Of a DNA stretch of 64,000 nucleotides, positions 1-64,000 are shown one piece after another. Under the pieces are notes generated by a model. That model was not told where the DNA came from and made no database searches. It saw only the letters and a program-made list of their open reading frames with translations. The first letter of the stretch is position 1, and each line of letters opens with the position of its first letter. This DNA comes from Methyloversatilis discipulorum. GTDB taxonomy: Bacteria; Pseudomonadota; Gammaproteobacteria; Burkholderiales; Rhodocyclaceae. The stretch lies in contig NZ_JADMJL010000021.1 in the NCBI RefSeq assembly GCF_018780585.1, positions 1 to 64,000 on the forward strand, given 5' to 3'. The translations under genes were made by a program, and so were the position numbers.

Positions 1-43
1 CTATGTCCCGAAACAGCACGAAAACGCTTGCGTCGGAACATAG
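1..43. repeat. Imperfect inverted repeat at the window edge
   Basis: Positions 1-10 (CTATGTCCCG) and 34-43 (CGGAACATAG) form a 10-bp stem with one G-U-type mismatch around a 23-nt loop. It lies about 230 bp upstream of nrdJ and could be a terminator of the preceding gene, without a clear T-run, or an operator. Its context is cut off by the window start. Confidence 0.3.
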
Positions 44-269
44 AATCTCCCACAGTCGTCGGTGCAAGACTCATGATGGGCCACCGCCTTTTCCCGCCCC
101 CGCGCCCTCGCATTGTCATGGTGCACCGCAATCGCCCGCCCGGCCGTGGGCATCGCAGCCAATGCCAGCAGGGGCGCGGACGACCGCCGGAACGGCCCCC
201 TGTCAAGGCTGTCCGACCTCGTATCAGCGGCCTAGAATCGAAAGATTCACGTCAGGGAGGAGCCCACAC

Positions 270-3161
270 ATGCAACAGATCGATCTTGTCCCACTGACCG
301 AAGAGGAAAAAATCGCCTGCCTGCCGGAGCAGGAAATTTCAGGCGAAGTGCTGATCGAGAAGTACGCCAAGGGCGGCGAAACCACCGTCGCCGAAGTGCG
401 CCGCCGCGTGGCGAAGGCACTGGCCCAGGCCGAGGCGGAAGACCGCCGCGCACACTGGGAAGCGAAATTCCTCGAAGCGCAGGACCGCGGCTTCGTGCCC
501 GCCGGCCGCATCAGTTCGGCCGCCGGCACCAATCTCACCGCAACACTGATCAACTGCTTCGTGCAGCCGGTCGGCGACTCGATCACCGAAATCGAGGACG
601 AGCGCCCCGGCATCTACACCGCGCTCGCCCAGGCCGCAGAAACGATGCGCCGCGGTGGCGGCGTCGGCTACGACTTCTCCAGCATCCGTCCGGTGGGCGC
701 CCGCGTGCGCGGCACGCAATCGCGCGCCTCCGGCCCGGTCAGCTACATGCGCGTGTTCGACCGCTCGTGCGAAACGGTGGAATCCGCCGGCAGCCGCCGC
801 GGCGCCCAGATGGGCGTGCTGCGCTGCGATCACCCGGACATCGAACAGTTCATCCACGCCAAGGACGGCGGCGACCTGACCAATTTCAACGTGTCGGTCG
901 GCGTGACCGACGTGTTCATGAAGGCGGTCGAAGCCGACACCACGGTCGACCTGGTGCACAAGGCCGAGCCGGCACCCGACCTGAAGGCAGCCGGCGCCTA
1001 CCAGCGCGAGGACGGTCTGTGGGTCTATGCGAAGCCGCGCGCCCGTGATCTGTGGGACCAGATCATGCGCTCGACCTACGATCACGCCGAGCCGGGCATC
1101 CTGTTCCTCGACCGCATCAACCGCGACAACAACCTCTACTACTGCGAGCGCATCGAGGCGACCAACCCCTGCGCCGAACAGCCGCTGCCGCCCTACGGCT
1201 GCTGCGACCTCGGTTCGATCAACCTGGTGCGCTTCGTGAAGCGGCCCTTCTCCGAAGCGGCCGAATTCGACTTCGACGGTTTCCGCGAAGTGGTGGCGGT
1301 CGCCATCCGCATGCTGGACAACGTGCTCGACGTGACGCACTGGCCGCTGCAACAGCAGCATGACGAAGCGATGGCCAAGCGCCGCGTCGGCCTCGGCTTC
1401 ACCGGCCTGGGCGACACCCTCATCATGCTGCGCCAGCGCTATGACTCGCAGGAAGCGCGGCTGATGGCCTCGCGCATTTCCGAAGTGATGCGCGACGCCG
1501 CCTACCTCGCCTCGGTCGAGCTGGCCAAGGAGCGCGGCAGCTTCCCGCTGTTCAACGCCGACATGTATCTGTCGGGCGGCAACTTCGCGTCGCGCCTGCC
1601 GGCCGAGGTGAAGGAGCAGATCCGCAAGCACGGGCTGCGCAATTCGCACCTGCTGTCGATCGCGCCCACCGGCACCATTTCGCTGGCCTTCGCCGACAAC
1701 GCCAGCAACGGCATCGAACCGCCCTTCTCCTGGACCTACACGCGCAAGAAGCGCATGGCCGACGGCACCTTCAAGGAATACGCGGTCGAGGACTACGCCT
1801 GGCGCCTGTACAAGCACCTCGGCGGCGACATGGAAAAACTGCCGCCCTGGTTCGTCACCGCGCTGGAAATTTCCGCCGCCGCGCACAAGGACATGGTGGC
1901 CGCGGTTGCGCCCTACATCGACACGTCGATTTCGAAGACGGTGAACGTGCCGGCCGACTACCCCTACGCCGACTTCGAGGATCTCTACCTCGCCGCGTGG
2001 AAGGCCGGCCTCAAGGGTCTCGCCACCTATCGCCCGAACAGCGTTCTCGGCAGCGTGCTGTCGGTCGACACGCCGAAGACGGAAGAGAAGAAGCAGCCGC
2101 ACGACGTCGAACTGTCGGCGGTCGGCGCCAACCAGCGCCTGTCCATCGGCGCACTGCCGGCGCCGGTGCTGTCCAGCCTGCGCTGGCCCGGCCGGCCGGA
2201 CATGAGCGACGGCAACCCGAGCTGGACCTATATGCTGAAGACGCCGGGCGGCGAATTCGCGCTCTTCGTCGGCCATACCGAGAACGAAGGCCCGGACGGC
2301 CGCATCCAGCCGCTGCCTTTCGAAGTGTGGGTCAATGGCGCCAACCAGCCGCGCGGCCTCGGCGCCGTCGCCAAGACGCTGTCGATGGACATGCGCGCCA
2401 ACGATCCGGGCTGGCTCAAGCTCAAGCTCGACGTGCTCGCCAAGACCGTCGGCGACGCCAGCTTCGACCTGTCCTTCCCGCCGACCGGCGAACATCGCCG
2501 CATGCCGGGCGTGGTCGCCGCCTTCGCCAACGTCATCCGCTACCGCTGCGACAAGCTCGGCGCGCTTGACCGCGAAGCGCCGACGCCGGTGCTCGACACC
2601 CTGTTCGCCGTGCAGGAGCCGAAGACCGGCACCGACGGCACGCTGAGCTGGACGGTGGACATCAGCAATCCCGCCACCGGTGAAGACTTCGTGCTCGGCC
2701 TGAAGGAAATCACGCTGCCCGGCGGCGAAACGCGACCGTACTCGGTGTGGCTGTCCGGCAACTACCCGCGCGCGCTCGACGGTCTCACCCGCATCCTCGC
2801 GCTCGACATGCGCGTGATGGACCCGGCCTGGATAGGCATGAAGCTGCGCAAGCTCATCAGCTACCCGGAGCCGCTGGGTGACTTCATGGCCTTCGTGCCC
2901 GGCACCCGCCGCCAGCAGAACTGGCCGTCGACCGTCGCCTACGTCGCCCGCCTCATCATCCACCGCTACGCGATGCTGGGCATCCTCGACGAGGACGGCT
3001 ACCCCACCCGCGAAATGGGCATCCTCGAAGCCCCGCGTGGCGACGACGAACCCAAGCTGATGCAGGGCGCGCTGTGTAACGAATGCGGCAACCAGTCGGT
3101 GATCCGCAAGGACGGCTGCGACTTCTGCACGGCCTGCGGGGCGGTGGGGAGTTGCGGCTGA
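270..3161 (+). CDS. nrdJ: Adenosylcobalamin-dependent (class II) ribonucleotide reductase
   Basis: This enzyme reduces ribonucleotides to deoxyribonucleotides using a B12-generated thiyl radical, so it needs neither oxygen nor a small subunit. The ATG at 270 follows a strong GGGAGGAG ribosome site at 256-263; the frame stays open upstream, but that stretch does not look coding. The 963-residue product has the barrel-core motif [18 protein letters not shown], an N-terminal FVQPVGDS stretch and a C-terminal four-cysteine tail (CNECGNQ...CDFCTACG) that is redox-active or zinc-binding in this family. Between core and tail are two consecutive TSCPD-like segments, roughly nt 2212-2572 and 2641-2985, sharing the pattern SWT...P..VW..G..PR.L......L.MD.R..DP.W. 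A strong terminator follows. The family assignment is confident. I saw neither a cobalamin riboswitch nor an NrdR box upstream. Confidence 0.95.
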
Positions 3162-3193
3162 CGTTTGAGCAGGAAAGGTACTCTCAATGATAG

Positions 3194-3228
3194 CGAGGGC
3201 TCGTTTCTAACGAGCCCTCGTTTTTTTT
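3194..3228 (+). terminator. Rho-independent terminator of nrdJ
   Basis: A perfect 10-bp stem, CGAGGGCTCG (3194-3203) and CGAGCCCTCG (3211-3220), with a 7-nt loop is followed by eight T residues (3221-3228). It ends nrdJ transcription and marks the left border of the AT-richer accessory segment. Confidence 0.9.
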
Positions 3229-3440
3229 GGGCACCGCTGGGAGGCCGCCTCACCACCTACCAATCGGCGGAATCCGCTCAGCATACAAACCGAATAAGAT
3301 AGAGTCTCGGACGGACGACTATGTCAGGTGGGCATCCGTGCTGCACTTTGCTACCTTCGCAGTCGATTCCGTGTTCCAAGTTCGACACCTCAGTCTCGCA
3401 CGCCAAGCGTTTGCATCTATCAACAAATAGGAGATGTGCC

Positions 3441-4538
3441 ATGGATTTCGTCGATCAATTGCGTGTCCTTGCAAACAGGATTGCAAACGCCAAGACGCTG
3501 ATTCAGACCGAAGAAGCGACCAAGAACGCGATGATCATGCCATTCATCCAAGCACTGGGATACAACGTCTTCGATCCACTTGAAGTCACGCCAGAGCTTG
3601 TCTCCGACGTCGGAACGAAGAAGGGTGAGAAAGTGGATTACGCAATTCTTCGTGACGGCAAGCCTATCATGCTATTTGAATGCAAAAAATGCGGGGGCGA
3701 TCTAAATATTAACCATGCCGGTCAATTATTCCGTTACTTCCACGTAACAGAAGCCCGCTTCGGCGTTCTCACAAACGGCCTTGTTTATCGCTTCTTCACT
3801 GACCTTGAACAGCCAAACAAGATGGATGAAAAGCCATTCTTTGAATTCAATATTCTTGACTTCAAGGAGCGGGACGTTGAGGAGCTAAAGAAGTTCGCAA
3901 AGACTGCTTTTGACATAGACACAATTCTTACGACCGCAAACGACCTGAAGTACACAAGAGCGATTCAAGCAAAACTCGCTGAACTGGTTGCAGAGCCGTC
4001 CGAGGACTTCGTTCGCCTACTATCGGCAGATATATTGGGTTCGAAGCGATTTACTCCGATCGTCCGAGATCAGTTCACCGCAATTACAAAACGTGCTTTC
4101 GAGCAGTTTATCGGCGAACGAATCAACGAGCGCCTAAAGGGGGCCATGTCCCCCGAATCAACGTCGATCGCAGAGAAGCCGTCCGTCACTCAATCAGTTG
4201 ATGTCGAATCCATTCCCGAACCGATTGTTGTCACCTCGAACGAAGAGCTGGAGGGATTCCACACTGTACGTGCGATAGTGAGGTCAGTTATCGCAACGAA
4301 ACGTGTAGTCATGCGAGACGCTCAAAGCTACTGCGCCATTTTGCTAGACGACAACAACCGAAAGCCCATCTGCAGATTGCGATTCAACAACACACAGAAG
4401 CTGAAGCTCGGAATCTTTAACGCAAAGAAGGAAGAAGAACAGATTGCGCTCGAATCGGTAGATGACATTTACGCCCACGCAGACAAGATTCTTGCGACTG
4501 TCAATTCATACTTAGAGACGCCTGGCAACTCCGGCTAA
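3441..4538 (+). CDS. Type I restriction R-subunit N-terminal-like (PD-(D/E)XK) protein
   Basis: The ATG at 3441 follows AGGAG at 3429-3433, giving 365 residues; an in-frame upstream ATG at 3321 lacks a ribosome site. Residues about 1-150 resemble the stand-alone HsdR N-terminal domain family. They contain KVDYAIL followed by IMLFECKK, the D...ExK arrangement of a PD-(D/E)XK nuclease core, and then the GQLFRYF helix usual in this family. The C-terminal half is not recognised. There is no helicase domain and no HsdM or HsdS neighbour, so this is not a complete type I system. Composition is clearly AT-richer than the flanking genes, which suggests transfer. An integron attC site lies 218 bp downstream, so it may be a cassette gene. 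Nuclease activity is inferred from the motif only. Confidence 0.75.
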   Translation: MDFVDQLRVLANRIANAKTLIQTEEATKNAMIMPFIQALGYNVFDPLEVTPELVSDVGTKKGEKVDYAILRDGKPIMLFECKKCGGDLNINHAGQLFRYFHVTEARFGVLTNGLVYRFFTDLEQPNKMDEKPFFEFNILDFKERDVEELKKFAKTAFDIDTILTTANDLKYTRAIQAKLAELVAEPSEDFVRLLSADILGSKRFTPIVRDQFTAITKRAFEQFIGERINERLKGAMSPESTSIAEKPSVTQSVDVESIPEPIVVTSNEELEGFHTVRAIVRSVIATKRVVMRDAQSYCAILLDDNNRKPICRLRFNNTQKLKLGIFNAKKEEEQIALESVDDIYAHADKILATVNSYLETPGNSG

Positions 4539-4755
4539 ATTTATGGCGGAGCTGCAGAAGCCGAACGCCTTTCACCTTGGTAGCCCTCGTCTAGTCGGCA
4601 TTGTGGACAGATCAGCTTTCAACACATTATCAACAACCGAGGTTTGAAGCCGTGGTCTGCCCCCAATTACGCAAACGACCAACTAGAGTCTCAGGGCAAC
4701 CTCTACCGCATGCACTTTAGTGAGGTCCACCTCACTCAACTGGCCTCGACATGAC
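4539..4755. other. Non-coding spacer between nuclease-like gene and attC
   Basis: About 220 bp with no convincing reading frame, ribosome site or terminator. It is AT-richer than the core genome. In cassette arrays the gene usually ends close to its attC, so this long spacer suggests either a degraded second cassette or an insertion between gene and attC. Confidence 0.5.
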
Positions 4756-4815
4756 GCATAACAATTCATTCAAACCGAAGCCGCTTCGCGGCTCGGCTTA
4801 ATTCAAGCGTTAGAA
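4756..4815 (+). other. attC: Integron attC recombination site (59-base element)
   Basis: About 60 bp with the full attC plan. The left core ends ATAAC (to 4762) and the right core is GTTAG (4809-4813). Between them is an imperfect inverted repeat, ATTCAAACCGAAGCCG, then the loop CTTCG, then CGGCTCGGCTTAATTCAAGC. One arm has an extra base, as attC sites require for strand choice. The stretches AACAATTCATTCAA and CCGCTTCGCGGC...CGGCTTAATTCAAGCGTTAG closely match, from memory, the attC of aadA-type cassettes. The ATG of the next gene is 17 bp downstream, which is normal cassette spacing. No integrase gene lies in the window. Confidence 0.85.
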
Positions 4816-4831
4816 CTGCAAGGAAACAACA

Positions 4832-5665
4832 ATGGCCCTTGAAGGCTTGACTCAAGAGAATATTGATCAATACGAAGCAGCTTTGATTTCCGAGATTCCC
4901 GATGTTGATGCTATTGGGAATTTCACACTGCGAACTCGACTTGTTGCCACTGGGTGGACAGAGGAACTCTACTGGGAAATTCGCAATCGGTTGATTGAAC
5001 GAGGCGTTCTAACTACGGGCAAAGGTAAGGGCGGGAGTGTGCGTCGCGTACCTCCACCACAAGCAGCCATTGCGCCTGCCGATGTTGGTGCCGAGACTCC
5101 TCAAGATGAGCCGGCAAATTTACCTGTTGGGGCATCCGAAAAGGATTTGTACGCGCCCATGGTTGAGGTGATTAAGAGTCGGTGGGCGCAAGACTATCGG
5201 CTTGATTCCCTAATTGCGGAAATTACTGCTGCACAAGGCTCTCGCCACACACGTGGAAAATGGACTCGACCAGATATTACCGTCGCGAGTTTCAAAACCT
5301 ATCCTTATGTCCCTGGTCGTCACTTTGATTTGATCACCTTTGAGATTAAACCAACTAATGCAATTGACATTACTGTTATTTACGAAGCGCTCGGCCATCG
5401 TCGAGCCTCTACTCGTGCATACGCGTTGCTACATATCCCAGAAAGTGAGCGTCCCGGGCTAGAAACCATGCTGGAAGAAATTTCTCTTGAAGCCAAGCGG
5501 TTTGGCATTGGCCTTGTCGTTGCGGCGGATCCAAGTGACTACGATACATGGGAGGAACTCGTTGAGGCCGTGCGCCACGAGCCCGACCCTGAGCGCCTCA
5601 ACGATTTTCTTGCGCAACAAGTATCGCAAGGATTTCGTGAGCAGATCATCAAGTGGTTTAAGTAG
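4832..5665 (+). CDS. Cassette-borne protein of unknown function, possible PD-(D/E)XK nuclease fold
   Basis: This 277-residue product starts at an ATG preceded by AAGGAAA (4820-4826), 17 bp after the attC site. I do not recognise the family. Residues 1-70 look like a small winged-helix domain with a basic GKGKGGSVRR end, followed by a Pro/Ala-rich linker (about 74-100). The C-terminal half has RPDITVASF and then FDLITFEIKPT, a D...ExK spacing that fits a restriction-like nuclease core. The last 80 residues are helical. Composition is AT-richer than the core genome. A half attC-like sequence follows the stop by about 30 bp, so the gene sits in cassette layout. A role in nucleic acid cleavage or defence is inference from the motif and context. 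Confidence 0.7.
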   Translation: MALEGLTQENIDQYEAALISEIPDVDAIGNFTLRTRLVATGWTEELYWEIRNRLIERGVLTTGKGKGGSVRRVPPPQAAIAPADVGAETPQDEPANLPVGASEKDLYAPMVEVIKSRWAQDYRLDSLIAEITAAQGSRHTRGKWTRPDITVASFKTYPYVPGRHFDLITFEIKPTNAIDITVIYEALGHRRASTRAYALLHIPESERPGLETMLEEISLEAKRFGIGLVVAADPSDYDTWEELVEAVRHEPDPERLNDFLAQQVSQGFREQIIKWFK

Positions 5666-5697
5666 CGTTCGAGTTATCTCGGCCCGAGTGAGAAATC

Positions 5698-5745
5698 GCT
5701 CTAACAATTCGGTCGAGCAGGATGGCCCAAGGCTGCGCTTTGAGT
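5698..5745 (+). other. Truncated attC-like half site
   Basis: CTCTAACAATTCGGTCGAGC followed by GGATGGCCCAAGGCTGCGC resembles the left arm and loop of a second attC. The expected right arm (TTGGGCCATCC...GTTAG) is missing: after TTTGAG the sequence runs into the GGGGACAGACCACG repeat. It reads as a cassette array broken on its right side. Recognition rests on the left core TAAC plus the arm, so it is less secure than the site at 4756. Confidence 0.5.
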
Positions 5746-5753
5746 ACGCAATC

Positions 5754-5792
5754 GGGGACAGACCACGATTTTAAATAACGTGATCTGTCCCC
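5754..5792. repeat. Inverted repeat with GGGGACAGACCACG arms
   Basis: Arms GGGGACAGACCACG (5754-5767) and CGTGATCTGTCCCC (5779-5792) pair over 14 bp with one mismatch around an 11-nt AT-rich loop. From memory, such GGACAGACCACG motifs are dispersed in many proteobacteria, often near Y1/REP-associated transposases. A second copy of the arm is at 25112-25123. The hairpin has no T-run. Confidence 0.6.
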
Positions 5793-5828
5793 TGTATCCT
5801 CCGCAAACACGCACATCAAGAAATTAAA

Positions 5829-6839
5829 ATGACACTCCCTCTGCGCGGACTCTCTGCTGTATTGATCTCGCTGTCGTTGCTGGCCGGTTGTGCAACCACT
5901 GTCATCGAGGAGAGCGACCGCGAGGCCCAGTCGCATCAGGAAACTGTGACACCGGAAGCGATGCAGTTCACGGGTCTTACGCTCGGCAACACGGCGACGG
6001 TGAAAATCGATGCCACATCGCCGAGCTACCTGATTGACGGCACTCCGCGAAGGTTTGCGTCCTTCTCTCTACCGGACGACCTTGCGCGACGCTATTTTGA
6101 CTATGCATCGACACCACATGGCGGCATCATGATTTATCAGCTGAAGACCCTGGTGCCAGTCTTTACCTTTCTCGACGACGATCGAAACATGATCGAAACT
6201 CGCAGCTTCGGTCGCATGGAAAGCCGGCGCCAGAGGTTCGAAGGCAATCGATTCGAGGGACGTGTTGCCGTTCCTGAACGAGCCCGATATGTGATTGTTC
6301 ACGGGACGGAAGAAGCACCCGGCCCTCTCATCGTTCATGGTGATGCCGGGCACTCGGCGTCCATTCCGGGGAGCCGTCTCGGTGAGTTGCGGCTGACGTT
6401 GAGTAATGTCGCGATGGCGACTGTCATTGATTCGGGCGAAATCGAAGACGGAAGCAAGGCTCGCCTTTTCTACCTTGCGTCCGTCGATGGCACCCGCGTG
6501 TCCAACACTGCAGTTGGAGAATCCCGACGCGCGAGTGCGGGGCAAGGATTCCGTCTGTCCGCCCAGTTCCCCTCTCGTCTGGTTCCAGTGAAGCCACTGA
6601 AGGTGGTCGTTGTCGGAACGCATGCAACAGGCGCTCCGATACACGAGATCGCTTCACGAATGGCTGGCACTTTCTGGTCGGTCGAAGCAGAACTCGACTT
6701 CACTCCTGAAGCCGACAAGGTCTATGTCGTGAAGGGCAAGCTGGAGAAGGACGCCTCGACAGTCTGGATCGAAGACGCCGTGTCCGGTCAGCCGGTCACG
6801 ATCAGAGGAACGTCGAGCACTCAGTTAACGACCCGGTAA
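5829..6839 (+). CDS. Outer-membrane-type lipoprotein of unknown function
   Basis: The 336-residue product has a lipoprotein signal peptide: a basic start, the hydrophobic stretch AVLISLSLL, then the lipobox LAGC with the acylated Cys at residue 21. The mature protein is rich in beta strands and contains SYLIDGTPRRFASFSLPD, which faintly recalls MalM-type periplasmic proteins; I would not assign function on that. Composition returns to the core-genome level. No strong ribosome site is visible before the ATG at 5829. It stands alone with no co-directional partner. Localisation is well supported and function is unknown. Confidence 0.75.
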   Translation: MTLPLRGLSAVLISLSLLAGCATTVIEESDREAQSHQETVTPEAMQFTGLTLGNTATVKIDATSPSYLIDGTPRRFASFSLPDDLARRYFDYASTPHGGIMIYQLKTLVPVFTFLDDDRNMIETRSFGRMESRRQRFEGNRFEGRVAVPERARYVIVHGTEEAPGPLIVHGDAGHSASIPGSRLGELRLTLSNVAMATVIDSGEIEDGSKARLFYLASVDGTRVSNTAVGESRRASAGQGFRLSAQFPSRLVPVKPLKVVVVGTHATGAPIHEIASRMAGTFWSVEAELDFTPEADKVYVVKGKLEKDASTVWIEDAVSGQPVTIRGTSSTQLTTR

Positions 6840-6895
6840 GGCCGTCGCACGGGCATTTCCTTCGGTGGTTCGAGGGATCACTCCAGCAGGAATGA

Positions 6896-6952
6896 CTAGC
6901 GCCGGACCAGATCGGCTTCCGCTTCTTTGGTGAAGCGGATGCGATCGCTCAT
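6896..6952 (-). pseudogene. Truncated RelE/ParE-family toxin remnant
   Basis: Read on the minus strand, ATG at 6952 encodes MSDRIRFTKEAEADLVRR and then TAG at 6896-6898, only 18 residues. This is the usual N-terminus of a ParE/RelE toxin, which normally runs to about 95-100 residues. Its ATG overlaps the stop of the antitoxin remnant (ATGA arrangement), the normal order for these pairs. The rest of the toxin is gone, so the locus cannot make an active product. Confidence 0.65.
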
Positions 6953-7226
6953 TTGCCCGCCCAGGCCTTGGCCAGCATCGTATCCAGACGTTCGAGCACT
7001 TCGTCAGCGCCTATACAGCGCCCGGTTTCGGGTGCGCGGCCCCGCAAGGCAAACTGTGGCCTAGGACCTCGGCCTGCACGCAGCGGCGGGCGATGCTTTC
7101 GCGGATCGATGCTTCAACGAAACTGGAGAAGGTCTCGCCCTCATGCAATACCTCCTCTGCAGCATCCCTCAATTCGGCTTCGATACGCAGTGACGCAACG
7201 CCGCTTCGCGTGAGTGTTCGCTTCAT
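6949..7226 (-). pseudogene. Frameshifted ribbon-helix-helix type antitoxin
   Basis: ATG at 7226 (minus strand) encodes MKRTLTRSGVASLRIEAELR and continues with ...GETFSSFVEASIRESIARR, typical of YlcI/YnfO-like RHH antitoxins. After VQAE the frame is lost and ends early at about 7012. The other frame then continues with GRCIGADEVLERLDTMLAKA up to a TGA at 6949-6951 that overlaps the toxin start. The likely cause is a small indel near 7060-7075. The two halves join into one normal-length antitoxin of about 90 residues, so this is a decayed type II module. Confidence 0.65.
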
Positions 7227-7315
7227 GCAGCTACCGCGCTTATCCTTACGAGGAGGAGCGACCCCTAGAACGGAACCCATTCATCGATCCCACCGACAGG
7301 CATCACGAACAGACC

Positions 7316-7633
7316 ATGACGACGCGAATCCCTGAAGCAGAATGGCGACGGCTCAGCACGCTGAAGCCGGTTGCGCTTGAGCGCCTGTGCAACCGTATCC
7401 TGGAAGAACTGATGCTCGTCGCCCAAAGCGAGGACACGAGCCATGAGCGCTATCTGAGCATCTTCAAGCTGATACAGGACCGCGACAAGCAGATCGCGCT
7501 GGCATTCGACGGGCTGAGCCGCTCCAACGCGCTGTTCAAGCTGACCGAGATGCGACGGGAAAATCTGCTGACGGATCAGGAGTTTGCCGAGTTCAGCGAC
7601 GAAACGCAGCGCATCGTGTCGCGCATGCTGTGA
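7316..7633 (+). CDS. Small helical hypothetical protein
   Basis: The ATG at 7316 gives 105 residues, mostly charged and amphipathic helices, with no signal peptide, cysteine motif or membrane segment. The frame extends upstream to 7214, but that part overlaps the antitoxin remnant on the other strand and has an atypical composition, so 7316 is preferred. I do not recognise a family. It is convergent with the secreted protein gene at 7693. Confidence 0.55.
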   Translation: MTTRIPEAEWRRLSTLKPVALERLCNRILEELMLVAQSEDTSHERYLSIFKLIQDRDKQIALAFDGLSRSNALFKLTEMRRENLLTDQEFAEFSDETQRIVSRML

Positions 7634-7692
7634 AGCGCTCAAGCGTGGTCCGCACACGCGCCGAATGAATCGCCCGAAGGAACGCGGGCACG

Positions 7693-8511
7693 TCAGAACT
7701 TCGGCGCCGTCCCCTGCCCCTTCAGCTTCCGCACCGCCTCGGCCTTGAGTTGCTCCACCCACGCGGCCGATCTGCGGCTGCTGGCGACCATGCCGCCCTG
7801 ATCGACCAGCCAGGCTTCGAAGTTCTGCACCGGTTCGCTGTTCCATTCGTAGCGCAGCACGATGCCACAGCGTGCGACGTCCGGCGTGGGGCCGAGGGCG
7901 TCGACCAGATGCGGCACGCGCTGCCGTGCGTACTGTTCCAGCACCTTGACCGCCCCCGGCTGCAGCAGCGTGCCCATGGCGTTATTCCAAGGGATACGCT
8001 GGCCCTTGCGGTCCTTGTCCACGCTGCACTGGGGTTTGCCTTCCTCGCTCCAATGCACGACGGCGCGACCGCCGGCGACTGGCGGTGTGCGCGCGGCATA
8101 CGGACCGTAGCGCGCGACGAGTGAGGCCATCATCTGTTCGCTGCCCGGCGGCTGCGGCGCCGAACCGCGCCGCATGACCGCGATGACGCGCGGCTCCGCG
8201 GGCGGGCTGGCGAACCAGATGCCGATGCCGGAACCGGCCATCGTGACGCCGATCTGGTCGAGGAATTCCGGCGACTCCAGTGAATTCACGCCGTCGAAAT
8301 AGGGGAAGGTGGCGAGGTTGCGCTTCAGCTTCGCGCTGGCGTCGAAGGCCTGCACCGCCTTGACGGCTTCGGCTTCCGTCATGCCGATGCGCACGCCGGC
8401 GATGTCGAGTTTCGCGGCGGGGGTGGTGGCGTTCTGCGCCAGCGCGGGTAAGGCGCCGGCGATCAGCGCGCCGGCCAGTGCGAGGCGGGAAAGAACGGTT
8501 CCTGTCTGCAT
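7693..8511 (-). CDS. Secreted protein of unknown function
   Basis: The start at 8511 is chosen because AGGAG lies eight bases upstream and because it begins directly with a signal peptide (MQTGTVLSRLALAGALIAGA, cleavage probably after ALA-Q). Two upstream in-frame ATGs would add 7 or 18 residues without a ribosome site. The 272-residue product has a KLDIAGVRIGMTEAEAVKAV segment after the signal, a repeat-like motif found in many periplasmic hypotheticals, and two later cysteines that could pair. Catalytic residues are not apparent. It diverges from the LuxR regulator at 8688. Confidence 0.7.
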   Translation of the reverse strand: MQTGTVLSRLALAGALIAGALPALAQNATTPAAKLDIAGVRIGMTEAEAVKAVQAFDASAKLKRNLATFPYFDGVNSLESPEFLDQIGVTMAGSGIGIWFASPPAEPRVIAVMRRGSAPQPPGSEQMMASLVARYGPYAARTPPVAGGRAVVHWSEEGKPQCSVDKDRKGQRIPWNNAMGTLLQPGAVKVLEQYARQRVPHLVDALGPTPDVARCGIVLRYEWNSEPVQNFEAWLVDQGGMVASSRRSAAWVEQLKAEAVRKLKGQGTAPKF

Positions 8512-8687
8512 GGAAAAGCTCCTGTCATTCATTGTCGGTGGGCGCGTCGCCGCCGGTGCAGTCACGGCTGCCGCGCGTGAGGCGTGAGGTTTCCCGTCGT
8601 GTGCCGCCCGTACGCTATGGTAGAAATCCGCACGGGGCGCTTGCGCCCCCCAAACAGGGGAGAAACCCGCTCACGGAGGCGTCACCC

Positions 8688-9812
8688 ATGTCCTCACCGG
8701 AACTTGCCGACGCCCGCCTGTCGGCGCTGATCGCGCATTACTACGACGCTGCGCTGGACAGCAGCCTGTGGCCGGGCACGGCGACGCGTACCGCCCAGGC
8801 GCTCGATTCGACCAGCACCGTCATCAAGCTGCACGGCGGCGGCGCGCAGGTGGATCTGCTCGAATGCACCGACAATCTGGTGGTCGCGGAGCGCGACCGG
8901 GCCTGGGCCGAGGACTGGCATCGCCGCGACCTGTGGGTGGAACGCTCGGTCGCCCACGGTCTGTCGCGCGTCATCACCGACGAGGATCTGGTGACGCCCG
9001 AGGAACAGGCACGCAGCGGTTTCTACCAGGAATGGCTGCGTCATCTCGACATCCACCACATGCTGGGCGCGGTGTTCCAGGCGGCCGACGGGGTCATCGG
9101 CGTGCTGGGCATCCACCGCACGCGCGAAGCCGGTGCGTATTCCGAAGTCGAGCGCAGCAAGGTCGCGCTGCTGCTGCCGCACCTGCAACGCGCGCTGCGC
9201 CTGGGTCGGCGCCTGTCTGCGCTGTCGCAGGCGCACGCCGCCGCGCTGCAGGCGCTCGATCGCGTCGATACCGGCGTGGTCGTGGTCGATGAGCGCTGCC
9301 GCGTCATGCTGTCGAGCGCGATGGCGGACGCGCTGTTGCGCGGGAACACCGAACTGGAGGTGCATGGCGGATGCCTCATGCTGCAGCAACCGGCGCTGCG
9401 CGATGCGCTGTCGGCGCGGGTCCGCGCGGCGGTCAACGTCGCGCAGGGCGAGCCGCGCGATGCCGCGGCCGCGCTGTGCGTTCCGCGCCCGGGACGGCTG
9501 CCGCTCGTGCTCGAGATCGCGCCCCTGCGCCCGACGACCTCGGTGTTCGGCGATCAGGGGCCGGCGGCGCTGGTGTTCATCCGTGACCCGGAAGCGCCGG
9601 CCGATCTGGACAAGCTGCGCGCGCTGTTCGACCTCACGCGGACCGAAGCCGCAGTCGCCGCCGCGCTGGCGCAGGGGCGTTCGCTGGAAGGCATCGCGTC
9701 CGGGCTGGGCATCGGCCTGGCGACGGTACGCTCCCACCTCAAGCGCATCCTCGCCAAGACCGGCACGCACCGCCAGGCCGAAGTCGTCGCCCTGCTCGCC
9801 CGCTGCGTCTGA
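8688..9812 (+). CDS. LuxR-family transcriptional regulator
   Basis: The product has 374 residues. The ATG at 8688 follows GGAGG at 8675-8679. The C-terminal about 65 residues form a LuxR-type helix-turn-helix: FDLTRTEAAVAAALAQG, SLEGIASGLGIG, then TVRSHLKRILAKTGT as the recognition helix. The N-terminal 300 residues are probably a PAS/GAF-like sensor and contain no receiver aspartate motif, so this is not a response regulator. The regulated gene is not evident; the divergent secreted protein upstream is a candidate by position only. Confidence 0.85.
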   Translation: MSSPELADARLSALIAHYYDAALDSSLWPGTATRTAQALDSTSTVIKLHGGGAQVDLLECTDNLVVAERDRAWAEDWHRRDLWVERSVAHGLSRVITDEDLVTPEEQARSGFYQEWLRHLDIHHMLGAVFQAADGVIGVLGIHRTREAGAYSEVERSKVALLLPHLQRALRLGRRLSALSQAHAAALQALDRVDTGVVVVDERCRVMLSSAMADALLRGNTELEVHGGCLMLQQPALRDALSARVRAAVNVAQGEPRDAAAALCVPRPGRLPLVLEIAPLRPTTSVFGDQGPAALVFIRDPEAPADLDKLRALFDLTRTEAAVAAALAQGRSLEGIASGLGIGLATVRSHLKRILAKTGTHRQAEVVALLARCV

Positions 9813-9909
9813 CGAGAGACATACGACCGTGCCCTGAAGGCCGGCGAGCGCAACGCCGCTGTCGAGGTCAGAAGACCCCTCTCACAGAACCCGCCCCACC
9901 GTGACGGTG

Positions 9910-10812
9910 CTACGCCTGATCGGCGCTGGCCGACCACTCCAGCGGCAACCCGCCTGGCACGCGCAGTGCGCCGGTTACGGTCAGACGGAGCAGCCGCTGC
10001 GCGCCCGGATGGGCGGCCACTTCGTCGCCGTCCCACACGATCTCGGCACGGGCGCTCACGTGCAGCAGGTCACCGCTGTCGAAATCGATGAACAGCAGTC
10101 CGGCGCGCGGTTCGAGCAGCAGGTTGCCCAGCGTGTTGAAGAAGAAGTTGCCGGCGTAATCGGGCAGCGTCAGCACGTCACCCGCATCGCTGTCGACCGA
10201 CACGAAACCCGGCTCACCGCCGCGGTGCGACACGTCGACACCCTCGGCATGCGTGCTGGCGATGAACAGCGTGTCGGCGGACGCGATCAGTGCGCGCGCT
10301 GCGTCGTCGAGAGCGACGAGCGGCTGTGGCGCGCCGGGCGCGCCCTCGTCGAAGTAGAACGCTTCACGCGTGCGGATGTACTGCGGGCAGTTGCCGAAGC
10401 TCTGCTCCACCTCGACGTCGAAGCCGGTCTCGCTCACGCGAGCGACGCGCCCGTTCATCCGGTTGCGCCGCCGCGTGTGCGGCTGGATGCCGAGCAGTCC
10501 GAGCGCTGCGCCGTCGCGCAGATGCGCGGCCAGCGGACTGCCGGCCGGCGGCCGGGCATCGACGTGCAAGGTGCGCGGATCGGGCGACCGCACGAAGCCC
10601 GGCGGCCCGTGCAGCACCGACGCCCAGGGCTGGCCATCGGCGTCGACGCTGCCAGCGATCAGGAAGGGCAGCAGCGCGAAGAAGTCGCGGTGCTGCTCCG
10701 GCATGTGGTCACGGATGACGCGCGCGCCGATTTCGGCCATGCGCTGCTGCATGCCTGCACGCGCCTGCATCGCGCGCTCGCCATCGTGGAAGGGATTGCG
10801 TCCGGTTTCCAT
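9910..10812 (-). CDS. Pyridoxamine 5'-phosphate oxidase-like flavoprotein
   Basis: The 300-residue product starts METGRNPFHDGER. It carries two PNPOx-like split-barrel segments: HRDFFALLPFLIAGSVDADG with WASVLHGPPGFV, and ADTLFIASTHAEGVDVSHRG with LPDYAGNFFFNTLGNL. Such proteins bind FMN or F420 and are often annotated as PNPOx-domain proteins. It starts 5 bp after the end of the upstream GST gene on the same strand, so the two are probably co-transcribed. The substrate is unknown. Confidence 0.85.
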   Translation of the reverse strand: METGRNPFHDGERAMQARAGMQQRMAEIGARVIRDHMPEQHRDFFALLPFLIAGSVDADGQPWASVLHGPPGFVRSPDPRTLHVDARPPAGSPLAAHLRDGAALGLLGIQPHTRRRNRMNGRVARVSETGFDVEVEQSFGNCPQYIRTREAFYFDEGAPGAPQPLVALDDAARALIASADTLFIASTHAEGVDVSHRGGEPGFVSVDSDAGDVLTLPDYAGNFFFNTLGNLLLEPRAGLLFIDFDSGDLLHVSARAEIVWDGDEVAAHPGAQRLLRLTVTGALRVPGGLPLEWSASADQA

Positions 10813-10817
10813 GGCGA

Positions 10818-11465
10818 TCAGGCGCGCAGGCCGACCTTGCTCACCGGCATCGCGACGAAGCCGGGCAGCGCTTCGACACGGGCGAGCCAGGCGCGCACGT
10901 TCGGATAGTCGTCGAGCGACACATTGCCTTCCGGCGCGTGTGCCACGTAGGTATACACCGCGACGTCCGCCAGCGTCGGCGCGCTGCCGACCAGCCAGTC
11001 GCGGCCGGCCAGTTCGCCGTCCATCACGGCGAGCAGCCGATGCGCGCGGGCGATCACCTCCTGCGTGTCGAACTGGGCGCGGAACAGCGTCACCAGACGC
11101 GCGGCGGCCGGGCCGAAGGCGACCGGGCCGGCGGCGACGGTGAGCCAGCGCTGCACCTCGGCCTGACCGGCCGGATCCTGCGGCAGCCAACGGCCGGGGG
11201 CGTAGCGTTGCGCCAGATAGACCAGGATGGCGTTGGAATCGGCGATGACGGTGGCGCCGTCCTCGATCACCGGTACCTGGCCGAAGCAGTTCTTCGCCAG
11301 GAAGGCCGGCGTCTTCTGCTCGCCGCCGGCCAGATCGACCTGGCGGAATTCGTAGGGCAGGCCGAGCAGTTCGAGGAAGAGCTCGGCACGGTGACTGTGG
11401 CCGGACAGCTTGAAGCCGTGCAACACGATGGGGGCATCCGGGCGGAGGGTGGCGGTCAGCGTCAT
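10818..11465 (-). CDS. Glutathione S-transferase family protein
   Basis: The ATG at 11465 follows AAGGAG, giving 215 residues. The N-terminal thioredoxin-like domain has HGFKLSGHSHRAELFLELLG, then FGQVPVIEDG with the conserved cis-Pro, and ADSNAILVYLA with the glutathione-binding SNAI. The C-terminal helical domain contains PTLADVAVYTYV. It forms a pair with the PNPOx-like gene downstream and is divergent from a LysR-type regulator 124 bp away, a classic regulator-target layout. The substrate is unknown. Confidence 0.9.
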   Translation of the reverse strand: MTLTATLRPDAPIVLHGFKLSGHSHRAELFLELLGLPYEFRQVDLAGGEQKTPAFLAKNCFGQVPVIEDGATVIADSNAILVYLAQRYAPGRWLPQDPAGQAEVQRWLTVAAGPVAFGPAAARLVTLFRAQFDTQEVIARAHRLLAVMDGELAGRDWLVGSAPTLADVAVYTYVAHAPEGNVSLDDYPNVRAWLARVEALPGFVAMPVSKVGLRA

Positions 11466-11589
11466 TACAGGCTCCTTGCGTTGGGTTGGGCGTCGGGTGG
11501 CGACGTGATGCAGTATCCGCAATCCTTATCAGGCAATAAATGGGGCAATACGGATAACACTCCTCCACTTTGCGCAGTAATATCGCGGC
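11466..11589. promoter_or_regulatory. Divergent promoter region between GST and LysR regulator
   Basis: The 124-bp region holds an inverted pair TATCCG (11514-11519) and CGGATA (11551-11556), and a direct repeat GGCAATA (11532-11538 and 11544-11550). It is locally AT-rich. This fits a LysR-type operator that controls both directions; the exact site is inference. Confidence 0.45.
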
Positions 11590-12501
11590 ATGGACACGCT
11601 CAGAGCCATGCGCACCTTCGTCGACATCGCCGAGCACGGCAGCCTGACCGCGGCCGCGCGTGCGCTCGACTGTTCGCTGCCCGCCGTGGTGCGCACGCTG
11701 GCGGCGCTGGAGGCTCACCTCGGCGTGCGCCTGCTGAACCGCACGACGCGGCGCATCGCGCTGACCGACGAGGGGCGCAGCTACCTCGAAAGCTGCCGTC
11801 AGGTGCTGTCGGCGGTGCAGGACGCCGAGGACGCGCTGAAAGAAGGCGCGACCGAGCCGTCGGGGCCGATCACGCTCACCGCACCGGTGCAGTTCGGCCA
11901 GATGTATGTGGCGCCGGCGGCCACCCGTTTCGCGCTGCGGCATCCGCGCGTGAAATTGCGCGTGCTGCTGCACGATCGCGTCGTGAACATGCTGGAAGAG
12001 AGCGTGGATGTCGGCGTGCGCATCGGTGCGCTCGACGATTCGGGTCTGATCGCGCGTCCGCTCGGGGCCATCCGCCGCGTCGTCGTGGCCAGCCCCGACC
12101 TGCTCGCCTCGCGCGGCGAACCGCAGCACCCGGACGCGCTGCGCGGCGCGCCCTGCGTCCGCTTCACCGGTGCCTCGAGCCTGGCCTGGAGCTTTCACGT
12201 CCATGGCCGCGCGGTGACCGTGCCGATTGCCGGCAACCTCGAGTTCAACCACATCGCGCCCGCGGTCGATGCCTGCGCGGCCGGCGCCGGCTTCGGCCTC
12301 TTCCTGTGCTACCAGGTCAGGCCGCAGCTGGAGCGCGGCGAGCTGCGCATCGTGCTGCGCGACTTCGAACCGCCCCCGCGACCGGTGCACATCGTCTATC
12401 CGCATGCCCGGCTGCTGCCGGGTCGCACGCGGCTGCTGGTGGACTGGCTGGCGCGCGAGCTCGGCAGCGACAGCGCCGCTTTCGCCCCGGAACCGGCGTG
12501 A
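11590..12501 (+). CDS. LysR-family transcriptional regulator
   Basis: The product has 303 residues. The N-terminal winged helix-turn-helix reads MRTFVDIAEHGSLTAAARAL, then ALEAHLGVRLLNRTTRRIAL and LTDEGRSYLE, the standard LysR signature in the CrgA/PA-type subgroup. The remainder is the periplasmic-binding-like effector domain. It is transcribed away from the GST/PNPOx pair and most likely regulates it. The inducer is unknown. Confidence 0.92.
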   Translation: MDTLRAMRTFVDIAEHGSLTAAARALDCSLPAVVRTLAALEAHLGVRLLNRTTRRIALTDEGRSYLESCRQVLSAVQDAEDALKEGATEPSGPITLTAPVQFGQMYVAPAATRFALRHPRVKLRVLLHDRVVNMLEESVDVGVRIGALDDSGLIARPLGAIRRVVVASPDLLASRGEPQHPDALRGAPCVRFTGASSLAWSFHVHGRAVTVPIAGNLEFNHIAPAVDACAAGAGFGLFLCYQVRPQLERGELRIVLRDFEPPPRPVHIVYPHARLLPGRTRLLVDWLARELGSDSAAFAPEPA

Positions 12502-12670
12502 CATACGCACGCCATGCCGGTCGCGGCACAATGTCTGAACTTACCGGCGCCGAGCCGCGTCTCACGCGCGACCACGGCCGGAAACATCTGATTACCGGGA
12601 TGATCTCACCATGATCCCTGCCCACCGGCACGCCCTCCAACACCCGCACTTGCCGGAGTACAAAAAGAAC

Positions 12671-14800
12671 ATGAATAGTCATCAGGACACGCTCTTCCTG
12701 CGCACGCCGCGACTCGATGCGACCGATCCGGACGCGATGCGCAGCACGCTGCGCGACTATTTCCACGCGACCTTCAGCCGCTACGAGCAGCTGTTCGAAG
12801 TGCTCGCCTGCGACGAGGCCTACTACCGCAAGCCGATCGCGCTGCGCCATCCGCTCATCTTCTATCTCGGCCACACCGCGACCTTCTTCGTGAACAAGCT
12901 GCTGCTGGCCGGGCTCATCCATGAGCGCATCAACCCGCGCTTCGAATCGATGTTCGCGGTCGGCGTCGATGAAATGAGCTGGGACGACCTGAACGAGGCG
13001 AACTACGACTGGCCGAGCGTGCAGGCGGTGCGCGACTACCGCAACGAAGTCCGGCGTCTGGTGGACCGCGTCATCAATGAGGCGCCGCTCACGCTGCCGG
13101 TAAATTGGAGCAACCCGTGGTGGAGCATCATCATGGGCATCGAACACGAGCGCATCCACCTCGAAACGTCGTCGGTGCTGATCCGCCAGAGCCGGCTCGA
13201 ATTCGTGCGCACTCATCCCGCCTGGGCGCCCTGTCGCGACAGCGGCGAAGCGCCGGTGAATACGACTGTTCCGGTGACGGCCGGCCTTGCGCGCATGGGC
13301 CGGCGCCGCGACGACCCGATCTACGGCTGGGACAACGAATACGAAACACGCGAAGTCGCGGTGGCGGCGTTCGAAGCCAGCCGTCATGTCGTCAGCAACC
13401 GCGAGTACCTCGACTTCGTCGATGACGGCGGCTACCGCAACGGCGCCTGGTGGGACGACGAAGGCAAGGGCTGGCGCGATTTCCGGCTGCAGGCCGGCAT
13501 CGATCACCCGGAGTTCTGGCGGCGCAAGCCGGACGGCTGGCAACTGCGGCTGATGCTCGAAGAAGTGCCGATGCCGTGGAACTGGCCGGTCGAAACCAAC
13601 TGCCATGAGGCGCGCGCCTTCTGCAAGTGGAAGGCGGCGAAGACCGGTCGCCCGGTACGGTTGCCGACCGAGGACGAGTGGTACCGCCTGTACGACGTGG
13701 CTGGCGTTACAGAAGTGCCGGTGGACACGAAGGCGCCCGCCAATTTGCACCTCGATCACTGGGCCTCGTCCTGCCCGGTCGATCGTTTCGCGCACGGCGA
13801 CTTCTTCGACGTCGTCGGCAATGTCTGGCAATGGACGGAGACGCCGATCTATCCGTTCGCCGGCTTCGACGTGCACCCGATCTACGACGATTTCTCGACG
13901 CCCACCTTCGACGCGCGCCACACCCTGATGAAGGGCGGCGCGTGGGTTTCCTGTGGCAACGAGGCGACCCGCGAATCGCGCTACGCCTTCCGCTGCCATT
14001 TCTTCCAGCACGCGGGGTTCCGATACGTGATCAGCGATGCACCGGCCAGCGCGCCGAATGTCTATTACGAAAGCGACCGGCAGTTGTCCGAGTACGCAGA
14101 GTTCCACTACGGCGACGAGTACTTCGGCGTGCCCAACTTCCCGAAGGCGCTGGCGAACATCGCCATCGAAGCGATGGGCGACCGGCCGGCGCGGCGCGCG
14201 CTGGATCTCGGCTGCGCCACCGGGCGCTCGACCTTCGAACTGGCCCGCCATTTCGAGCACGTGACCGGCGTCGATTTCTCGGCCCGCTTCATCAACGCCG
14301 GCGTGCATCTGGCCGAACAGGGCGAACTGCGCTACACGCTGGTCGATGAGGGCGAACTGGTGTCGTACAAGACGCGCCGTCTGGCCGACATGGGGCTGGA
14401 GTCGGTGCGCGGGAAGGTCGATTTCATGCAGGGCGACGCCTGCAATCTGAAGAGCGTGCTGACCGGCTACGACCTCATACTCGCCGCCAACCTGATCGAC
14501 CGGCTGTACGACCCGAAGGCCTTCCTGGCGGCGGTGCACGAGCGGCTGAACGTCGGCGGTCTGCTGATGATCACCTCGCCCTACACCTGGCTGGAGGAAC
14601 ACACGAAACGCGAGGACTGGCTGGGCGGCTTCAAGAAGGATGGCGAGAGCTGGACCACGCTGGACGGCCTCAAGGCCGTGCTGGGCGAGCGCTTCCGCAT
14701 GGTCGGCGCGCCACGCGACGTACCCTTCGTCATCCGCGAAACCCGTCGCAAGCACCAGCACACGCTGGCCGAAGTGACGCTGTGGGAGCGCGTACGCTGA
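12671..14800 (+). CDS. ovoA: 5-histidylcysteine sulfoxide synthase / mercaptohistidine N-methyltransferase
   Basis: OvoA joins cysteine to the histidine imidazole C5 as a sulfoxide, using non-haem iron and O2, and its C-terminal domain later methylates 5-thiohistidine to ovothiol A. The 709-residue product has a DinB-like N-terminal domain with LGHTATFF and IEHERIHLE (iron-binding HxxxHxE, about residues 157-165), an FGE-sulfatase domain (NREYLDFVDDGGY through RLPTEDEWYRL), and a SAM methyltransferase domain with DLGCATGRS at about residue 512. The ATG at 12671 is chosen because homologues begin near this point; an in-frame ATG at 12611 would add 20 residues. The PLP lyase gene downstream overlaps its end by 19 bp. 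Confidence 0.93.
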   Translation: MNSHQDTLFLRTPRLDATDPDAMRSTLRDYFHATFSRYEQLFEVLACDEAYYRKPIALRHPLIFYLGHTATFFVNKLLLAGLIHERINPRFESMFAVGVDEMSWDDLNEANYDWPSVQAVRDYRNEVRRLVDRVINEAPLTLPVNWSNPWWSIIMGIEHERIHLETSSVLIRQSRLEFVRTHPAWAPCRDSGEAPVNTTVPVTAGLARMGRRRDDPIYGWDNEYETREVAVAAFEASRHVVSNREYLDFVDDGGYRNGAWWDDEGKGWRDFRLQAGIDHPEFWRRKPDGWQLRLMLEEVPMPWNWPVETNCHEARAFCKWKAAKTGRPVRLPTEDEWYRLYDVAGVTEVPVDTKAPANLHLDHWASSCPVDRFAHGDFFDVVGNVWQWTETPIYPFAGFDVHPIYDDFSTPTFDARHTLMKGGAWVSCGNEATRESRYAFRCHFFQHAGFRYVISDAPASAPNVYYESDRQLSEYAEFHYGDEYFGVPNFPKALANIAIEAMGDRPARRALDLGCATGRSTFELARHFEHVTGVDFSARFINAGVHLAEQGELRYTLVDEGELVSYKTRRLADMGLESVRGKVDFMQGDACNLKSVLTGYDLILAANLIDRLYDPKAFLAAVHERLNVGGLLMITSPYTWLEEHTKREDWLGGFKKDGESWTTLDGLKAVLGERFRMVGAPRDVPFVIRETRRKHQHTLAEVTLWERVR

Positions 14801-15969
14801 GCACCTCTTTCGATTTCGATCAGCCGATCTCGCGCGACGGCACGGCCAGCGTCAAGCACGACGGCCGCGCCGCGGTGTTCGGCACCGAGCAGGTCACACC
14901 CTTGTGGGTGGCCGACATGGACTTCGCTGCGCCGCCGGCCGTGGTTGCCGCACTGGCCGAACGTGCGCGCCACCCGGTCTATGGCTACACGCTGTTCCCG
15001 GACGGCGCCTTCGAAGCGCTCGAGCGCTGGCTCGCTGCACGACACGGCTGGACCGTCGCGCGCGAACACATCCACTTCTGCCCGGGTGTCGTGCCGACGC
15101 TGTATGCCGCAGTGCAGGCCTTCACCAAACCGGGCGACAACGTGATCGTGCAGCCGCCGGTCTACCCGCCCTTCTTGTCCGCGATACGCGACACCGGCCG
15201 GCGCGTCGTCGAGAACCCACTGATCGAGCGCGACGGCCGCTGGACCATGGATTTCGACCAGCTCGAAGGCTGCGCCGCGCGCGCCGGATCGAAGCTGCTG
15301 CTGCTGTGCTCGCCGCACAACCCGGTCGGCCGCGTGTGGTCGCACGAAGAGCTGGACACCCTGCTGGCGATTGCCCGCCGCCACGAACTGGTCGTGCTGT
15401 CCGACGAAATCCACGCCGACCTCACCTACCCCGGTGTGCGCCACCTGCCGCTCGCCACGCTGGCGCGCCCGGGTGACCGCGTGCTGACCACGGTGGCGCC
15501 GAGCAAGACATTCAACGTGCCTGGTCTGGGCCTGTCGGCGCTGATCGCCGACGACGCCGAGCGACGCGCGGTCGAACGCGCATTCGGCACGCTGCATGTG
15601 AGTGCCTCCAATCCGTTCAGCATCGCCGCCTTCGAAGCCGCCTACCGCGATGGCGGGCCGTGGCTGGATGCGCTGATGGACTATCTCGAAACGACGCGCG
15701 ACGAGGTGATCGAAACCGTCACCCATCGGCTGCGCGGCATCCATCCGGTGTCGCCCGAGGGCACCTACCTGCTGTGGCTGGACTGCCGCGGCCTCGGTCT
15801 GGACGACGACGCGCTGCGCGACTTCTTCATCGGCGCCGGCCTCGGCCTGAACCCCGGAGCGAGCTTCGGCACCGGCGGCAGCGGTCACATGCGCCTCAAC
15901 CTCGCCTCGCCGCGGTCGGTCATCCGCGACGCGCTGGCGCGGCTCGAACAGGCGCTTGCACGGCGCTGA
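14782..15969 (+). CDS. ovoB: PLP-dependent C-S lyase (MalY/PatB type), probable OvoB
   Basis: This 395-residue fold-type I PLP enzyme has APSKTFNVPGL with the Schiff-base lysine at K242, SDEIHADL with the cofactor Asp at 208, and CSPHNPVGR. MalY/PatB enzymes cleave C-S bonds. In ovothiol synthesis OvoB cleaves the histidylcysteine sulfoxide made by OvoA to 5-thiohistidine. The only start that keeps the conserved N-terminus (DFDQPISRDGTASVKHD) is GTG at 14782, inside the end of ovoA, so translation is probably coupled. The fold is clear from sequence; the specific OvoB role is inferred from the ovoA overlap. A cystathionine beta-lyase is the alternative. Confidence 0.85.
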   Translation: MGARTLSTSFDFDQPISRDGTASVKHDGRAAVFGTEQVTPLWVADMDFAAPPAVVAALAERARHPVYGYTLFPDGAFEALERWLAARHGWTVAREHIHFCPGVVPTLYAAVQAFTKPGDNVIVQPPVYPPFLSAIRDTGRRVVENPLIERDGRWTMDFDQLEGCAARAGSKLLLLCSPHNPVGRVWSHEELDTLLAIARRHELVVLSDEIHADLTYPGVRHLPLATLARPGDRVLTTVAPSKTFNVPGLGLSALIADDAERRAVERAFGTLHVSASNPFSIAAFEAAYRDGGPWLDALMDYLETTRDEVIETVTHRLRGIHPVSPEGTYLLWLDCRGLGLDDDALRDFFIGAGLGLNPGASFGTGGSGHMRLNLASPRSVIRDALARLEQALARR

Positions 15970-15989
15970 CGGCGGCACGGAGATCAAGC

Positions 15990-16362
15990 CGGGTTCTGAA
16001 GGGATACTCTGACCCCGACTGCGGCCTGCATCGAAGCCTGCGGACAATAGAGGCCCTGTCGCGGCCAAGGCCGCTCCCACAGGGATCGCGCGCAATCAGT
16101 GGACGGAGCCGGGATTTTGTAGGAGGGGTCCTCTGACCCCGACAGCGCCCTGCATCGAAGCCTGCGGACAGCAGAGGCCCTGTCGCGGTCGGAAGACCGC
16201 TCCTACAGGGGGGCGTGCGCCAGACCGGCAGCGGGAGCCAGACACGAGATCCTGTGGCCGTGTCGCGGCCAAGGCCGCTCCCACCGGGAACGCGCCCGAT
16301 CCGTGGTCGGAGCCGGGGTTCTGTGGGAGGGGTCTTCGGACCCCGACTGCGGCGCTCGAACC
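15990..16362. repeat. REP/BIME-like array of alternating hairpins
   Basis: This gene-free stretch contains two kinds of hairpin alternating in about three copies. One type is GGGGTCCTCTGACCCCGAC (near 16005, 16125 and 16330). The other is TGTCGCGGCCAAGGCCGC flanked by CCTGT...ACAGG (16055-16084, 16178-16210 and 16261-16287, the middle copy with compensating changes). A linker CTGCATCGAAGCCTGCGGACA is shared by the first two units. It lies between convergent genes and may act as a terminator or gyrase/IHF-type BIME. No REP transposase gene is nearby. Confidence 0.75.
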
Positions 16363-17493
16363 TCAGCCCTGCGCCGCGATGCTGCGCCGGAACATCAGCA
16401 ATGACGCGGTGAAGAAGGCGGCGGCGATGGCGGCCATGGCGAGCAGGCTGGGCCAGACGACGTCGAGGCCGGCGCCGCGGTAGAGCACCGCCTGCGCGAG
16501 ACTGACGAAGTGCGTGGTGGGTGCGAACTCCATGATGAACTGCACCGCCTGCGGCATGCTTTCGCGCGGCGTCATGCCGCCGGACAGCAGCTCCAGCGGC
16601 AGGATGACGAGGATCATCATCAGCCCGAGCTGCGGCATGTTGCGCGACAGCGTGCCGATGAAAATGCCGAGCGAGGTGGTCGCCAGCAGCTGGATCAGCG
16701 TGCCCGCCATGAACAGCGGAATCGAGCCGGCGATCGGCACCGCCAGCGCGCGCTCGACCACGAAGTACAGCGACAGCAGCACCGCCACCCACACCACCAG
16801 CGCCATGGCCCACACCTTGGCCAGCATGATTTCGAAAGCCCCCAGCGGCATCACCAGCAGGTGTTCGAGCGTGCCGTGCTCGCGCTCGCGGATCAGCGCG
16901 GCGCCGGTCAGGATGACCGACAGCATGGTCACGTTGTTGATGATTTCCATCACGCTGCCGAACCAGGCGCTGGTCAGGTTGGGATTGAACAGGATGGTCG
17001 GTGCCAGCGTGATCGGCGCCACCGTCTCGCTGCGCCGGTGCTGCACGAACTCCACGGTCTCGCCGAGCACGATGTTCTGGATGTAGTTGGCGCCGATGAA
17101 AGCCTGGCTCACCCGCATCGCGTCGATGTTCACCTGTATCGACGGTTGCGCGCCGGCCAGCACGTCACGCTCAAAATCGGGCGGGATGATCATGACGAAG
17201 GTGTACAGCCCGGCGTCGAGCCCGGCGTCGCCCTGCCCCTCGGTGATCATTTCAGGCGATCGGAAGTACGGGCCGTAGAAGGCGCCGGCGATGCGCTCGC
17301 TCAATACCGAGCGGTCCTCGTCGACGATGGCGATCGGCGCGTTGTGCAGTTCCTGCGAGGTCGCGGTGGCGGCGCTGTAGATGCCGCCGGAGAACGCCCA
17401 CACGATCATGATGAGCAGCACCTTGTCGTTCCACAGGCTCATCAGTTCCTTGAGCCCGAGCCGCCAGGCGTTGAGCAGGCGTGTTCGCATCAT
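16363..17493 (-). CDS. ABC-2 type transporter permease (YhhJ-like)
   Basis: The 376-residue product has an N-terminal membrane anchor (DKVLLIMIVWAFSGGIY), a large periplasmic part with IAIVDEDRSVLSERIAGAFY, and five more membrane segments near the C-terminus, including the ABC-2 signature region LIREREHGTLEHLLVMPLG. It is the partner permease of the RbbA-like fusion upstream. The start is ATGATG at 17493/17490. A 244-bp inverted-repeat element separates it from the upstream stop. Without that element the upstream stop and this start would overlap as ATGA, so the normal translational coupling has been broken. The frame remains open for most of the inserted element. Confidence 0.9.
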   Translation of the reverse strand: MMRTRLLNAWRLGLKELMSLWNDKVLLIMIVWAFSGGIYSAATATSQELHNAPIAIVDEDRSVLSERIAGAFYGPYFRSPEMITEGQGDAGLDAGLYTFVMIIPPDFERDVLAGAQPSIQVNIDAMRVSQAFIGANYIQNIVLGETVEFVQHRRSETVAPITLAPTILFNPNLTSAWFGSVMEIINNVTMLSVILTGAALIREREHGTLEHLLVMPLGAFEIMLAKVWAMALVVWVAVLLSLYFVVERALAVPIAGSIPLFMAGTLIQLLATTSLGIFIGTLSRNMPQLGLMMILVILPLELLSGGMTPRESMPQAVQFIMEFAPTTHFVSLAQAVLYRGAGLDVVWPSLLAMAAIAAAFFTASLLMFRRSIAAQG

Positions 17494-17494
17494 C

Positions 17495-17738
17495 CTGAGA
17501 ACCTCGGTTGATCGGCGATCGGTGGAACGTGACGGGCGCGGTTGGCGGGGTGTACGGCAAGGCACGAGGACGCGGCAGGATGGCACCCTGCAAGGACGAG
17601 CAACGCCGCCGGACGCCCCGCCAACCGTGCACGCGACGTCGAAGCGGTCTCCTCCGGAAGATGAGCGACGCAACCCGCCAGCATCCTTGATGGGCAGGGC
17701 TTGAAGCACATTGGCAAGCGGTCAACCGAGGTTCTCAG
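17495..17738. mobile_element. MITE-like element with 17-bp terminal inverted repeats and 7-bp target duplication
   Basis: Perfect terminal inverted repeats CTGAGAACCTCGGTTGA (17495-17511) and TCAACCGAGGTTCTCAG (17722-17738) bound 244 bp, with direct repeat CATCATC immediately outside each end (17488-17494 and 17739-17745). Inside, GGTTGGCGGGGTGTACGGC and its near-complement ACGCCCCGCCAACCG form a second large stem. It encodes no transposase. Removing the element and one CATCATC restores an ATGA overlap between the two ABC genes, which supports a real insertion. I cannot name the family. Confidence 0.8.
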
Positions 17739-17740
17739 CA

Positions 17741-20464
17741 TCATCGCTCCTGCTTCTTCAGCAGCCACACGCTGAGCACGGTGAGCACCGGCACGAAGGC
17801 GGCCAGCGCCAGGAAGTCGGCGTACAGATCGCGCATTTCGAGCGCCTTGGTGAACAGGCCGCGGCTGATGTTCAGGAAATAGGTCGCCGGGAAGAAGGTG
17901 CCTATCGTGCGCCCCACGCCTTCGAGCGAGGACACCGGATGCGTGAGCCCGGAGAAGGTGACCGTCGCCAGCATGGTCACCACCGCGGTCGCCGCGAGTG
18001 CCGCGATCTGCGTGCGGGCGAAGGACGACATCAGCAGCCCGAGGCCGGTGGTGGCGGTGACGAAAATGAGCGCGCCGAGGCTCAGCGACAGCAGGCTGCC
18101 TTTCAGCGGCACCTCGAACACGAACACCGCGAGCAGCACCAGCCCGTAGAAGCTCACCATGCTGACGGCGATGTAAGGCAGCTGCTTGCCGATCAGGAAT
18201 TCCAGACGGGTGACCGGCGTCGCGTACAGATTGGTGATCGAACCCAGTTCCTTCTCGCGCACCACACCGACCGCCATCAGGATGGCCGGTATGAAGGTGA
18301 GCAGCAGCGGAATGACCGCCGGCACCATCGCGAACACGCTGCGGAAGTCCTGGTTGTAGCGGTAGCGCATGTCCAGCTTCGCCGGATACGCCGTCGCCGG
18401 CAGCCCCTCGCGCACCGCCGCCTGCTGCAGGAAATCGGCGTGCAGGCCCTGCACGTAGCCGAGCGTGGTCTCGGCGCGGAAGGGCATGGCGCCATCGACC
18501 CAGACGCCGATCTCGACCGCGTGGCCGCTGCGTAGTCGGCGCCCGAATTCCGGCGGTATTTCCAGCGCCACGCTCAGTTCGCCGGCGCGCATGCGGCGGT
18601 CCAGCTCGTCGACGCCAGCCAGCGGCGGCTGTTCGATGAAGTAGCGCGAGCCCGCCATGTTCTCGATGTAGGCGCGGCTTTCCGGCGTGTCGTCGCGGTC
18701 GAGCACGGCGAATTTCAGGTCCTCGACATCCATCGAAATGCCATAGCCGAGAATGAGCACCATGATGACGGAGCCAAGCAGCGCGAAGGTGAGCCGCACC
18801 GGGTCGCGCAGCACTTCCAGCCATTCGCGCCGCGCGTAGGCCAGCAGCCGGCGCTTGCTGAAGGGCGCCGGACGCGCGGCGGGCGACGGCGGTGCAACGG
18901 CCGCGGGCGCCTCGGTGACGGCTGGCTGGGCGCCGTCGCCGGTCGCTTCTTCCAGATAGGCGACGAAAGCCTCTTCCAGCGACGCGGCACCGCGCCGCTC
19001 GATCAGCGCCGCCGGCGTGTCGCTGGCCAGCACGCGGCCGGCGTGCATCAGCGAAATGCGATCGCAGCGCTCGCCCTCGTTCATGAAGTGGGTGGACACG
19101 AAGATGGTCACGCCGTCCTTGCGCGACAGTTCGACCAGCAGTCGCCAGAAGCCGTCGCGCGCCACCGGGTCCACGCCCGAAGTCGGCTCGTCGAGGATGA
19201 GCATGTCAGGCTTGTGGATCACCGCCACCGCCAGCGACAGCCGCTGCCGTATGCCCAGCGGCAGACCGGCGGCCTGCGTGTCGAGGTATTCGGCCAGCCC
19301 GAAACGCTCGACCATCTCGGCGACGCGCGCCGCGATGCCAGCCGCCGGCAGGTGAAAGAGCTGTGCATGCAGCACCAGGTTCTGCCGCACGCTCAGTTCG
19401 CCGTACAGCGAAAACGCCTGGGTCATGAAGCCCACGCGCCGCCGCGTATCCATGTCCTTCGTGTCGACCTCGTTTCCGAACAGCAGCGCCCTGCCCTCGC
19501 TCGGCGGCAGCAGGCCGGTCAGCATCTTCATCGTCGTCGTCTTGCCGCAGCCGTTCGAGCCGAGGAAGCCGAAGATTTCGCCGCGGCCGATCTCGAAATC
19601 GACGTGATCGACCGCGGTGAAATCGCCGAAGCGCATCGTGAGCCCTTCGGCGACGATGGCCGGGCCGTCCGCCTGCGCAATGCGCGGCGGCACCACCAGT
19701 GCTTCGTGCCCCTGGCGTTTGGCCGGCGGCAGCAATTCGATGAAGGCGGCGTCGAGATCGGCCGCGCCGGTGCGCGTCAGCAGTTCGGCCGGCGAACCGG
19801 TGGCCAGCACGCGGCCATCGTCCATCGCCGCCAGCCAGTCGAAGCCGGCTGCCTCGCCCATGTAGGCGCTGGACACCAGCACGCTCATGCCGGGCCGCCG
19901 CGCGCGGATGCGGTCGATCAGCTGCCAGAACTGGCGACGCGACAGCGGATCGACGCCGGTGGTCGGCTCGTCCAGGATGAGCAGGTCGGGGTCGTGGATG
20001 AGCGCGCAGCACAGGCCGAGCTTCTGTTTCATGCCGCCCGACAGCTTGCCGGCCGGGCGGTCGCGGAAGGCGGCGAGACCGGTGCTGTCCAGCAGCTCGG
20101 CGATGCGCGCCTCGCGCTCGCGCGTCGCCTGGCCGAACAGTCGACCGAAGAAGTCGACGTTCTCGAACACCGACAGCGTCATGTACAGATTCCGCCCCAG
20201 CCCCTGTGGCATGTAGGCGATGCGTGGGCACACCGCGGCGCGGTGGTGGCGGTCGCGCATGTCGCCGCCCAGCACAGCCACGTCGCCCTGCTGGATCAGG
20301 CGCACGCCAGCCACCAGCGCCAGCAGGCTGGACTTGCCGACGCCATCCGGCCCGATCAGCCCGGCCATGCAGCCGGCCGGGATGTCGAGCGTGATGTCGT
20401 CGAGCGCCACCGTGTCGCCGTAGCGCAGGCCGACACCGGCGAGCCGGGCGACCGTGTCCGTCAT
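17741..20464 (-). CDS. rbbA: ABC transporter fusion: two ATPase domains plus ABC-2 permease (RbbA-like)
   Basis: The 907-residue product has two ATP-binding cassettes. The first has Walker [10 protein letters not shown], signature [10 protein letters not shown] and Walker [14 protein letters not shown]. The second has [10 protein letters not shown] and [13 protein letters not shown], with a weaker signature, LGIRQRLS. These are followed by a six-segment ABC-2 permease with [18 protein letters not shown] and [20 protein letters not shown]. The layout matches RbbA/YhiH. The ATG at 20464 overlaps the stop of the membrane fusion gene upstream (ATGA). With HlyD and the second permease it forms a multidrug or envelope exporter; the substrate is unknown. 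Confidence 0.9.
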
Positions 20465-21552
20465 GGCGTCGTCGGCGGTTTCGGCGTACCGACCAGCGGC
20501 GGCAGCGTCGCCGGCCACGGTGCTTCGGGATCGAGCCGCACCCAGGCCACACCGGGCAGGCCGGTCTTCACCTGTTTGGCGTGCGCCTTCAGCAGCTCGG
20601 GCGGAATCTTCACCCGCACGCGGAACATCAGCTTTTCGCGCTCGGTGCGCGTCTCGACCGACTTCGGCGTGAACTGCGCCTGCGGCGACACGAAGCTCAC
20701 GCTGGCGGGGATCGAAATGTCCGGCCGCACGTCGAGCACGATGCGCGCCTCGGTGCCGATGGCCACGCGGCCGGCCTGCGAGGTCGGCAGGAAGATGGTC
20801 ATGTAGACGTCGGTGATGTCGAGCAGCGTGAGCACCTTGCCACCCGCCGCCAGCACCTCGCCCGGTTCGGCCAGCCGGTAAAGCACGCGGCCGTCAGCCG
20901 GGGCGACCAGCTGCGCGTCCTGCAGATCGACGCGGATGCGCGCGCTGCGCGCCTCGGCGGCCTCGATCGCCGCTTCCGCCTGCTTCACCGCGGCGCGCGC
21001 GGCATCGATCGAGGAATAGGCGCCGCGCAACTGCGACGACGCAGCCTTCTGAGCGTCCAGCGCGGATTGCTTGTTGGTCTGGTCGACGTCGAGCTTCTGC
21101 GTCGAGATGAACCCCTTGTCGACCAGACGCTGCGTGCGCTCGATGTCCTTCTCGGCCAGCGCCAGCTGGCTCTGGCGCTGCGACACCACGGCGCCGGCCG
21201 TTGCCGCCTCGCTCTGCCGCTGCGCCACCGCCGCCACCGCGGCGGCACGGCTGGCGTGTGCCTGCTCGATCTGCGCGTCGCTGATCTTCAGTTCGGCCTC
21301 CTGCGCACGCACGTCCATCCGCGCGACGACCTGGCCGGCGCTCACGTCGTCACCCTCGCGCACCGCCACGCTCTCCAGCCGGCCGCCGGTCTTGCTGGCG
21401 ACATCGATCTCGGTCGCCTCGATGCGCCCGTTGCCGGACGCGAAAGCCTCGCTCACCGGCGGTGCGGCGTACTGCTTCCAGCCGTAATAGCCGGCCGCTG
21501 CGGCGGCGAGCACGAACAGCCCCAGAACGAGGCGGCGACGCGATGCAGTCAT
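20461..21552 (-). CDS. HlyD-family membrane fusion protein
   Basis: This 363-residue periplasmic adaptor has an N-terminal membrane anchor ([20 protein letters not shown]), a biotinyl-lipoyl half domain ([20 protein letters not shown]), a long Ala/Gln-rich coiled-coil hairpin at about residues 85-205, the returning lipoyl half ([20 protein letters not shown]) and a beta-barrel part. It is the first gene of the exporter operon and overlaps rbbA by four bases. It would connect the inner-membrane ABC parts to an outer-membrane channel that is not in this window. Confidence 0.92.
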
Positions 21553-21640
21553 GGTTCAGTCCGTTGCAATGCGGGAGTCGCCCCGATTGTGCCCCGGTCC
21601 GTGTTTCAGCGCCTTGATGTTTCGCAATGCAGCAAAGGAC

Positions 21641-22063
21641 TTAGCCGGTAATCGCGAGTGCCGCCTGCAGCAGCAGAAGCAGCGCGTGCGGAAAGGCCAC
21701 CGTCGGCTTCAGCGCACTCGTCGCGTACTCCAACAACAACCCGACCGCGCCCGGCCGCGTCGCCTGCCACTCGGTATGCAACTGACAGGCCGCGTACTCC
21801 GACGCCCCGTCGGCGATCAGCGTCTCCACCTTCAGCAAGCGCTGACCCAAGCGCCCCTGCACCGTACGCAGCATCGCCTCAATCACCCACACGATCACGG
21901 TCAGCGGTGCCGCCAGCTCGAACGGAAAACCGAACAGCGCGGCGCCGGCGGTCAGCGCGACCGCAGCAATCTTGATCCCGACCGCGCAACGCTCATGGCG
22001 CTCGTGGTCGTGCTGCAGCGTGGCCCATTCGGTGTGGAGGGGTGAGGGGTAGGAGGTGTTCAT
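21641..22063 (-). CDS. Small predicted membrane protein
   Basis: The product has 140 residues. The ATG at 22063 is preceded by a purine-poor region, so the start is only moderately certain. Two hydrophobic helices (IAAVALTAGAALFGFPFEL and APLTVIVWVIEAML) and a hydrophobic C-terminal tail suggest an inner-membrane protein. No family recognised. It is co-directional with the exporter genes but 88 bp downstream of no gene in that operon, so probably independent. Confidence 0.55.
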   Translation of the reverse strand: MNTSYPSPLHTEWATLQHDHERHERCAVGIKIAAVALTAGAALFGFPFELAAPLTVIVWVIEAMLRTVQGRLGQRLLKVETLIADGASEYAACQLHTEWQATRPGAVGLLLEYATSALKPTVAFPHALLLLLQAALAITG

Positions 22064-22406
22064 GGGAGGGGCGGCGATGTCGGGAGGGTGCGGGAAGTAG
22101 CGGAATCTACCCCGTAGCGGAGTTGAATGCCTGGGCATGCGGTGGGCTTGCGTGGCGGAAGCGGCGGCGCGCTATAGTTGCGCACGCGGATGGCATTCGG
22201 CGGACGACACGGATGACATGATCGGTCGGCGAGTGAGGCGCCGGATCGGAGTGCGTCCGATTTCAAGGTTTCGTTCGTACCGTGAGTACATAGCTAATCG
22301 AACAGAGAGCATTCGAATGAAGAAAACTCTTGTCCAGTTTGCCCGCTTCTCCGGCGAGCGCCCGTCATACGTGACGAAACCGTCGTCCTCGCCACATTAG
22401 ATCCCC
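22064..22406. other. Intergenic region at the left border of accessory segment 2
   Basis: Composition falls from GC-rich to AT-richer near 22265. The region includes a possible 27-codon reading frame at 22318-22401 (MKKTLVQFARFSG...), weakly supported and ending just before the next ATG. I see no attC, tRNA end or insertion-sequence terminus. Confidence 0.4.
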
Positions 22407-23219
22407 ATGACTCAAGAGGAGTTTGTTCGAACACTGGGGGAGTACTCGGCCGAGCTGACTGCGATGATGGGTCGATTCAAGAAAACCCACAGCGGCCTAT
22501 ATATGGCTCACGGGGACGAGAGTCGATATCGGGAGATCGGGGTTGAGTTGATCGACCTCTTTCGAGATGAGTTGGTCGATGGCCTACATCACGCGAAGAT
22601 CGTTGCCGACTACTTCAACGAGAGCACACACACGTACATCGGCTCTCCATCGTACCGCGGCGTTGAGAATGTTCGCGGCGTAGTAAATGCGGTAATCGCC
22701 CGCGTGAAGAGAAGCCCAGCTTGTCTGAGAAGCGCCCAGCTCTCGCCCGGAAAGACAACAGCGCCCGAGCGCGTTGAGGCGCTATATCGCATAGGCGAGC
22801 GCTTTCACCTCGTCGCCAAACAGCTGCGCGTTCGGCGTCAGAATCGCCCTACCCTCGACATTGGGGACGAGTACGATGTTCAGGATCTCTTCCACGCGCT
22901 GTTGAGAATTCCGTTCGACGATGTGCGTCCAGAGGAATGGACTCCCAGTTACGCGGGCGGAACGTCGCGCGTTGACTTTCTACTTCCAGAGATCGAAGCC
23001 GTAGTAGAAATAAAGAAATCGCGACCAAGTCTGGGGGAGAGGGAACTTGGCGAACAGCTTATCGTAGACATCGCAAAATATAAAAGGCACCCGGACTGTC
23101 GGACGCTTTTCTGCTTTGTGTATGACCCGGACGGCAGAATTGCGAACCCACGGGGAATCGAAAACGACCTCAACGCCAAGCAGGACGAACTCACCGTAAG
23201 AGTTTTAATTACCCCATGA
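22407..23219 (+). CDS. DpnII/MboI-like PD-(D/E)XK nuclease-domain protein
   Basis: The product has 270 residues. Residues about 150-265 match the stand-alone DpnII/MboI-like endonuclease domain: LFHALLRIPFDDVRPEEWTP, then SRVDFLLPE and AVVEIKKSR, giving the D...ExK catalytic pattern, then QLIVDIAKYKRHPDCRTLFC. The N-terminal 140 residues are helical and unassigned. There is no neighbouring DNA methyltransferase, which true DpnII-type restriction would need, so it may belong to a methylation-independent defence or repair system. The ribosome site at 22407 is poor, so the start is uncertain. Base composition is AT-richer than the surrounding core. Confidence 0.75.
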   Translation: MTQEEFVRTLGEYSAELTAMMGRFKKTHSGLYMAHGDESRYREIGVELIDLFRDELVDGLHHAKIVADYFNESTHTYIGSPSYRGVENVRGVVNAVIARVKRSPACLRSAQLSPGKTTAPERVEALYRIGERFHLVAKQLRVRRQNRPTLDIGDEYDVQDLFHALLRIPFDDVRPEEWTPSYAGGTSRVDFLLPEIEAVVEIKKSRPSLGERELGEQLIVDIAKYKRHPDCRTLFCFVYDPDGRIANPRGIENDLNAKQDELTVRVLITP

Positions 23220-23507
23220 GAGGGGTATTGGGTCCGACCCGATTTATTCCAAGACCTTTCTCCCCGAGTTGAAGAACCGACGCTCTTCAAGCCTTGGATT
23301 GGTCCGGGGGATAAAGACAGTGTGACCTTTCGAGGGAGCGAAGAAAATAGAGGGACGTTGAATACCATGGCCAGAATGCTCGAAGATATAGTGCGGACTG
23401 GGTTCTCAAGAACTACTTAACACGCGTGCAACAGCGTGACATGAACTAATCAATTTCAATTTGCCACTGGCGGGCGTCTGCTCTCGATGAAAACCAGGGA
23501 TAGGAAA
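23220..23507. other. Intergenic region in accessory segment 2
   Basis: About 290 bp with no supported gene. It contains GGGTCCGACCCGATTTATTC near 23230, a short inverted sequence of the kind found beside REP-type elements, and otherwise appears degenerate. No terminator with a T-run is visible. Confidence 0.4.
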
Positions 23508-25103
23508 ATGGCACGAAACGTTGGAGACCTTGGCGAAAACTGTTTCAACAGATGGTGCATTGAAGAAAACATTGTGTGCAATAAGGCTACCATCGACAAA
23601 ACAGGAACAGATTTCTTTGTCGAATTTCCTTTAGAAGCACTGGATTCATCTACAGAGTCACTGCACCGCCCCGCTCTCGAATGCAAGGTCCAAGTTAAAG
23701 CAACCGACAAAGCAACCGGCAGCGTGCAAGTTAAATTGTCGAATTTGCGCCGGATGGCAACTGCGCCACTGCCAACCTTTATCGTAGTCATTGAATATTC
23801 CGGCGGATACGATCCCGTTGCAGCTTACGTTGTTCATTTTGACGACATCTTGATCTCAAGAGTCCTGAAGCACCTTCATGAACTAAAAATCGAGAACCAA
23901 GACCAAGCCCTAAATCGAAAAAAGATATCTATTAACTATCGAGATAGTGTAAAGCTCGCGGATTTGACGGGGACTGCTGTCATTGATGTATTCAGAAATT
24001 TTATTGGCCCCGACCTTGCCGCTTGCGTCGCCCGAAAGAAGAATCTGCTGGAATCTCTGGGGTACGAGGAAGGCGGCGTAAGCTTCCATTTTGGAATTAA
24101 TGGCAAAGACACCCTCTTGAAACTGATTGATATTTCTCTTGGCAAATCTTCCAAGGTTGAGGTACTCAACGTTAGAGGGTTTAGGAAAAGATTCAATCGT
24201 GCCGAAAAGACACCGTTTTTAGACATGCCAACAGCGATGATGAGCATGCCTGACATAGCTCCCTCCTCCATTGGGACCGCTATATTCAGGAAGGGGCCAC
24301 TTTCACCGCCGATCGAGCTGCCAGCAAAGCACTACACGTCACAGATAAACTCCTTTGTCCCCAAAGAATTGGCCAGAGTTCGCATTGATGCTGGTGCGAT
24401 TGACTTTACACTGCAGCCATACAGCGGTAAGTCAGATGTCAGCATAAGTCTTACGGGACAGACACCAACAGATTTGTACTGCATGTCTGATTCACTGCAC
24501 GCGATTGAGCTCTTGTGCACGCCGGGTCAATTTTTTTTATTTGAATATCGACCAGACGTTGGTCCTTCATTTTCCCTCGAGCTAAAGGGGTCGGAATTTA
24601 AATTTGATTGCACCCCTTTTAACAGACTCGTTGAATCAACCATTCTGATTGCGAATTTCTTCGGCATTTCAAGAAACCTGCGGATTTCATGGGATGAGTT
24701 GCAAAAAAATGAAGAGGAAATAATGAATTTTGCCTCTCTTCTTACGGCGGACGCCTCAAAACTTGGGGTGGAATTCGTCGTAACCGGCGGGTCGTACTCT
24801 GGAGTTCGGAGAACGATCTGCGCAGCCCCGCATTTTTTACGCCTTGGTAACTATATCCTAGGAGTCATTGTAGAACTTGAAGGCTCTCCGCGCCGAGGGG
24901 ATTCAGCCAATTTCGAACTCGACGATATAAGAGCCAGACTCGATCACAAGCTAGTTCTAGATTCAAAATCCACAGTGACAGCTGAAAGCATTAACAAGGA
25001 GCTAGAAAGCCTCTCTGAAAAATACAAAAATGATAGCGACATCGATTTTATATCTATACCAGTAGTGGACGAACAGGATTCAATCAAAAAACCTGCTGAT
25101 TAG
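23508..25103 (+). CDS. Large protein with DUF4365-like nuclease-fold N-terminus, unknown function
   Basis: The preferred ATG at 23508 follows AGGGATAGG, giving 531 residues; an ATG at 23487 would add seven. Residues 1-150 resemble DUF4365-type restriction-like domains: GDLGENCFNRW, TGTDFFVEF and ECKVQVKAT, the E...D...(E/Q)xK pattern. The remaining about 380 residues are not recognised; they are mixed alpha/beta without membrane segments or ATP-binding motifs. It is the most AT-rich gene in the window, a sign of recent acquisition. Together with the DpnII-like gene upstream (268 bp gap) it could form a defence pair; that is inference. Confidence 0.65.
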   Translation: MARNVGDLGENCFNRWCIEENIVCNKATIDKTGTDFFVEFPLEALDSSTESLHRPALECKVQVKATDKATGSVQVKLSNLRRMATAPLPTFIVVIEYSGGYDPVAAYVVHFDDILISRVLKHLHELKIENQDQALNRKKISINYRDSVKLADLTGTAVIDVFRNFIGPDLAACVARKKNLLESLGYEEGGVSFHFGINGKDTLLKLIDISLGKSSKVEVLNVRGFRKRFNRAEKTPFLDMPTAMMSMPDIAPSSIGTAIFRKGPLSPPIELPAKHYTSQINSFVPKELARVRIDAGAIDFTLQPYSGKSDVSISLTGQTPTDLYCMSDSLHAIELLCTPGQFFLFEYRPDVGPSFSLELKGSEFKFDCTPFNRLVESTILIANFFGISRNLRISWDELQKNEEEIMNFASLLTADASKLGVEFVVTGGSYSGVRRTICAAPHFLRLGNYILGVIVELEGSPRRGDSANFELDDIRARLDHKLVLDSKSTVTAESINKELESLSEKYKNDSDIDFISIPVVDEQDSIKKPAD

Positions 25104-25111
25104 AAAAATAA

Positions 25112-25123
25112 GGACAGACCACG
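25112..25123 (+). repeat. Dispersed GGACAGACCACG motif
   Basis: GGACAGACCACG followed by TTTTCG repeats the arm of the inverted repeat at 5754-5767. Both copies sit at the right end of an AT-rich accessory segment. The complementary arm is absent here. Confidence 0.55.
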
Positions 25124-25159
25124 TTTTCGACGGCCGAATTTTGACAAGAGGAGCGTTTG

Positions 25160-25604
25160 ATGAAGATCATCCCTGAAACCAGCCCGCCTTACAGCGCTCC
25201 CCGTACCCTGCCCTCCTCCACGCCTGACACCGGTCCCAGCTCGTTTTCGTCCGCGCTGGCGGCGGGCAACCGGTCAAACGCCCTCCGCGAGGCCTGTCGA
25301 CTTCACAAGCATGACCCGTCAGGAAATGACCGACTGGATGAACGAACAGATCCGCACTGGAAGGATGTCGCTCGATGAAAGCGCCCTTTTCATGGGCATG
25401 ACGATGAAGATCTCGGTCGAGACGGGCCAACCGGTCGACATGGCCACGGACACCACGCGCATCAACTTCATCGAGAAGGCACGCTTGGGCATCGAGGGTG
25501 CGCGGTCGTTTAACGATCAGAAGCTGGCTGAAGGACTGCAGAGGGCGATGGACAAGATGCACCGGAACCAGGGACAGGCAATCGGTGGTGATGCGCGTTC
25601 ATGA
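25160..25604 (+). pseudogene. Frameshifted hypothetical gene
   Basis: ATG at 25160, preceded by AAGAGGAG, opens MKIIPETSPPYSAPRTLPSS...SSFSSALAA. The frame then shifts, and the other frame continues ATGQTPSARPVDFTSMTRQE and runs to the stop at 25604. Removing one G from GCGGCGGGCAACC at about 25258-25268 gives a continuous reading frame of about 148 residues. The C-terminal part (from ATG 25311, 97 residues) reads as an intact helical domain and could still be translated alone. No family recognised. A sequencing error in the G-run is possible. Confidence 0.6.
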
Positions 25605-26154
25605 ACTAACGCTCATGCGCGCCCTCGGGGCGCATGACGCTGCAGGAGGGCGTGGCGCTGAACCGGTCGCGACCTCGTCACTCCACCATGAGGAACACGC
25701 GTTGGCGCGCACAGACAAGCTCACAAAACTGATCGCTGTATTCGACCTGTTCTTCGATGCGATCGCACGACTTGACGATCCGACTGCCCAGGCTCTGGTC
25801 GAGAACTGGACCCACGTCAGGCATCAGTATGTGAATCCAATCGACGCGCCGCGCTCGACGCTCGCTACCGGTCTGGAGCAAGGTCTTCGCGAGATGCCGA
25901 TGCTGCTCAAGTCGATACCTCCGGAAGCCAGAAAGCGTGCAATTGAGGCGCTGTCCGCGGCGATCGTGGCTCGGTATCCGGATTTCCTCGCCAAGGACGC
26001 CGACCGGCTTGCCCGAATAAGGGCGCGTGGCGCAATTCGCAGCGAGAACGAGTATTACCTGGTTCGTCACCACGTCGATCTGCTGGAACTCCGCCCTCAT
26101 CAGGAAGAAGAACTTCGGTTGCTGTATGAACTGATCGACCGCTTCGAGGCCTAG
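25591..26154 (+). CDS. Helical hypothetical protein
   Basis: The frame is open from an ATG at 25591, overlapping the preceding gene by 14 bp, for 187 residues. The first about 37 codons look weakly coding. A TTG at 25702 follows GAGGAA by eight bases and would give 150 residues, so it may be the true start. The product is all-helical and charged (KLTKLIAVFDLFFDAIARLD through LRLLYELIDRFEA), without cysteines or membrane segments. I do not recognise it. Confidence 0.5.
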   Translation: MRVHELTLMRALGAHDAAGGRGAEPVATSSLHHEEHALARTDKLTKLIAVFDLFFDAIARLDDPTAQALVENWTHVRHQYVNPIDAPRSTLATGLEQGLREMPMLLKSIPPEARKRAIEALSAAIVARYPDFLAKDADRLARIRARGAIRSENEYYLVRHHVDLLELRPHQEEELRLLYELIDRFEA

Positions 26155-26285
26155 GGCGGCTGACGCAAGAGTCCTACGACGAAACCGCCCGACGTAACCC
26201 CGGCCCTGGCATCGTTCGCGCCAGCCGAGTCCTCCCTCAACAAGAACCGCGGTTCTCCCGCACTGCGCCGGTCGACTATAATCAT

Positions 26286-26326
26286 CCCGATAGAAACATT
26301 AATAAAATATAAACACCCCTATCGGG
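26286..26326. promoter_or_regulatory. Operator-like inverted repeat upstream of hipBA
   Basis: CCCGATAG (26286-26293) and CTATCGGG (26319-26326) form a perfect 8-bp inverted repeat around 25 AT-rich bases ten bases before the hipB start. A TATAAT-like sequence lies just upstream near 26277. HipB-type antitoxins bind paired inverted sites over their own promoter, so autoregulation here is likely. Confidence 0.7.
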
Positions 26327-26335
26327 ACACTTAAT

Positions 26336-26659
26336 ATGGAACCACCAGTTCCTCTTCCAGTCGAGCAGGCGATCCGGAAGCTTGGCAGCGACATCTCCCT
26401 CGCCCGCCGCCGCCGGCACATTTCGCAGGCCTCGCTCGCCGAGCGCATGGGTGCGTCGCTGTCGACCGTGCGACGCATGGAGAAAGGAGACCTGCGGGTT
26501 CCCATTCACTTCTTCGCCCGCGCGCTGCACGTCTTCGGCGAGATTCAGTCGCTGGAAAACCTGCTGGACACCGCGAAGGACGACATCGGTCTGACCCTGA
26601 TGGACGAGAACCTGCCCAAGCGCGTGCGCAGCAAGGCAGGAACGTCGGGAGCGCTCTGA
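26336..26659 (+). CDS. hipB: HipB-like antitoxin (XRE family)
   Basis: The 107-residue product has a Cro/C1-type helix-turn-helix at about residues 15-70: LGSDISLARRRRHISQASLA, then RMGASLSTVRRMEKGDLRVP. In HipBA pairs this protein neutralises the HipA kinase and represses the operon. Its TGA overlaps the ATG of hipA (ATGA), so translation is coupled. No strong ribosome site precedes its ATG. The inverted repeat upstream is the likely operator. Confidence 0.88.
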   Translation: MEPPVPLPVEQAIRKLGSDISLARRRRHISQASLAERMGASLSTVRRMEKGDLRVPIHFFARALHVFGEIQSLENLLDTAKDDIGLTLMDENLPKRVRSKAGTSGAL

Positions 26660-27963
26660 TGACAGCGACGGCGCCAACGCGCCGGCAGATTCAGGTATGC
26701 ATCGGCAAGGCCGGTCTGCCCGTCGGCTCGCTCGTCTATGTGCGGCAAGGCCGGCGCGAGCACAGCACCTTTGCCTATGACCCATCCTGGCTGGACAGTT
26801 CGGCACGCTTCAATGTGTCGGCCGACCTGCAACTGCTGCCGGGCTACCAGCCGCACAAGGCGCGCTCGCTGAACGACTCGGTCTTTCATGGCGCCATCGC
26901 CGATACCGCGCCCGACGCCTGGGGTCGGCGCGTCATCGCCCGCGCTCACGCCAAGCGCCGCAAGGCCGATCCGCAGATGTCGGCCCTCACCGAACTGGAT
27001 TACCTGCTGGCGGTGGATGACTTCAGCCGCGTCGGCGCGCTGCGCCTGCGCGATGCGGATGGAGACTGGCACCGGACGACGCCCGAAGGACGCCGCAGCA
27101 CCCCGCCCTTGATCGAACTGCAGCGCATCTACCAGGCCAGCCGCGCCGTCGAGCGCGGACAGGAGACGGCCGAGGACTTGCGCTACCTGCAGGGCAAGGG
27201 CACCTCGCTCGGCGGCATGCGGCCCAAGTGCACCCTGGTGGACGAAGACGGCCGGCTCGCCATCGGGAAGTTTCCCAGTGTGGGCGATACGCGCAGCGTC
27301 ACCCGCGGCGAGGTGCTGGCGCTGAAGCTCGCAGCGCGCGCAGGCATCGCGGCCGCGCCTGCGCGCATCGTTCTGCTGGGCGACGAGGGAAACGAAGTGC
27401 CTGTGGCTCTGATCGGCCGCTTCGATCGTGATGACGCCGACGGCCGCATTCCCTACCAGTCGGCGGCATCGCTGCTGCAGGCCTCGCGCGAGGAGGATCG
27501 CAGCTACACGGAGATCGCCGACGCCCTTCGTACCCACGGCCACGCGCCCACGCAGGACGTGCAGCAGCTCTGGCGCCGCATGGCGTTCAATCTGCTGATC
27601 ACCAACGTGGACGACCACCTGCAGAACCACGGCTTCCTGCACGTGGCCCACGGCCAATGGCGCCTCGCGCCCGCCTTCGACATCAACCCGTTTCCGGACA
27701 AGGACCGGGAATCGAAGACCTGGCTGTCGGAGCAGGACGGGCCGATCACCGACGTGCAGATGCTGCTGGCCCGCTCGTCGTATTTCGCGTTGAACAGGGA
27801 ACAGGCCTTGTCGGTGCTGCAAGAGGTCTATGTGGCGGTCTGTCGGTGGAGGCAGGTCGCGCTGAGCCCCGAGGTCGGACTGCAGGAAGACGAGCTGGAC
27901 GATTTCGCGCCGGCTTTCGAGCACGGCCAGATGGAGGCGAGTGCCGAGCTGCTCGGCCTGTAG
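26659..27963 (+). CDS. hipA: HipA-like serine/threonine kinase toxin
   Basis: The 434-residue product is full-length for the HipA family. It shows an N-terminal subdomain with FHGAIADTAPDAWGRRVIAR, the phosphate-binding loop region GKGTSLGGMRPK, a nucleotide-binding IGKFPS lysine, the catalytic-loop motif NVDDHLQNHGFL and the metal-binding APAFDINP. HipA-type toxins phosphorylate aminoacyl-tRNA synthetases and arrest translation. All key motifs are present, so the toxin is probably active. It is followed by a strong bidirectional terminator shared with the pqqA gene on the other strand. Confidence 0.9.
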   Translation: MTATAPTRRQIQVCIGKAGLPVGSLVYVRQGRREHSTFAYDPSWLDSSARFNVSADLQLLPGYQPHKARSLNDSVFHGAIADTAPDAWGRRVIARAHAKRRKADPQMSALTELDYLLAVDDFSRVGALRLRDADGDWHRTTPEGRRSTPPLIELQRIYQASRAVERGQETAEDLRYLQGKGTSLGGMRPKCTLVDEDGRLAIGKFPSVGDTRSVTRGEVLALKLAARAGIAAAPARIVLLGDEGNEVPVALIGRFDRDDADGRIPYQSAASLLQASREEDRSYTEIADALRTHGHAPTQDVQQLWRRMAFNLLITNVDDHLQNHGFLHVAHGQWRLAPAFDINPFPDKDRESKTWLSEQDGPITDVQMLLARSSYFALNREQALSVLQEVYVAVCRWRQVALSPEVGLQEDELDDFAPAFEHGQMEASAELLGL

Positions 27964-28012
27964 GCCCTTGCTACGGGCGAAAAGTGACGAGGCGCGGCTC
28001 AACGGGCCGCGC

Positions 28013-28049
28013 AAAAAAAAAACGGCGGGCACAAGGCCCGCCGTTTTTT
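28013..28049. terminator. Bidirectional terminator between hipA and pqqA copy 1
   Basis: Stem CGGCGGGC (28023-28030) and GCCCGCCG (28036-28043) with a 5-nt loop has an A10 run on the left and a T6 run on the right, so it works for hipA on the plus strand and for pqqA on the minus strand. Confidence 0.9.
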
Positions 28050-28065
28050 CTTGCCACCGCAGAAC

Positions 28066-28140
28066 TTAGCGGTTGGCGACGTACATGGTGATTTCGAAGC
28101 CGAAACGCAGGTCGGTGGCCTTCGGGGTTTCCCAGCTCAT
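28066..28140 (-). CDS. pqqA: PQQ precursor peptide PqqA, copy 1
   Basis: This is a 24-residue peptide starting MSWETPKATDLRFGFE and ending ITMYVANR. PqqA is the ribosomally made precursor of pyrroloquinoline quinone: PqqE links the Glu and Tyr side chains in the E-x3-Y motif, here E16 and Y20, and both are then excised as PQQ. The ATG at 28140 follows AGGAG. The gene stands alone; no pqqBCDE is in the window. It differs from copy 2 (38490-38564) by only two bases. A strong terminator follows directly, so it yields a short monocistronic transcript. Annotation pipelines often miss such short genes. Confidence 0.93.
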   Translation of the reverse strand: MSWETPKATDLRFGFEITMYVANR

Positions 28141-28588
28141 GTCTATCTCCTCAGTTTTGATGGATGGCTCTTCCGCAGGCCCTGCATCCCGGTGATCGTG
28201 TTGCCTGACCTGCACTGCCAGTATCGTCAGCGGCGCACCCGGGCGCCTCGCAGCTGATCTGAACCGAGTCTAAAGAATTTCATTAAGGGCTGTTTCATCG
28301 ACAGAATTCCGGGGGCGACCTTCCCGGCACCTCACGGCGAAACGGCCCGGCGCAGCGCGTCGCACACTGTGCCGTCGCCATCGCCGCGGCATGCGCAGTC
28401 ACGGCCGATGCGAAAAAGTTTGATCTAATACGAAGCACACTAAGAAAGCGATGGCCACACTGCCGGTGGCCGAACAGACGCCCGGGGCGCAGGATATTCA
28501 GCTTCACGCAACCCGCGCCGCCGGGGGACGATCGTGCGCACGCCATGCGTGGTGCATGCATACGCCCCAACGATAACCAGAACGCGCC
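28141..28588. other. Intergenic region between pqqA copy 1 and the antiporter operon
   Basis: About 450 bp between divergent genes with no supported reading frame. It must hold the pqqA promoter, transcribed leftward from a locally AT-rich stretch near 28260-28290, and the promoter of the Kef-type antiporter operon. No recognisable operator was found. Confidence 0.5.
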
Positions 28589-30310
28589 ATGCCTCACGAC
28601 ATCACCCTTATCGCCACCATTGCGGCCGGTTTCGGCCTCGCCATGATCTTCGGCCTGATCGCGGTACGCCTGCGCATGCCGCCGCTGGTCGGCTACCTGA
28701 TGGCAGGCATCGTGATCAGCCCGACCACGCCGGGCTTCGTCGCCGACATCGGACTGGCCAGCCAGCTGGCGGAGATCGGCGTGATGCTGCTGATGTTCGG
28801 CGTCGGCCTGCATTTCTCGCTCGACGACCTGATGGCGGTCAAGCGCATCGCGGTGCCGGGCGCCGTGGTGCAGATCGCCGTCGCCACGCTGCTCGGCATG
28901 GCGGTCTCCACGATGTGGGGCTGGGACATCGGTGCGGCCATCGTGTTCGGCCTCTGCCTGTCGGTGGCCAGCACCGTGGTGCTGCTGCGCGCGCTCGAAG
29001 CCAAGGGACTGCTGAAGTCGATCAACGGCCAGATCGCGGTCGGCTGGCTGGTGGTCGAGGATCTGGTGATGGTGCTGGTGCTGGTACTGCTGCCGGCACT
29101 GGCCGGCGTGCTGTCGGGCAATGACGCCGCCGCATCGGGCCGCGACCTTGGCCTGGCAATGGCGATCACGCTGGCCAAGGTGATCGCCTTCATCGTGCTC
29201 ATGCTGGTGGTCGGCCGCCGCGTGCTGCCGCGCCTGCTGTGGTGGGTGGCGCGCACCGGGTCCCAGGAGCTGTTCACGCTGAGCGTGGTGGCCGTGGCGG
29301 TGGGTGTGGCCTTTGGCGCGGGCAAGCTGTTCGACGTGTCCTTCGCGCTGGGCGCCTTCTTCGCCGGCATGATGATGCGCGAGTCGGAGTTCAGCCACCG
29401 CGCCGCCGACGAGTCGCTGCCACTGCGCGACGCCTTCGCCGTGCTGTTCTTCGTGTCGGTCGGCATGCTGTTCGACCCGGCGGTGATCTGGACGCAGCCG
29501 CTGAAGCTGCTGCTGGTGGTGGCCATCATCATGGTGGGCAAGACCATCGCCGCGGTGCTGCTGGTGCTCGCCTTCCGCTACCCGCTGAACACCGCGCTGA
29601 CGGTGGGCGCCAGCCTGGCGCAGATCGGCGAGTTCTCGTTCATTCTCGCCGGGCTGGGCGTGAACCTCGGGCTGATGCCGGCCGAGGGGCAGAGTCTGGT
29701 GCTGGCCGGCGCACTGATTTCGATCGCCGCCAACGCGGCGCTGTTCTCGACCATCGAACCCTTCCGCGCCTGGGCCATCGCGCGCTCATCGCTGGCCCGC
29801 CGGCTGGAGCAGCGCGACGACCCGCTGGCGGCGCTGCCGATGACCACCGACGCGCGACTGCTGAACGAACAGGTGGTGCTGGTCGGCTACGGCCGTGTCG
29901 GCCGGCGTATCGCCGACGCGCTGCGCGAACAGCACATTCCCTGCGTGGTCGCCGAACAGAACCGCGAGCGCGTCGACCAGCTTCGGCGGGAGGGCGTACC
30001 GGCGGTGTTCGGCGATGCGCAGACGCCGGAGGTGCTGATCCAGGCGCACATCGCCCGCGCGGCAATGCTGGTGATCGCGATTCCGGAAACGGTGAACGTG
30101 CGCAAGATGGTCGAGATCGCACGCACGCTGAACCCGGAGATCGCCGTCGTGCTGCGCACCCACAACGAGGAAGAGGCCGAGCTGCTGGAGCGCGAGAGCC
30201 TGGGCACGGTGTTCCTTGGCGAGAACGAACTTGCGCGCGGCATGGCGGAGCACGTCGTGCGGCATTTCGGGCGCGGCGCGCCCGGCGGCGCCAGCTGGCC
30301 GCATCACTGA
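28589..30310 (+). CDS. ybaL: Kef/YbaL-type monovalent cation:proton antiporter
   Basis: The 573-residue product has an N-terminal CPA2 antiporter domain of about 12 membrane segments (LRMPPLVGYLMAGIVISP, LMFGVGLHFS and the VASTVVLLRAL segment), then a soluble TrkA-N domain with a Rossmann loop VLVGYGRVGRRIADAL at about residue 430. This arrangement matches YbaL/KefB. It exchanges K+ or Na+ for H+ under nucleotide or redox control. It leads a four-gene ion-transport operon, with 8 bp to the P-type ATPase. Confidence 0.92.
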   Translation: MPHDITLIATIAAGFGLAMIFGLIAVRLRMPPLVGYLMAGIVISPTTPGFVADIGLASQLAEIGVMLLMFGVGLHFSLDDLMAVKRIAVPGAVVQIAVATLLGMAVSTMWGWDIGAAIVFGLCLSVASTVVLLRALEAKGLLKSINGQIAVGWLVVEDLVMVLVLVLLPALAGVLSGNDAAASGRDLGLAMAITLAKVIAFIVLMLVVGRRVLPRLLWWVARTGSQELFTLSVVAVAVGVAFGAGKLFDVSFALGAFFAGMMMRESEFSHRAADESLPLRDAFAVLFFVSVGMLFDPAVIWTQPLKLLLVVAIIMVGKTIAAVLLVLAFRYPLNTALTVGASLAQIGEFSFILAGLGVNLGLMPAEGQSLVLAGALISIAANAALFSTIEPFRAWAIARSSLARRLEQRDDPLAALPMTTDARLLNEQVVLVGYGRVGRRIADALREQHIPCVVAEQNRERVDQLRREGVPAVFGDAQTPEVLIQAHIARAAMLVIAIPETVNVRKMVEIARTLNPEIAVVLRTHNEEEAELLERESLGTVFLGENELARGMAEHVVRHFGRGAPGGASWPHH

Positions 30311-30318
30311 CGTCCCTG

Positions 30319-33030
30319 ATGAACACTTCACACACCGACCCCACCGCCGGCGCCAAGGCCTGGCACGCATTGCCCGCAGACGACCTGCCGGCGCTGTTCG
30401 ATGTGCAGGCGCAGTCGGGCCTGAGCCGCGCCGAAGCGGCCGCGCGCCTGGTGAAGCATGGCCCGAACCGACTGCCCGAGGCGCCGAAGCGCCCACCCTG
30501 GCTGCGCTTCCTGCAGCAGTTCCACAACCCGCTGATCTATGTGCTGCTGGTGGCCGGCGCGGTGACGCTGGCGCTGGGCGGCCACGTCGATTCGGCCGTC
30601 ATCTTCGGCGTGGTGCTGATCAACGCGCTGATCGGCCACATCCAGGAAGGCAAGGCCGAGCGCGCGCTCGATGCGGTGCGCGGCATGCTCGCCGCGCGCG
30701 CCACCGTACTGCGCGACGGCGAGCGCCATCAGGTCGACGCCGCCGATCTGGTGCCGGGCGACATCGTGCTGCTTGAATCCGGCGACAAGGTGCCGGCCGA
30801 CCTGCGCCTGCTGCGCACGAAGAACCTGCGTGTGACCGAAGCCGCGCTGACCGGCGAGTCGGCACCGGTCGACAAGGACAGCGCCGCCGTGGCGGAAGCG
30901 GCAGCCATCGGCGACCGCCGCTCGATGTGCTACTGCGGCACGCTGGTTGCGCTCGGCCAGGCACGCGGCATTGTCGTGGCGACCGGCGTCGGCACCGAAA
31001 TCGGCCGCATCGGCACGCTGGTCGGCGAAGTGGCAACGCTGGCCACGCCGCTGACCCGCCGGCTCGACCAGTTCGCCCGCCAGATCACCGGCTTCATCCT
31101 GGTCGTCGCCACGCTGACCGTGCTCTACGGTCACTTCGTTATACAGATGCCGGCGTTCGACCTCTTTCTCGCCGTGGTCGGCCTCGCTGTCGCGGCCATC
31201 CCCGAGGGCATGCCGGCGGTGGTGACCATCGTGCTGGCCATCGGCACCCGCACGATGGCGCGCAAGAAGGCCATCGTGCGGCGGCTGCCGGCGGTCGAGA
31301 CGCTGGGCTCGGTCACTGTCATCTGCACCGACAAGACCGGCACGCTGACCCGCAACGAAATGACGGTGGTGCGACTGCTGCTCGCCGACCGCGAGATCGG
31401 CGTCAGCGGCAGCGGCTACGCGCCGGAAGGCGGCTTTCACGACGATGGTCAGCCGCTCGCCCCCGGCGACGTGCCCGGACTGGCTGCCGCAGCCCGCTGC
31501 GCGCTGCTGTGCAACGACGCGCAGATCCGCCACGACGGCGACGCCGGCTGGACGCTGATCGGCGACCCCACCGAGGGCGCGCTGGTCGCCTTCGCCCGCA
31601 AGGCGGGCCTGGATCCGCAGGACGAGGCTCAGCACTTCCCGCGCGTCGATGCCATTCCGTTCGAGTCGGAACGCCAGTTCATGTGCACGCTGCACCGCGA
31701 CCATACGGGCCATGCCTTCCTGCTGCTCAAGGGCGCGCCGGAGCGGGTGCTGGCGCTGTGCGCCACCCAGTACGACGGCGCGCCACTGGACCACGGCTAC
31801 TGGACGGCGGCGATCGCGCGCGCCGGCGGTGCGGGCGAGCGCGTGCTGGCGCTGGCGCAGGCGCCCTTCCCCAGCGATCGCTCCTCGGTCGAACTGCAGG
31901 ACATCGACGCCCGCTTCGAACTGATCGGTCTGGTCGGCATCATCGACCCGCCGCGCGAAGAAGCGATCGCCGCCGTGGCGCAGTGCCGCGAAGCGGGCAT
32001 ACGGGTCAAGATGATCACCGGCGACCACGCAGTCACCGCTGCGGCGATCGGCCGCCAGCTGGGCCTGGAGGCCGATCGCACGCTGACCGGCGACGTCATC
32101 GGCACGCTGGACGCCGCCGCGCTGCGTGAGCGCGCGCTGGACACCGACGTGATCGCGCGCGCCAGCCCGGAACACAAGCTGCGGCTGATCGAGGCCTTGC
32201 AGGCCGAAGGCCACCTCGTGGCGATGACCGGCGACGGCGTGAACGATGCGCCGGCGCTGAAGTCGGCCGACATCGGCGTCGCCATGGGCGGCAAGGGCAC
32301 GGACGCGGCGCGCGAAGCCTCGGACCTGGTGCTCACCGACGACAACTTCGCCACCATCGCGCGCGCGGTGCGCGAAGGCCGCGTCGTGTTCGACAACATC
32401 AAGAAATCGCTGATGCACATGCTGCCGACCAATGGCGGCGAGGCCGGCGTCATCCTGCTGGCCATCTTCGCCGGCCTGCCACTGCCGGTGACCGCAGGCC
32501 AGATCCTGTGGGTGAATACGGTCACTTCGGTCACGCTGGCGCTGTCGCTCGCCTTCGAGCCGGCCGAGCAGAACGTGATGTCGCACGCGCCGCGCCCGCC
32601 ACAGGAGCCCATCGTCACCCGCGCGCTGGGCCTGCGCATCCTGTTCGTCATTGCGCTGATGGTGGCGACCACCTTCACCGTGTTCAACTGGGAGCTGGCG
32701 CGCGGCAGCAGCATCGAACTGGCGCGCACCGCCGCGGTGAACATGATCGTCGTGTGCGAACTGTTCTACCTGTTCAACGTGCGCCACTTCACCCGCCACG
32801 CCTTCAGCGTGGAAACACTGACCGGCAACCGCGTGGTGCTGCTGGTCAGCGCCATCCTGATCGTGCTGCAACTGCTGTTCACCTATGCCGCACCGATGCA
32901 GCAGCTGTTCAGGAGCGCCGCGCTCGACCTGTCTTCATGGACGGTGATTCTCGGCCTCGGCGCCGCCGTGTTTCTGGCGGTCGAAATCGAGAAGGCGGTC
33001 CTTCGCCACTTCCGCGTGGCCCGGCTGTAA
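30319..33030 (+). CDS. P-type cation-transporting ATPase (class II, Ca2+/Na+-like)
   Basis: The 903-residue product begins at ATG 30319, after the antiporter stop. It contains the actuator motif LTGESAPVDKD, PEGMPAVVTIVLAIGTRTMA in membrane segment M4 with the ion-site PEG(M/L), the phosphorylation site DKTGTLT at about residue 338, KGAPERVL in the nucleotide domain and MTGDGVNDAPALKSADIGVA in the hinge. The N-terminal cation ATPase domain and ten membrane segments place it with SERCA/PMR1-like bacterial pumps, which export Ca2+, Mn2+ or Na+. Substrate is inferred; the co-transcribed Ca2+ exchanger favours Ca2+. Confidence 0.92.
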   Translation: MNTSHTDPTAGAKAWHALPADDLPALFDVQAQSGLSRAEAAARLVKHGPNRLPEAPKRPPWLRFLQQFHNPLIYVLLVAGAVTLALGGHVDSAVIFGVVLINALIGHIQEGKAERALDAVRGMLAARATVLRDGERHQVDAADLVPGDIVLLESGDKVPADLRLLRTKNLRVTEAALTGESAPVDKDSAAVAEAAAIGDRRSMCYCGTLVALGQARGIVVATGVGTEIGRIGTLVGEVATLATPLTRRLDQFARQITGFILVVATLTVLYGHFVIQMPAFDLFLAVVGLAVAAIPEGMPAVVTIVLAIGTRTMARKKAIVRRLPAVETLGSVTVICTDKTGTLTRNEMTVVRLLLADREIGVSGSGYAPEGGFHDDGQPLAPGDVPGLAAAARCALLCNDAQIRHDGDAGWTLIGDPTEGALVAFARKAGLDPQDEAQHFPRVDAIPFESERQFMCTLHRDHTGHAFLLLKGAPERVLALCATQYDGAPLDHGYWTAAIARAGGAGERVLALAQAPFPSDRSSVELQDIDARFELIGLVGIIDPPREEAIAAVAQCREAGIRVKMITGDHAVTAAAIGRQLGLEADRTLTGDVIGTLDAAALRERALDTDVIARASPEHKLRLIEALQAEGHLVAMTGDGVNDAPALKSADIGVAMGGKGTDAAREASDLVLTDDNFATIARAVREGRVVFDNIKKSLMHMLPTNGGEAGVILLAIFAGLPLPVTAGQILWVNTVTSVTLALSLAFEPAEQNVMSHAPRPPQEPIVTRALGLRILFVIALMVATTFTVFNWELARGSSIELARTAAVNMIVVCELFYLFNVRHFTRHAFSVETLTGNRVVLLVSAILIVLQLLFTYAAPMQQLFRSAALDLSSWTVILGLGAAVFLAVEIEKAVLRHFRVARL

Positions 33031-33060
33031 GCCGGCACGCATTTTTCGGGGAGACCCAGC

Positions 33061-33996
33061 ATGCCTCAGCTTCAACGCATCATCGCCGCGACCGATCTGT
33101 CGCCCTTGTCGCTCGACGCCGTCGACCGCGGCTTCGAACTGGCCAGCCGCAGCGGCGCGCACTACACGCTGGTGCATGCGCTGGGCCTCGACGCACTCGG
33201 TCCGCTGCGCAACCTGCTCGGCGATCAGGCTGAAATCGTTTCCGAGAAGGCCGTACAGCACCAGTACGACGCGCTCGCCGCGATCGCCGGCGATGCCACG
33301 CACAATCGCGGCGTGGTGGCGGAACTGAAGGTCGAAGCCGGGCTGGCGACGCAGTTCCTACCAGCCTATGCGGCATCGGTTCAGGCCGATCTGGTTCTGG
33401 TCGGCGCGCGAGGCGAAAGCGTGCTGAGCCGGCTGCTGGTCGGTTCGACCGCGTCGCGCCTGCTGCGCAAGAGCAGCAGTCCGGTGCTGGTGGTGAAGAA
33501 GCCGTGCCTTGGGCCTTACCGGCGCGTGCTGGTACCGGTCGACTTCTCGCCGGGTTCGCTGGAGGCCATCCGCATGGCACGCCGCGTCGCGCCCGAGGCC
33601 GATCTGCTGCTGCTGCACAGTTTCGACGTGCCGTTCGAAGGCATGCTGCAGTACGCCGGAATTTCGCAGGACCTGATCAACGGCTACCGGGCGGAAGCAC
33701 GCGAGCGCTCGCTGCGCCTGCTGCACGAGCTGGCCGAGCGCGCCGGGCTGGAGCGCAGCCTGTACACGGTGATGGTCGAGCACGGCAACGCGTCGCGCCA
33801 CATCCTGGACTGCCAGGCGCAGCGCAACTGCGACCTGATCGCGATGGGCAAGCACGGCACGCACGTGACCGAAGAACTGCTGCTGGGCAGCGTGACCAAG
33901 CACGTGCTGTCGGAGGCCGATTGCGACGTGCTGGTGGTGATCGACCGCCGCGGGCCGACCGAGATTCCGGCGATGCCGGGCGAGGACTTCGTCTGA
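33061..33996 (+). CDS. Tandem universal stress protein (two UspA domains)
   Basis: The 311-residue product has two UspA domains. Each ends with the ATP-binding pattern G-x2-G-x9-GS: VGARGESVLSRLLVGSTASR in the first and MGKHGTHVTEELLLGSVTK in the second. A GGGGAGA ribosome site precedes the ATG. Tandem Usp proteins often accompany ion transporters and may sense ATP. The 3' end overlaps the start region of the exchanger gene, so the two are coupled. Confidence 0.93.
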   Translation: MPQLQRIIAATDLSPLSLDAVDRGFELASRSGAHYTLVHALGLDALGPLRNLLGDQAEIVSEKAVQHQYDALAAIAGDATHNRGVVAELKVEAGLATQFLPAYAASVQADLVLVGARGESVLSRLLVGSTASRLLRKSSSPVLVVKKPCLGPYRRVLVPVDFSPGSLEAIRMARRVAPEADLLLLHSFDVPFEGMLQYAGISQDLINGYRAEARERSLRLLHELAERAGLERSLYTVMVEHGNASRHILDCQAQRNCDLIAMGKHGTHVTEELLLGSVTKHVLSEADCDVLVVIDRRGPTEIPAMPGEDFV

Positions 33997-34991
33997 CCGC
34001 CGGGCTGACGCTGCACCCGGCCCTCGTTTTCGTGGCCGGGCTGGTGATCGTGCTGGCCGGTGCCGAAATGGTGCTGCGCGGCGCCTCGCGCGTGGCGGCG
34101 CGGCTGCGCGTCCCGCCGATACTGATCGGGCTCACCGTGGTGTCGGTCGGCACCAGCGTGCCCGAACTGGCAGTCGGCATCACCGCGGTCGCCGAAGACA
34201 AGGGGCCGCTGGCGGTCGGCAATATCGCCGGCACCAACATCCTGAACATCCTGTTCATCCTCGGCCTGAGCGCGCTGATGCGACCGCTGCCGACGCGCAT
34301 GCTCAGCGTGCGGCTCGACGTGCCGGTCATGATCGCCGCCGCGCTGGCGCTGATCGCGATGGCGTGGGACGGGCGGCTAGACCGCAGCGAGGGCGTGCTG
34401 TTGCTGATCGGCGCCGTGCTGTACACGGTGGCGCTGGTGCGCCTCAGCCGCGAGGAAAGCGCGGCGATGCAACGCGAATTCGCGCGCGAGGTGGCCGACG
34501 TGATGCCCGCCACGCTGCGTTCGGCGCGGCTGTTCATGGCGTGGAATTCGGCACTGCTGCTGGCCGGCATGGCGCTCACGCTGTTCGGAGCCGACCTGCT
34601 GGTGAATGGCGCATCGAGCATCGCGCGCGCCTATGGCGTGTCGGACGCCTTCATCGGGCTCACCATCGTCGCCATCGGCACCTCGGCGCCGGAGCTGGCC
34701 ACCACCGTGCTGTCGACGCTGAAGAACGACCGCGACGTGGCGATCGGCAACCTGATCGGCAGCAGCATCTACAACATTCTGGTCATCCTCGGCCTGACCA
34801 TGACCATCGCGCCGCATGGCATCGAGGTCGGCAGCGACGTGCTGCGCATCGACCTGCCGCTGGCCGCACTGGTGGCCATCGTGTGCCTGCCGGTGTTCCG
34901 CAGCGAGCGCCGGGTGTCGCGCACTGAAGGCGGACTTTTCGTCAGCGCCTATCTGATCTATCTGTCACTGCTGCTGTTCGTCCGTCACTGA
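33993..34991 (+). CDS. Calcium/sodium antiporter (CaCA family, YrbG-like)
   Basis: The product of about 332 residues has two inverted repeats, each with the ion-binding alpha-repeat signature: GLTVVSVGTSVPELAVG...GNIAGTNILN, and GLTIVAIGTSAPELATT...GNLIGSSIYN. It has about ten membrane segments. The start is unclear: no ATG fits, and candidates are CTG at 33993, which overlaps the preceding stop, or GTG at 34033. It ends the ion-homeostasis operon and is followed by a terminator. Confidence 0.9.
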   Translation: MTAGLTLHPALVFVAGLVIVLAGAEMVLRGASRVAARLRVPPILIGLTVVSVGTSVPELAVGITAVAEDKGPLAVGNIAGTNILNILFILGLSALMRPLPTRMLSVRLDVPVMIAAALALIAMAWDGRLDRSEGVLLLIGAVLYTVALVRLSREESAAMQREFAREVADVMPATLRSARLFMAWNSALLLAGMALTLFGADLLVNGASSIARAYGVSDAFIGLTIVAIGTSAPELATTVLSTLKNDRDVAIGNLIGSSIYNILVILGLTMTIAPHGIEVGSDVLRIDLPLAALVAIVCLPVFRSERRVSRTEGGLFVSAYLIYLSLLLFVRH

Positions 34992-34997
34992 AGGACA

Positions 34998-35026
34998 AAA
35001 CCCGGCCCGCTGCGCGGGACCGGGTT
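34998..35026. terminator. Terminator between convergent genes
   Basis: AAACCCGG...CCCGC, loop TGC, GCGGG...CCGGGTTT forms a long stem with one bulged A. It serves the exchanger on the plus strand and the hydrolase on the minus strand; T-runs are short on both sides. Confidence 0.7.
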
Positions 35027-35036
35027 TCGTGCGGCC

Positions 35037-35987
35037 TTACTTGCGCAGGAAGTCCAGCAGATCCTGATTGAGCCTGTCCTTGTGCGTGTCGGTGATGCCG
35101 TGCGGCGCACCCGGATAGACGATCAGTTCGGCGTTGCGGACCAGCGCGGCCGAGGCCTTGCCCGACAGGTCGAGCGGCACGATCTGGTCGTCGTCGCCGT
35201 GGATCACCAGCGTCGGCACGTCGAACTTCTTCAGGTCGGCGCGGAAGTCGGTGGCCGAGAACGCCGCGATCGAGTCGTAGGTGTTCTTGTGCCCCGCCTG
35301 CATGCCCTGCGCCCAGAACGACTGGATCAGCCCCTGCGACGGCTTGGCACCGGGACGGTTGTAGCCGTAGAACGGACCCGAGGCGATGTCGAGATACAGC
35401 TGCGAACGGTTGTCGATCGACGCCTTGCGGATGCCGTCGAACACCTCGATCGGCAGGCCACCCGGATTGTCGGCGGTCTGCAGCATCAGCGGCGGCACCG
35501 CACTGACCAGCACCGCCTTCTTCACCCGGCTGGTGCCGTGACGGCCGATGTAGCGCGCCACCTCCCCGCCACCGGTGGAGAAGCCGACCAGCGTGGCGCC
35601 CTTCAGGTCCAGCGCCTGGATCACCGCGGCGAGATCGTCGGCGTAGTGGTCCATGTCGTTGCCGTCCCACGGCTGCGACGAGCGACCGTGACCGCGCCGG
35701 TCATGCGCCACCACACGGTAGCCCTGCGACGCGAGGAAGAGCATCTGCGCTTCCCAGCTGTCGGAACTGAGCGGCCAGCCGTGGCTGAACACGACGACCT
35801 GACCGTTCTTCGGGCCCCAGTCCTTGTAGTAGATCTGCACGCCGTCACGCGTGGTGACGTAGTTTTCGGTCTTCTTGACCGCGACCGATGTGCGCGCGGC
35901 GGGCTTGGCGGCTTCGGCGGCGAAGGTCGGTGCGGCAAGCGCGGCGGCGAGCACGGACAGGGCGAGGGTGCGGCGGACTGCATTCAT
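35037..35987 (-). CDS. Secreted alpha/beta hydrolase, cofactor-free haloperoxidase type
   Basis: The 316-residue product has a signal peptide ([20 protein letters not shown]). The fold motifs are [12 protein letters not shown] with the oxyanion region, [10 protein letters not shown], nucleophile elbow VGFSTGGGE with Ser137, [15 protein letters not shown] for the acid, and GAPHGI for the histidine. These match non-haem chloroperoxidases/esterases, which normally lack a signal peptide, so periplasmic location is unusual. It lies 57 bp downstream of ohr on the same strand and may share its peroxide-related regulation. Confidence 0.88.
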
Positions 35988-36044
35988 GATGGATTCCTTT
36001 CAAGTAACGGGTTGGGGACGGTGGCTATCCGTCAGGCCGATGAC

Positions 36045-36473
36045 TCAGTCGGCGATGACCAGGGTGACGTCGATGTTTCCGCGGGTGGCGTTCGAGTACG
36101 GGCACACGATGTGCGCCTTCTCGACCAGCGACTCGACCTGTTCGCGCGGCAGGCCCGGCACGGCGATGGTCAGTTCGACCTCGATGCCGAAGCCGGTCGG
36201 GATGGCGCCGATGCCGACGCGGCCGGTGATCTGCGTGTCGGCGGGCAGCGCGACCTTGTTCTGGCCGGCGACGAACTTCAGCGCGCCGAGAAAGCAGGCC
36301 GAGTAGCCGGCGGCGAACAGCTGTTCGGGATTGGTGCCGGGGCCGCCGGCGCCGCCCAGTTCCTTCGGCGTCGACAGCTGGACATCGAGCACGCCGTCGG
36401 ACGACGCGGCGCGGCCTTCGCGGCCACCGGTTGCAGTGGCCTGGGCGGTGTAGAGAACCTTTTCGATCGACAT
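36045..36473 (-). CDS. ohr: Organic hydroperoxide resistance protein (Ohr)
   Basis: The 142-residue OsmC-fold thiol peroxidase has catalytic Cys60 in [10 protein letters not shown] and resolving Cys124 in [13 protein letters not shown], plus the conserved [13 protein letters not shown] region. It reduces lipid and organic peroxides to alcohols. It is divergent from an AraC-type regulator at 36597, and the hydrolase gene lies just downstream. I see no OhrR (MarR-type) regulator nearby, so the AraC protein may take its place. Confidence 0.95.
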
Positions 36474-36596
36474 GATGAACTCCTGTGCAGTGAGAGAGGT
36501 TTGCGGCAGTGCCTGTTGGCAGGACGAACTTTGCGCCGATCCGCGAGACCATACGCAACGTATAATCCTGAAAACTTACCTCTGAGTATTTTGCTC

Positions 36597-37418
36597 ATGG
36601 TCGACCGCCTCGAAGCCCTGCTGGAGCATTTCTCGGTCAGCGCCCGCGTGTTCAACACCGGCGCGCTGTGCGGCATCACCGAACTGGATGCGGGCGACAG
36701 TGGCCGCATGCACCTGGTGCGCGCCGGTGAGGTGGACATCCACCATCCCGCCGGCATCGAGCACGTGACCCGGCCCAGCCTGCTGCTGTTTTCGCGACCG
36801 ACGCCCTACCGCTTCGTCACCGACCCGGAGCGTGGCGCCGACTTCGCCTGCGCGCGGCTGCACTTCTCCGGCGGTGCGGCCAATCCGATCGCGTCGGCGC
36901 TGCCCGACTTCAGCTGTCTGGCGCTGGACGACATCCTCGGCGCGAAGCCGGTGCTCGACCTGCTGTTCGACGAGGCGTCGCACGAGTACTGCGGCCGGCA
37001 GGCGGTGCTGGATCGATTGTTCGAGGTGGTGCTGGTGCAGGTGCTGCGGCACCTGATGGAAGGCGGCCAGACCGGCGCCGGCATGCTGGCCGGGCTGTCG
37101 CACCCGCGGCTGCGTCTGGCGCTGGTGGCCATGCACGAGAAACCGGCGCAGGAATGGACGCTGGATACGCTGGCCGAGCGCGCCGGCATGTCGCGCAGCG
37201 TGTTCGCCAACGTGTTCCGCGACACCGTGGGCTGCACGCCCGGCGCCTATCTGCAGCGCTGGCGCATCGGCATCGCCCAGCGTGCGCTGCGCCAGGGCCG
37301 CGCGCTGAAACTGATCGCCGACGAGGTGGGCTACGGCGGCGAGGCGGCGCTGTCGCGTGCCTTCAAGGCGCAGACGGGACTGTCGCCACGGCAGTGGCGC
37401 AACGCACAGGGCGTCTGA
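36597..37418 (+). CDS. AraC-family transcriptional regulator
   Basis: The 273-residue product has a cupin-like AraC_6 effector domain (residues about 1-165, with THRPSLLLFSRPTPYRF-type core) and a C-terminal double helix-turn-helix: TLDTLAERAGMSRSVFANVF and LKLIADEVGYGGEAALSRAF, ending FKAQTGLSPRQWR. ATG at 36597 lies 124 bp from the divergent ohr start; TATAAT occurs at 36560-36565. It probably controls ohr and the hydrolase, by position. No strong ribosome site is visible. Confidence 0.9.
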   Translation: MVDRLEALLEHFSVSARVFNTGALCGITELDAGDSGRMHLVRAGEVDIHHPAGIEHVTRPSLLLFSRPTPYRFVTDPERGADFACARLHFSGGAANPIASALPDFSCLALDDILGAKPVLDLLFDEASHEYCGRQAVLDRLFEVVLVQVLRHLMEGGQTGAGMLAGLSHPRLRLALVAMHEKPAQEWTLDTLAERAGMSRSVFANVFRDTVGCTPGAYLQRWRIGIAQRALRQGRALKLIADEVGYGGEAALSRAFKAQTGLSPRQWRNAQGV

Positions 37419-37461
37419 CGGCTAAGGCGAGCGACCGGTCAGCTGCGTGGCCTAAAGTTGC

Positions 37462-37488
37462 AGCAGAGGAAACTTTGTTTCCTCTGCT
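37462..37488. promoter_or_regulatory. Perfect 12-bp hairpin upstream of the exporter gene
   Basis: AGCAGAGGAAAC (37462-37473), loop TTT and GTTTCCTCTGCT (37477-37488) form an uninterrupted hairpin between the AraC gene and the exporter start at 37522. There is no downstream T-run, so it may be an operator or an mRNA leader structure rather than a terminator. Confidence 0.5.
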
Positions 37489-37521
37489 AGCATTCAGCCG
37501 CATCGTCCCCTCTTCGCCTCC

Positions 37522-38418
37522 ATGTCCGTCCGTCCCGTCTCTACCGCGGCCACGCTCTGCGGTCTTGCCGCCATCCTGCTCTGGAGCACGATGATTGGCA
37601 TGGTGCGCAGCATCAGCACCGCGCTCGGACCGGTGGTCGGTGCGGCAGCGATCTACACGGCAGGCGCGATCTTCCTCTGGCTGCTGTTCCGCCCGGCTTC
37701 GCCGCGTGGCGCGCGCCCGGTCTATCTGCTGCTCGGCGGGGCCCTGTTCCTCGCCTATGAACTGTGTCTGTCGCTGTCGCTCGGCCTGGCGCTCGACGAC
37801 GCACAGGCGATGGAGCTGGGCATCGTCAATTACTTGTGGCCCTGCTTCACCATCCTGCTCGCGGGCGCGATGAACGGGCAGCGCCTGCGCCCGTGGATCG
37901 CGCCGGGACTGGTGCTGTGTCTGAGCGGAATCATCCGGGTGGTGGGCGGGGGGAACGAGTGGTCGCTGTCCTCGCTGTCGGCTGGCGTGGCGTCGAATCC
38001 GGTGGTGTATGCGCTGGCCTTCGCTGGCGCGCTGCTGTGGGCGCTCTACTGCAATGTGACCCGTCGTCTGGCGGACGGCTACAACGGCGTCACCGTGTTC
38101 TTCTCGGCAACGGCGGCTGCACTGTGGGGGCTGGTGGTGCTGGGCGGAGAGCCGCTGCCTGTACCGTCGGCGCAGATCGGATTGGAAGTGGTCGCCGCCG
38201 GAGCGGCCCTGGGTGTGGGCTACGCGCTGTGGAATGTCGGCATGCTCGGCGGCGACATGCCACTGCTCACCACCGCGTCCTACGGCGGGCCGCTGCTGTC
38301 GACTGCATTCGCCGCCGCGTGGCTGGGGGCGCCGCTCGCGCCGCCGTTCTGGCAGGGTGCGGCGCTGGTGACGGCCGGATCGCTGCTGTGCTGGCGGGCG
38401 ACGCGCCCTGCCGGATGA
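37522..38418 (+). CDS. yddG: DMT-family exporter, YddG-like
   Basis: The 298-residue, ten-segment EamA/DMT transporter carries IVNYLWPCFTILLAG, ALLWALYCNVTRRLADG and GVGYALWNVGMLGGDM, all features of the aromatic amino acid exporter YddG. It exports phenylalanine, tyrosine or similar compounds across the inner membrane. It is flanked upstream by a perfect hairpin and downstream by a 16-bp-stem bidirectional terminator. Confidence 0.87.
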   Translation: MSVRPVSTAATLCGLAAILLWSTMIGMVRSISTALGPVVGAAAIYTAGAIFLWLLFRPASPRGARPVYLLLGGALFLAYELCLSLSLGLALDDAQAMELGIVNYLWPCFTILLAGAMNGQRLRPWIAPGLVLCLSGIIRVVGGGNEWSLSSLSAGVASNPVVYALAFAGALLWALYCNVTRRLADGYNGVTVFFSATAAALWGLVVLGGEPLPVPSAQIGLEVVAAGAALGVGYALWNVGMLGGDMPLLTTASYGGPLLSTAFAAAWLGAPLAPPFWQGAALVTAGSLLCWRATRPAG

Positions 38419-38438
38419 GTGCGTTTTCGGGCGCCACA

Positions 38439-38473
38439 AAACAGAAAAGCGGGCAATGCCCGCTTTTCTGTTT
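38439..38473. terminator. Bidirectional terminator between yddG and pqqA copy 2
   Basis: A perfect 16-bp stem, AAACAGAAAAGCGGGC (38439-38454) and GCCCGCTTTTCTGTTT (38458-38473), with an AAT loop has A- and T-rich outer parts, so it works in both directions. It ends pqqA copy 2 sixteen bases after the stop. Confidence 0.88.
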
Positions 38474-38489
38474 GCTCAAACGCTGAGGA

Positions 38490-38564
38490 TCAGCGGTTGG
38501 CGACGTACATGGTGATTTCGAAGCCGAAACGCAGGTCGGTGGCCTTCGGGGTTTCCCAGTTCAT
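38490..38564 (-). CDS. pqqA: PQQ precursor peptide PqqA, copy 2
   Basis: This 24-residue peptide begins MNWETPKATDLRFGFE and keeps the E-x3-Y crosslink residues (E16, Y20) and the IT-MYVANR end. It differs from copy 1 at two of 75 bases: residue 2 is Asn instead of Ser, and the stop is TGA instead of TAA. The ribosome site AGGAG lies seven bases before the ATG. As with copy 1, no PQQ maturation gene is adjacent and a terminator follows at once. The upstream neighbour is an orphan methyltransferase gene with a 107-bp gap. Confidence 0.93.
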   Translation of the reverse strand: MNWETPKATDLRFGFEITMYVANR

Positions 38565-38671
38565 GGCAGTCTCCTGATGGTGGTTCGTTGGCTCACTGCG
38601 ACGTGCAGTGCATGGATCGAATACTGCGCCGGTCCGGCACCGCCCACCTCGTGCCACTCTGGAAAGACGAC

Positions 38672-39826
38672 TCAGGATTTTCTTGAGCGCAGCGTTTCGA
38701 ACACGTCGGGCAGCATGCAGGTCTGCAGGCTGCGCTGCGAGAACAGGAAGCGGCCGTCGCAGACGAAACCCAGTTCCTGCCAGTCCACGGCGTCGTTGAG
38801 CAGCTCAGCGGCACGTGCCAGATCGGCCACTTCGGGGCGGGCGAACAGCGCCAGCACCGAGCCGTCGTAGTGCGTGCACTCGTGCAGGAAGAAGGGGCGC
38901 GGCTTGCGCGTCTTGCCATTCACGTAGATGCGCGGGCCGCCCGAGCGGTGGTGCAGACGTCCCCACTGCCACCAGTTGTGCTCGCCGAACTCGCGTACGC
39001 GCCGCGCCAGCAGCCGCGGCTTGTGCTGCTCCAGCCAGTCGTTGCGCACATCGAAGAAGGCGCGCCGCGTGCGGCCGGTGTCGACCGTGCTGGAACAGAC
39101 GAACTCCACATTGCCCTGCGGGTGCACGAAGATGTCGTCCGCCCCGGACACGGCGCCGACGCGCACGTCGAACAGCGACGCGAGCGGTACGCCGTAATCG
39201 CCACGCAGGAACATGAGCTGGCCGCGTTCGCAGTGGAAGCGCCGGCCGTCGCTCATGCGCCGGTCCATGCGCCCCTTCTCGAAACGGAATACCGCGCAGT
39301 TCGGCACATAGGGGCCGAACACGCGGCTGTCGCCGGTCTCGATGAAGTCGGTGATGCTGCCCTGGGCGAACAGCCAGTCATTCAGCCGGCGCGCGGCGGT
39401 CAGCTTGATGAAGTCGCGCGGCACGATGAAAATCAGCTCGCCACCCGGTTTCAGATGACGCACGCACTTCTCGATGAAGAAGAGATAGAGGTTGCTGCGG
39501 CGGTCGAACAGATCGCTGCGCAGCTGTGCCCGCGTGTCCGCCTGGATATCCTGGTGCCGCACGTAGGGCGGATTGCCGATCACGGTGTCGAACTTCTCGT
39601 CGACCGGGTAGGCGAAGAAATCCATCACCTGCGCGCCGGCCGGCGCGACCGTCGGATCGATCTCGATGGCCACGCAGCCCGGAATGCGCGACGCGAAGGC
39701 GCCGTCGCCAGCCGACGGTTCAAGCGTGCGGCCATGGTTGCGGCGCAGCGCCAGCATGCGTTCGACGACATCGTCGCGGGTGAAGACCTGTCCCAGGATC
39801 TCGACCCGGTGGTTCCTTTCGTTCAT
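38672..39826 (-). CDS. Orphan N6-adenine DNA methyltransferase
   Basis: The 384-residue product starts at ATG 39826 (an upstream in-frame ATG at 39883 is in poor context). It has the SAM-binding motif LEPSAGDGAF (residues 35-44), acidic motif AIEIDP and catalytic NPPY at 85-88 followed by VRHQD, then FIEKCVRHLKPGGELIFIVP. The order (SAM site before NPPY) and the C-terminal part fit the TaqI/Eco57I-like gamma class, though the target-recognition part is short. There is no cognate nuclease beside it. Confidence 0.88.
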   Translation of the reverse strand: MNERNHRVEILGQVFTRDDVVERMLALRRNHGRTLEPSAGDGAFASRIPGCVAIEIDPTVAPAGAQVMDFFAYPVDEKFDTVIGNPPYVRHQDIQADTRAQLRSDLFDRRSNLYLFFIEKCVRHLKPGGELIFIVPRDFIKLTAARRLNDWLFAQGSITDFIETGDSRVFGPYVPNCAVFRFEKGRMDRRMSDGRRFHCERGQLMFLRGDYGVPLASLFDVRVGAVSGADDIFVHPQGNVEFVCSSTVDTGRTRRAFFDVRNDWLEQHKPRLLARRVREFGEHNWWQWGRLHHRSGGPRIYVNGKTRKPRPFFLHECTHYDGSVLALFARPEVADLARAAELLNDAVDWQELGFVCDGRFLFSQRSLQTCMLPDVFETLRSRKS

Positions 39827-39925
39827 GGCGCCATTGTCCCATGGCTCCCATGTGCCGGCGCAGCATGTGTGCCGCCCACGCATGGGCTACCATCAGCGCC
39901 CCGCACCCACACCCTGCCCCACCCC

Positions 39926-40897
39926 ATGCTGCATGCACCGATGGAACCGTTCGATCACGGCTGGCTCGACGTCGGTCAGGGCCATCGCGTCTATTACGAA
40001 CAGTGCGGCAACCCGCAGGGCAAGCCGGCGCTTTACCTGCACGGCGGCCCGGGCTCGGGTTGCTCGCCACGCCAGCGCCGCTTCTTCGATCCGGCGGTGT
40101 GGCGCGCCGTGCTGTTCGATCAGCGCGGCTGCGGCCGCAGCACGCCGCTGGGCGATACCGCGCACAACCACAGCGATGCGCTGATCGCCGACATCGAGGC
40201 GCTGCGCCGCCATCTGGGCATCGAGCACTGGCTGGTATTCGGCGGCTCCTGGGGAGCGACGCTGGCGGCGACCTATGCCGCGCGCCACCGTGAGGCCTGC
40301 AGTGGCGTGCTGCTGCGCGGCCTCTTCCTCGGCGGGCGCGCGGACATCGACGCGTTCTTCCACGGTGCCGCCGCGCTGGCACCCGAAGCGCACGACGCCT
40401 TCATGCAGGTCGTCCCGGCGCGTTGGCGCAGCCGTGTCGTCGTCTGGCTCGACCGCGTGTTCTCGTCCGGCGACAGCGCGCGCATCGACCGCGCCGTACT
40501 GGCCTGGCGCGCCTGGGAACACGCGCTCGGCGCGTGGCCGGAACGCACCGTGCCGGCCGAGCCAAGCGCGGACGAGTGGCCGCTGCTGCGTGCCCGCTAT
40601 CGCGTGCAGTCGCACTATCTGGCGCACCGCTGCTTCATCGGCGAAGCGAAGGTGATGGACGCGATCGCCCGCCTGCACGGGCTGCCGGTCGCCCTCGTGC
40701 ACGGCACCAACGACCTGATCTGCCGGCCGCAGAACGCCTGGCGCGCCCACCGCACGCTGGCGGGCAGCCGGCTGGCCTGGGCACAGGGCGCCGGTCACGA
40801 CCCCTTCCATCCGGCCAGCCTCAAGCTGCTCGGATCGGCGCTGACCGCGCACGCGCGGGACGGACATTTCGACGCCTGGCCGGGAGAACCGTCGTGA
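39926..40897 (+). CDS. pip: Prolyl aminopeptidase
   Basis: The 323-residue alpha/beta hydrolase of peptidase family S33 has oxyanion motif LHGGPGSG, DQRGCGRSTP, nucleophile GGSWGATL (Ser108), VHGTNDLICRP for the acid and GAGHDP for the histidine. It removes N-terminal proline from peptides in the cytoplasm. ATGs at 39926 and 39941 are both possible starts. Its TGA overlaps the GTG of the histidine kinase gene. Confidence 0.93.
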   Translation: MLHAPMEPFDHGWLDVGQGHRVYYEQCGNPQGKPALYLHGGPGSGCSPRQRRFFDPAVWRAVLFDQRGCGRSTPLGDTAHNHSDALIADIEALRRHLGIEHWLVFGGSWGATLAATYAARHREACSGVLLRGLFLGGRADIDAFFHGAAALAPEAHDAFMQVVPARWRSRVVVWLDRVFSSGDSARIDRAVLAWRAWEHALGAWPERTVPAEPSADEWPLLRARYRVQSHYLAHRCFIGEAKVMDAIARLHGLPVALVHGTNDLICRPQNAWRAHRTLAGSRLAWAQGAGHDPFHPASLKLLGSALTAHARDGHFDAWPGEPS

Positions 40898-42240
40898 GTC
40901 TCAGACTGAAGCTGAACCTGCTGATCGCCGCGGTCATCCTGACCTTCACCAGCACCATGCTGACGATGGAACTGATGGGCACGCGACGCGCCGTCGGCGA
41001 AGAAATCGAGGCGGCGAACCGGGTGGCCACCCAGCTGCTGTCGCGCGTGGCGCTGGTCTACGCCAATATGGGTTCGCCGGCGCTGGTCGATTTCCTGTAC
41101 CGGCTCGGTCGCGTGCGCGCCACCGAAATCCATCTGGTCGACAGCAGCGGCGTGAAGCTCTACACCTCGCCGCCCTCGCCCTACAAGGCGGGCCGCGACG
41201 CGCCCGAGTGGTATTCGAACGCGATACTGCCCAAGCGGCCACGCCAGGAGATCACACTGAACGACGGCGCGCGACTGGTGGTGGAAGCCGACGCTTCGCG
41301 CGCCATCCTCGACGGCTGGGACGAGGCGGTGCAGCTGCTGATCGCCGGCTCGATCGCGCTGCTGCTGGGCAACGGCATCGTGTTCTGGCTGGTCGGCCGC
41401 GAAACCCGTCCGTTCAACACCATCGTGCGCGGGCTCGAACACATGCGTGCCGGCGACTATCACACGCGGCTGCCGCCGCTGCCCGGCAAGGAAGCCCGAT
41501 CGATGGCCCTGGCCTTCAACCGGATGGCACAGGCCATCGAGGACAACATGAACGCCCGGCAGGAAGCGCTCGAAGCGCGCAGCAATCTGGAAGAGAACCG
41601 CGAACTGACGCAGTTCATCCAGAGTCGCATCGAGGAGGAGCGGCGCGACATCGCGCGCGAGCTGCACGACGAAATGGGCCAGGCGGTCACCGCGATCAAG
41701 AGCATGGGCCTGTCGATTGCGCGGCGCGACGCACAGTCCGATCCGCGCAGTGCGGAGGCGGCCAACCTGATCGTCGAGACGGCCAATCACCTGTACGACG
41801 TGATGCACAGCATCATCCCGAAGCTGCGACCGCTGGCGCTGGACAATCTCGGGCTGGAAGATGCGCTGGAAGATCTGGTGTCGGAGTGGCGGCGTCACCA
41901 TCCGGACATGCAGTTCGAACTGCAGATGCACGACCTGCCGGAGGCGCCGGGTGACTCCTTCAAGCTGGCGGCCTACCGCATCGTGCAGGAGGCGGTGACC
42001 AATGCACTCAAGCACGCGCACGCCCGGAAAATCATGATTTCGCTGCACGGGTCGGAACGGTCGCTGGAGCTGTCGGTCGAGGACGATGGCACTGGTCTGG
42101 AACAGGGCTGGGCACAGAAGCGCGGACACCACGGCGTACGCGGCATGCGCGAGCGCGCGCAGGCACTCGGCGGCGAACTTGAACTGCAGCCGCGCGACGG
42201 TGGGGGTACCCGGGTGTTCGCGCGACTGCCGATGGATTGA
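40894..42240 (+). CDS. Sensor histidine kinase, NarX/UhpB type
   Basis: The 448-residue product starts with GTG at 40894, which overlaps the preceding stop. It has a membrane segment at residues 5-25, a periplasmic part of about 120 residues, a second segment (LLIAGSIALLLGNGIVFWLV), a HAMP linker, and a HisKA_3 dimerisation domain with RRDIARELHDEMGQ, whose His (about residue 256) is the phosphorylation site. A GHKL ATPase domain follows (RIVQEAVTNALKHAHA, EDDGTG, HHGVRGMRERA). It pairs with the response regulator 14 bp downstream. The signal is unknown. Confidence 0.93.
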   Translation: MSLRLKLNLLIAAVILTFTSTMLTMELMGTRRAVGEEIEAANRVATQLLSRVALVYANMGSPALVDFLYRLGRVRATEIHLVDSSGVKLYTSPPSPYKAGRDAPEWYSNAILPKRPRQEITLNDGARLVVEADASRAILDGWDEAVQLLIAGSIALLLGNGIVFWLVGRETRPFNTIVRGLEHMRAGDYHTRLPPLPGKEARSMALAFNRMAQAIEDNMNARQEALEARSNLEENRELTQFIQSRIEEERRDIARELHDEMGQAVTAIKSMGLSIARRDAQSDPRSAEAANLIVETANHLYDVMHSIIPKLRPLALDNLGLEDALEDLVSEWRRHHPDMQFELQMHDLPEAPGDSFKLAAYRIVQEAVTNALKHAHARKIMISLHGSERSLELSVEDDGTGLEQGWAQKRGHHGVRGMRERAQALGGELELQPRDGGGTRVFARLPMD

Positions 42241-42254
42241 GGGGGAGAACAACA

Positions 42255-42893
42255 ATGGGACCGATCAAGGTCATGCTGGTGGACGACCACGCGGTCGTCC
42301 GCATGGGATTCAAGCTGCTGCTCGCCGCCTGCGAGGACATCGAGGTGATCGGCGAGGCCGACAGCGGCGAAGTGGCCTACCAGCGCTACACCGAACTGAA
42401 GCCGGACGTGATCGTGATGGACCTGTCGATGCCCGGCATGGGCGGCATCGAGGCCGTACGGCGACTGACCGCGCGCGACAAGGGCGTGCGCATCCTGGCG
42501 CTGTCGGCGCACGAGGACACGGCACATCCGAAACGGGTGCTGAAGGCGGGCGCCACCGGTTACCTGTCGAAGCGCGGCGCGCCGGAGGCACTGATCGACG
42601 CGGTGCGCACGGTGGCCGCCGGCCGCATGTATCTGGACGCCGAAATCGCGCAGAAGCTGGCGATGCAGGACGTGACCGGCACGCAGAATCCGGTCGAAGC
42701 GCTGTCGGAGCGTGAGTTCGAAGTGTTCATCCACCTCGCCCGCGGGCAGTCGGTGAACCAGATCGCCGAAACCCTGCATCTGTCGACCTCCACCGTCGGT
42801 ACCCATCTTTACAACGTCAAGCAGAAACTCGGCGCATCCAACCAGGCTGAACTGACGCTGATTGCACTTCGCAACGGCCTGATCGAGGCCTGA
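42255..42893 (+). CDS. Response regulator, NarL/FixJ family
   Basis: The 212-residue product has a receiver domain with D10/D11, phospho-acceptor D56 in VIVMDLSMPG and K in GYLSKRG, and a LuxR-type DNA-binding domain (LSEREFEVFIHLARGQS, NQIAETLHLSTSTVGTHLYN). A GGGGGAG ribosome site precedes the ATG. It is the partner of the kinase at 40894. Targets are unknown; the downstream protease gene is separated by 404 bp. Confidence 0.95.
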   Translation: MGPIKVMLVDDHAVVRMGFKLLLAACEDIEVIGEADSGEVAYQRYTELKPDVIVMDLSMPGMGGIEAVRRLTARDKGVRILALSAHEDTAHPKRVLKAGATGYLSKRGAPEALIDAVRTVAAGRMYLDAEIAQKLAMQDVTGTQNPVEALSEREFEVFIHLARGQSVNQIAETLHLSTSTVGTHLYNVKQKLGASNQAELTLIALRNGLIEA

Positions 42894-43297
42894 CGTCGAT
42901 CTGCAACACATCCATCGCACCAGCCCGGTGCAATGGATGGGGCGGCAGTGCTTCATTTTCGGTCACGCCCATCCACATTCCGGCCATCCGGACGTCGCGT
43001 CGTCGTACGCCCGATCCGCGACGATCTCCCGCATCGGGGCCACAGTCTTTTGTTGCAACGCAACATCGGGAAGCTTTCCCGATGCGGGTTTCCACGTCGT
43101 CGTGCCCGCAACAGGACCGTCCCCCGCGTCCACCGCAGTGCCTGAAGCGCCCTTTCACCGCGGCGCTGGCACGCTTCTCGCTGATACCGCTCGTCAGCTG
43201 ACACACCTACAACCTCATACATACACAGCCATGTTCCGTTAGTCAGTTCATCGCCACCGGGTCCAGCCAGGATCCGGAAGCCAGCAAGGAGATCGTC
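42894..43297. other. Intergenic region before the protease gene
   Basis: The 404-bp region has no supported gene. A near-palindrome CATCGGGAAGCTTTCCCGATG (43064-43084) could be an operator or weak hairpin. AAGGAG just before 43298 is the ribosome site of the protease gene. Confidence 0.5.
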
Positions 43298-44098
43298 ATG
43301 CGTGCCCTTGGATTGCTGTTTCTGCTCACCGTCGCTCAGGCTTCACACGCCAGTGCCGAGCGATACATCCAGTTGTCGATGCACGTGGTGAAGGTCCTGG
43401 CGGCGAACGCCGACGGACGCATCAACACCGGCACCGGCGTGCAGATCGACGACACGCATGTGATCACCAACTGCCACGTGGTCGGCATCGCAACGAACGT
43501 GATCGTGGCGCGCGGCAGCAGCGGCGTGCCGGCGCAGGCCAGTTCGGTCGATCCGCGCCACGACCTGTGCGTGATGACGACGCCGCACGCGATGGGCCGA
43601 CCGGTGGACATGGCCACCTCGCGCACGCTGAAGGTGGGCGACACCGTGCATGCGGTCGGCTTCTCCGGCGGCAAGGCGCTGTCGATGAGTGACGGCCAGG
43701 TGACCGCACTGCACGAGATGGATGGCGCGCTGGTGATCGAAACCGACGCCTCCTTCCAGCAGGGTGCATCCGGCGGTGCGCTGTTCGACACCGACGGCCG
43801 CCTGGTCGGCGTGCTCACCTTCTTCATTCCGGGCATGAAGCGTCACTTCGCGGTGCCGGTGGAATGGGTGCACAGCGGCAATGCGGCAAGCGAACTGCCG
43901 CTCCGCGACGCGACCCCGCCGTTCTGGGCCGCCGCCGACGAGGACAAGCCCTACTTCCTGCGCGCCATCCAGCACGAGAACGACGGCGACTGGGGCCGCC
44001 TGCAGGCGGTGGCGAAGGAGTGGGTGGAAGCCGAACCGAACAACAGCGCCGCGATCAAGGCCGCGGTGCGCGCCAGCCAGCTGCCGCCGCTGCGCTGA
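43298..44098 (+). CDS. Secreted trypsin-like serine protease
   Basis: The 266-residue product has a signal peptide (MRALGLLFLLTVAQASHASA) and the S1-type triad: His60 in VITNCHVV, Asp89 in DPRHDLCVM and Ser158 in QQGASGGALF. It lacks a PDZ domain, so it is a short DegP/trypsin-like protease with a C-terminal helical extension containing EPNNSAAIKAA. It acts in the periplasm or outside the cell. A terminator follows directly. Confidence 0.9.
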   Translation: MRALGLLFLLTVAQASHASAERYIQLSMHVVKVLAANADGRINTGTGVQIDDTHVITNCHVVGIATNVIVARGSSGVPAQASSVDPRHDLCVMTTPHAMGRPVDMATSRTLKVGDTVHAVGFSGGKALSMSDGQVTALHEMDGALVIETDASFQQGASGGALFDTDGRLVGVLTFFIPGMKRHFAVPVEWVHSGNAASELPLRDATPPFWAAADEDKPYFLRAIQHENDGDWGRLQAVAKEWVEAEPNNSAAIKAAVRASQLPPLR

Positions 44099-44111
44099 AC
44101 GACAGGCAAAG

Positions 44112-44142
44112 AAAAGCCGGCCCCGCGGGGCCGGCTTTTTTT
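44112..44142. terminator. Bidirectional terminator between protease and hppA
   Basis: AAAAGCCGGCCCC, CGCG centre, GGGGCCGGCTTTTTTT is a near-perfect hairpin with a T-run on the plus strand and an A-run on the other side, serving both convergent genes. Confidence 0.9.
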
Positions 44143-44160
44143 CGTCCCTGCACAGAGGCC

Positions 44161-46377
44161 TTATCGGGTCTGCGTCAGTTGTTGCACCTGAGGCTGCAAC
44201 TGAGCTTGCGCCTGAGACAGCTGCACCACCTGCTCCACCTGTATCGGCTGAGCGGTCGGCTGTACCGGCGCCGAAGCGTGTGTCGCCCCGGTGGCTGACG
44301 GCAGCAGCGGCACGATGAGCAGCGCCACGATGTTGATGATCTTGATCAGCGGATTCACCGCCGGGCCGGCCGTGTCCTTGTACGGGTCGCCGACCGTGTC
44401 ACCGGTCACCGCCGCCTTGTGCGCCTCCGAGCCCTTGCCGCCGAAGTGACCGTCCTCGATGTACTTCTTCGCGTTGTCCCAGGCGCCACCGCCGGTGGTC
44501 ATCGAGATCGCGACGAAGAGGCCGGTCACGATGGTACCCATCAGCACACCGCCCAGCGCCTGCACGCCGGCTTCAGACCCCATCAGGAAAGCCATGCCGA
44601 AAGCCACGACGACGGGCACCAGCACCGGAAGCAAGGACGGAATCATCATTTCCTTGATCGCCGCCACGGTCAGCATGTCGACCGCGCGCGAATAGTCCGG
44701 CTTGGCGGTGCCTTCCATGATGCCGGGGATCTCCTTGAACTGGCGACGGACCTCGACCACCACGGCGCCGGCGGAACGGCCGACCGCTTCCATCGCCATG
44801 GCGCCGAACAGGTAGGGAATCAGGCCGCCGATGAACAGGCCGATGATGACCGCCGGGTTGGCCAGATCGAAAGCCACGCTGTGGCCGACCGCTTCCAGTG
44901 CGTGCGTGTAGTCGGCGAACAGCACCAGCGCGGCCAAGCCGGCCGAACCGATGGCGTAACCCTTGGTCACCGCCTTGGTCGTGTTACCGACGGCGTCGAG
45001 CGGATCGGTCACCGCGCGCACCGAGTCCGGCAGCTCCGACATTTCGGCGATGCCGCCGGCGTTGTCGGTGATCGGGCCGTAGGCGTCGAGCGCGACGATG
45101 ATGCCGGACATGCTGAGCATCGAAGTCGCCGCGATGGCGATGCCGTACAGGCCGCCCAGCGTGTAGGCCGCCCAGATCGCCGCGCACACCGCCAGCACCG
45201 GCCAGGCGCACGACTTCATCGACACGCCGAGGCCGGCGATGATGTTGGTGCCGTGACCGGTTGTCGAGGCCTCCGCGATGTGCTTGACCGGCGGGAAGTC
45301 GGTGCCGGTGTAGTACTCGGTGATCACCACCATCAGGCCGGTCAGCACGAGACCGACGACCGCCGCCCCATACAGCCGGATCTGCGCACCGTCGTAGATG
45401 CCCATCGCCGCATTCAGCGCGTCGTCCGGCATCAGCATCGTGGTCAGCGGGTAGAAGGCGATCAGCGCCAGCACACCGGCGACGATGAGGCCGCGGTAGA
45501 GGCCGTTCATGATCTTCTGACCCGGCTTGGTCTTCACGAACATGCAGCCGATGATGGAGGCGATGATGGAGAAGCCGCCCAGCGCCAGCGGGTAGATCAC
45601 CGCCGCCTCGGCATTCGACTTCAGCATCAGCGCACCGAGCAGCATGGTCGCCACCGTCGTCACCGCGTAGGTTTCGAACAGGTCGGCCGCCATGCCGGCG
45701 CAGTCGCCGACGTTGTCACCGACGTTGTCGGCAATCACCGCCGGGTTGCGCGGATCGTCTTCCGGAATGCCCGCTTCGACCTTGCCTACCAGGTCGGCAC
45801 CGACGTCGGCACCCTTGGTGAAGATGCCGCCGCCCAGACGGGCGAAGATCGAAATCAGCGAGGAACCGAAACCCAGGCCGATCAGCGGATGGATGATCTG
45901 GTCTATGGTCGCGTCATGTGCCGCCGCCCCCTTCAGGATGGCGTAGTAGCCTGCCACCCCCAGCAGGCCCAGACCGACCACCAGCATGCCCGTGATGGCG
46001 CCACCACGGAAGGCGACGTCGAAGGCTTCGGAAATGCCCTTGCGCGCGGCTTCCGCCGTACGCACGTTGGCGCGGACCGACACGTTCATGCCGATGTAGC
46101 CAGCAGCACCGGACAGCACCGCACCGATGACGAAACCGGCCGCGGTGGACATGCCCAGGGTGACGGCGAGGAGGATGGTCAGGATGACACCGACGATGGC
46201 GATCGTGCGGTACTGACGGTTGAGATAGGCCTTTGCCCCTTCCTGCACGGCGTCGGCAATTTCCCGCATTCGGGGGTTGCCGGAAGGTTGGGCAAGGATC
46301 CACTTGCTGGATACGGCGCCATACACGATGGCCACCACTGCGCACACGAGTGCGAACCACAGACCGAACGACGACAT
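44161..46377 (-). CDS. hppA: Membrane-bound H+-translocating pyrophosphatase
   Basis: HppA uses PPi hydrolysis to pump protons across the inner membrane. The ATG at 46377 gives 738 residues with about 16 membrane segments, the substrate loop containing [40 protein letters not shown] and [33 protein letters not shown] carries the Lys typical of K+-independent H+-PPases. Unusually, the C-terminus extends by about 40 residues rich in Gln, Val and Ala ([14 protein letters not shown]...QQLTQTR) after the last membrane segment. It follows pfp on the same strand after 173 bp, consistent with PPi-centred metabolism. Confidence 0.95.
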
Positions 46378-46550
46378 CACCCCTCCTCTTGTTTTGACTG
46401 CGTGCAACGAAAGGGCGGCGCCGTGACCCCGCCCCGGAAGCAGCGAGCAACCTTGTGGGTTGCCGGACACGCGCCCCTGCGGCGCATGTCCTGGTATGTC
46501 ATCCGCACGCCGGGGAGCGTGCGGCTACAAGCGGTGCGTCTTCGACCCGG

Positions 46551-47807
46551 TCAGCCCGAGAACGGCGGCAGCGTGCGCGGCACGCTCTCGTTCTTCAGGC
46601 TGACATAGGCCGGCAGTCCATTCACGTAGGGCGGATAGTCCTCACCCTCGATCAGGGGCTGCAGGTATTTCCGGCAGGCCTCGGTGATGCCGAAGCCGTC
46701 GTCGGAAATGAAATGCCTGGGCATCATCTTCTCGCGGTTCGCAACGTCCTGCAGTTGCGCCACGTCAATCTTCCATGCATAGGGCGTATCGGACACGCGC
46801 ACGATGGCGGGCATGACCGCGTTGCGGCCCTCGATCGCCAGTTCGACCGCGCGCCGACCGAGCGCGTAGGCCTGCTGCGCGTCGGTGCCGGAGGCGATGT
46901 GGCGACCGCTGCGCTGCAGATAGTCCGGCAGCGCCCAGTGATACTTGTGGCCGAGCTTCGCCTTGATCAGTTCGGCGACCTGCTGGCCGACCCCGCCCAG
47001 CTGGGCGTGGCCAAATGCGTCGCGCGTGCCCGACTCGGCCAGCAGCTTGCCGTCGGCGCCACGCAGGCCCTCGGACACCGCGATGGCGCAGAAGTCGTGC
47101 TCACGTACGCAGGCGTCGACGCGCGCCAGGAAGGCCGCCTCGTCGAACGGAATTTCGGGGAACAGCAGGATGTGCGGTGCCTCGGCCGGCGTGCGCGCGG
47201 CGAGGCCCGCAGCGGCAGTGATCCAGCCGGCGTGGCGGCCCATCACTTCCATCACGAAGATCTTGGTGGACGTGCGCGCCATCGACGCGACGTCCAGACC
47301 CGCCTCCATCATCGACACCGCAACATACTTCGCCACCGAGCCGAAGCCCGGGCAGTTGTCGGTCTCGACCAGATCGTTATCCACTGTCTTCGGAATGCCG
47401 ACGCAGGTGAGCGGGTAGTGCAGCTTCTCGGCGATCTGCGACACCTTCCACGCCGTGTCCATCGAATCGTTGCCACCGTTGTAGAGGAAGTAACGGATGT
47501 CGTGCGCGCGGAATACCTCGATCAGCCGCTCGTACTGCGCGCGGCTCTCGTCGAGGCCTTTTAGCTTGTATCGGCAGGAACCGAAGGCGCCGCCCGGCGT
47601 GTGGCGCAGGGCGGCGATGGCTGCGTCGCTTTCCAGCGAGGTATCGATCAGGTCTTCGTGCAGCGCACCGAGGATGCCGTTGCGCCCGGCGAACACCTTG
47701 CCGATCACGTCGCCATGCTCACGCGCCGCCTGGATGACGCCGCAGGCGGTCGCGTTGATGACCGCCGTGACGCCACCGGACTGCGCGTAGAACAGGTTTG
47801 CAGCCAT
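46551..47807 (-). CDS. pfp: Pyrophosphate-dependent 6-phosphofructokinase
   Basis: The 418-residue enzyme interconverts fructose 6-phosphate and fructose 1,6-bisphosphate with PPi instead of ATP. It has AQSGGVTAVIN near the N-terminus, YNGGNDSMDTA where ATP-dependent enzymes have GGDGS (the Asn-Asp change marks PPi use), GIPKTVDNDL with the catalytic TVDND, and VMGRHAGWI. It starts 5 bp after adk and is probably co-transcribed with it and with hppA downstream. Confidence 0.95.
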   Translation of the reverse strand: MAANLFYAQSGGVTAVINATACGVIQAAREHGDVIGKVFAGRNGILGALHEDLIDTSLESDAAIAALRHTPGGAFGSCRYKLKGLDESRAQYERLIEVFRAHDIRYFLYNGGNDSMDTAWKVSQIAEKLHYPLTCVGIPKTVDNDLVETDNCPGFGSVAKYVAVSMMEAGLDVASMARTSTKIFVMEVMGRHAGWITAAAGLAARTPAEAPHILLFPEIPFDEAAFLARVDACVREHDFCAIAVSEGLRGADGKLLAESGTRDAFGHAQLGGVGQQVAELIKAKLGHKYHWALPDYLQRSGRHIASGTDAQQAYALGRRAVELAIEGRNAVMPAIVRVSDTPYAWKIDVAQLQDVANREKMMPRHFISDDGFGITEACRKYLQPLIEGEDYPPYVNGLPAYVSLKNESVPRTLPPFSG

Positions 47808-47812
47808 GCAGA

Positions 47813-49353
<1,541 letters not shown>

Positions 49354-49370
49354 GATGACCTCCCCGTCGC

Positions 49371-49580
49371 TCAGCCGTTGCGGCCAGCCGGCTCGCGCAG
49401 CGCGGCGACCTCTTCCTCGCTCATTTCACGTGCTTCGTCTTCGAGCATGACCGGAATGCCGTCGCGGATCGGATACGCCAGGCGGCTGGCCTTGCACTGC
49501 AGCTCGTTGCGTGCGCGGTCGAGCACCAGCGGCGCCTTGGTGACCGGGCAGACGAGAATTTCAAGAAGACGTGGATCCAT
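49371..49580 (-). CDS. Trm112/YcaR family protein
   Basis: The 69-residue protein of the UPF0434/Trm112 family begins [18 protein letters not shown] and contains [20 protein letters not shown] and [15 protein letters not shown]. Family members are small zinc-ribbon-like partners; here only the CPV and QC cysteines are kept. It overlaps lpxK by 20 bp, which implies translational coupling. Confidence 0.92.
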
Positions 49581-50568
49581 GCTTCAACTCCGCTAGACGG
49601 GTCGCGATGTAACCCGCCAGATCAGGGTCGAGGTGTGCCTCGACCGGCAATACCCACATCGGGGTGTCCGACAATCCGTGACATTTTACCGCGTCCTTCT
49701 CCGTCAGCAGCAGCGCATCGCAGCCGGAGAAGGTGAGGTCCTGCGCCGAATACACGTGATGATCGGGAAACGGATGCGCGACGAACTCGAGCCCGAGCGC
49801 GCGCAGGTGATCGAAAAAGCGTGCCGGCTCACCGATACCGGCGATCGCATGCAGGCGCAGACCCGCCAGATCGGCCGCCGCCGCCTGCTGTTCCGGACGA
49901 TCGAGCCGATAGAAGCGCGCGCCGTGCAGACCCATGCGGAAGGCGGTGCGGACACCCTCAGGCGGCGTCGGCAAGCCGTTCAGCACCACTGCATCGACCG
50001 TGCGCAGGCGAGCCGGCGGTTCGCGCAAGGGCCCTGCCGGCAGGTGGAAACCATTCATGACGCCGCGCCGATCGAGCACCGCGATTTCAACGTCGCGCGC
50101 CAGCGCGTAGTGCTGCAGACCGTCGTCGCACAGCACGAGGTCGCAATCGGGATGTGCCGCCAGCCCGGCCCGTGCGGCATCGGCACGACGGCGACCGACC
50201 CACACCGGCAGACCGCTGCGCCGCGCCAGCAGCACCGGTTCGTCCCCCGATTCGGTAACGTCGGCCCGGGCATCGACCTCATGCACGGCATCGGCGCGAC
50301 CGCCGTAGCCGCGCGTGACGATGAGCGGGCGCCAGCCGCGCGCGGCGAGCGCGCGAGCGAGGTAGAGCGTGAGCGGCGTCTTGCCGGCGCCACCGGCGAT
50401 GATGTTGCCGACGACGATCACCGGCACCGGCAGACGGTCGACACGCAGCAGTCCCGCGCGGAAAGCAGCGCGTCGCAACGCGGATACGAGGCGGAACAGC
50501 AGCGACAGCGGCCACAGCAGCCAGGCTGCGACGCCGCGGCTGCGCCACAGCGCGGGCGCGGTGCTCAT
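49561..50568 (-). CDS. lpxK: Tetraacyldisaccharide 4'-kinase
   Basis: LpxK phosphorylates the lipid A disaccharide at the 4' position on the inner face of the membrane. The 335-residue product has an N-terminal membrane anchor ([18 protein letters not shown]), [15 protein letters not shown]-loop [25 protein letters not shown] and [12 protein letters not shown]. Its ATG overlaps the stop of exbD by four bases. Confidence 0.96.
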
Positions 50569-50993
50569 CGGCCGCCGGACGCGTCGGACTGGGTGGCGAA
50601 GGAAATGCCGGCAATGCCGGCGCGCTGCGCGGCCTGCATCACGTCGATCGACGACTGCAGCCGCGCGTCCTTGTCGGACGAGATGATGACCACCGGCTCC
50701 TGCTTGCCCGACGCCGCCTTCGCCAGCGCCTCGGCCAGCGCATCGGCGTTGCCGGCCGCCACCGGCAGGCGATTGATCAGGATGTCGCCGCGCGCGGTGA
50801 TGAGCACATTGATCTCGCGATCGGTTGCCTCCGCTTCCGGTGCTTCGGCACTGGGCAGCGTGATTTCGAGGCCGGCCGTTTTCGAGTAGGTGGTCGTCAC
50901 CATCAGGAAGATGAGGATGACCAGCAGCACGTCGATCAGCGGGATCAGATTGATTTCGAGCTCTTCACGCCCGCGGCCGCGTCGGAAATTCAT
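50565..50993 (-). CDS. exbD: ExbD/TolR-family biopolymer transport protein, copy 1
   Basis: The 142-residue product has a single membrane helix with the proton-path Asp (INLIPLIDVLLVILIFLMVT) and a periplasmic domain. It works with the ExbB-like protein 9 bp upstream. It is not the same pair as exbBD at 59.5-60.7 kb. In this position many betaproteobacteria have exbBD upstream of lpxK; the partner protein may be TonB or a Tol-like factor. Confidence 0.92.
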   Translation of the reverse strand: MNFRRGRGREELEINLIPLIDVLLVILIFLMVTTTYSKTAGLEITLPSAEAPEAEATDREINVLITARGDILINRLPVAAGNADALAEALAKAASGKQEPVVIISSDKDARLQSSIDVMQAAQRAGIAGISFATQSDASGGR

Positions 50994-51002
50994 GAGGCGT
51001 CC

Positions 51003-51614
51003 TTACTTCGCGGCGCGCTCGCCGTGCACCACCTCGACCAGCTTGATCGCCTGCTGCTCCATATCGACGATGAAGTCGTCGACGCGACCGCGGAAGTAGC
51101 GGTGGAAAATCAGCGCCGGAATCGCCACCAGCAGACCGAAGCCGGTGTTGTACAGCGCGATCGAGATGCCGCTGGCCAGTTGCTGGGGATTGCTGCCGGT
51201 AGCGGTCTGCGAACCGAAGATTTCGATCATGCCGACCACGGTACCGAACAGGCCCATCAGCGGCGCCGCCGCGGCGATGGTGCCGAGCGTGGTCAGATAG
51301 CGTTCGAGATCATGCGTGACCGCGCGCCCCTCCTCCTCGATCGCCTCCTTCATCACTTCGCGCGAGCTGCGCACATTGCGCAGGCCGGCGGCCAGCACGC
51401 GGCCCAGCGGCGAGTGCGCGGCAACGCGGCGTATCATGTCGGCGTTCGGCTGACCGCCCTTCAGGTCAGTGGCGATGGATTCGAGCAGACCCGGCGGCAC
51501 GACCTTGCTTCGACGCAGACTGGCCAGACGTTCGATGATCAGCGCGACGGCGATGACGGAGGCGGCTATCAGCGGCCAGATCGGCCAGCCGGCCGCGCGG
51601 ATGATCTCAAACAC
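51003..51614 (-). CDS. exbB: ExbB/TolQ-family proton channel protein, copy 1
   Basis: The 203-residue product has three membrane segments: residues 10-30 (IWPLIAASVIAVALIIERL), then LTTLGTIAAAAPLMGLFGTV and IALYNTGFGLLVAIPALIFH, the MotA/TolQ/ExbB signature. GTG at 51614 after AAGGGG is the best start; no ATG fits. It opens the exbB-exbD-lpxK-trm112-kdsB-adk-pfp-hppA run. Paired DnaA boxes lie about 90 bp upstream. Confidence 0.92.
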   Translation of the reverse strand: MFEIIRAAGWPIWPLIAASVIAVALIIERLASLRRSKVVPPGLLESIATDLKGGQPNADMIRRVAAHSPLGRVLAAGLRNVRSSREVMKEAIEEEGRAVTHDLERYLTTLGTIAAAAPLMGLFGTVVGMIEIFGSQTATGSNPQQLASGISIALYNTGFGLLVAIPALIFHRYFRGRVDDFIVDMEQQAIKLVEVVHGERAAK

Positions 51615-51705
51615 GTAGAGCCCCTTCGTGAACAAGCGGCGAACTGTAGCTTGCAGGACGTGGGGCGGCAACCCTGCGACATCGCCAGCGATGCAGCCGA
51701 CGAGG

Positions 51706-51728
51706 TTATCCACAGAAATTGTGGATAA
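51706..51728. promoter_or_regulatory. Inverted pair of consensus DnaA boxes
   Basis: TTATCCACA (51706-51714) and TGTGGATAA (51720-51728) are both perfect DnaA boxes facing each other over 5 bp, between the divergent exbB operon and xseA. Two boxes alone do not make an origin; they may link DnaA to transcription of xseA or exbB. Confidence 0.75.
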
Positions 51729-51854
51729 CTGTGTGGGTTTTGTCTGAGCGGCTTTGCTAACTCGCCTCGCGGTAAGCGTTTTCCTTACGCCGATCAAAAA
51801 TTAAGCTTCCATGACAGCCGCGTCGGTCTCGCCGGCCGTCGCGAAAATCGATTC

Positions 51855-53213
51855 ATGAATACAGTCAATGAAGACAGCAACGGCTCTGCCGCCATCGCCG
51901 TGTCGGAGCTCGCGCGACGCGCGCGTCTCGCGCTGGAGCGCCAGTTTCCGGTGCTCTGGGTCAGTGGCGAGCTGTCCGGTGTGACACGGGCCGCGTCAGG
52001 CCATCTTTACTTCTCGCTGAAGGACGAGGCGGCGCAGGTGCGTTGCGTCATGTTCCGCAGCCGCAGCCAGTTGCTGCCCTTCGAACCGAAGGCTGGCCTG
52101 CGGGTCGAGGTGCGCGCCCAGGTGTCTCTGTACGAGGCGCGCGGCGACTTCCAGCTGACCGTCGACGCGATGCGCCGCGCCGGTATCGGCGATCTGTACG
52201 AAGCCTTCCTCCGGCTGAAGGCGCAACTCGCGGCCGAAGGCCTGTTCGACGCGGCGCGCAAGCGGCCCCTGCCTGCCCTGCCCGCCCGGCTGGCCATCGT
52301 CACCTCACCGGGCGCGGCGGCACTGCGCGACGTGCTGGCGGCTCTGGCACGGCGTGCGCCGCATCTCGAAATCGTGCTGCTGCCCTGTCTGGTGCAGGGC
52401 GTCGACGCCCCGCGGCAGATCGCTACCGCGATCGGTCAGGCCGGCGGCGTCGACGCCGAGGTCGTGCTGCTGGTGCGCGGCGGCGGGTCCGCCGAGGACC
52501 TGGCAGCCTTCAACGACGAGCGTGTGGCGCGCGCCATCGCCGCCTGTCCGGTACCGGTGGTCAGCGGCGTCGGCCACGAAACGGATTTCTCGATTGCCGA
52601 CTTCGTCGCCGATGTGCGCGCAGCGACGCCGACCGCAGCCGCCGAACTGGTCAGCGCCGGCCACGTCGAAGCGGCGGGCCGTCTGCGCACGCTGAGTGCC
52701 CGCCTTGCCCGGGCGCTGCGCAGCCGGCTCGATGCACACGGGCAGAAACTCGACGACCTCGCCGCCCGACTGCGGCCGCCTGCAAGGCAGATGGACATCG
52801 CACACGACAGGCTGCATGGCCTTTACGACAGGCTCCGTCGCGCCCATGCGACACAGCGGACACAGGCGCAGCGGCGTGCCGAAGCACTGGCGATGCGCCT
52901 GCGGCTCGCACGTCCGACGCAGGCGATGCGGCAGGCAACCCTGTCGCGGCTGGCAGAACAACTGCGCCACGCCATGCATGCCCGCCTGGATCACGCCCGC
53001 CAGCGCGCGCACCTCGGCGCGACGCAACTGGCTCAGCTCGATCCGACCGCAGTACTGGCACGCGGTTTTTCCATCGTGCGCGACACCGAGGGCCGCATTG
53101 TCCGGGACGCCGCCACGCTGATGCACAGGCAGCCGCTGCGAATAGACTTCGCTCGCGGCCACGCGGACGTCGAAGTCAGCCATTCATACCCGGATTCCGA
53201 CGCCGCCGACTGA
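51855..53213 (+). CDS. xseA: Exodeoxyribonuclease VII large subunit
   Basis: The 452-residue product has an N-terminal OB-fold (VSELARRARLALERQFPVLW, VSGELSG, YFSLKDEAAQVRCVMFR), the catalytic domain with AIVTSPGAAALRDVLAALAR, LVRGGGSAEDLAAFNDE and GVGHETDFSIADFVAD, and a long coiled-coil tail ending in the usual LARGFSIVRD segment. With XseB (not in the window) it degrades single-stranded DNA to oligonucleotides. Full length. Confidence 0.96.
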   Translation: MNTVNEDSNGSAAIAVSELARRARLALERQFPVLWVSGELSGVTRAASGHLYFSLKDEAAQVRCVMFRSRSQLLPFEPKAGLRVEVRAQVSLYEARGDFQLTVDAMRRAGIGDLYEAFLRLKAQLAAEGLFDAARKRPLPALPARLAIVTSPGAAALRDVLAALARRAPHLEIVLLPCLVQGVDAPRQIATAIGQAGGVDAEVVLLVRGGGSAEDLAAFNDERVARAIAACPVPVVSGVGHETDFSIADFVADVRAATPTAAAELVSAGHVEAAGRLRTLSARLARALRSRLDAHGQKLDDLAARLRPPARQMDIAHDRLHGLYDRLRRAHATQRTQAQRRAEALAMRLRLARPTQAMRQATLSRLAEQLRHAMHARLDHARQRAHLGATQLAQLDPTAVLARGFSIVRDTEGRIVRDAATLMHRQPLRIDFARGHADVEVSHSYPDSDAAD

Positions 53214-53288
53214 CTCGCCTTGTGCTGACCGATGGCCGGCCATACACTCATGGACTTGGCTTTGAACCGACCGACTGGGAGAAAAAAC

Positions 53289-53876
53289 ATGGAACACACC
53301 CTGCCTCCGCTGCCCTACGCGCTCGACGCACTGGCACCGCACATTTCGCGTGAAACGCTGGAATTTCACTACGGCAAGCACCATCAGGCCTACGCCACCA
53401 ACCTGAACAACCTGATCAAGGGCACCGAGTTCGAGAACCTCGACCTGGAAGCCATCGTCAAGAAGGCCCCGGCCGGCGGCGTGTTCAACAACTCGGCCCA
53501 GGTGTGGAACCACTCTTTCTTCTGGAACAGCATGAAGCCGGCTGGCGGCGGCGCCCCGAGCGGCGCACTGGCTTCCGCCATCGACGCCAAGTGGGGCAGC
53601 TTCGACGAATTCAAGAAGGCCTTCAAGGCCTCGGCCGTCGGCAACTTCGGCTCCGGCTGGACCTGGCTGGTGAAGAAGAGCGACGGTACGCTGGACATCG
53701 TCAACACCAGCGGCGCCGGCACCCCGCTGACCTCCGACGCCAAGCCGCTGCTGACCATCGACGTGTGGGAACACGCCTACTACATCGATTACCGCAACCG
53801 TCGCCCGGATTTCGTCGACACCTTCCTCGCCAGCCTGGCGAACTGGGACTTCGCCGCCGCGAATTTCGCGTCCTGA
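53289..53876 (+). CDS. sodB: Iron superoxide dismutase
   Basis: The 195-residue product is a cytoplasmic Fe-SOD: ligands His27 ([10 protein letters not shown]), His in WNHSFFW, and Asp/His in [13 protein letters not shown]. The [13 protein letters not shown] and FGSGWTWL context and the Ala-Gln pattern are typical of the Fe type. ATG at 53289 follows GGGAG. The downstream hairpin near 53882-53905 may end it. Confidence 0.95.
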
Positions 53877-54036
53877 GCGACCGGCCGGGCCCTCGGGTCC
53901 GGCCGAATCCCCGCGCGCGCTGCACGGCCCGGCTCGTCTGGTGCATGCAGCGCGTTTTTCATTCCGGTCGACGCAACGCATGCGAGTTGCAATGGTCGGA
54001 GTGGCGTTACGAGTGGCGTTACTCAAGGAGACCGAT

Positions 54037-54426
54037 ATGTCGCAGTGGAGAAAAGCAGGCCCGAACGAAGCCTTCACGCCGGAGGAAATCGATGCCCGTC
54101 TGAAGGCCGAACTGCCGAAGTGGTACTACGAGGACGGCTGGATTCGCCGCAAGTACAAGACCAGCGGCTGGAAGGGCACGCTGATGGTGGTGAACACGGT
54201 CGGTCATCTGGCCGAGGCGGCCTTCCATCACCCGGACCTCGCCGTGTCCTATGCTTTCGTGATCGTCAAGCTGGTCAATCACGAAGCCAAGGGCGTGACT
54301 GAGCGCGACTTCCAGCTGGCGAAGAAGATCGAGGACGTGATCATGTGGCAACCGGGCGCGGAAGAAGGCAGCGCGCTGGCCGGCACTCCGGACGATCCGC
54401 GCTTCAAGTACATCAAGTACGACTGA
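54037..54426 (+). CDS. Pterin-4a-carbinolamine dehydratase family protein (DCoH-like)
   Basis: The 129-residue product has the PCD/DCoH core: GWIRRKYKTSGWKGTLMVVN, VGHLAEAAFHHPDLAVSYAF (with the conserved His-His-Pro-Asp), and VKLVNHEAKGVTERDFQLAKK. AAGGAG precedes the ATG. PCD enzymes recycle tetrahydropterin cofactor. No phenylalanine hydroxylase is nearby, so a different pterin role is possible. The C-terminal 25 residues (GSALAGTPDDPRFKYIKYD) extend beyond the usual family end. Confidence 0.85.
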   Translation: MSQWRKAGPNEAFTPEEIDARLKAELPKWYYEDGWIRRKYKTSGWKGTLMVVNTVGHLAEAAFHHPDLAVSYAFVIVKLVNHEAKGVTERDFQLAKKIEDVIMWQPGAEEGSALAGTPDDPRFKYIKYD

Positions 54427-54434
54427 TCGCCGGC

Positions 54435-55589
54435 ATGAAGCGCGACAGCCTGCGCATCGAGCGGCACGCGTCGATGGCGGCCATCGACGCGGCGCAGTGG
54501 GACGCGCTCACCGGCGGTCACGCCACGCTGTCGCACGCACTGCTCGACGCTTTCGAGACGTCCGGCTGCGTGTCGCCTGAGAGCGGCTGGCGCCCCGATC
54601 ATCTCGCGCTGTACGACGGCGACTGCCTGGTTGCCGCCCTGCCCGGCTATCTGAAGTCGCACAGCTACGGCGAATACGTGTTCGACTGGGCCTGGGCCGA
54701 GGCGCTGGAGCGCAGCGGTCGCGAGTACTACCCCAAGCTGCTGTGCGCCGTGCCCTTCACCCCGGTTCCCGGCCCGAGACTGCTGGCGCAGGACACCGCC
54801 GCGCGCGCCGTGCTGCTCGACGCCTGGCTCGCGCACGCGCGCTCGCTCGGCGTGTCGTCGGCGCACCTGCTGTTTCCGGACGCCGCGGCACTGGCGGCGA
54901 TCGACACGTCGAGGCTGCTGCTGCGTGAATCGGTACAGTTCCACTGGCACAACGCCGGCTACCGCAGCCACGACGAATTCCTCGCCACGCTGAGTGCCGA
55001 CAAGCGCAAGAAGATCCGCCAGGAGCGTCGACGCGTGCGCGACGCCGGCGTCACGCTGCGGCGTATCGACGGCGCCGACATCAGCGACGCGGAACTGGCC
55101 CTGTTCGTCGCCTGCTACCGCAACACCTACCGCGTGCGCGGCCAGCGTCCCTATCTGAATGCCCGCTTCTTCGAACTGCTGCGGGAACGCACGCCGCAAT
55201 CACTGATGCTGGTGATCGCTTCGCGTGACGGGCAGGACGTCGCCTGCGCGCTGAACCTGCGCGACGACACGCGGCTGTACGGGCGCTACTGGGGGGAGAT
55301 GGAATACGTGCCCTGCCTGCATTTCGAAGCCTGTTACCACCAGGGCATCGAATACGCGATCGAACGCGGCCTGCAGGCTTTCGAGGGGGGTGCCCAGGGC
55401 GAGCACAAGATGGCGCGCGGTTTCACGCCGGTGCGCACCTGGTCGGCGCACTGGCTGCGCGACGAGGACTTTTCCGATGCGGTGGCGCGCTACCTCGAAC
55501 GGGAGCGCGCCGGCATCGCACTGCACATCAACGAACTGGAGGAACGCACGCCCTACCGCACACGCGGCGGGGCGCCGGACTCGCCGTAG
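54435..55589 (+). CDS. GNAT-type acyltransferase of the COG3146 family
   Basis: The 384-residue product starts 8 bp after the DCoH gene. It has the double-GNAT layout of COG3146/DUF482 proteins: PGYLKSHSYGEYVFDWAWAE, YYPKLLCAVPFTPVPGPRLL, KRKKIRQERRRV, GRYWGEMEYVPCLHFEACYH and GAQGEHKMARGFTP. The function is unestablished; FemAB-like peptide or acyl transfer is the nearest known activity. Confidence 0.85.
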   Translation: MKRDSLRIERHASMAAIDAAQWDALTGGHATLSHALLDAFETSGCVSPESGWRPDHLALYDGDCLVAALPGYLKSHSYGEYVFDWAWAEALERSGREYYPKLLCAVPFTPVPGPRLLAQDTAARAVLLDAWLAHARSLGVSSAHLLFPDAAALAAIDTSRLLLRESVQFHWHNAGYRSHDEFLATLSADKRKKIRQERRRVRDAGVTLRRIDGADISDAELALFVACYRNTYRVRGQRPYLNARFFELLRERTPQSLMLVIASRDGQDVACALNLRDDTRLYGRYWGEMEYVPCLHFEACYHQGIEYAIERGLQAFEGGAQGEHKMARGFTPVRTWSAHWLRDEDFSDAVARYLERERAGIALHINELEERTPYRTRGGAPDSP

Positions 55590-55596
55590 TTCGAAC

Positions 55597-56145
55597 TCAG
55601 TAGTTCGGCTTCTCTTCGGCCTGCTGGTAGCGGTCGACGCCGGCCATGATTTCCTTCTTGGCTTCCTCGATGTCGGCCCAGCCCTGCACCTTGACGAACT
55701 TGCCCGGCTCGAGATCCTTGTAGTGCTCGAAGAAGTGCGAGATCTGGTCCAGCAGAATCTGCGGCAGGTCGCGCGGGCTCTGCACAGAGCGGTACATCGG
55801 GGTCAGCTTGTCCACCGGCACGGCCAGCAGCTTCGCATCCTCACCGGCCTCGTCGACCATCTTCAGCATGCCGATCGGACGGCAACGCACGACCACGCCC
55901 GGCGGCAGCGCGAACTGCGACATCACCAGCACATCGACCGGGTCGCCGTCGCCGGCGATGGTGTGCGGGATGTAGCCGTAGTTGCACGGATAGTGCATGG
56001 CGGTCGACATGAAGCGATCGACGAAGACGGCGCCCGACTCCTTGTCCACTTCGTACTTGACCGGGTCCGAATGCATCGGGATTTCGATCACAACGTTGAA
56101 ATCGTTGGGCAGATCCTTGCCCGACGGAACTCGTTCCAGACCCAT
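55597..56145 (-). CDS. ppa: Inorganic pyrophosphatase, family I
   Basis: The 182-residue soluble enzyme has the signature DGDPVDVLV with metal-binding aspartates, [11 protein letters not shown] and [20 protein letters not shown]. It hydrolyses PPi and so competes with hppA and pfp in the same genome. It converges with the acyltransferase with only 7 bp between the stops. Confidence 0.96.
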
Positions 56146-56172
56146 GTCTCGCTCCTTGTGAAAAGCCCGCGA

Positions 56173-57174
56173 TTATAGCGATTGTTGCGCCGCACCAGAA
56201 GCGTCGTCGATCACCCTGAGGTCAAGCGTCACGTGCGCCAGCGTCTTCTCGCCGGCAAGACGAGCGCGCAGCGCCTCGGGGTCGAGCAGCGGCGAGGCAG
56301 CCACTGTCAGCGCCAGCGCATGGCGCCCCGGCGCCAGCAGCCACAGGTGAACGTCGAGCGGCCGGCCGCCCCAGTCATCGACATGACCGAGCACGGCATC
56401 GAACACGCTGCCCTCGACCTGGCGGTCCAGCAGCACGGTGGCGCTGTCGCGCGCCAGATGCCAGGCCCAGCGCAGGATGAGCAGTCCACCCAGCGCCGCC
56501 ACCAGCGGATCGAGCCAAGCCAGGCCGGCCCACTTGCCTGCCACCAGCGCGCCGATCGCCGCGATCGAGGTGAGCGCATCGGCCACCACGTGCAGGTAGG
56601 CGGCGCGCAGATTGTGGTCGTCGTGCTCGCCCTGATGATGGGCATGATCGTCAGCGTGGTCGTGACCGTGAGCATGGCCGTGGTGCGCATGCCCGCCCTT
56701 GTCGTGCAGCAGCCATGCGCTGATCAGGTTGACCGCCAGACCGACCAGCGCCACCAGCAGCGCTTCGTCGTAGTGGATCGCGTGCGGCGCGCGCAGTCGC
56801 GACGCCGACTCGACGATCATGAACAGCGCTGCGCCGGCCAGCAGCAGGCTGGACGAGTAGCCGGCGAGATAGGACACCTTGCCCGGGCCGAAGCTGTAAC
56901 GGGCGCTGCCGCGGTGAGCGCGCATATAGGTGTAGGCGAATGCACTGATCGCCATCGCCGCCACATGGGTCCCCATATGCCAGCCGTCGGCCAGCAGCGC
57001 CATCGAACCCGACAGGTAGCCGGTGACGATCTCGGCAACCATGGCCAGAGCGCTGAGCCACAGCACGCGGCTGACCGCCTGTTCGGCATGGTCCGGATGG
57101 GGAATGAAGTCCGGGTGATGAACCGGGCAGAACGGTGCGTCGGCCGGCATGTGATCAGGGGCGTTTCTGTCCAT
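56173..57174 (-). CDS. dmeF: Cation diffusion facilitator (DmeF/ZitB-like zinc or cobalt exporter)
   Basis: The 333-residue CDF transporter has six membrane segments, with site A residues in LLADGWHMGTHVAAM (HxxxD-type) and HVVADALTSIAAIG. A His-rich cytoplasmic loop (HAHHGHAHGHDHADDHAHH) sits between segments IV and V, and an N-terminal FCPVHHPDFIPHPDH contributes more His. It expels Zn2+, Co2+ or Ni2+. An upstream in-frame ATG at 57249 seems less likely than 57174. It diverges from hemP. Confidence 0.9.
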   Translation of the reverse strand: MDRNAPDHMPADAPFCPVHHPDFIPHPDHAEQAVSRVLWLSALAMVAEIVTGYLSGSMALLADGWHMGTHVAAMAISAFAYTYMRAHRGSARYSFGPGKVSYLAGYSSSLLLAGAALFMIVESASRLRAPHAIHYDEALLVALVGLAVNLISAWLLHDKGGHAHHGHAHGHDHADDHAHHQGEHDDHNLRAAYLHVVADALTSIAAIGALVAGKWAGLAWLDPLVAALGGLLILRWAWHLARDSATVLLDRQVEGSVFDAVLGHVDDWGGRPLDVHLWLLAPGRHALALTVAASPLLDPEALRARLAGEKTLAHVTLDLRVIDDASGAAQQSL

Positions 57175-57242
57175 CCCGCGATTGTAGGGGCGGGCGTCAC
57201 CGATCGTTGCACTTCGACGTGCGGGAAGCGCACATGCCGCGC

Positions 57243-57284
57243 TTGACACCGCCTCTCGCTTCTGTACTAATACGAACCATTCTC
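57243..57284 (+). promoter_or_regulatory. Promoter with Fur box upstream of hemP
   Basis: TTGACA (57243-57248), a 16-bp spacer and TACTAA (57265-57270) form a sigma-70 promoter. ACTAATACGAACCATTCTC (57266-57284) matches the 19-bp Fur consensus at 12 positions and covers the -10 region, so iron-loaded Fur would block it. Confidence 0.7.
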
Positions 57285-57304
57285 ATTTCTATGCCCATTG
57301 GCGA

Positions 57305-57490
57305 ATGACTCAATCCGCTCCCCCGTCGCAGGCACCGCAACCGGCACCGCAGAGCGCCGCTGCTCCGACGCCGCCTGCGCTCGATTCGAGCCAGTTGCTG
57401 GGCGGGCGCAAACAGGTCGCGATCAATCACGGCGGCGAGCTCTACTCGCTGCGGCTGACGCGCAATGGAAAACTCATCCTGACCAAATAG
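57305..57490 (+). CDS. hemP: Haemin uptake protein HemP
   Basis: The 61-residue product has a Pro/Ala-rich N-terminus and the HemP core SSQLLGGRKQVAINHGGELY, then SLRLTRNGKLILTK. HemP proteins are small Fur-controlled factors of haem and siderophore uptake operons, and in some beta- and gammaproteobacteria they activate the receptor gene. It is preceded by a Fur-box promoter and followed by bfd 4 bp away. Confidence 0.9.
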   Translation: MTQSAPPSQAPQPAPQSAAAPTPPALDSSQLLGGRKQVAINHGGELYSLRLTRNGKLILTK

Positions 57491-57494
57491 AGCC

Positions 57495-57710
57495 ATGTAC
57501 ATCTGCTTGTGCGAACCGGTGACCGACCGGGACATCAAGGCCGCAGTGCATACCGGATGCCGCACCGTGCGCGACGTCGCCGGCCAGCTCGGCTGCTGCC
57601 GCGATTGCGGCCGTTGCGTGCGTGCCGCCAAGGAAGTGATCGACGCCGCCCGCGCCGAACTGCAGCCGATCCGTCTTCACCGGGCTCACGCGGAGGCCGC
57701 CGCGGCCTGA
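57495..57710 (+). CDS. bfd: Bacterioferritin-associated ferredoxin
   Basis: The 71-residue [2Fe-2S] protein has ligand cysteines C4, C6 and C38, C41 (MYICLCEP and CCRDCGRC). Bfd reduces the iron core of bacterioferritin to release Fe2+ when iron is scarce. It lies between hemP and bfr, which fits Fur control. Confidence 0.93.
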
Positions 57711-57805
57711 TACCTCGCACAAACAGGTCGCCGCACTCGCCTTGCGACGGCCTAGAATTCGGTCAGGCGTCACCGTTGTGGCACCGCCTGACCAGGAGAA
57801 GTCTC

Positions 57806-58285
57806 ATGAAAGGCGACAAGAAGGTTCTGCAGTACCTGAACAAGCAGCTGGTCAACGAACTGACTGCGATCAACCAGTACTTCCTGCATGCGCGCATGTA
57901 CCGGAACTGGGGTCTGACCAAGCTCGGCGACCACGAGTATCACGAGTCGATCGAGGAAATGAAGCATGCGGACATGCTGATCGAACGCATCCTGCTGCTG
58001 GAAGGCCTGCCCAATCTGCAGGACCTGCACAAGTTGCTGATCGGCGAGAACGTGCCGGAAATGCTCGGCGCCGATCTGAAGATCGAACAGCAGTCGCACG
58101 CGACGCTGAAGGACGCGATCTCCTGTAGCGAGAGCGCGGGCGATTACGTTTCGCGCGACCTGTTCCGCAAGATCCTCGCCGACACCGAGGAACACATCGA
58201 CTGGCTGGAAACCCAGCTGGACCTGATAGACAAGATGGGGCTGCAGAACTACACGCAGTCCGCAATGGGAGAACTCGGCAGCTGA
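57806..58285 (+). CDS. bfr: Bacterioferritin
   Basis: The 159-residue four-helix protein has haem ligand Met52 and ferroxidase ligands Glu18, Glu51, His54 and the later EEH set in [11 protein letters not shown]. It stores iron in a 24-subunit shell and releases it through Bfd. AGGAGAA precedes ATG 57806. It is 95 bp from bfd, so it may also have its own promoter, as expected since bfr is usually induced by iron while bfd is repressed. Confidence 0.96.
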
Positions 58286-58371
58286 CGCACGCGGCGGTTT
58301 CCCGACGGAACTGCCATACCGGCCCGTCCGCGACGGGTCGGTGCCGCCCGGGCGCAGTCCGTACAACCGCC

Positions 58372-58566
58372 ATGATTAGCCGCCACGCCGAACCCGCACC
58401 GCCGCGCACACCGTTGCTGCGCAGCGCACTGTCGGCACTGCTGAGTGTCGCCGCGCTGTGGCTGCTGACCGCCTTCCCGGCGACCCGCCTGTTTGATCAG
58501 CTCACGATCGCTCCCGCAGCATCCGCGCAGCCCACGCCCGCGCAGGCAGGCACACCGCATTCCTGA
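58372..58566 (+). CDS. Small single-membrane-segment hypothetical protein
   Basis: The 64-residue product has one hydrophobic helix (LLRSALSALLSVAALWLLTA) and an Ala/Pro-rich tail. No family recognised. Its position before tonB suggests a small partner of the iron-uptake energising complex, an inference from position only. Confidence 0.5.
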   Translation: MISRHAEPAPPRTPLLRSALSALLSVAALWLLTAFPATRLFDQLTIAPAASAQPTPAQAGTPHS

Positions 58567-58629
58567 ACTCACAGAACGCCGACGATCGATGCACGACTTC
58601 ACGACCCACCCCTCCGTCGGAGCGGCCCG

Positions 58630-59436
58630 ATGAGCAGCGCCGCATTCGTTCCATCCGAAGCCTCCTTCGTGCAGTCCCCGGGTGCCGCTCTGGCGCGCCC
58701 CGCCAGCCGCGTCCTTCGTCACGAGGCGGTTTCAGGCACACCGTCGGCGGGTCTTCCGCTGCGTGGCATGTCGCTCGCGGGCGCAGTGCTGCTGCACGCC
58801 GCCGCGCTGCTGTGGATCGTGCACAACCCCGCGGCGCTGGAAGCGCCGCCGATGGTGATGCAGGCGACACTGATCGCGCCCGAACCGCTGCCGATCGCCC
58901 CTCCGGAACCGCCCAAGGAAGAGAAACGGGTCGAGCCGGAGCAACCGAAGCCGGTGGTGAAGCCGGTCAAACCGGTGCGCAAGGAACAGCCGCTGCCGCA
59001 GATCGCGGCGGTGGCAGACGCACCGACCACCGCCACCGTTGCACCGCAACCGCCGGCGCCGCCGGAACCGGTCGCGATCGACGCGCCGCCTGTCAGCGAG
59101 CCGTCACCGGCGCCGGTCACCGCTGCGCCGGTGGTCGCGCCACCGCCGGTCACCCCGCCGAAGTTCAACGTTGCCTATCTGCAGAACCCGCGCCCGGCCT
59201 ATCCGGCGATGTCCAAGCGCCTCGGTGAAGCCGGCCGCGTGATGCTGCGCGTGACGGTCGACGCGAATGGTCTGCCGACCAGTGTCGAAATCTCCAAGTC
59301 CAGTGGGTTTTCGCGGCTGGATGACGCCGCACTCGAAGCCGTGCGCAAATGGAAATTCGTTCCGGCACGCCGCGGTGACGAGGCGATCAGCGGCGGCCAG
59401 GCATTTGTACCCATCGACTTCGGTCTCAACTCGTGA
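58630..59436 (+). CDS. tonB: TonB energy-transducing protein
   Basis: The 268-residue product has a membrane helix at about residues 49-65 (SLAGAVLLHAAALLWIVH, with the usual H), a Pro/Lys/Val-rich rigid stretch (about 78-178) and a C-terminal TonB domain with NPRPAYPAMSKRLGEAGRVM and LDDAALEAVRKWKFVPAR. It carries proton-motive energy from ExbBD to outer-membrane receptors. It is 63 bp after the small gene and 76 bp before exbB. Confidence 0.95.
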   Translation: MSSAAFVPSEASFVQSPGAALARPASRVLRHEAVSGTPSAGLPLRGMSLAGAVLLHAAALLWIVHNPAALEAPPMVMQATLIAPEPLPIAPPEPPKEEKRVEPEQPKPVVKPVKPVRKEQPLPQIAAVADAPTTATVAPQPPAPPEPVAIDAPPVSEPSPAPVTAAPVVAPPPVTPPKFNVAYLQNPRPAYPAMSKRLGEAGRVMLRVTVDANGLPTSVEISKSSGFSRLDDAALEAVRKWKFVPARRGDEAISGGQAFVPIDFGLNS

Positions 59437-59512
59437 TTTGTTCCCGTCCGCGTCAGGCGTACACTGCGCGGCGGCCAACTTTTGCATCAGGCTTCCATCA
59501 GGAGAAATTTGA

Positions 59513-60283
59513 ATGAATGAGTCCCTCGGCTTTGCGCACTTTCTGTCGAATGCAGACGGTGTCGCAACCACCATCCTCGTACTGATGGTGCTGGCCTCCA
59601 TCGGTACGTGGTTCCTCATCGTGCTCAAGGGCATCGTGGCCTTCCGCCAGCGCCGCGCCAGCGGCACCTTCCTCGACCGTTTCTGGAACGCCTCCTCGCT
59701 GGAAGACGTGGCGCGCGACATGCGTTCGCACGGCGTGACCGATCCGTTCTCGCACCTGGTGCACGAAGGTTTCAGCGCGGTTGAAACCCTGCGCAGCGGC
59801 AATGCCGGCACGCGTGGCCTGATCGCCACCGGCAGCGCCGACGAATTCCTGACCCGCGCGCTGAAGCGCTCGATCGAACGCGACCGCAGCCGCATGGAAT
59901 ACGGCCAGACCTTCCTCGCCTCGGTTGCCTCCAGCGCGCCCTTCATCGGTCTGCTCGGCACCGTCTGGGGCATCTACCACGCACTGCTGGCCATCGGCAT
60001 GTCGGGTCAGGGCACGCTGGACAAGGTGGCGGGCCCGGTCGGCGAGGCGCTGATCATGACCGCCATCGGTCTGGCAACCGCCATCCCGGCAGCACTTGCG
60101 TTCAACTTCTTTGCCCGCTCGACGCGCAACGTGATGGCCGAGCTGAACAGCTTCGCGCACGACGTGTTCGTGATGCTGTCGACCGGCGTCAAGGACAGCG
60201 GCTCGAACGATCCGAAGGCCACCGGTGACCGCGTGCTGTCGCTGGTCGAACGCGGCCGCGAAGCCGCGCGCAACGCGCACTGA
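59513..60283 (+). CDS. exbB: ExbB proton channel protein, copy 2
   Basis: The 256-residue MotA/TolQ/ExbB protein has three membrane segments; the second and third contain FLASVASSAPFIGLLGTVWG and ALIMTAIGLATAIPAALAFN. AGGAGA precedes the ATG at 59513. It belongs with the tonB gene upstream and exbD 14 bp downstream. Confidence 0.95.
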   Translation: MNESLGFAHFLSNADGVATTILVLMVLASIGTWFLIVLKGIVAFRQRRASGTFLDRFWNASSLEDVARDMRSHGVTDPFSHLVHEGFSAVETLRSGNAGTRGLIATGSADEFLTRALKRSIERDRSRMEYGQTFLASVASSAPFIGLLGTVWGIYHALLAIGMSGQGTLDKVAGPVGEALIMTAIGLATAIPAALAFNFFARSTRNVMAELNSFAHDVFVMLSTGVKDSGSNDPKATGDRVLSLVERGREAARNAH

Positions 60284-60297
60284 TCGGGAGCCCGGAC

Positions 60298-60717
60298 ATG
60301 GCATTTGCAAGTTTCGAGCAGGACGACGACGGGCCGATGGCGGAAATCAACATGATTCCGCTGATCGACGTCATGCTGGTGCTACTCATCATCTTCATGG
60401 TGACGGCCCCGCTGCTGACGCATGCGGTCAAGGTCGACCTGCCCAAGGAATCGACCAGCGCCAACACGCTGCCGCCGGAAAACATCCAGATCGCCATCGG
60501 CCCCGACGAACAGCTGTACTGGGCCGGCGAGAAGATCGACACCGATACGCTGAAAGCCAAGCTGCAGGAGGCAGCAGCGAAGGACAAGAACGCCGAGATC
60601 CAGCTGCGCGCCGACCAGAACGTGCCCTACCGTTCGGTGGCGCACGTGATGAGCGAGGCTGCCCGCCTCGGCCTCACCCGCATCGGTTTCGTCACCGATC
60701 CGTCGGCGGCGAAGTAG
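60298..60717 (+). CDS. exbD: ExbD biopolymer transport protein, copy 2
   Basis: The 139-residue product has a membrane helix with the essential Asp (INMIPLIDVMLVLLIIFMVT) and a periplasmic domain (IAIGPDEQLYWAGEKID, IQLRADQNVPYRSVAHVMSE). Completes the TonB-ExbB-ExbD complex. A terminator at 60739-60768 ends the operon. Confidence 0.95.
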   Translation: MAFASFEQDDDGPMAEINMIPLIDVMLVLLIIFMVTAPLLTHAVKVDLPKESTSANTLPPENIQIAIGPDEQLYWAGEKIDTDTLKAKLQEAAAKDKNAEIQLRADQNVPYRSVAHVMSEAARLGLTRIGFVTDPSAAK

Positions 60718-60738
60718 ATCGGCGGCGTCCGCACGACG

Positions 60739-60768
60739 AAACGGCCACCCTGCGGGGTGGCCGTTTTT
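60739..60768 (+). terminator. Terminator of the tonB-exbB-exbD operon
   Basis: AAACGGCCACCC, loop TGC, GGGGTGGCCGTTTTT is a strong hairpin with a T5 run. Confidence 0.88.
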
Positions 60769-60793
60769 CTTTGCATCTGTCCGTGGACGATGC

Positions 60794-60835
60794 TTGACAG
60801 CCTTCCGCACCGATGATGTAATGCGAATCGTTCTC
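60794..60835 (+). promoter_or_regulatory. Promoter with Fur box upstream of the S4-paralogue operon
   Basis: TTGACA (60794-60799), 17-bp spacer and TGTAAT (60817-60822) form a near-ideal sigma-70 promoter. TGTAATGCGAATCGTTCTC (60817-60835) matches the Fur consensus at 13 of 19 positions and overlaps the -10, so the downstream genes should be expressed when iron is low. Confidence 0.72.
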
Positions 60836-60966
60836 ATCCAAAAAGAGAACGCGCGCCAGCCACCGTCTGCACTGCAGGTCCCCCGCAGACACCCGCCAGC
60901 TTCCCCGACAGCACCCGCGGCACCCGCGCCAAGCAGCCCAGGCGCCGCCCAGACGGAGGATGCAAC

Positions 60967-61212
60967 ATGACCCCGGAACACCAGCACGCCGGCGAAGCCA
61001 GCCCGAGCACGCTCGCCGCCGCCACGCTGTTCGTGATGACCCGCTTCGCCGAACGGCCCTGCCCGGAAGTGGCGCAGATGGTGATCCGCCATCTTGAAGT
61101 GGTGGCCGACGACGAACGCGCCGACCCGCTGATGCGCGAGGTCTGCGGCGCCCTGATCAACCGCTGGACGCTGCATACCGTCGGCGATTTGGCCGTGCGT
61201 GCCGCGCACTGA
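60967..61212 (+). CDS. Small hypothetical protein in the iron-regulated operon
   Basis: The 81-residue product after a GGAGG ribosome site is helical (LAAATLFVMTRFAERPCPEV, VIRHLEVVADDE). It has one Cys pair in total and no membrane segment. No family recognised. It is 21 bp upstream of the S4 paralogue, so both are under the Fur-box promoter. Confidence 0.65.
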   Translation: MTPEHQHAGEASPSTLAAATLFVMTRFAERPCPEVAQMVIRHLEVVADDERADPLMREVCGALINRWTLHTVGDLAVRAAH

Positions 61213-61233
61213 AACCTCTGCCCCGGAGCATCC

Positions 61234-61848
61234 ATGTCCCGCTACACCGGCCCCCGCCTGCGCGTGCTGCGCGCACTCGGCACCGACCTCCCCGGCCTGA
61301 CCCGCAAGACGGCCGAAAACCGCACTGCGCCACCGGGCCAGCACGGCAACCGCCCGAACCGCCGCAAGTCGGAGTTCGGCGCCCAGCTGATGGAAAAGCA
61401 GAAGCTGCGCTACAACTACGGCCTGACCGAAACCCAGTTGCGCGCCGTGTTCAAGGAAGCCGAACGTTCCAAGCTGCCGACCGGCGAAAAGCTGGTCGAA
61501 CTGCTGGAACGCCGGCTCGACAACATCGTGTTCCGCGGTGGGCTGGCACCGACCATTCCGGCCGCTCGCCAGCTGGTTCGCCACCGTCACGTGCTGCTCA
61601 ACGGCCGGCGGGTGAACATCCCGTCCATCCGCGTGCGCGTCGGCGACACCATCACGCTGACCGACAAGGGTCGCAAGGTGCAGAGCGTGGTCGATGCACT
61701 GCAGACGCCGGCGCTGGAACGTGCCGAATGGATCGCCTTCGACGAATCGGCGCTGAGCCTGCGTCTGGCCCACCTGCCGCCGGGTGACGCCACGCCTTTC
61801 GCATTCGAAGCACAGAAAGTGGTCGAGTTCTACGCCCTGCGCGTCTGA
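61234..61848 (+). CDS. rpsD: Ribosomal protein S4 paralogue without zinc-binding cysteines
   Basis: The 204-residue product is a full-length S4 (S4 RNA-binding domain with LERRLDNIVFRGGLAPTIPA, RQLVRHRHVLLNGRRVNIPS). The canonical betaproteobacterial S4 has four cysteines in its first 35 residues; this one has none (MSRYTGPRLRVLRALGTDLP...). It is also far from the usual S13-S11-S4-alpha operon and lies behind a Fur-box promoter. It is therefore most likely an alternative S4 made in metal limitation. I infer that the main rpsD is elsewhere in the genome. Confidence 0.88.
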   Translation: MSRYTGPRLRVLRALGTDLPGLTRKTAENRTAPPGQHGNRPNRRKSEFGAQLMEKQKLRYNYGLTETQLRAVFKEAERSKLPTGEKLVELLERRLDNIVFRGGLAPTIPAARQLVRHRHVLLNGRRVNIPSIRVRVGDTITLTDKGRKVQSVVDALQTPALERAEWIAFDESALSLRLAHLPPGDATPFAFEAQKVVEFYALRV

Positions 61849-62048
61849 CGCGCGGATTTCCTGCCGGCCTCCGGGCCGGCCCACCTGCCAGCCAGCCGGC
61901 AATCGCGGCCAGCCAGTCATGCAACGCACGGAGCATTCATGACCTGCCCGCATACCGCCCGGCGCCCCTCTTCCGATGCGGCGTCCTGTACGCGAGGCCT
62001 GTTCGCAGGCCGCGCACCCCATCGTCCGTTCATCGAGAGAGGTCACCC

Positions 62049-62801
62049 ATGATCCATCATCGCCTGCGTCCGTTCGCGGCGCCGCTCCTCGCGGCCGCCT
62101 GCTTCGCACTCGCCGGTTCTGCCTACGCCAGCACCACCCACAGCGCCTTCGACGACATCGAGGATTCGATCGCCACCGACGGCTTCAACAACCTGACCGC
62201 AGCCCGCATCACCGCCACGCAACTGGCTGCCGGCATCGCGTCGAACAGCGAAACAGAAGGCGGCGCCGTGCTCAGACGCACCTCCGGCGGCGCCTATCCG
62301 GCCTCCTCGGGCCTGTACCAGTTCGCCGGCAACGGCTCGACCTTCGAAATGGTGGTCAGCGACGCGGTCGACGGCCTGACCAGCATCGTGTTCCAGACCT
62401 ATATCAACGTGAGCACCGGCAGCAACGGCATCTACGGCGTGCTGGCGGCGAACAACCTGCCGCGCCTCAGCTTCAACGGCGGCGAGCAGTTCCTGCTCTC
62501 CAGCTCACAGGCGAGCGAGAACCTGGGCTACACCGATTTCTTCACCGGTGAGTTCGTCGCCTCCGACCCGAACAACCCGAACCACCTCACCTTCACCTGG
62601 AACCTGGCCAGCCTCGGCGTCACCGTGCCGGTAGACAGCTTCCGCATCACCTTCGCCACCGACAACCACGCGCAGTCGCTCGCCTTCCAGGTCGATCAGC
62701 TGGTGGCCGCACCGGTGCCGGAACCGCAGACCGCCGCATTGCTGCTCGGCGGCATGGCGGTGATCACGCTGGTCGCCCGCCGCCGCACGCGTCAGCACTG
62801 A
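62049..62801 (+). CDS. PEP-CTERM sorting-domain protein
   Basis: The 250-residue exported protein has a signal peptide (residues about 1-27, ending GSAYA-S) and a C-terminal VPEPQTAALLLGGMAVI...RRRTR, that is, a VPEP motif, a membrane helix and a basic tail. Exosortase EpsH/XrtA recognises and removes this tail. The middle is a beta-rich domain of unknown binding function. No exosortase gene is in the window. A hairpin at 62818-62848 follows. Confidence 0.9.
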   Translation: MIHHRLRPFAAPLLAAACFALAGSAYASTTHSAFDDIEDSIATDGFNNLTAARITATQLAAGIASNSETEGGAVLRRTSGGAYPASSGLYQFAGNGSTFEMVVSDAVDGLTSIVFQTYINVSTGSNGIYGVLAANNLPRLSFNGGEQFLLSSSQASENLGYTDFFTGEFVASDPNNPNHLTFTWNLASLGVTVPVDSFRITFATDNHAQSLAFQVDQLVAAPVPEPQTAALLLGGMAVITLVARRRTRQH

Positions 62802-62817
62802 GTCCGTTTCGCCGCAT

Positions 62818-62848
62818 GCGGGCGGTGCCCTCGAGGGTGCCGCCCGCT
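62818..62848 (+). terminator. Hairpin after the PEP-CTERM gene
   Basis: GCGGGCGGTGCCCTC and GAGGGTGCCGCCCGC form a long stem (some G-U pairs) with a short T-poor tail, so it is probably a weak or Rho-assisted terminator. Confidence 0.6.
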
Positions 62849-62879
62849 TGCGTTCGCCCATCCAGACTGTCACGACATC

Positions 62880-64000
62880 TTGAAACACCGAATTCCCCTG
62901 CGCCCGCAGCTGCTGCTGGCGCTGATGTGGCCGCTCGCGTGCGCGGCGCAGGACGATGCGCTGTCTGAGGAGGACGTCGTCACGCTGCCGGAAGTGGAGG
63001 TGCGCGACTCCCGCGACGACATCCGTCCGCCCGCGGTCGAACTGACCCCCGATCGGCCGGTCACGACGATAGGACCCGAGGCGATCGAACGCCGCCAGGC
63101 GGGCACGATATTCGACCTGCTGAAGGACGTGCCGGGTGTCGCCGTCGACGGCGGTCCGCGCGCCAGCGGCATGAAATTCAACCTGCGCGGCTTCTCCGAC
63201 AACGAGGACGTGCTGTTCAAGATCGACGGCGCAGTGAAAGGCTTCGAGAAGTACCGCTTCGGCAGCGGCGTATTCATCGAACCCGAACTGCTGAAGGCCA
63301 TCGAGATCGAGCGCGGGCCGTCGCTGAAGTCCGGCTCCGGTGCGCTCGGTGGCACCATCTCGGCCACCACGAAATCCGCTGCCGACTACCTGCGGCCGGG
63401 TGAGCGCGTCGGCGCCCAGATCAAGTATGGCTACAACGCGAACAGCAATGAGCGGCTGCGCATGGTGACGGTATACGGTCGGCCGAACGGTTATCTCGAT
63501 CTGGTCGTCTCGATCGCCCGGCGCGACTCGGACGACATCCGCCTGCCCGACCGCAGCCGGCTCGACCTGACCGCGGTGCACTCGGAAAGCCGCTTCGCCA
63601 AGGCCACCTTCTACGCCAGCGACGACCTGACGCTGGAACTGAGCCAGACCTACTACACGGGAGGCCCCGAGCGCGCACCCTACGACGCGACTGCCGGCAG
63701 TGCAGGCCAGTTCGGCGTGGTCGAACGCAGCATCGAGGACACCACCACCAATCTGCGCATGAACTACACGCCGGCCGATTCATGGATCGCGCTGCGCGGC
63801 ACCCTCGCCTATGAAACGACCGACCTGGATGACGTGCATCGCATCACCCAGAGCCGCATCTGCGTATCGCCATCGACCGCCTTTCCGGCGGCTTTCCGCA
63901 TCGATCGCTGCGACGACGCCTGGCGCTACTCGATCTGGACCGCCGAAGTGTTCAATGACACGCGTTACGCGATTGGCGAACTGCAGGGCGTGCTCAGCAT
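62880..64000 (+). CDS. TonB-dependent outer-membrane receptor (3' end beyond window)
   Basis: An open frame from TTG 62880 runs off the window edge at residue 373. The signal peptide is LKHRIPLRPQLLLALMWPLA...CAAQ. The plug domain shows TLPEVEVRDSRDD, GTIFDLLKDVPGVAVDGGPR, FNLRGFSDNEDVLFKIDGA, IEIERGPSLKSGSGALGGTI; beta-barrel strands follow. No ATG precedes the signal sequence, so TTG is the likely start. The TLPEVEV segment is a candidate TonB box. Haem or haemoglobin/transferrin-type receptors share the RGF...DG...RGP...GSGALGG pattern. It follows the hemP/tonB cluster, so iron or haem uptake is likely. Confidence 0.92.
   Translation, partial: MKHRIPLRPQLLLALMWPLACAAQDDALSEEDVVTLPEVEVRDSRDDIRPPAVELTPDRPVTTIGPEAIERRQAGTIFDLLKDVPGVAVDGGPRASGMKFNLRGFSDNEDVLFKIDGAVKGFEKYRFGSGVFIEPELLKAIEIERGPSLKSGSGALGGTISATTKSAADYLRPGERVGAQIKYGYNANSNERLRMVTVYGRPNGYLDLVVSIARRDSDDIRLPDRSRLDLTAVHSESRFAKATFYASDDLTLELSQTYYTGGPERAPYDATAGSAGQFGVVERSIEDTTTNLRMNYTPADSWIALRGTLAYETTDLDDVHRITQSRICVSPSTAFPAAFRIDRCDDAWRYSIWTAEVFNDTRYAIGELQGVLS

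Follow-up and report, generated by a model that had tools for sequence, protein, structure and literature searches.

A small gene in a 64,000-nucleotide stretch of Methyloversatilis DNA (hereafter the window) is probably a functional orphan pqqA cassette that supplies extra PqqA, is induced together with the other pqqA copies, occupies the site of an old operon and is kept by selection. The genome of the window (G000; G001 and following are the other genomes compared) has a set of four pqqA copies. The locus of the gene is old within the genus, synonymous change in pqqA is reduced, and an upstream palindrome is shared by operonic and orphan copies. In many bacteria, methanol and other alcohol dehydrogenases depend on PQQ as their cofactor, and Methyloversatilis is a methylotrophic genus; the role in methanol growth guessed at in a first-pass annotation of this DNA fits the genus.

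The gene, referred to as copy 2, had been placed at 38490-38564, and these coordinates proved exact; it lies on the minus strand. It matched PF08042 (E 3.9e-10; 39.9 bits against a curated cut-off of 21.1) and TIGR02107 (40.7 bits against a cut-off of 20). The resemblance first reported between copy 2 and the other pqqA of the window, copy 1, was reproduced in full: the two genes have the same orientation, are 10,424 bp apart from ATG to ATG, and agree at 73 of 75 bases, the differences falling in codon 2 (AGC/AAC) and in the stop codon (TAA/TGA). For two independent encodings of the peptide, with the codon usage of the window genes or of a ribosomal-protein region, about 10 of 23 codons would be expected to differ, and no synonymous difference was seen (P ~1e-6). 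Chance identity was thus rejected, so that either shared ancestry with constraint or conversion is needed to account for copies 1 and 2. The flanks of the two copies had been described as unlike. This holds for a pairwise look only, in which the direct alignment stops at -11 and +72, since cross-species comparison reveals the same kind of palindromic element upstream of both. Two genes stand beside copy 1, at 26336-27963: one is small and HTH-like, the other HipA-like (HipA_C by Pfam); the distance of the latter from pqqA varies between other species.

Table 1. Features of the window around pqqA copies 1 and 2
Feature	Position	Strand	Basis or remark
pqqA copy 1 (locus N), peptide MSWETPKATDLRFGFEITMYVANR	28066..28140	-	sequence reading
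Bidirectional terminator-like hairpin of copy 1	28013..28055	.	folding
Palindromic element of copy 1 TAATGAAATTCTTTAG	28270..28285	-	sequence comparison
pqqA copy 2 (locus M), PQQ precursor peptide MNWETPKATDLRFGFEITMYVANR	38490..38564	-	Pfam and TIGR profile matches
Bidirectional intrinsic-terminator-like hairpin of copy 2	38437..38475	.	folding
Shine-Dalgarno AGGAG of copy 2	38571..38575	-	sequence; conserved across species
-10-like hexamer TATTCG (putative function)	38618..38623	-	alignment; stretch mostly conserved across species
Palindromic element of copy 2 (putative operator) TCAAGAAAATCCTGAG	38671..38686	-	cross-species comparison; 107-122 bases before ATG
Eco57I-like N6-adenine methylase gene	38672..39883	-	PF07669, E 4.1e-21
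Alpha/beta hydrolase (labelled pip; Abhydrolase_1)	39980..40897	+	domain match; divergent from copy 2
Sensor histidine kinase (HAMP, HisKA_3, HATPase_c)	40891..42240	+	domain matches; start codon not fixed
LuxR/NarL-type response regulator, candidate reader of the palindrome	42237..42893	+	PF00072, PF00196

Copy 2 had been called a second orphan. An orphan it is, belonging to a set of several pqqA with one pqqB and not lying beside that pqqB, but G000 has three orphans together with one copy adjoining pqqB. Copies 1 and 2 are in the window, a third copy is on contig C77 and a fourth on contig C9; the one pqqB of the genome starts some 220 bases past the first base of the C9 pqqA, the only copy that adjoins it. 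Across 13 genomes of the genus there were 46 pqqA matches, 2 to 5 in each, comprising 43 intact copies, one decayed copy and two of a divergent type. The set of 43 copies used below excludes the decayed copy and the divergent pqqA-like gene that G008 and G009 each have once. This divergent gene, MQWIDPAYNDIRLGFEVTAYVYVR (G008:C15, L064, and G009:C19, L068), lacks the palindrome and is followed by a pqqE-like stretch. A peptide similar to MQWIDPAYNDIRLGFEVTAYVYVR is encoded near pqqB in G146 (L207), there with the palindrome; this copy, missed by the script motif and read by eye, stands outside both copy counts.

Genus pqqA copies were sorted into loci by their flanking genes. Locus OP, before pqqB, is present in 13 of 13 genomes. 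Locus M, that of copy 2 and behind the Eco57I-like methylase gene, is present in 12 of 13 with the decayed copy of G005 included, and locus K, behind the kdsD/lptC genes, in 11 of 13. Locus N, that of copy 1, was assigned by flanks in G000, G001 and G010 and by promoter type and position only in G002 and G004. Locus X occurs in G002 and G004, and G005 has one further pqqA copy outside the named loci. The methylase gene, codirectional with copy 2 and directly upstream of it, marks locus M in the genus and has a match in 35 of the 37 genomes of the family searched. Both flanks of locus M align in nine of the 11 other genomes that have it; in G002 the methylase is present with no pqqA directly behind. 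The decayed copy of G005 (L055, G005:C56) has the crosslinked Glu changed to Asp, has lost its stop codon and retains only part of the palindrome, the pattern expected once selection lapses. As judged from this distribution, locus M is as old as the main split of the genus.

The age of the locus decides against one of the origins first proposed, namely a recent duplication in which one of copies 1 and 2 gave rise to the other. The near-identity and the 10.4-kb spacing would suit such an event, and at locus X, in G002 and G004, the copies do resemble duplications of M, promoter and terminator included. For copy 2, however, a recent duplication fails because its locus, common to 12 of the 13 genomes, dates to the main split of the genus; moreover, copies 1 and 2 have unlike upstream regions, each conserved with its own orthologues. 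We therefore regard this origin as highly improbable. As refuting its reading, the first-pass annotation had named ancient independent copies in relatives with equal synonymous divergence; such ancient copies were found, and equal divergence was seen only for some pairs of loci.

Another of the causes proposed, a very strong constraint on the nucleotide sequence, was borne out by the rate of synonymous change. Loci OP, M and K were compared in five genome pairs with non-overlapping species-tree paths, giving 12 locus comparisons. Over the 178 sites covered we counted 10 synonymous differences, where the rate of the neighbouring genes would predict 34.7 (ratio 0.29), which supports nucleotide constraint. 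The slowing is uneven. Between G000 and G004, locus M has 0/15 synonymous differences (neighbours 0.30-0.36), and loci OP (4/15) and K (3/15) are near the 0.26-0.32 of their neighbours. Past the ATG, 12 of 23 codons are invariant among the 43 copies or deviate in a single copy. Codon 12 is CGT in 42 of 43, and the share of CGT among Arg codons is 9% in the window genes and 35% in the ribosomal region. The fixed codons fit selection for translation and do not prove it.

The remaining proposed cause was gene conversion. We compared trees by Fitch parsimony on 30 sequences, from three loci in each of the 10 genomes other than G005 (decayed M copy), G002 and G007 (M or K missing). Independent loci required 40 steps, sisterhood of the three loci within each genome 71, and homogenisation at two clade stems 35. 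Conversion within each genome was rejected by these counts (71 against 40); conversion once at the stem of each of the two clades is weakly supported. Recombination between copies, rather than selection on each, could thus be what keeps them alike, and several observations agree with such concerted evolution. When independent loci with one common root sequence were simulated, 0 of 4000 runs reached the saving of 5 of 40 steps. Clade B has Gln4 and Ile21 in 15 of 15 intact copies, and in clade I all copies have Val21 and all but one Glu4. Copy 1 combines an operon-type promoter with the coding haplotype of copy 2. Set against these are the within-genome step count, the locus-specific silent marks that last across species (GTT at locus K of clade I; CCC in the operonic copy of clade B) and the choice of the tested trees after the data were seen. 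At third positions alone the homogenised tree is only 2 steps shorter (P 0.004-0.008), and 3 of the 5 steps saved are amino-acid sites, which selection could move together. From the parsimony gain and the simulations, it is likely that the copies were to some extent homogenised long ago or that residues 4 and 21 were selected jointly. As the general reason for the likeness of the copies, concerted evolution appears unlikely.

Each copy in the window had been credited with its own strong bidirectional terminator, and the hairpins indeed fold on both strands (-32.2/-26.4 kcal/mol for copy 2 and -29.4/-20.8 kcal/mol for copy 1), with fold z values of -6.3/-8.1 and -4.6/-3.3, respectively; neither hairpin was listed by a simple terminator scan. 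A promoter scan upstream of copy 2 returned no sigma-70 consensus promoter. Across the loci of the genus, paralogues align from about -120/-147 to +122/+137, that is, from operator to terminator, as in G004, where X and M are 89% identical over 249 bp. Paralogue alignments within G000 are shorter, at 73 to 138 bp. The element shared by the copies suggests that copy 2 is one of a set of operator-promoter-pqqA-terminator cassettes. At the yigZ locus we looked for the boundaries of an insertion of the X cassette; the flank on the left was too variable, and no target duplication was seen.

A palindromic element like TCATGAAAATCATGA is found about 100-240 bp upstream of pqqA in every locus class of the genus. 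In copy 2 this putative operator and the methylase stop codon share bases. With TMATGAWWWTCATKA as the reference for scoring, 42 of 44 genus pqqA copies reached at least 13/15, the two below being the decayed G005 copy and the X copy of G002. Shuffled upstream regions reached 13/15 in 0 of 2200 cases, the shuffles keeping single-base composition and covering the GC-rich genus upstreams only. Among copies fetched from other genera, 50 of 54 (47/48 plus 3/6) scored at least 13/15; those below were one copy in G039, two of G037 (12/15) and one of G071. The palindromes of G000 are imperfect with respect to the search pattern, with one mismatch for copy 2 and the C77 copy and two for copy 1 and the C9 copy. 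A search of the whole G000 genome gave 25 matches (control, 3), six of which represent the four pqqA sites; the other places number 17, with 13 inside a called reading frame.

The association extends beyond the genus. Among 250 genomes drawn from the order, 52 have pqqA, 39 of them with two or more matches. The exact palindrome is present in 40 of the 52 pqqA-bearing genomes (absent from 12) and in 46 of the 198 others, as counted by eye from tables. Among the 75 palindromes listed, 47 are in pqqA-bearing genomes, and 39 of these 47 precede a pqqA by 104-231 bp. Counted by gene, 41 of 51 pqqA matches have the exact palindrome upstream and 10 have none, a count confined to genomes with listed palindromes.

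Eight of the listed palindromes in pqqA-bearing genomes do not precede pqqA, and six of these eight precede homologous DUF1800 genes (G058, G149, G188, G064, G110, and G100). DUF1800 genes behind the pqqA-type palindrome were observed in several families (loci L169-L173 and L175, with weaker sites in L154 and L166), and weaker sites precede DUF1800 genes in G000 and G012. This DUF1800 gene was found in 14 of the 30 genomes searched; those of the 30 that lack it include 5 of the 13 genus genomes and six other pqqA-bearing genomes. The best site upstream of it ranged from 14/15 (G183 and G251) down to a score no better than shuffled sequence (G054). DUF1800 is less certain than pqqA as a target of the palindrome.

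Beyond the methylase gene, and divergent from copy 2, are the hydrolase, sensor kinase and response regulator genes of Table 1. Relatives of the kinase and regulator were found at 24 of the 32 pqqA loci examined outside the genus (24/26 plus 0/6), a count biased to paired pqqA because 18 of the 32 loci were fetched for two pqqA a few kilobases apart. Three G060 copies, one of them before pqqB, have a perfect palindrome and neither a kinase nor a regulator of this kind in the 12 kb examined. A layout recurring in many families (L189-L206) consists of pqqB-pqqA, then hydrolase-kinase-regulator, then another pqqA that follows the regulator directly. In G035, which shares its family with G000, pqqE-pqqB-pqqA lies on the hydrolase side, the position that copy 2 occupies in G000; from this arrangement we infer that locus M is an old operon site. 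Copy 2 is separated from the two-component genes by the methylase gene, and this weakens a reading of the region as a single unit. The kinase/regulator pair is likely a regulator of the pqqA copies, and its binding to the palindrome is suggested by gene neighbourhood alone. The response regulator scored below curated cut-offs, with 61 bits against 390 for ErdR and 199 against 280 for UvrY/SirA/GacA, and no AgmR/ErbR model was among the 25 of 103 families listed for it. We tentatively suggest that a palindrome of the form CTCATGAnnnTCATGAG may be the operator of a PQQ regulon present in many families of the order, possibly read by the pqq-flanking kinase and regulator and driving operonic and orphan pqqA and the DUF1800 gene.

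The orphan copies might instead be relics, or their role might lie outside PQQ supply, with regulatory RNAs and lanthanide-related peptides as examples. One copy has indeed decayed, in G005, and the available part of one report on Methylorubrum extorquens mentions PqqA as a suggested part of an alternative lanthanide uptake system (PMC11317620). The peptides argue otherwise: the 43 intact genus copies, orphan and operonic, encode just nine different ones, and E16 and Y20, which have the spacing of the crosslinked Glu and Tyr of PqqA, are present in copy 2 and in all 43. This Glu and Tyr are the pair that PqqE crosslinks, according to the part of PMC12997753 available. The ribosome-binding site and terminator are also kept, and a search of 27700-39200 gave no Rfam family at its gathering score. 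We consider a relic or another role very unlikely.

The reading that we prefer, of copy 2 as a source of additional PqqA, would work as follows. The cassette, consisting of operator, promoter, 24-codon gene and terminator, would make extra PqqA, the peptide consumed as substrate of PQQ synthesis, and the enzymes would come from the single pqqB-containing locus elsewhere. The palindrome would be the binding site of the response regulator, so that the copies would be induced together. Locus M would be where the pqq operon once stood next to its two-component system; a pqqA would have remained there, with the enzyme genes now at another place. The nucleotide sequence would be kept the same by selection for strong expression of a peptide used as substrate, and not by recent copying.

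With a candidate operator and a candidate regulator, the question of why methylotrophs retain spare precursor genes can be put to a direct test, and PQQ yield gains a handle. For DUF1800, a family of unknown function, the link proposes a role, and if the regulon exists as suggested, these proteins would have a new PQQ-linked function. For the reading of genomes, the lesson is that near-identical short paralogues can be old and constrained, not freshly copied.

A partial literature search, on operator and regulator, on pqqA conversion and on a link of DUF1800 to PQQ, which an earlier account may have escaped, found no description of the palindrome, the cassette anatomy or that link. LuxR-type regulation of pqq and ped genes is described for AgmR/ErbR in Pseudomonas (PMC12997753, as far as available, which gives no AgmR binding site). 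The candidate regulator resembles AgmR/ErbR in being of the LuxR type, which in Pseudomonas controls PQQ synthesis genes, but its nearest models are UvrY/GacA, whose cut-off it does not reach, and its ErdR score is low. That methylotrophs have spare pqqA genes is established. In the parts of the reports available, Methylophilaceae have 3-12 pqqA, the PQQ producer FJNU-6 five, and Methylovorus MP688, in which PqqA supply is cited as rate-determining, also five; Methylorubrum extorquens has orphan pqqA2/pqqA3 (PMC4109929, PMC9851590, PMC11317620). These systems are like G000 in having several pqqA, mostly away from one pqqBCDE set. Multi-copy orphan pqqA is thus already known, and what appears to be new is a putatively co-regulated, syntenic set; unlike the methylotroph accounts available, the present one has loci that are syntenic across a genus, a measured synonymous rate and a common upstream palindrome.
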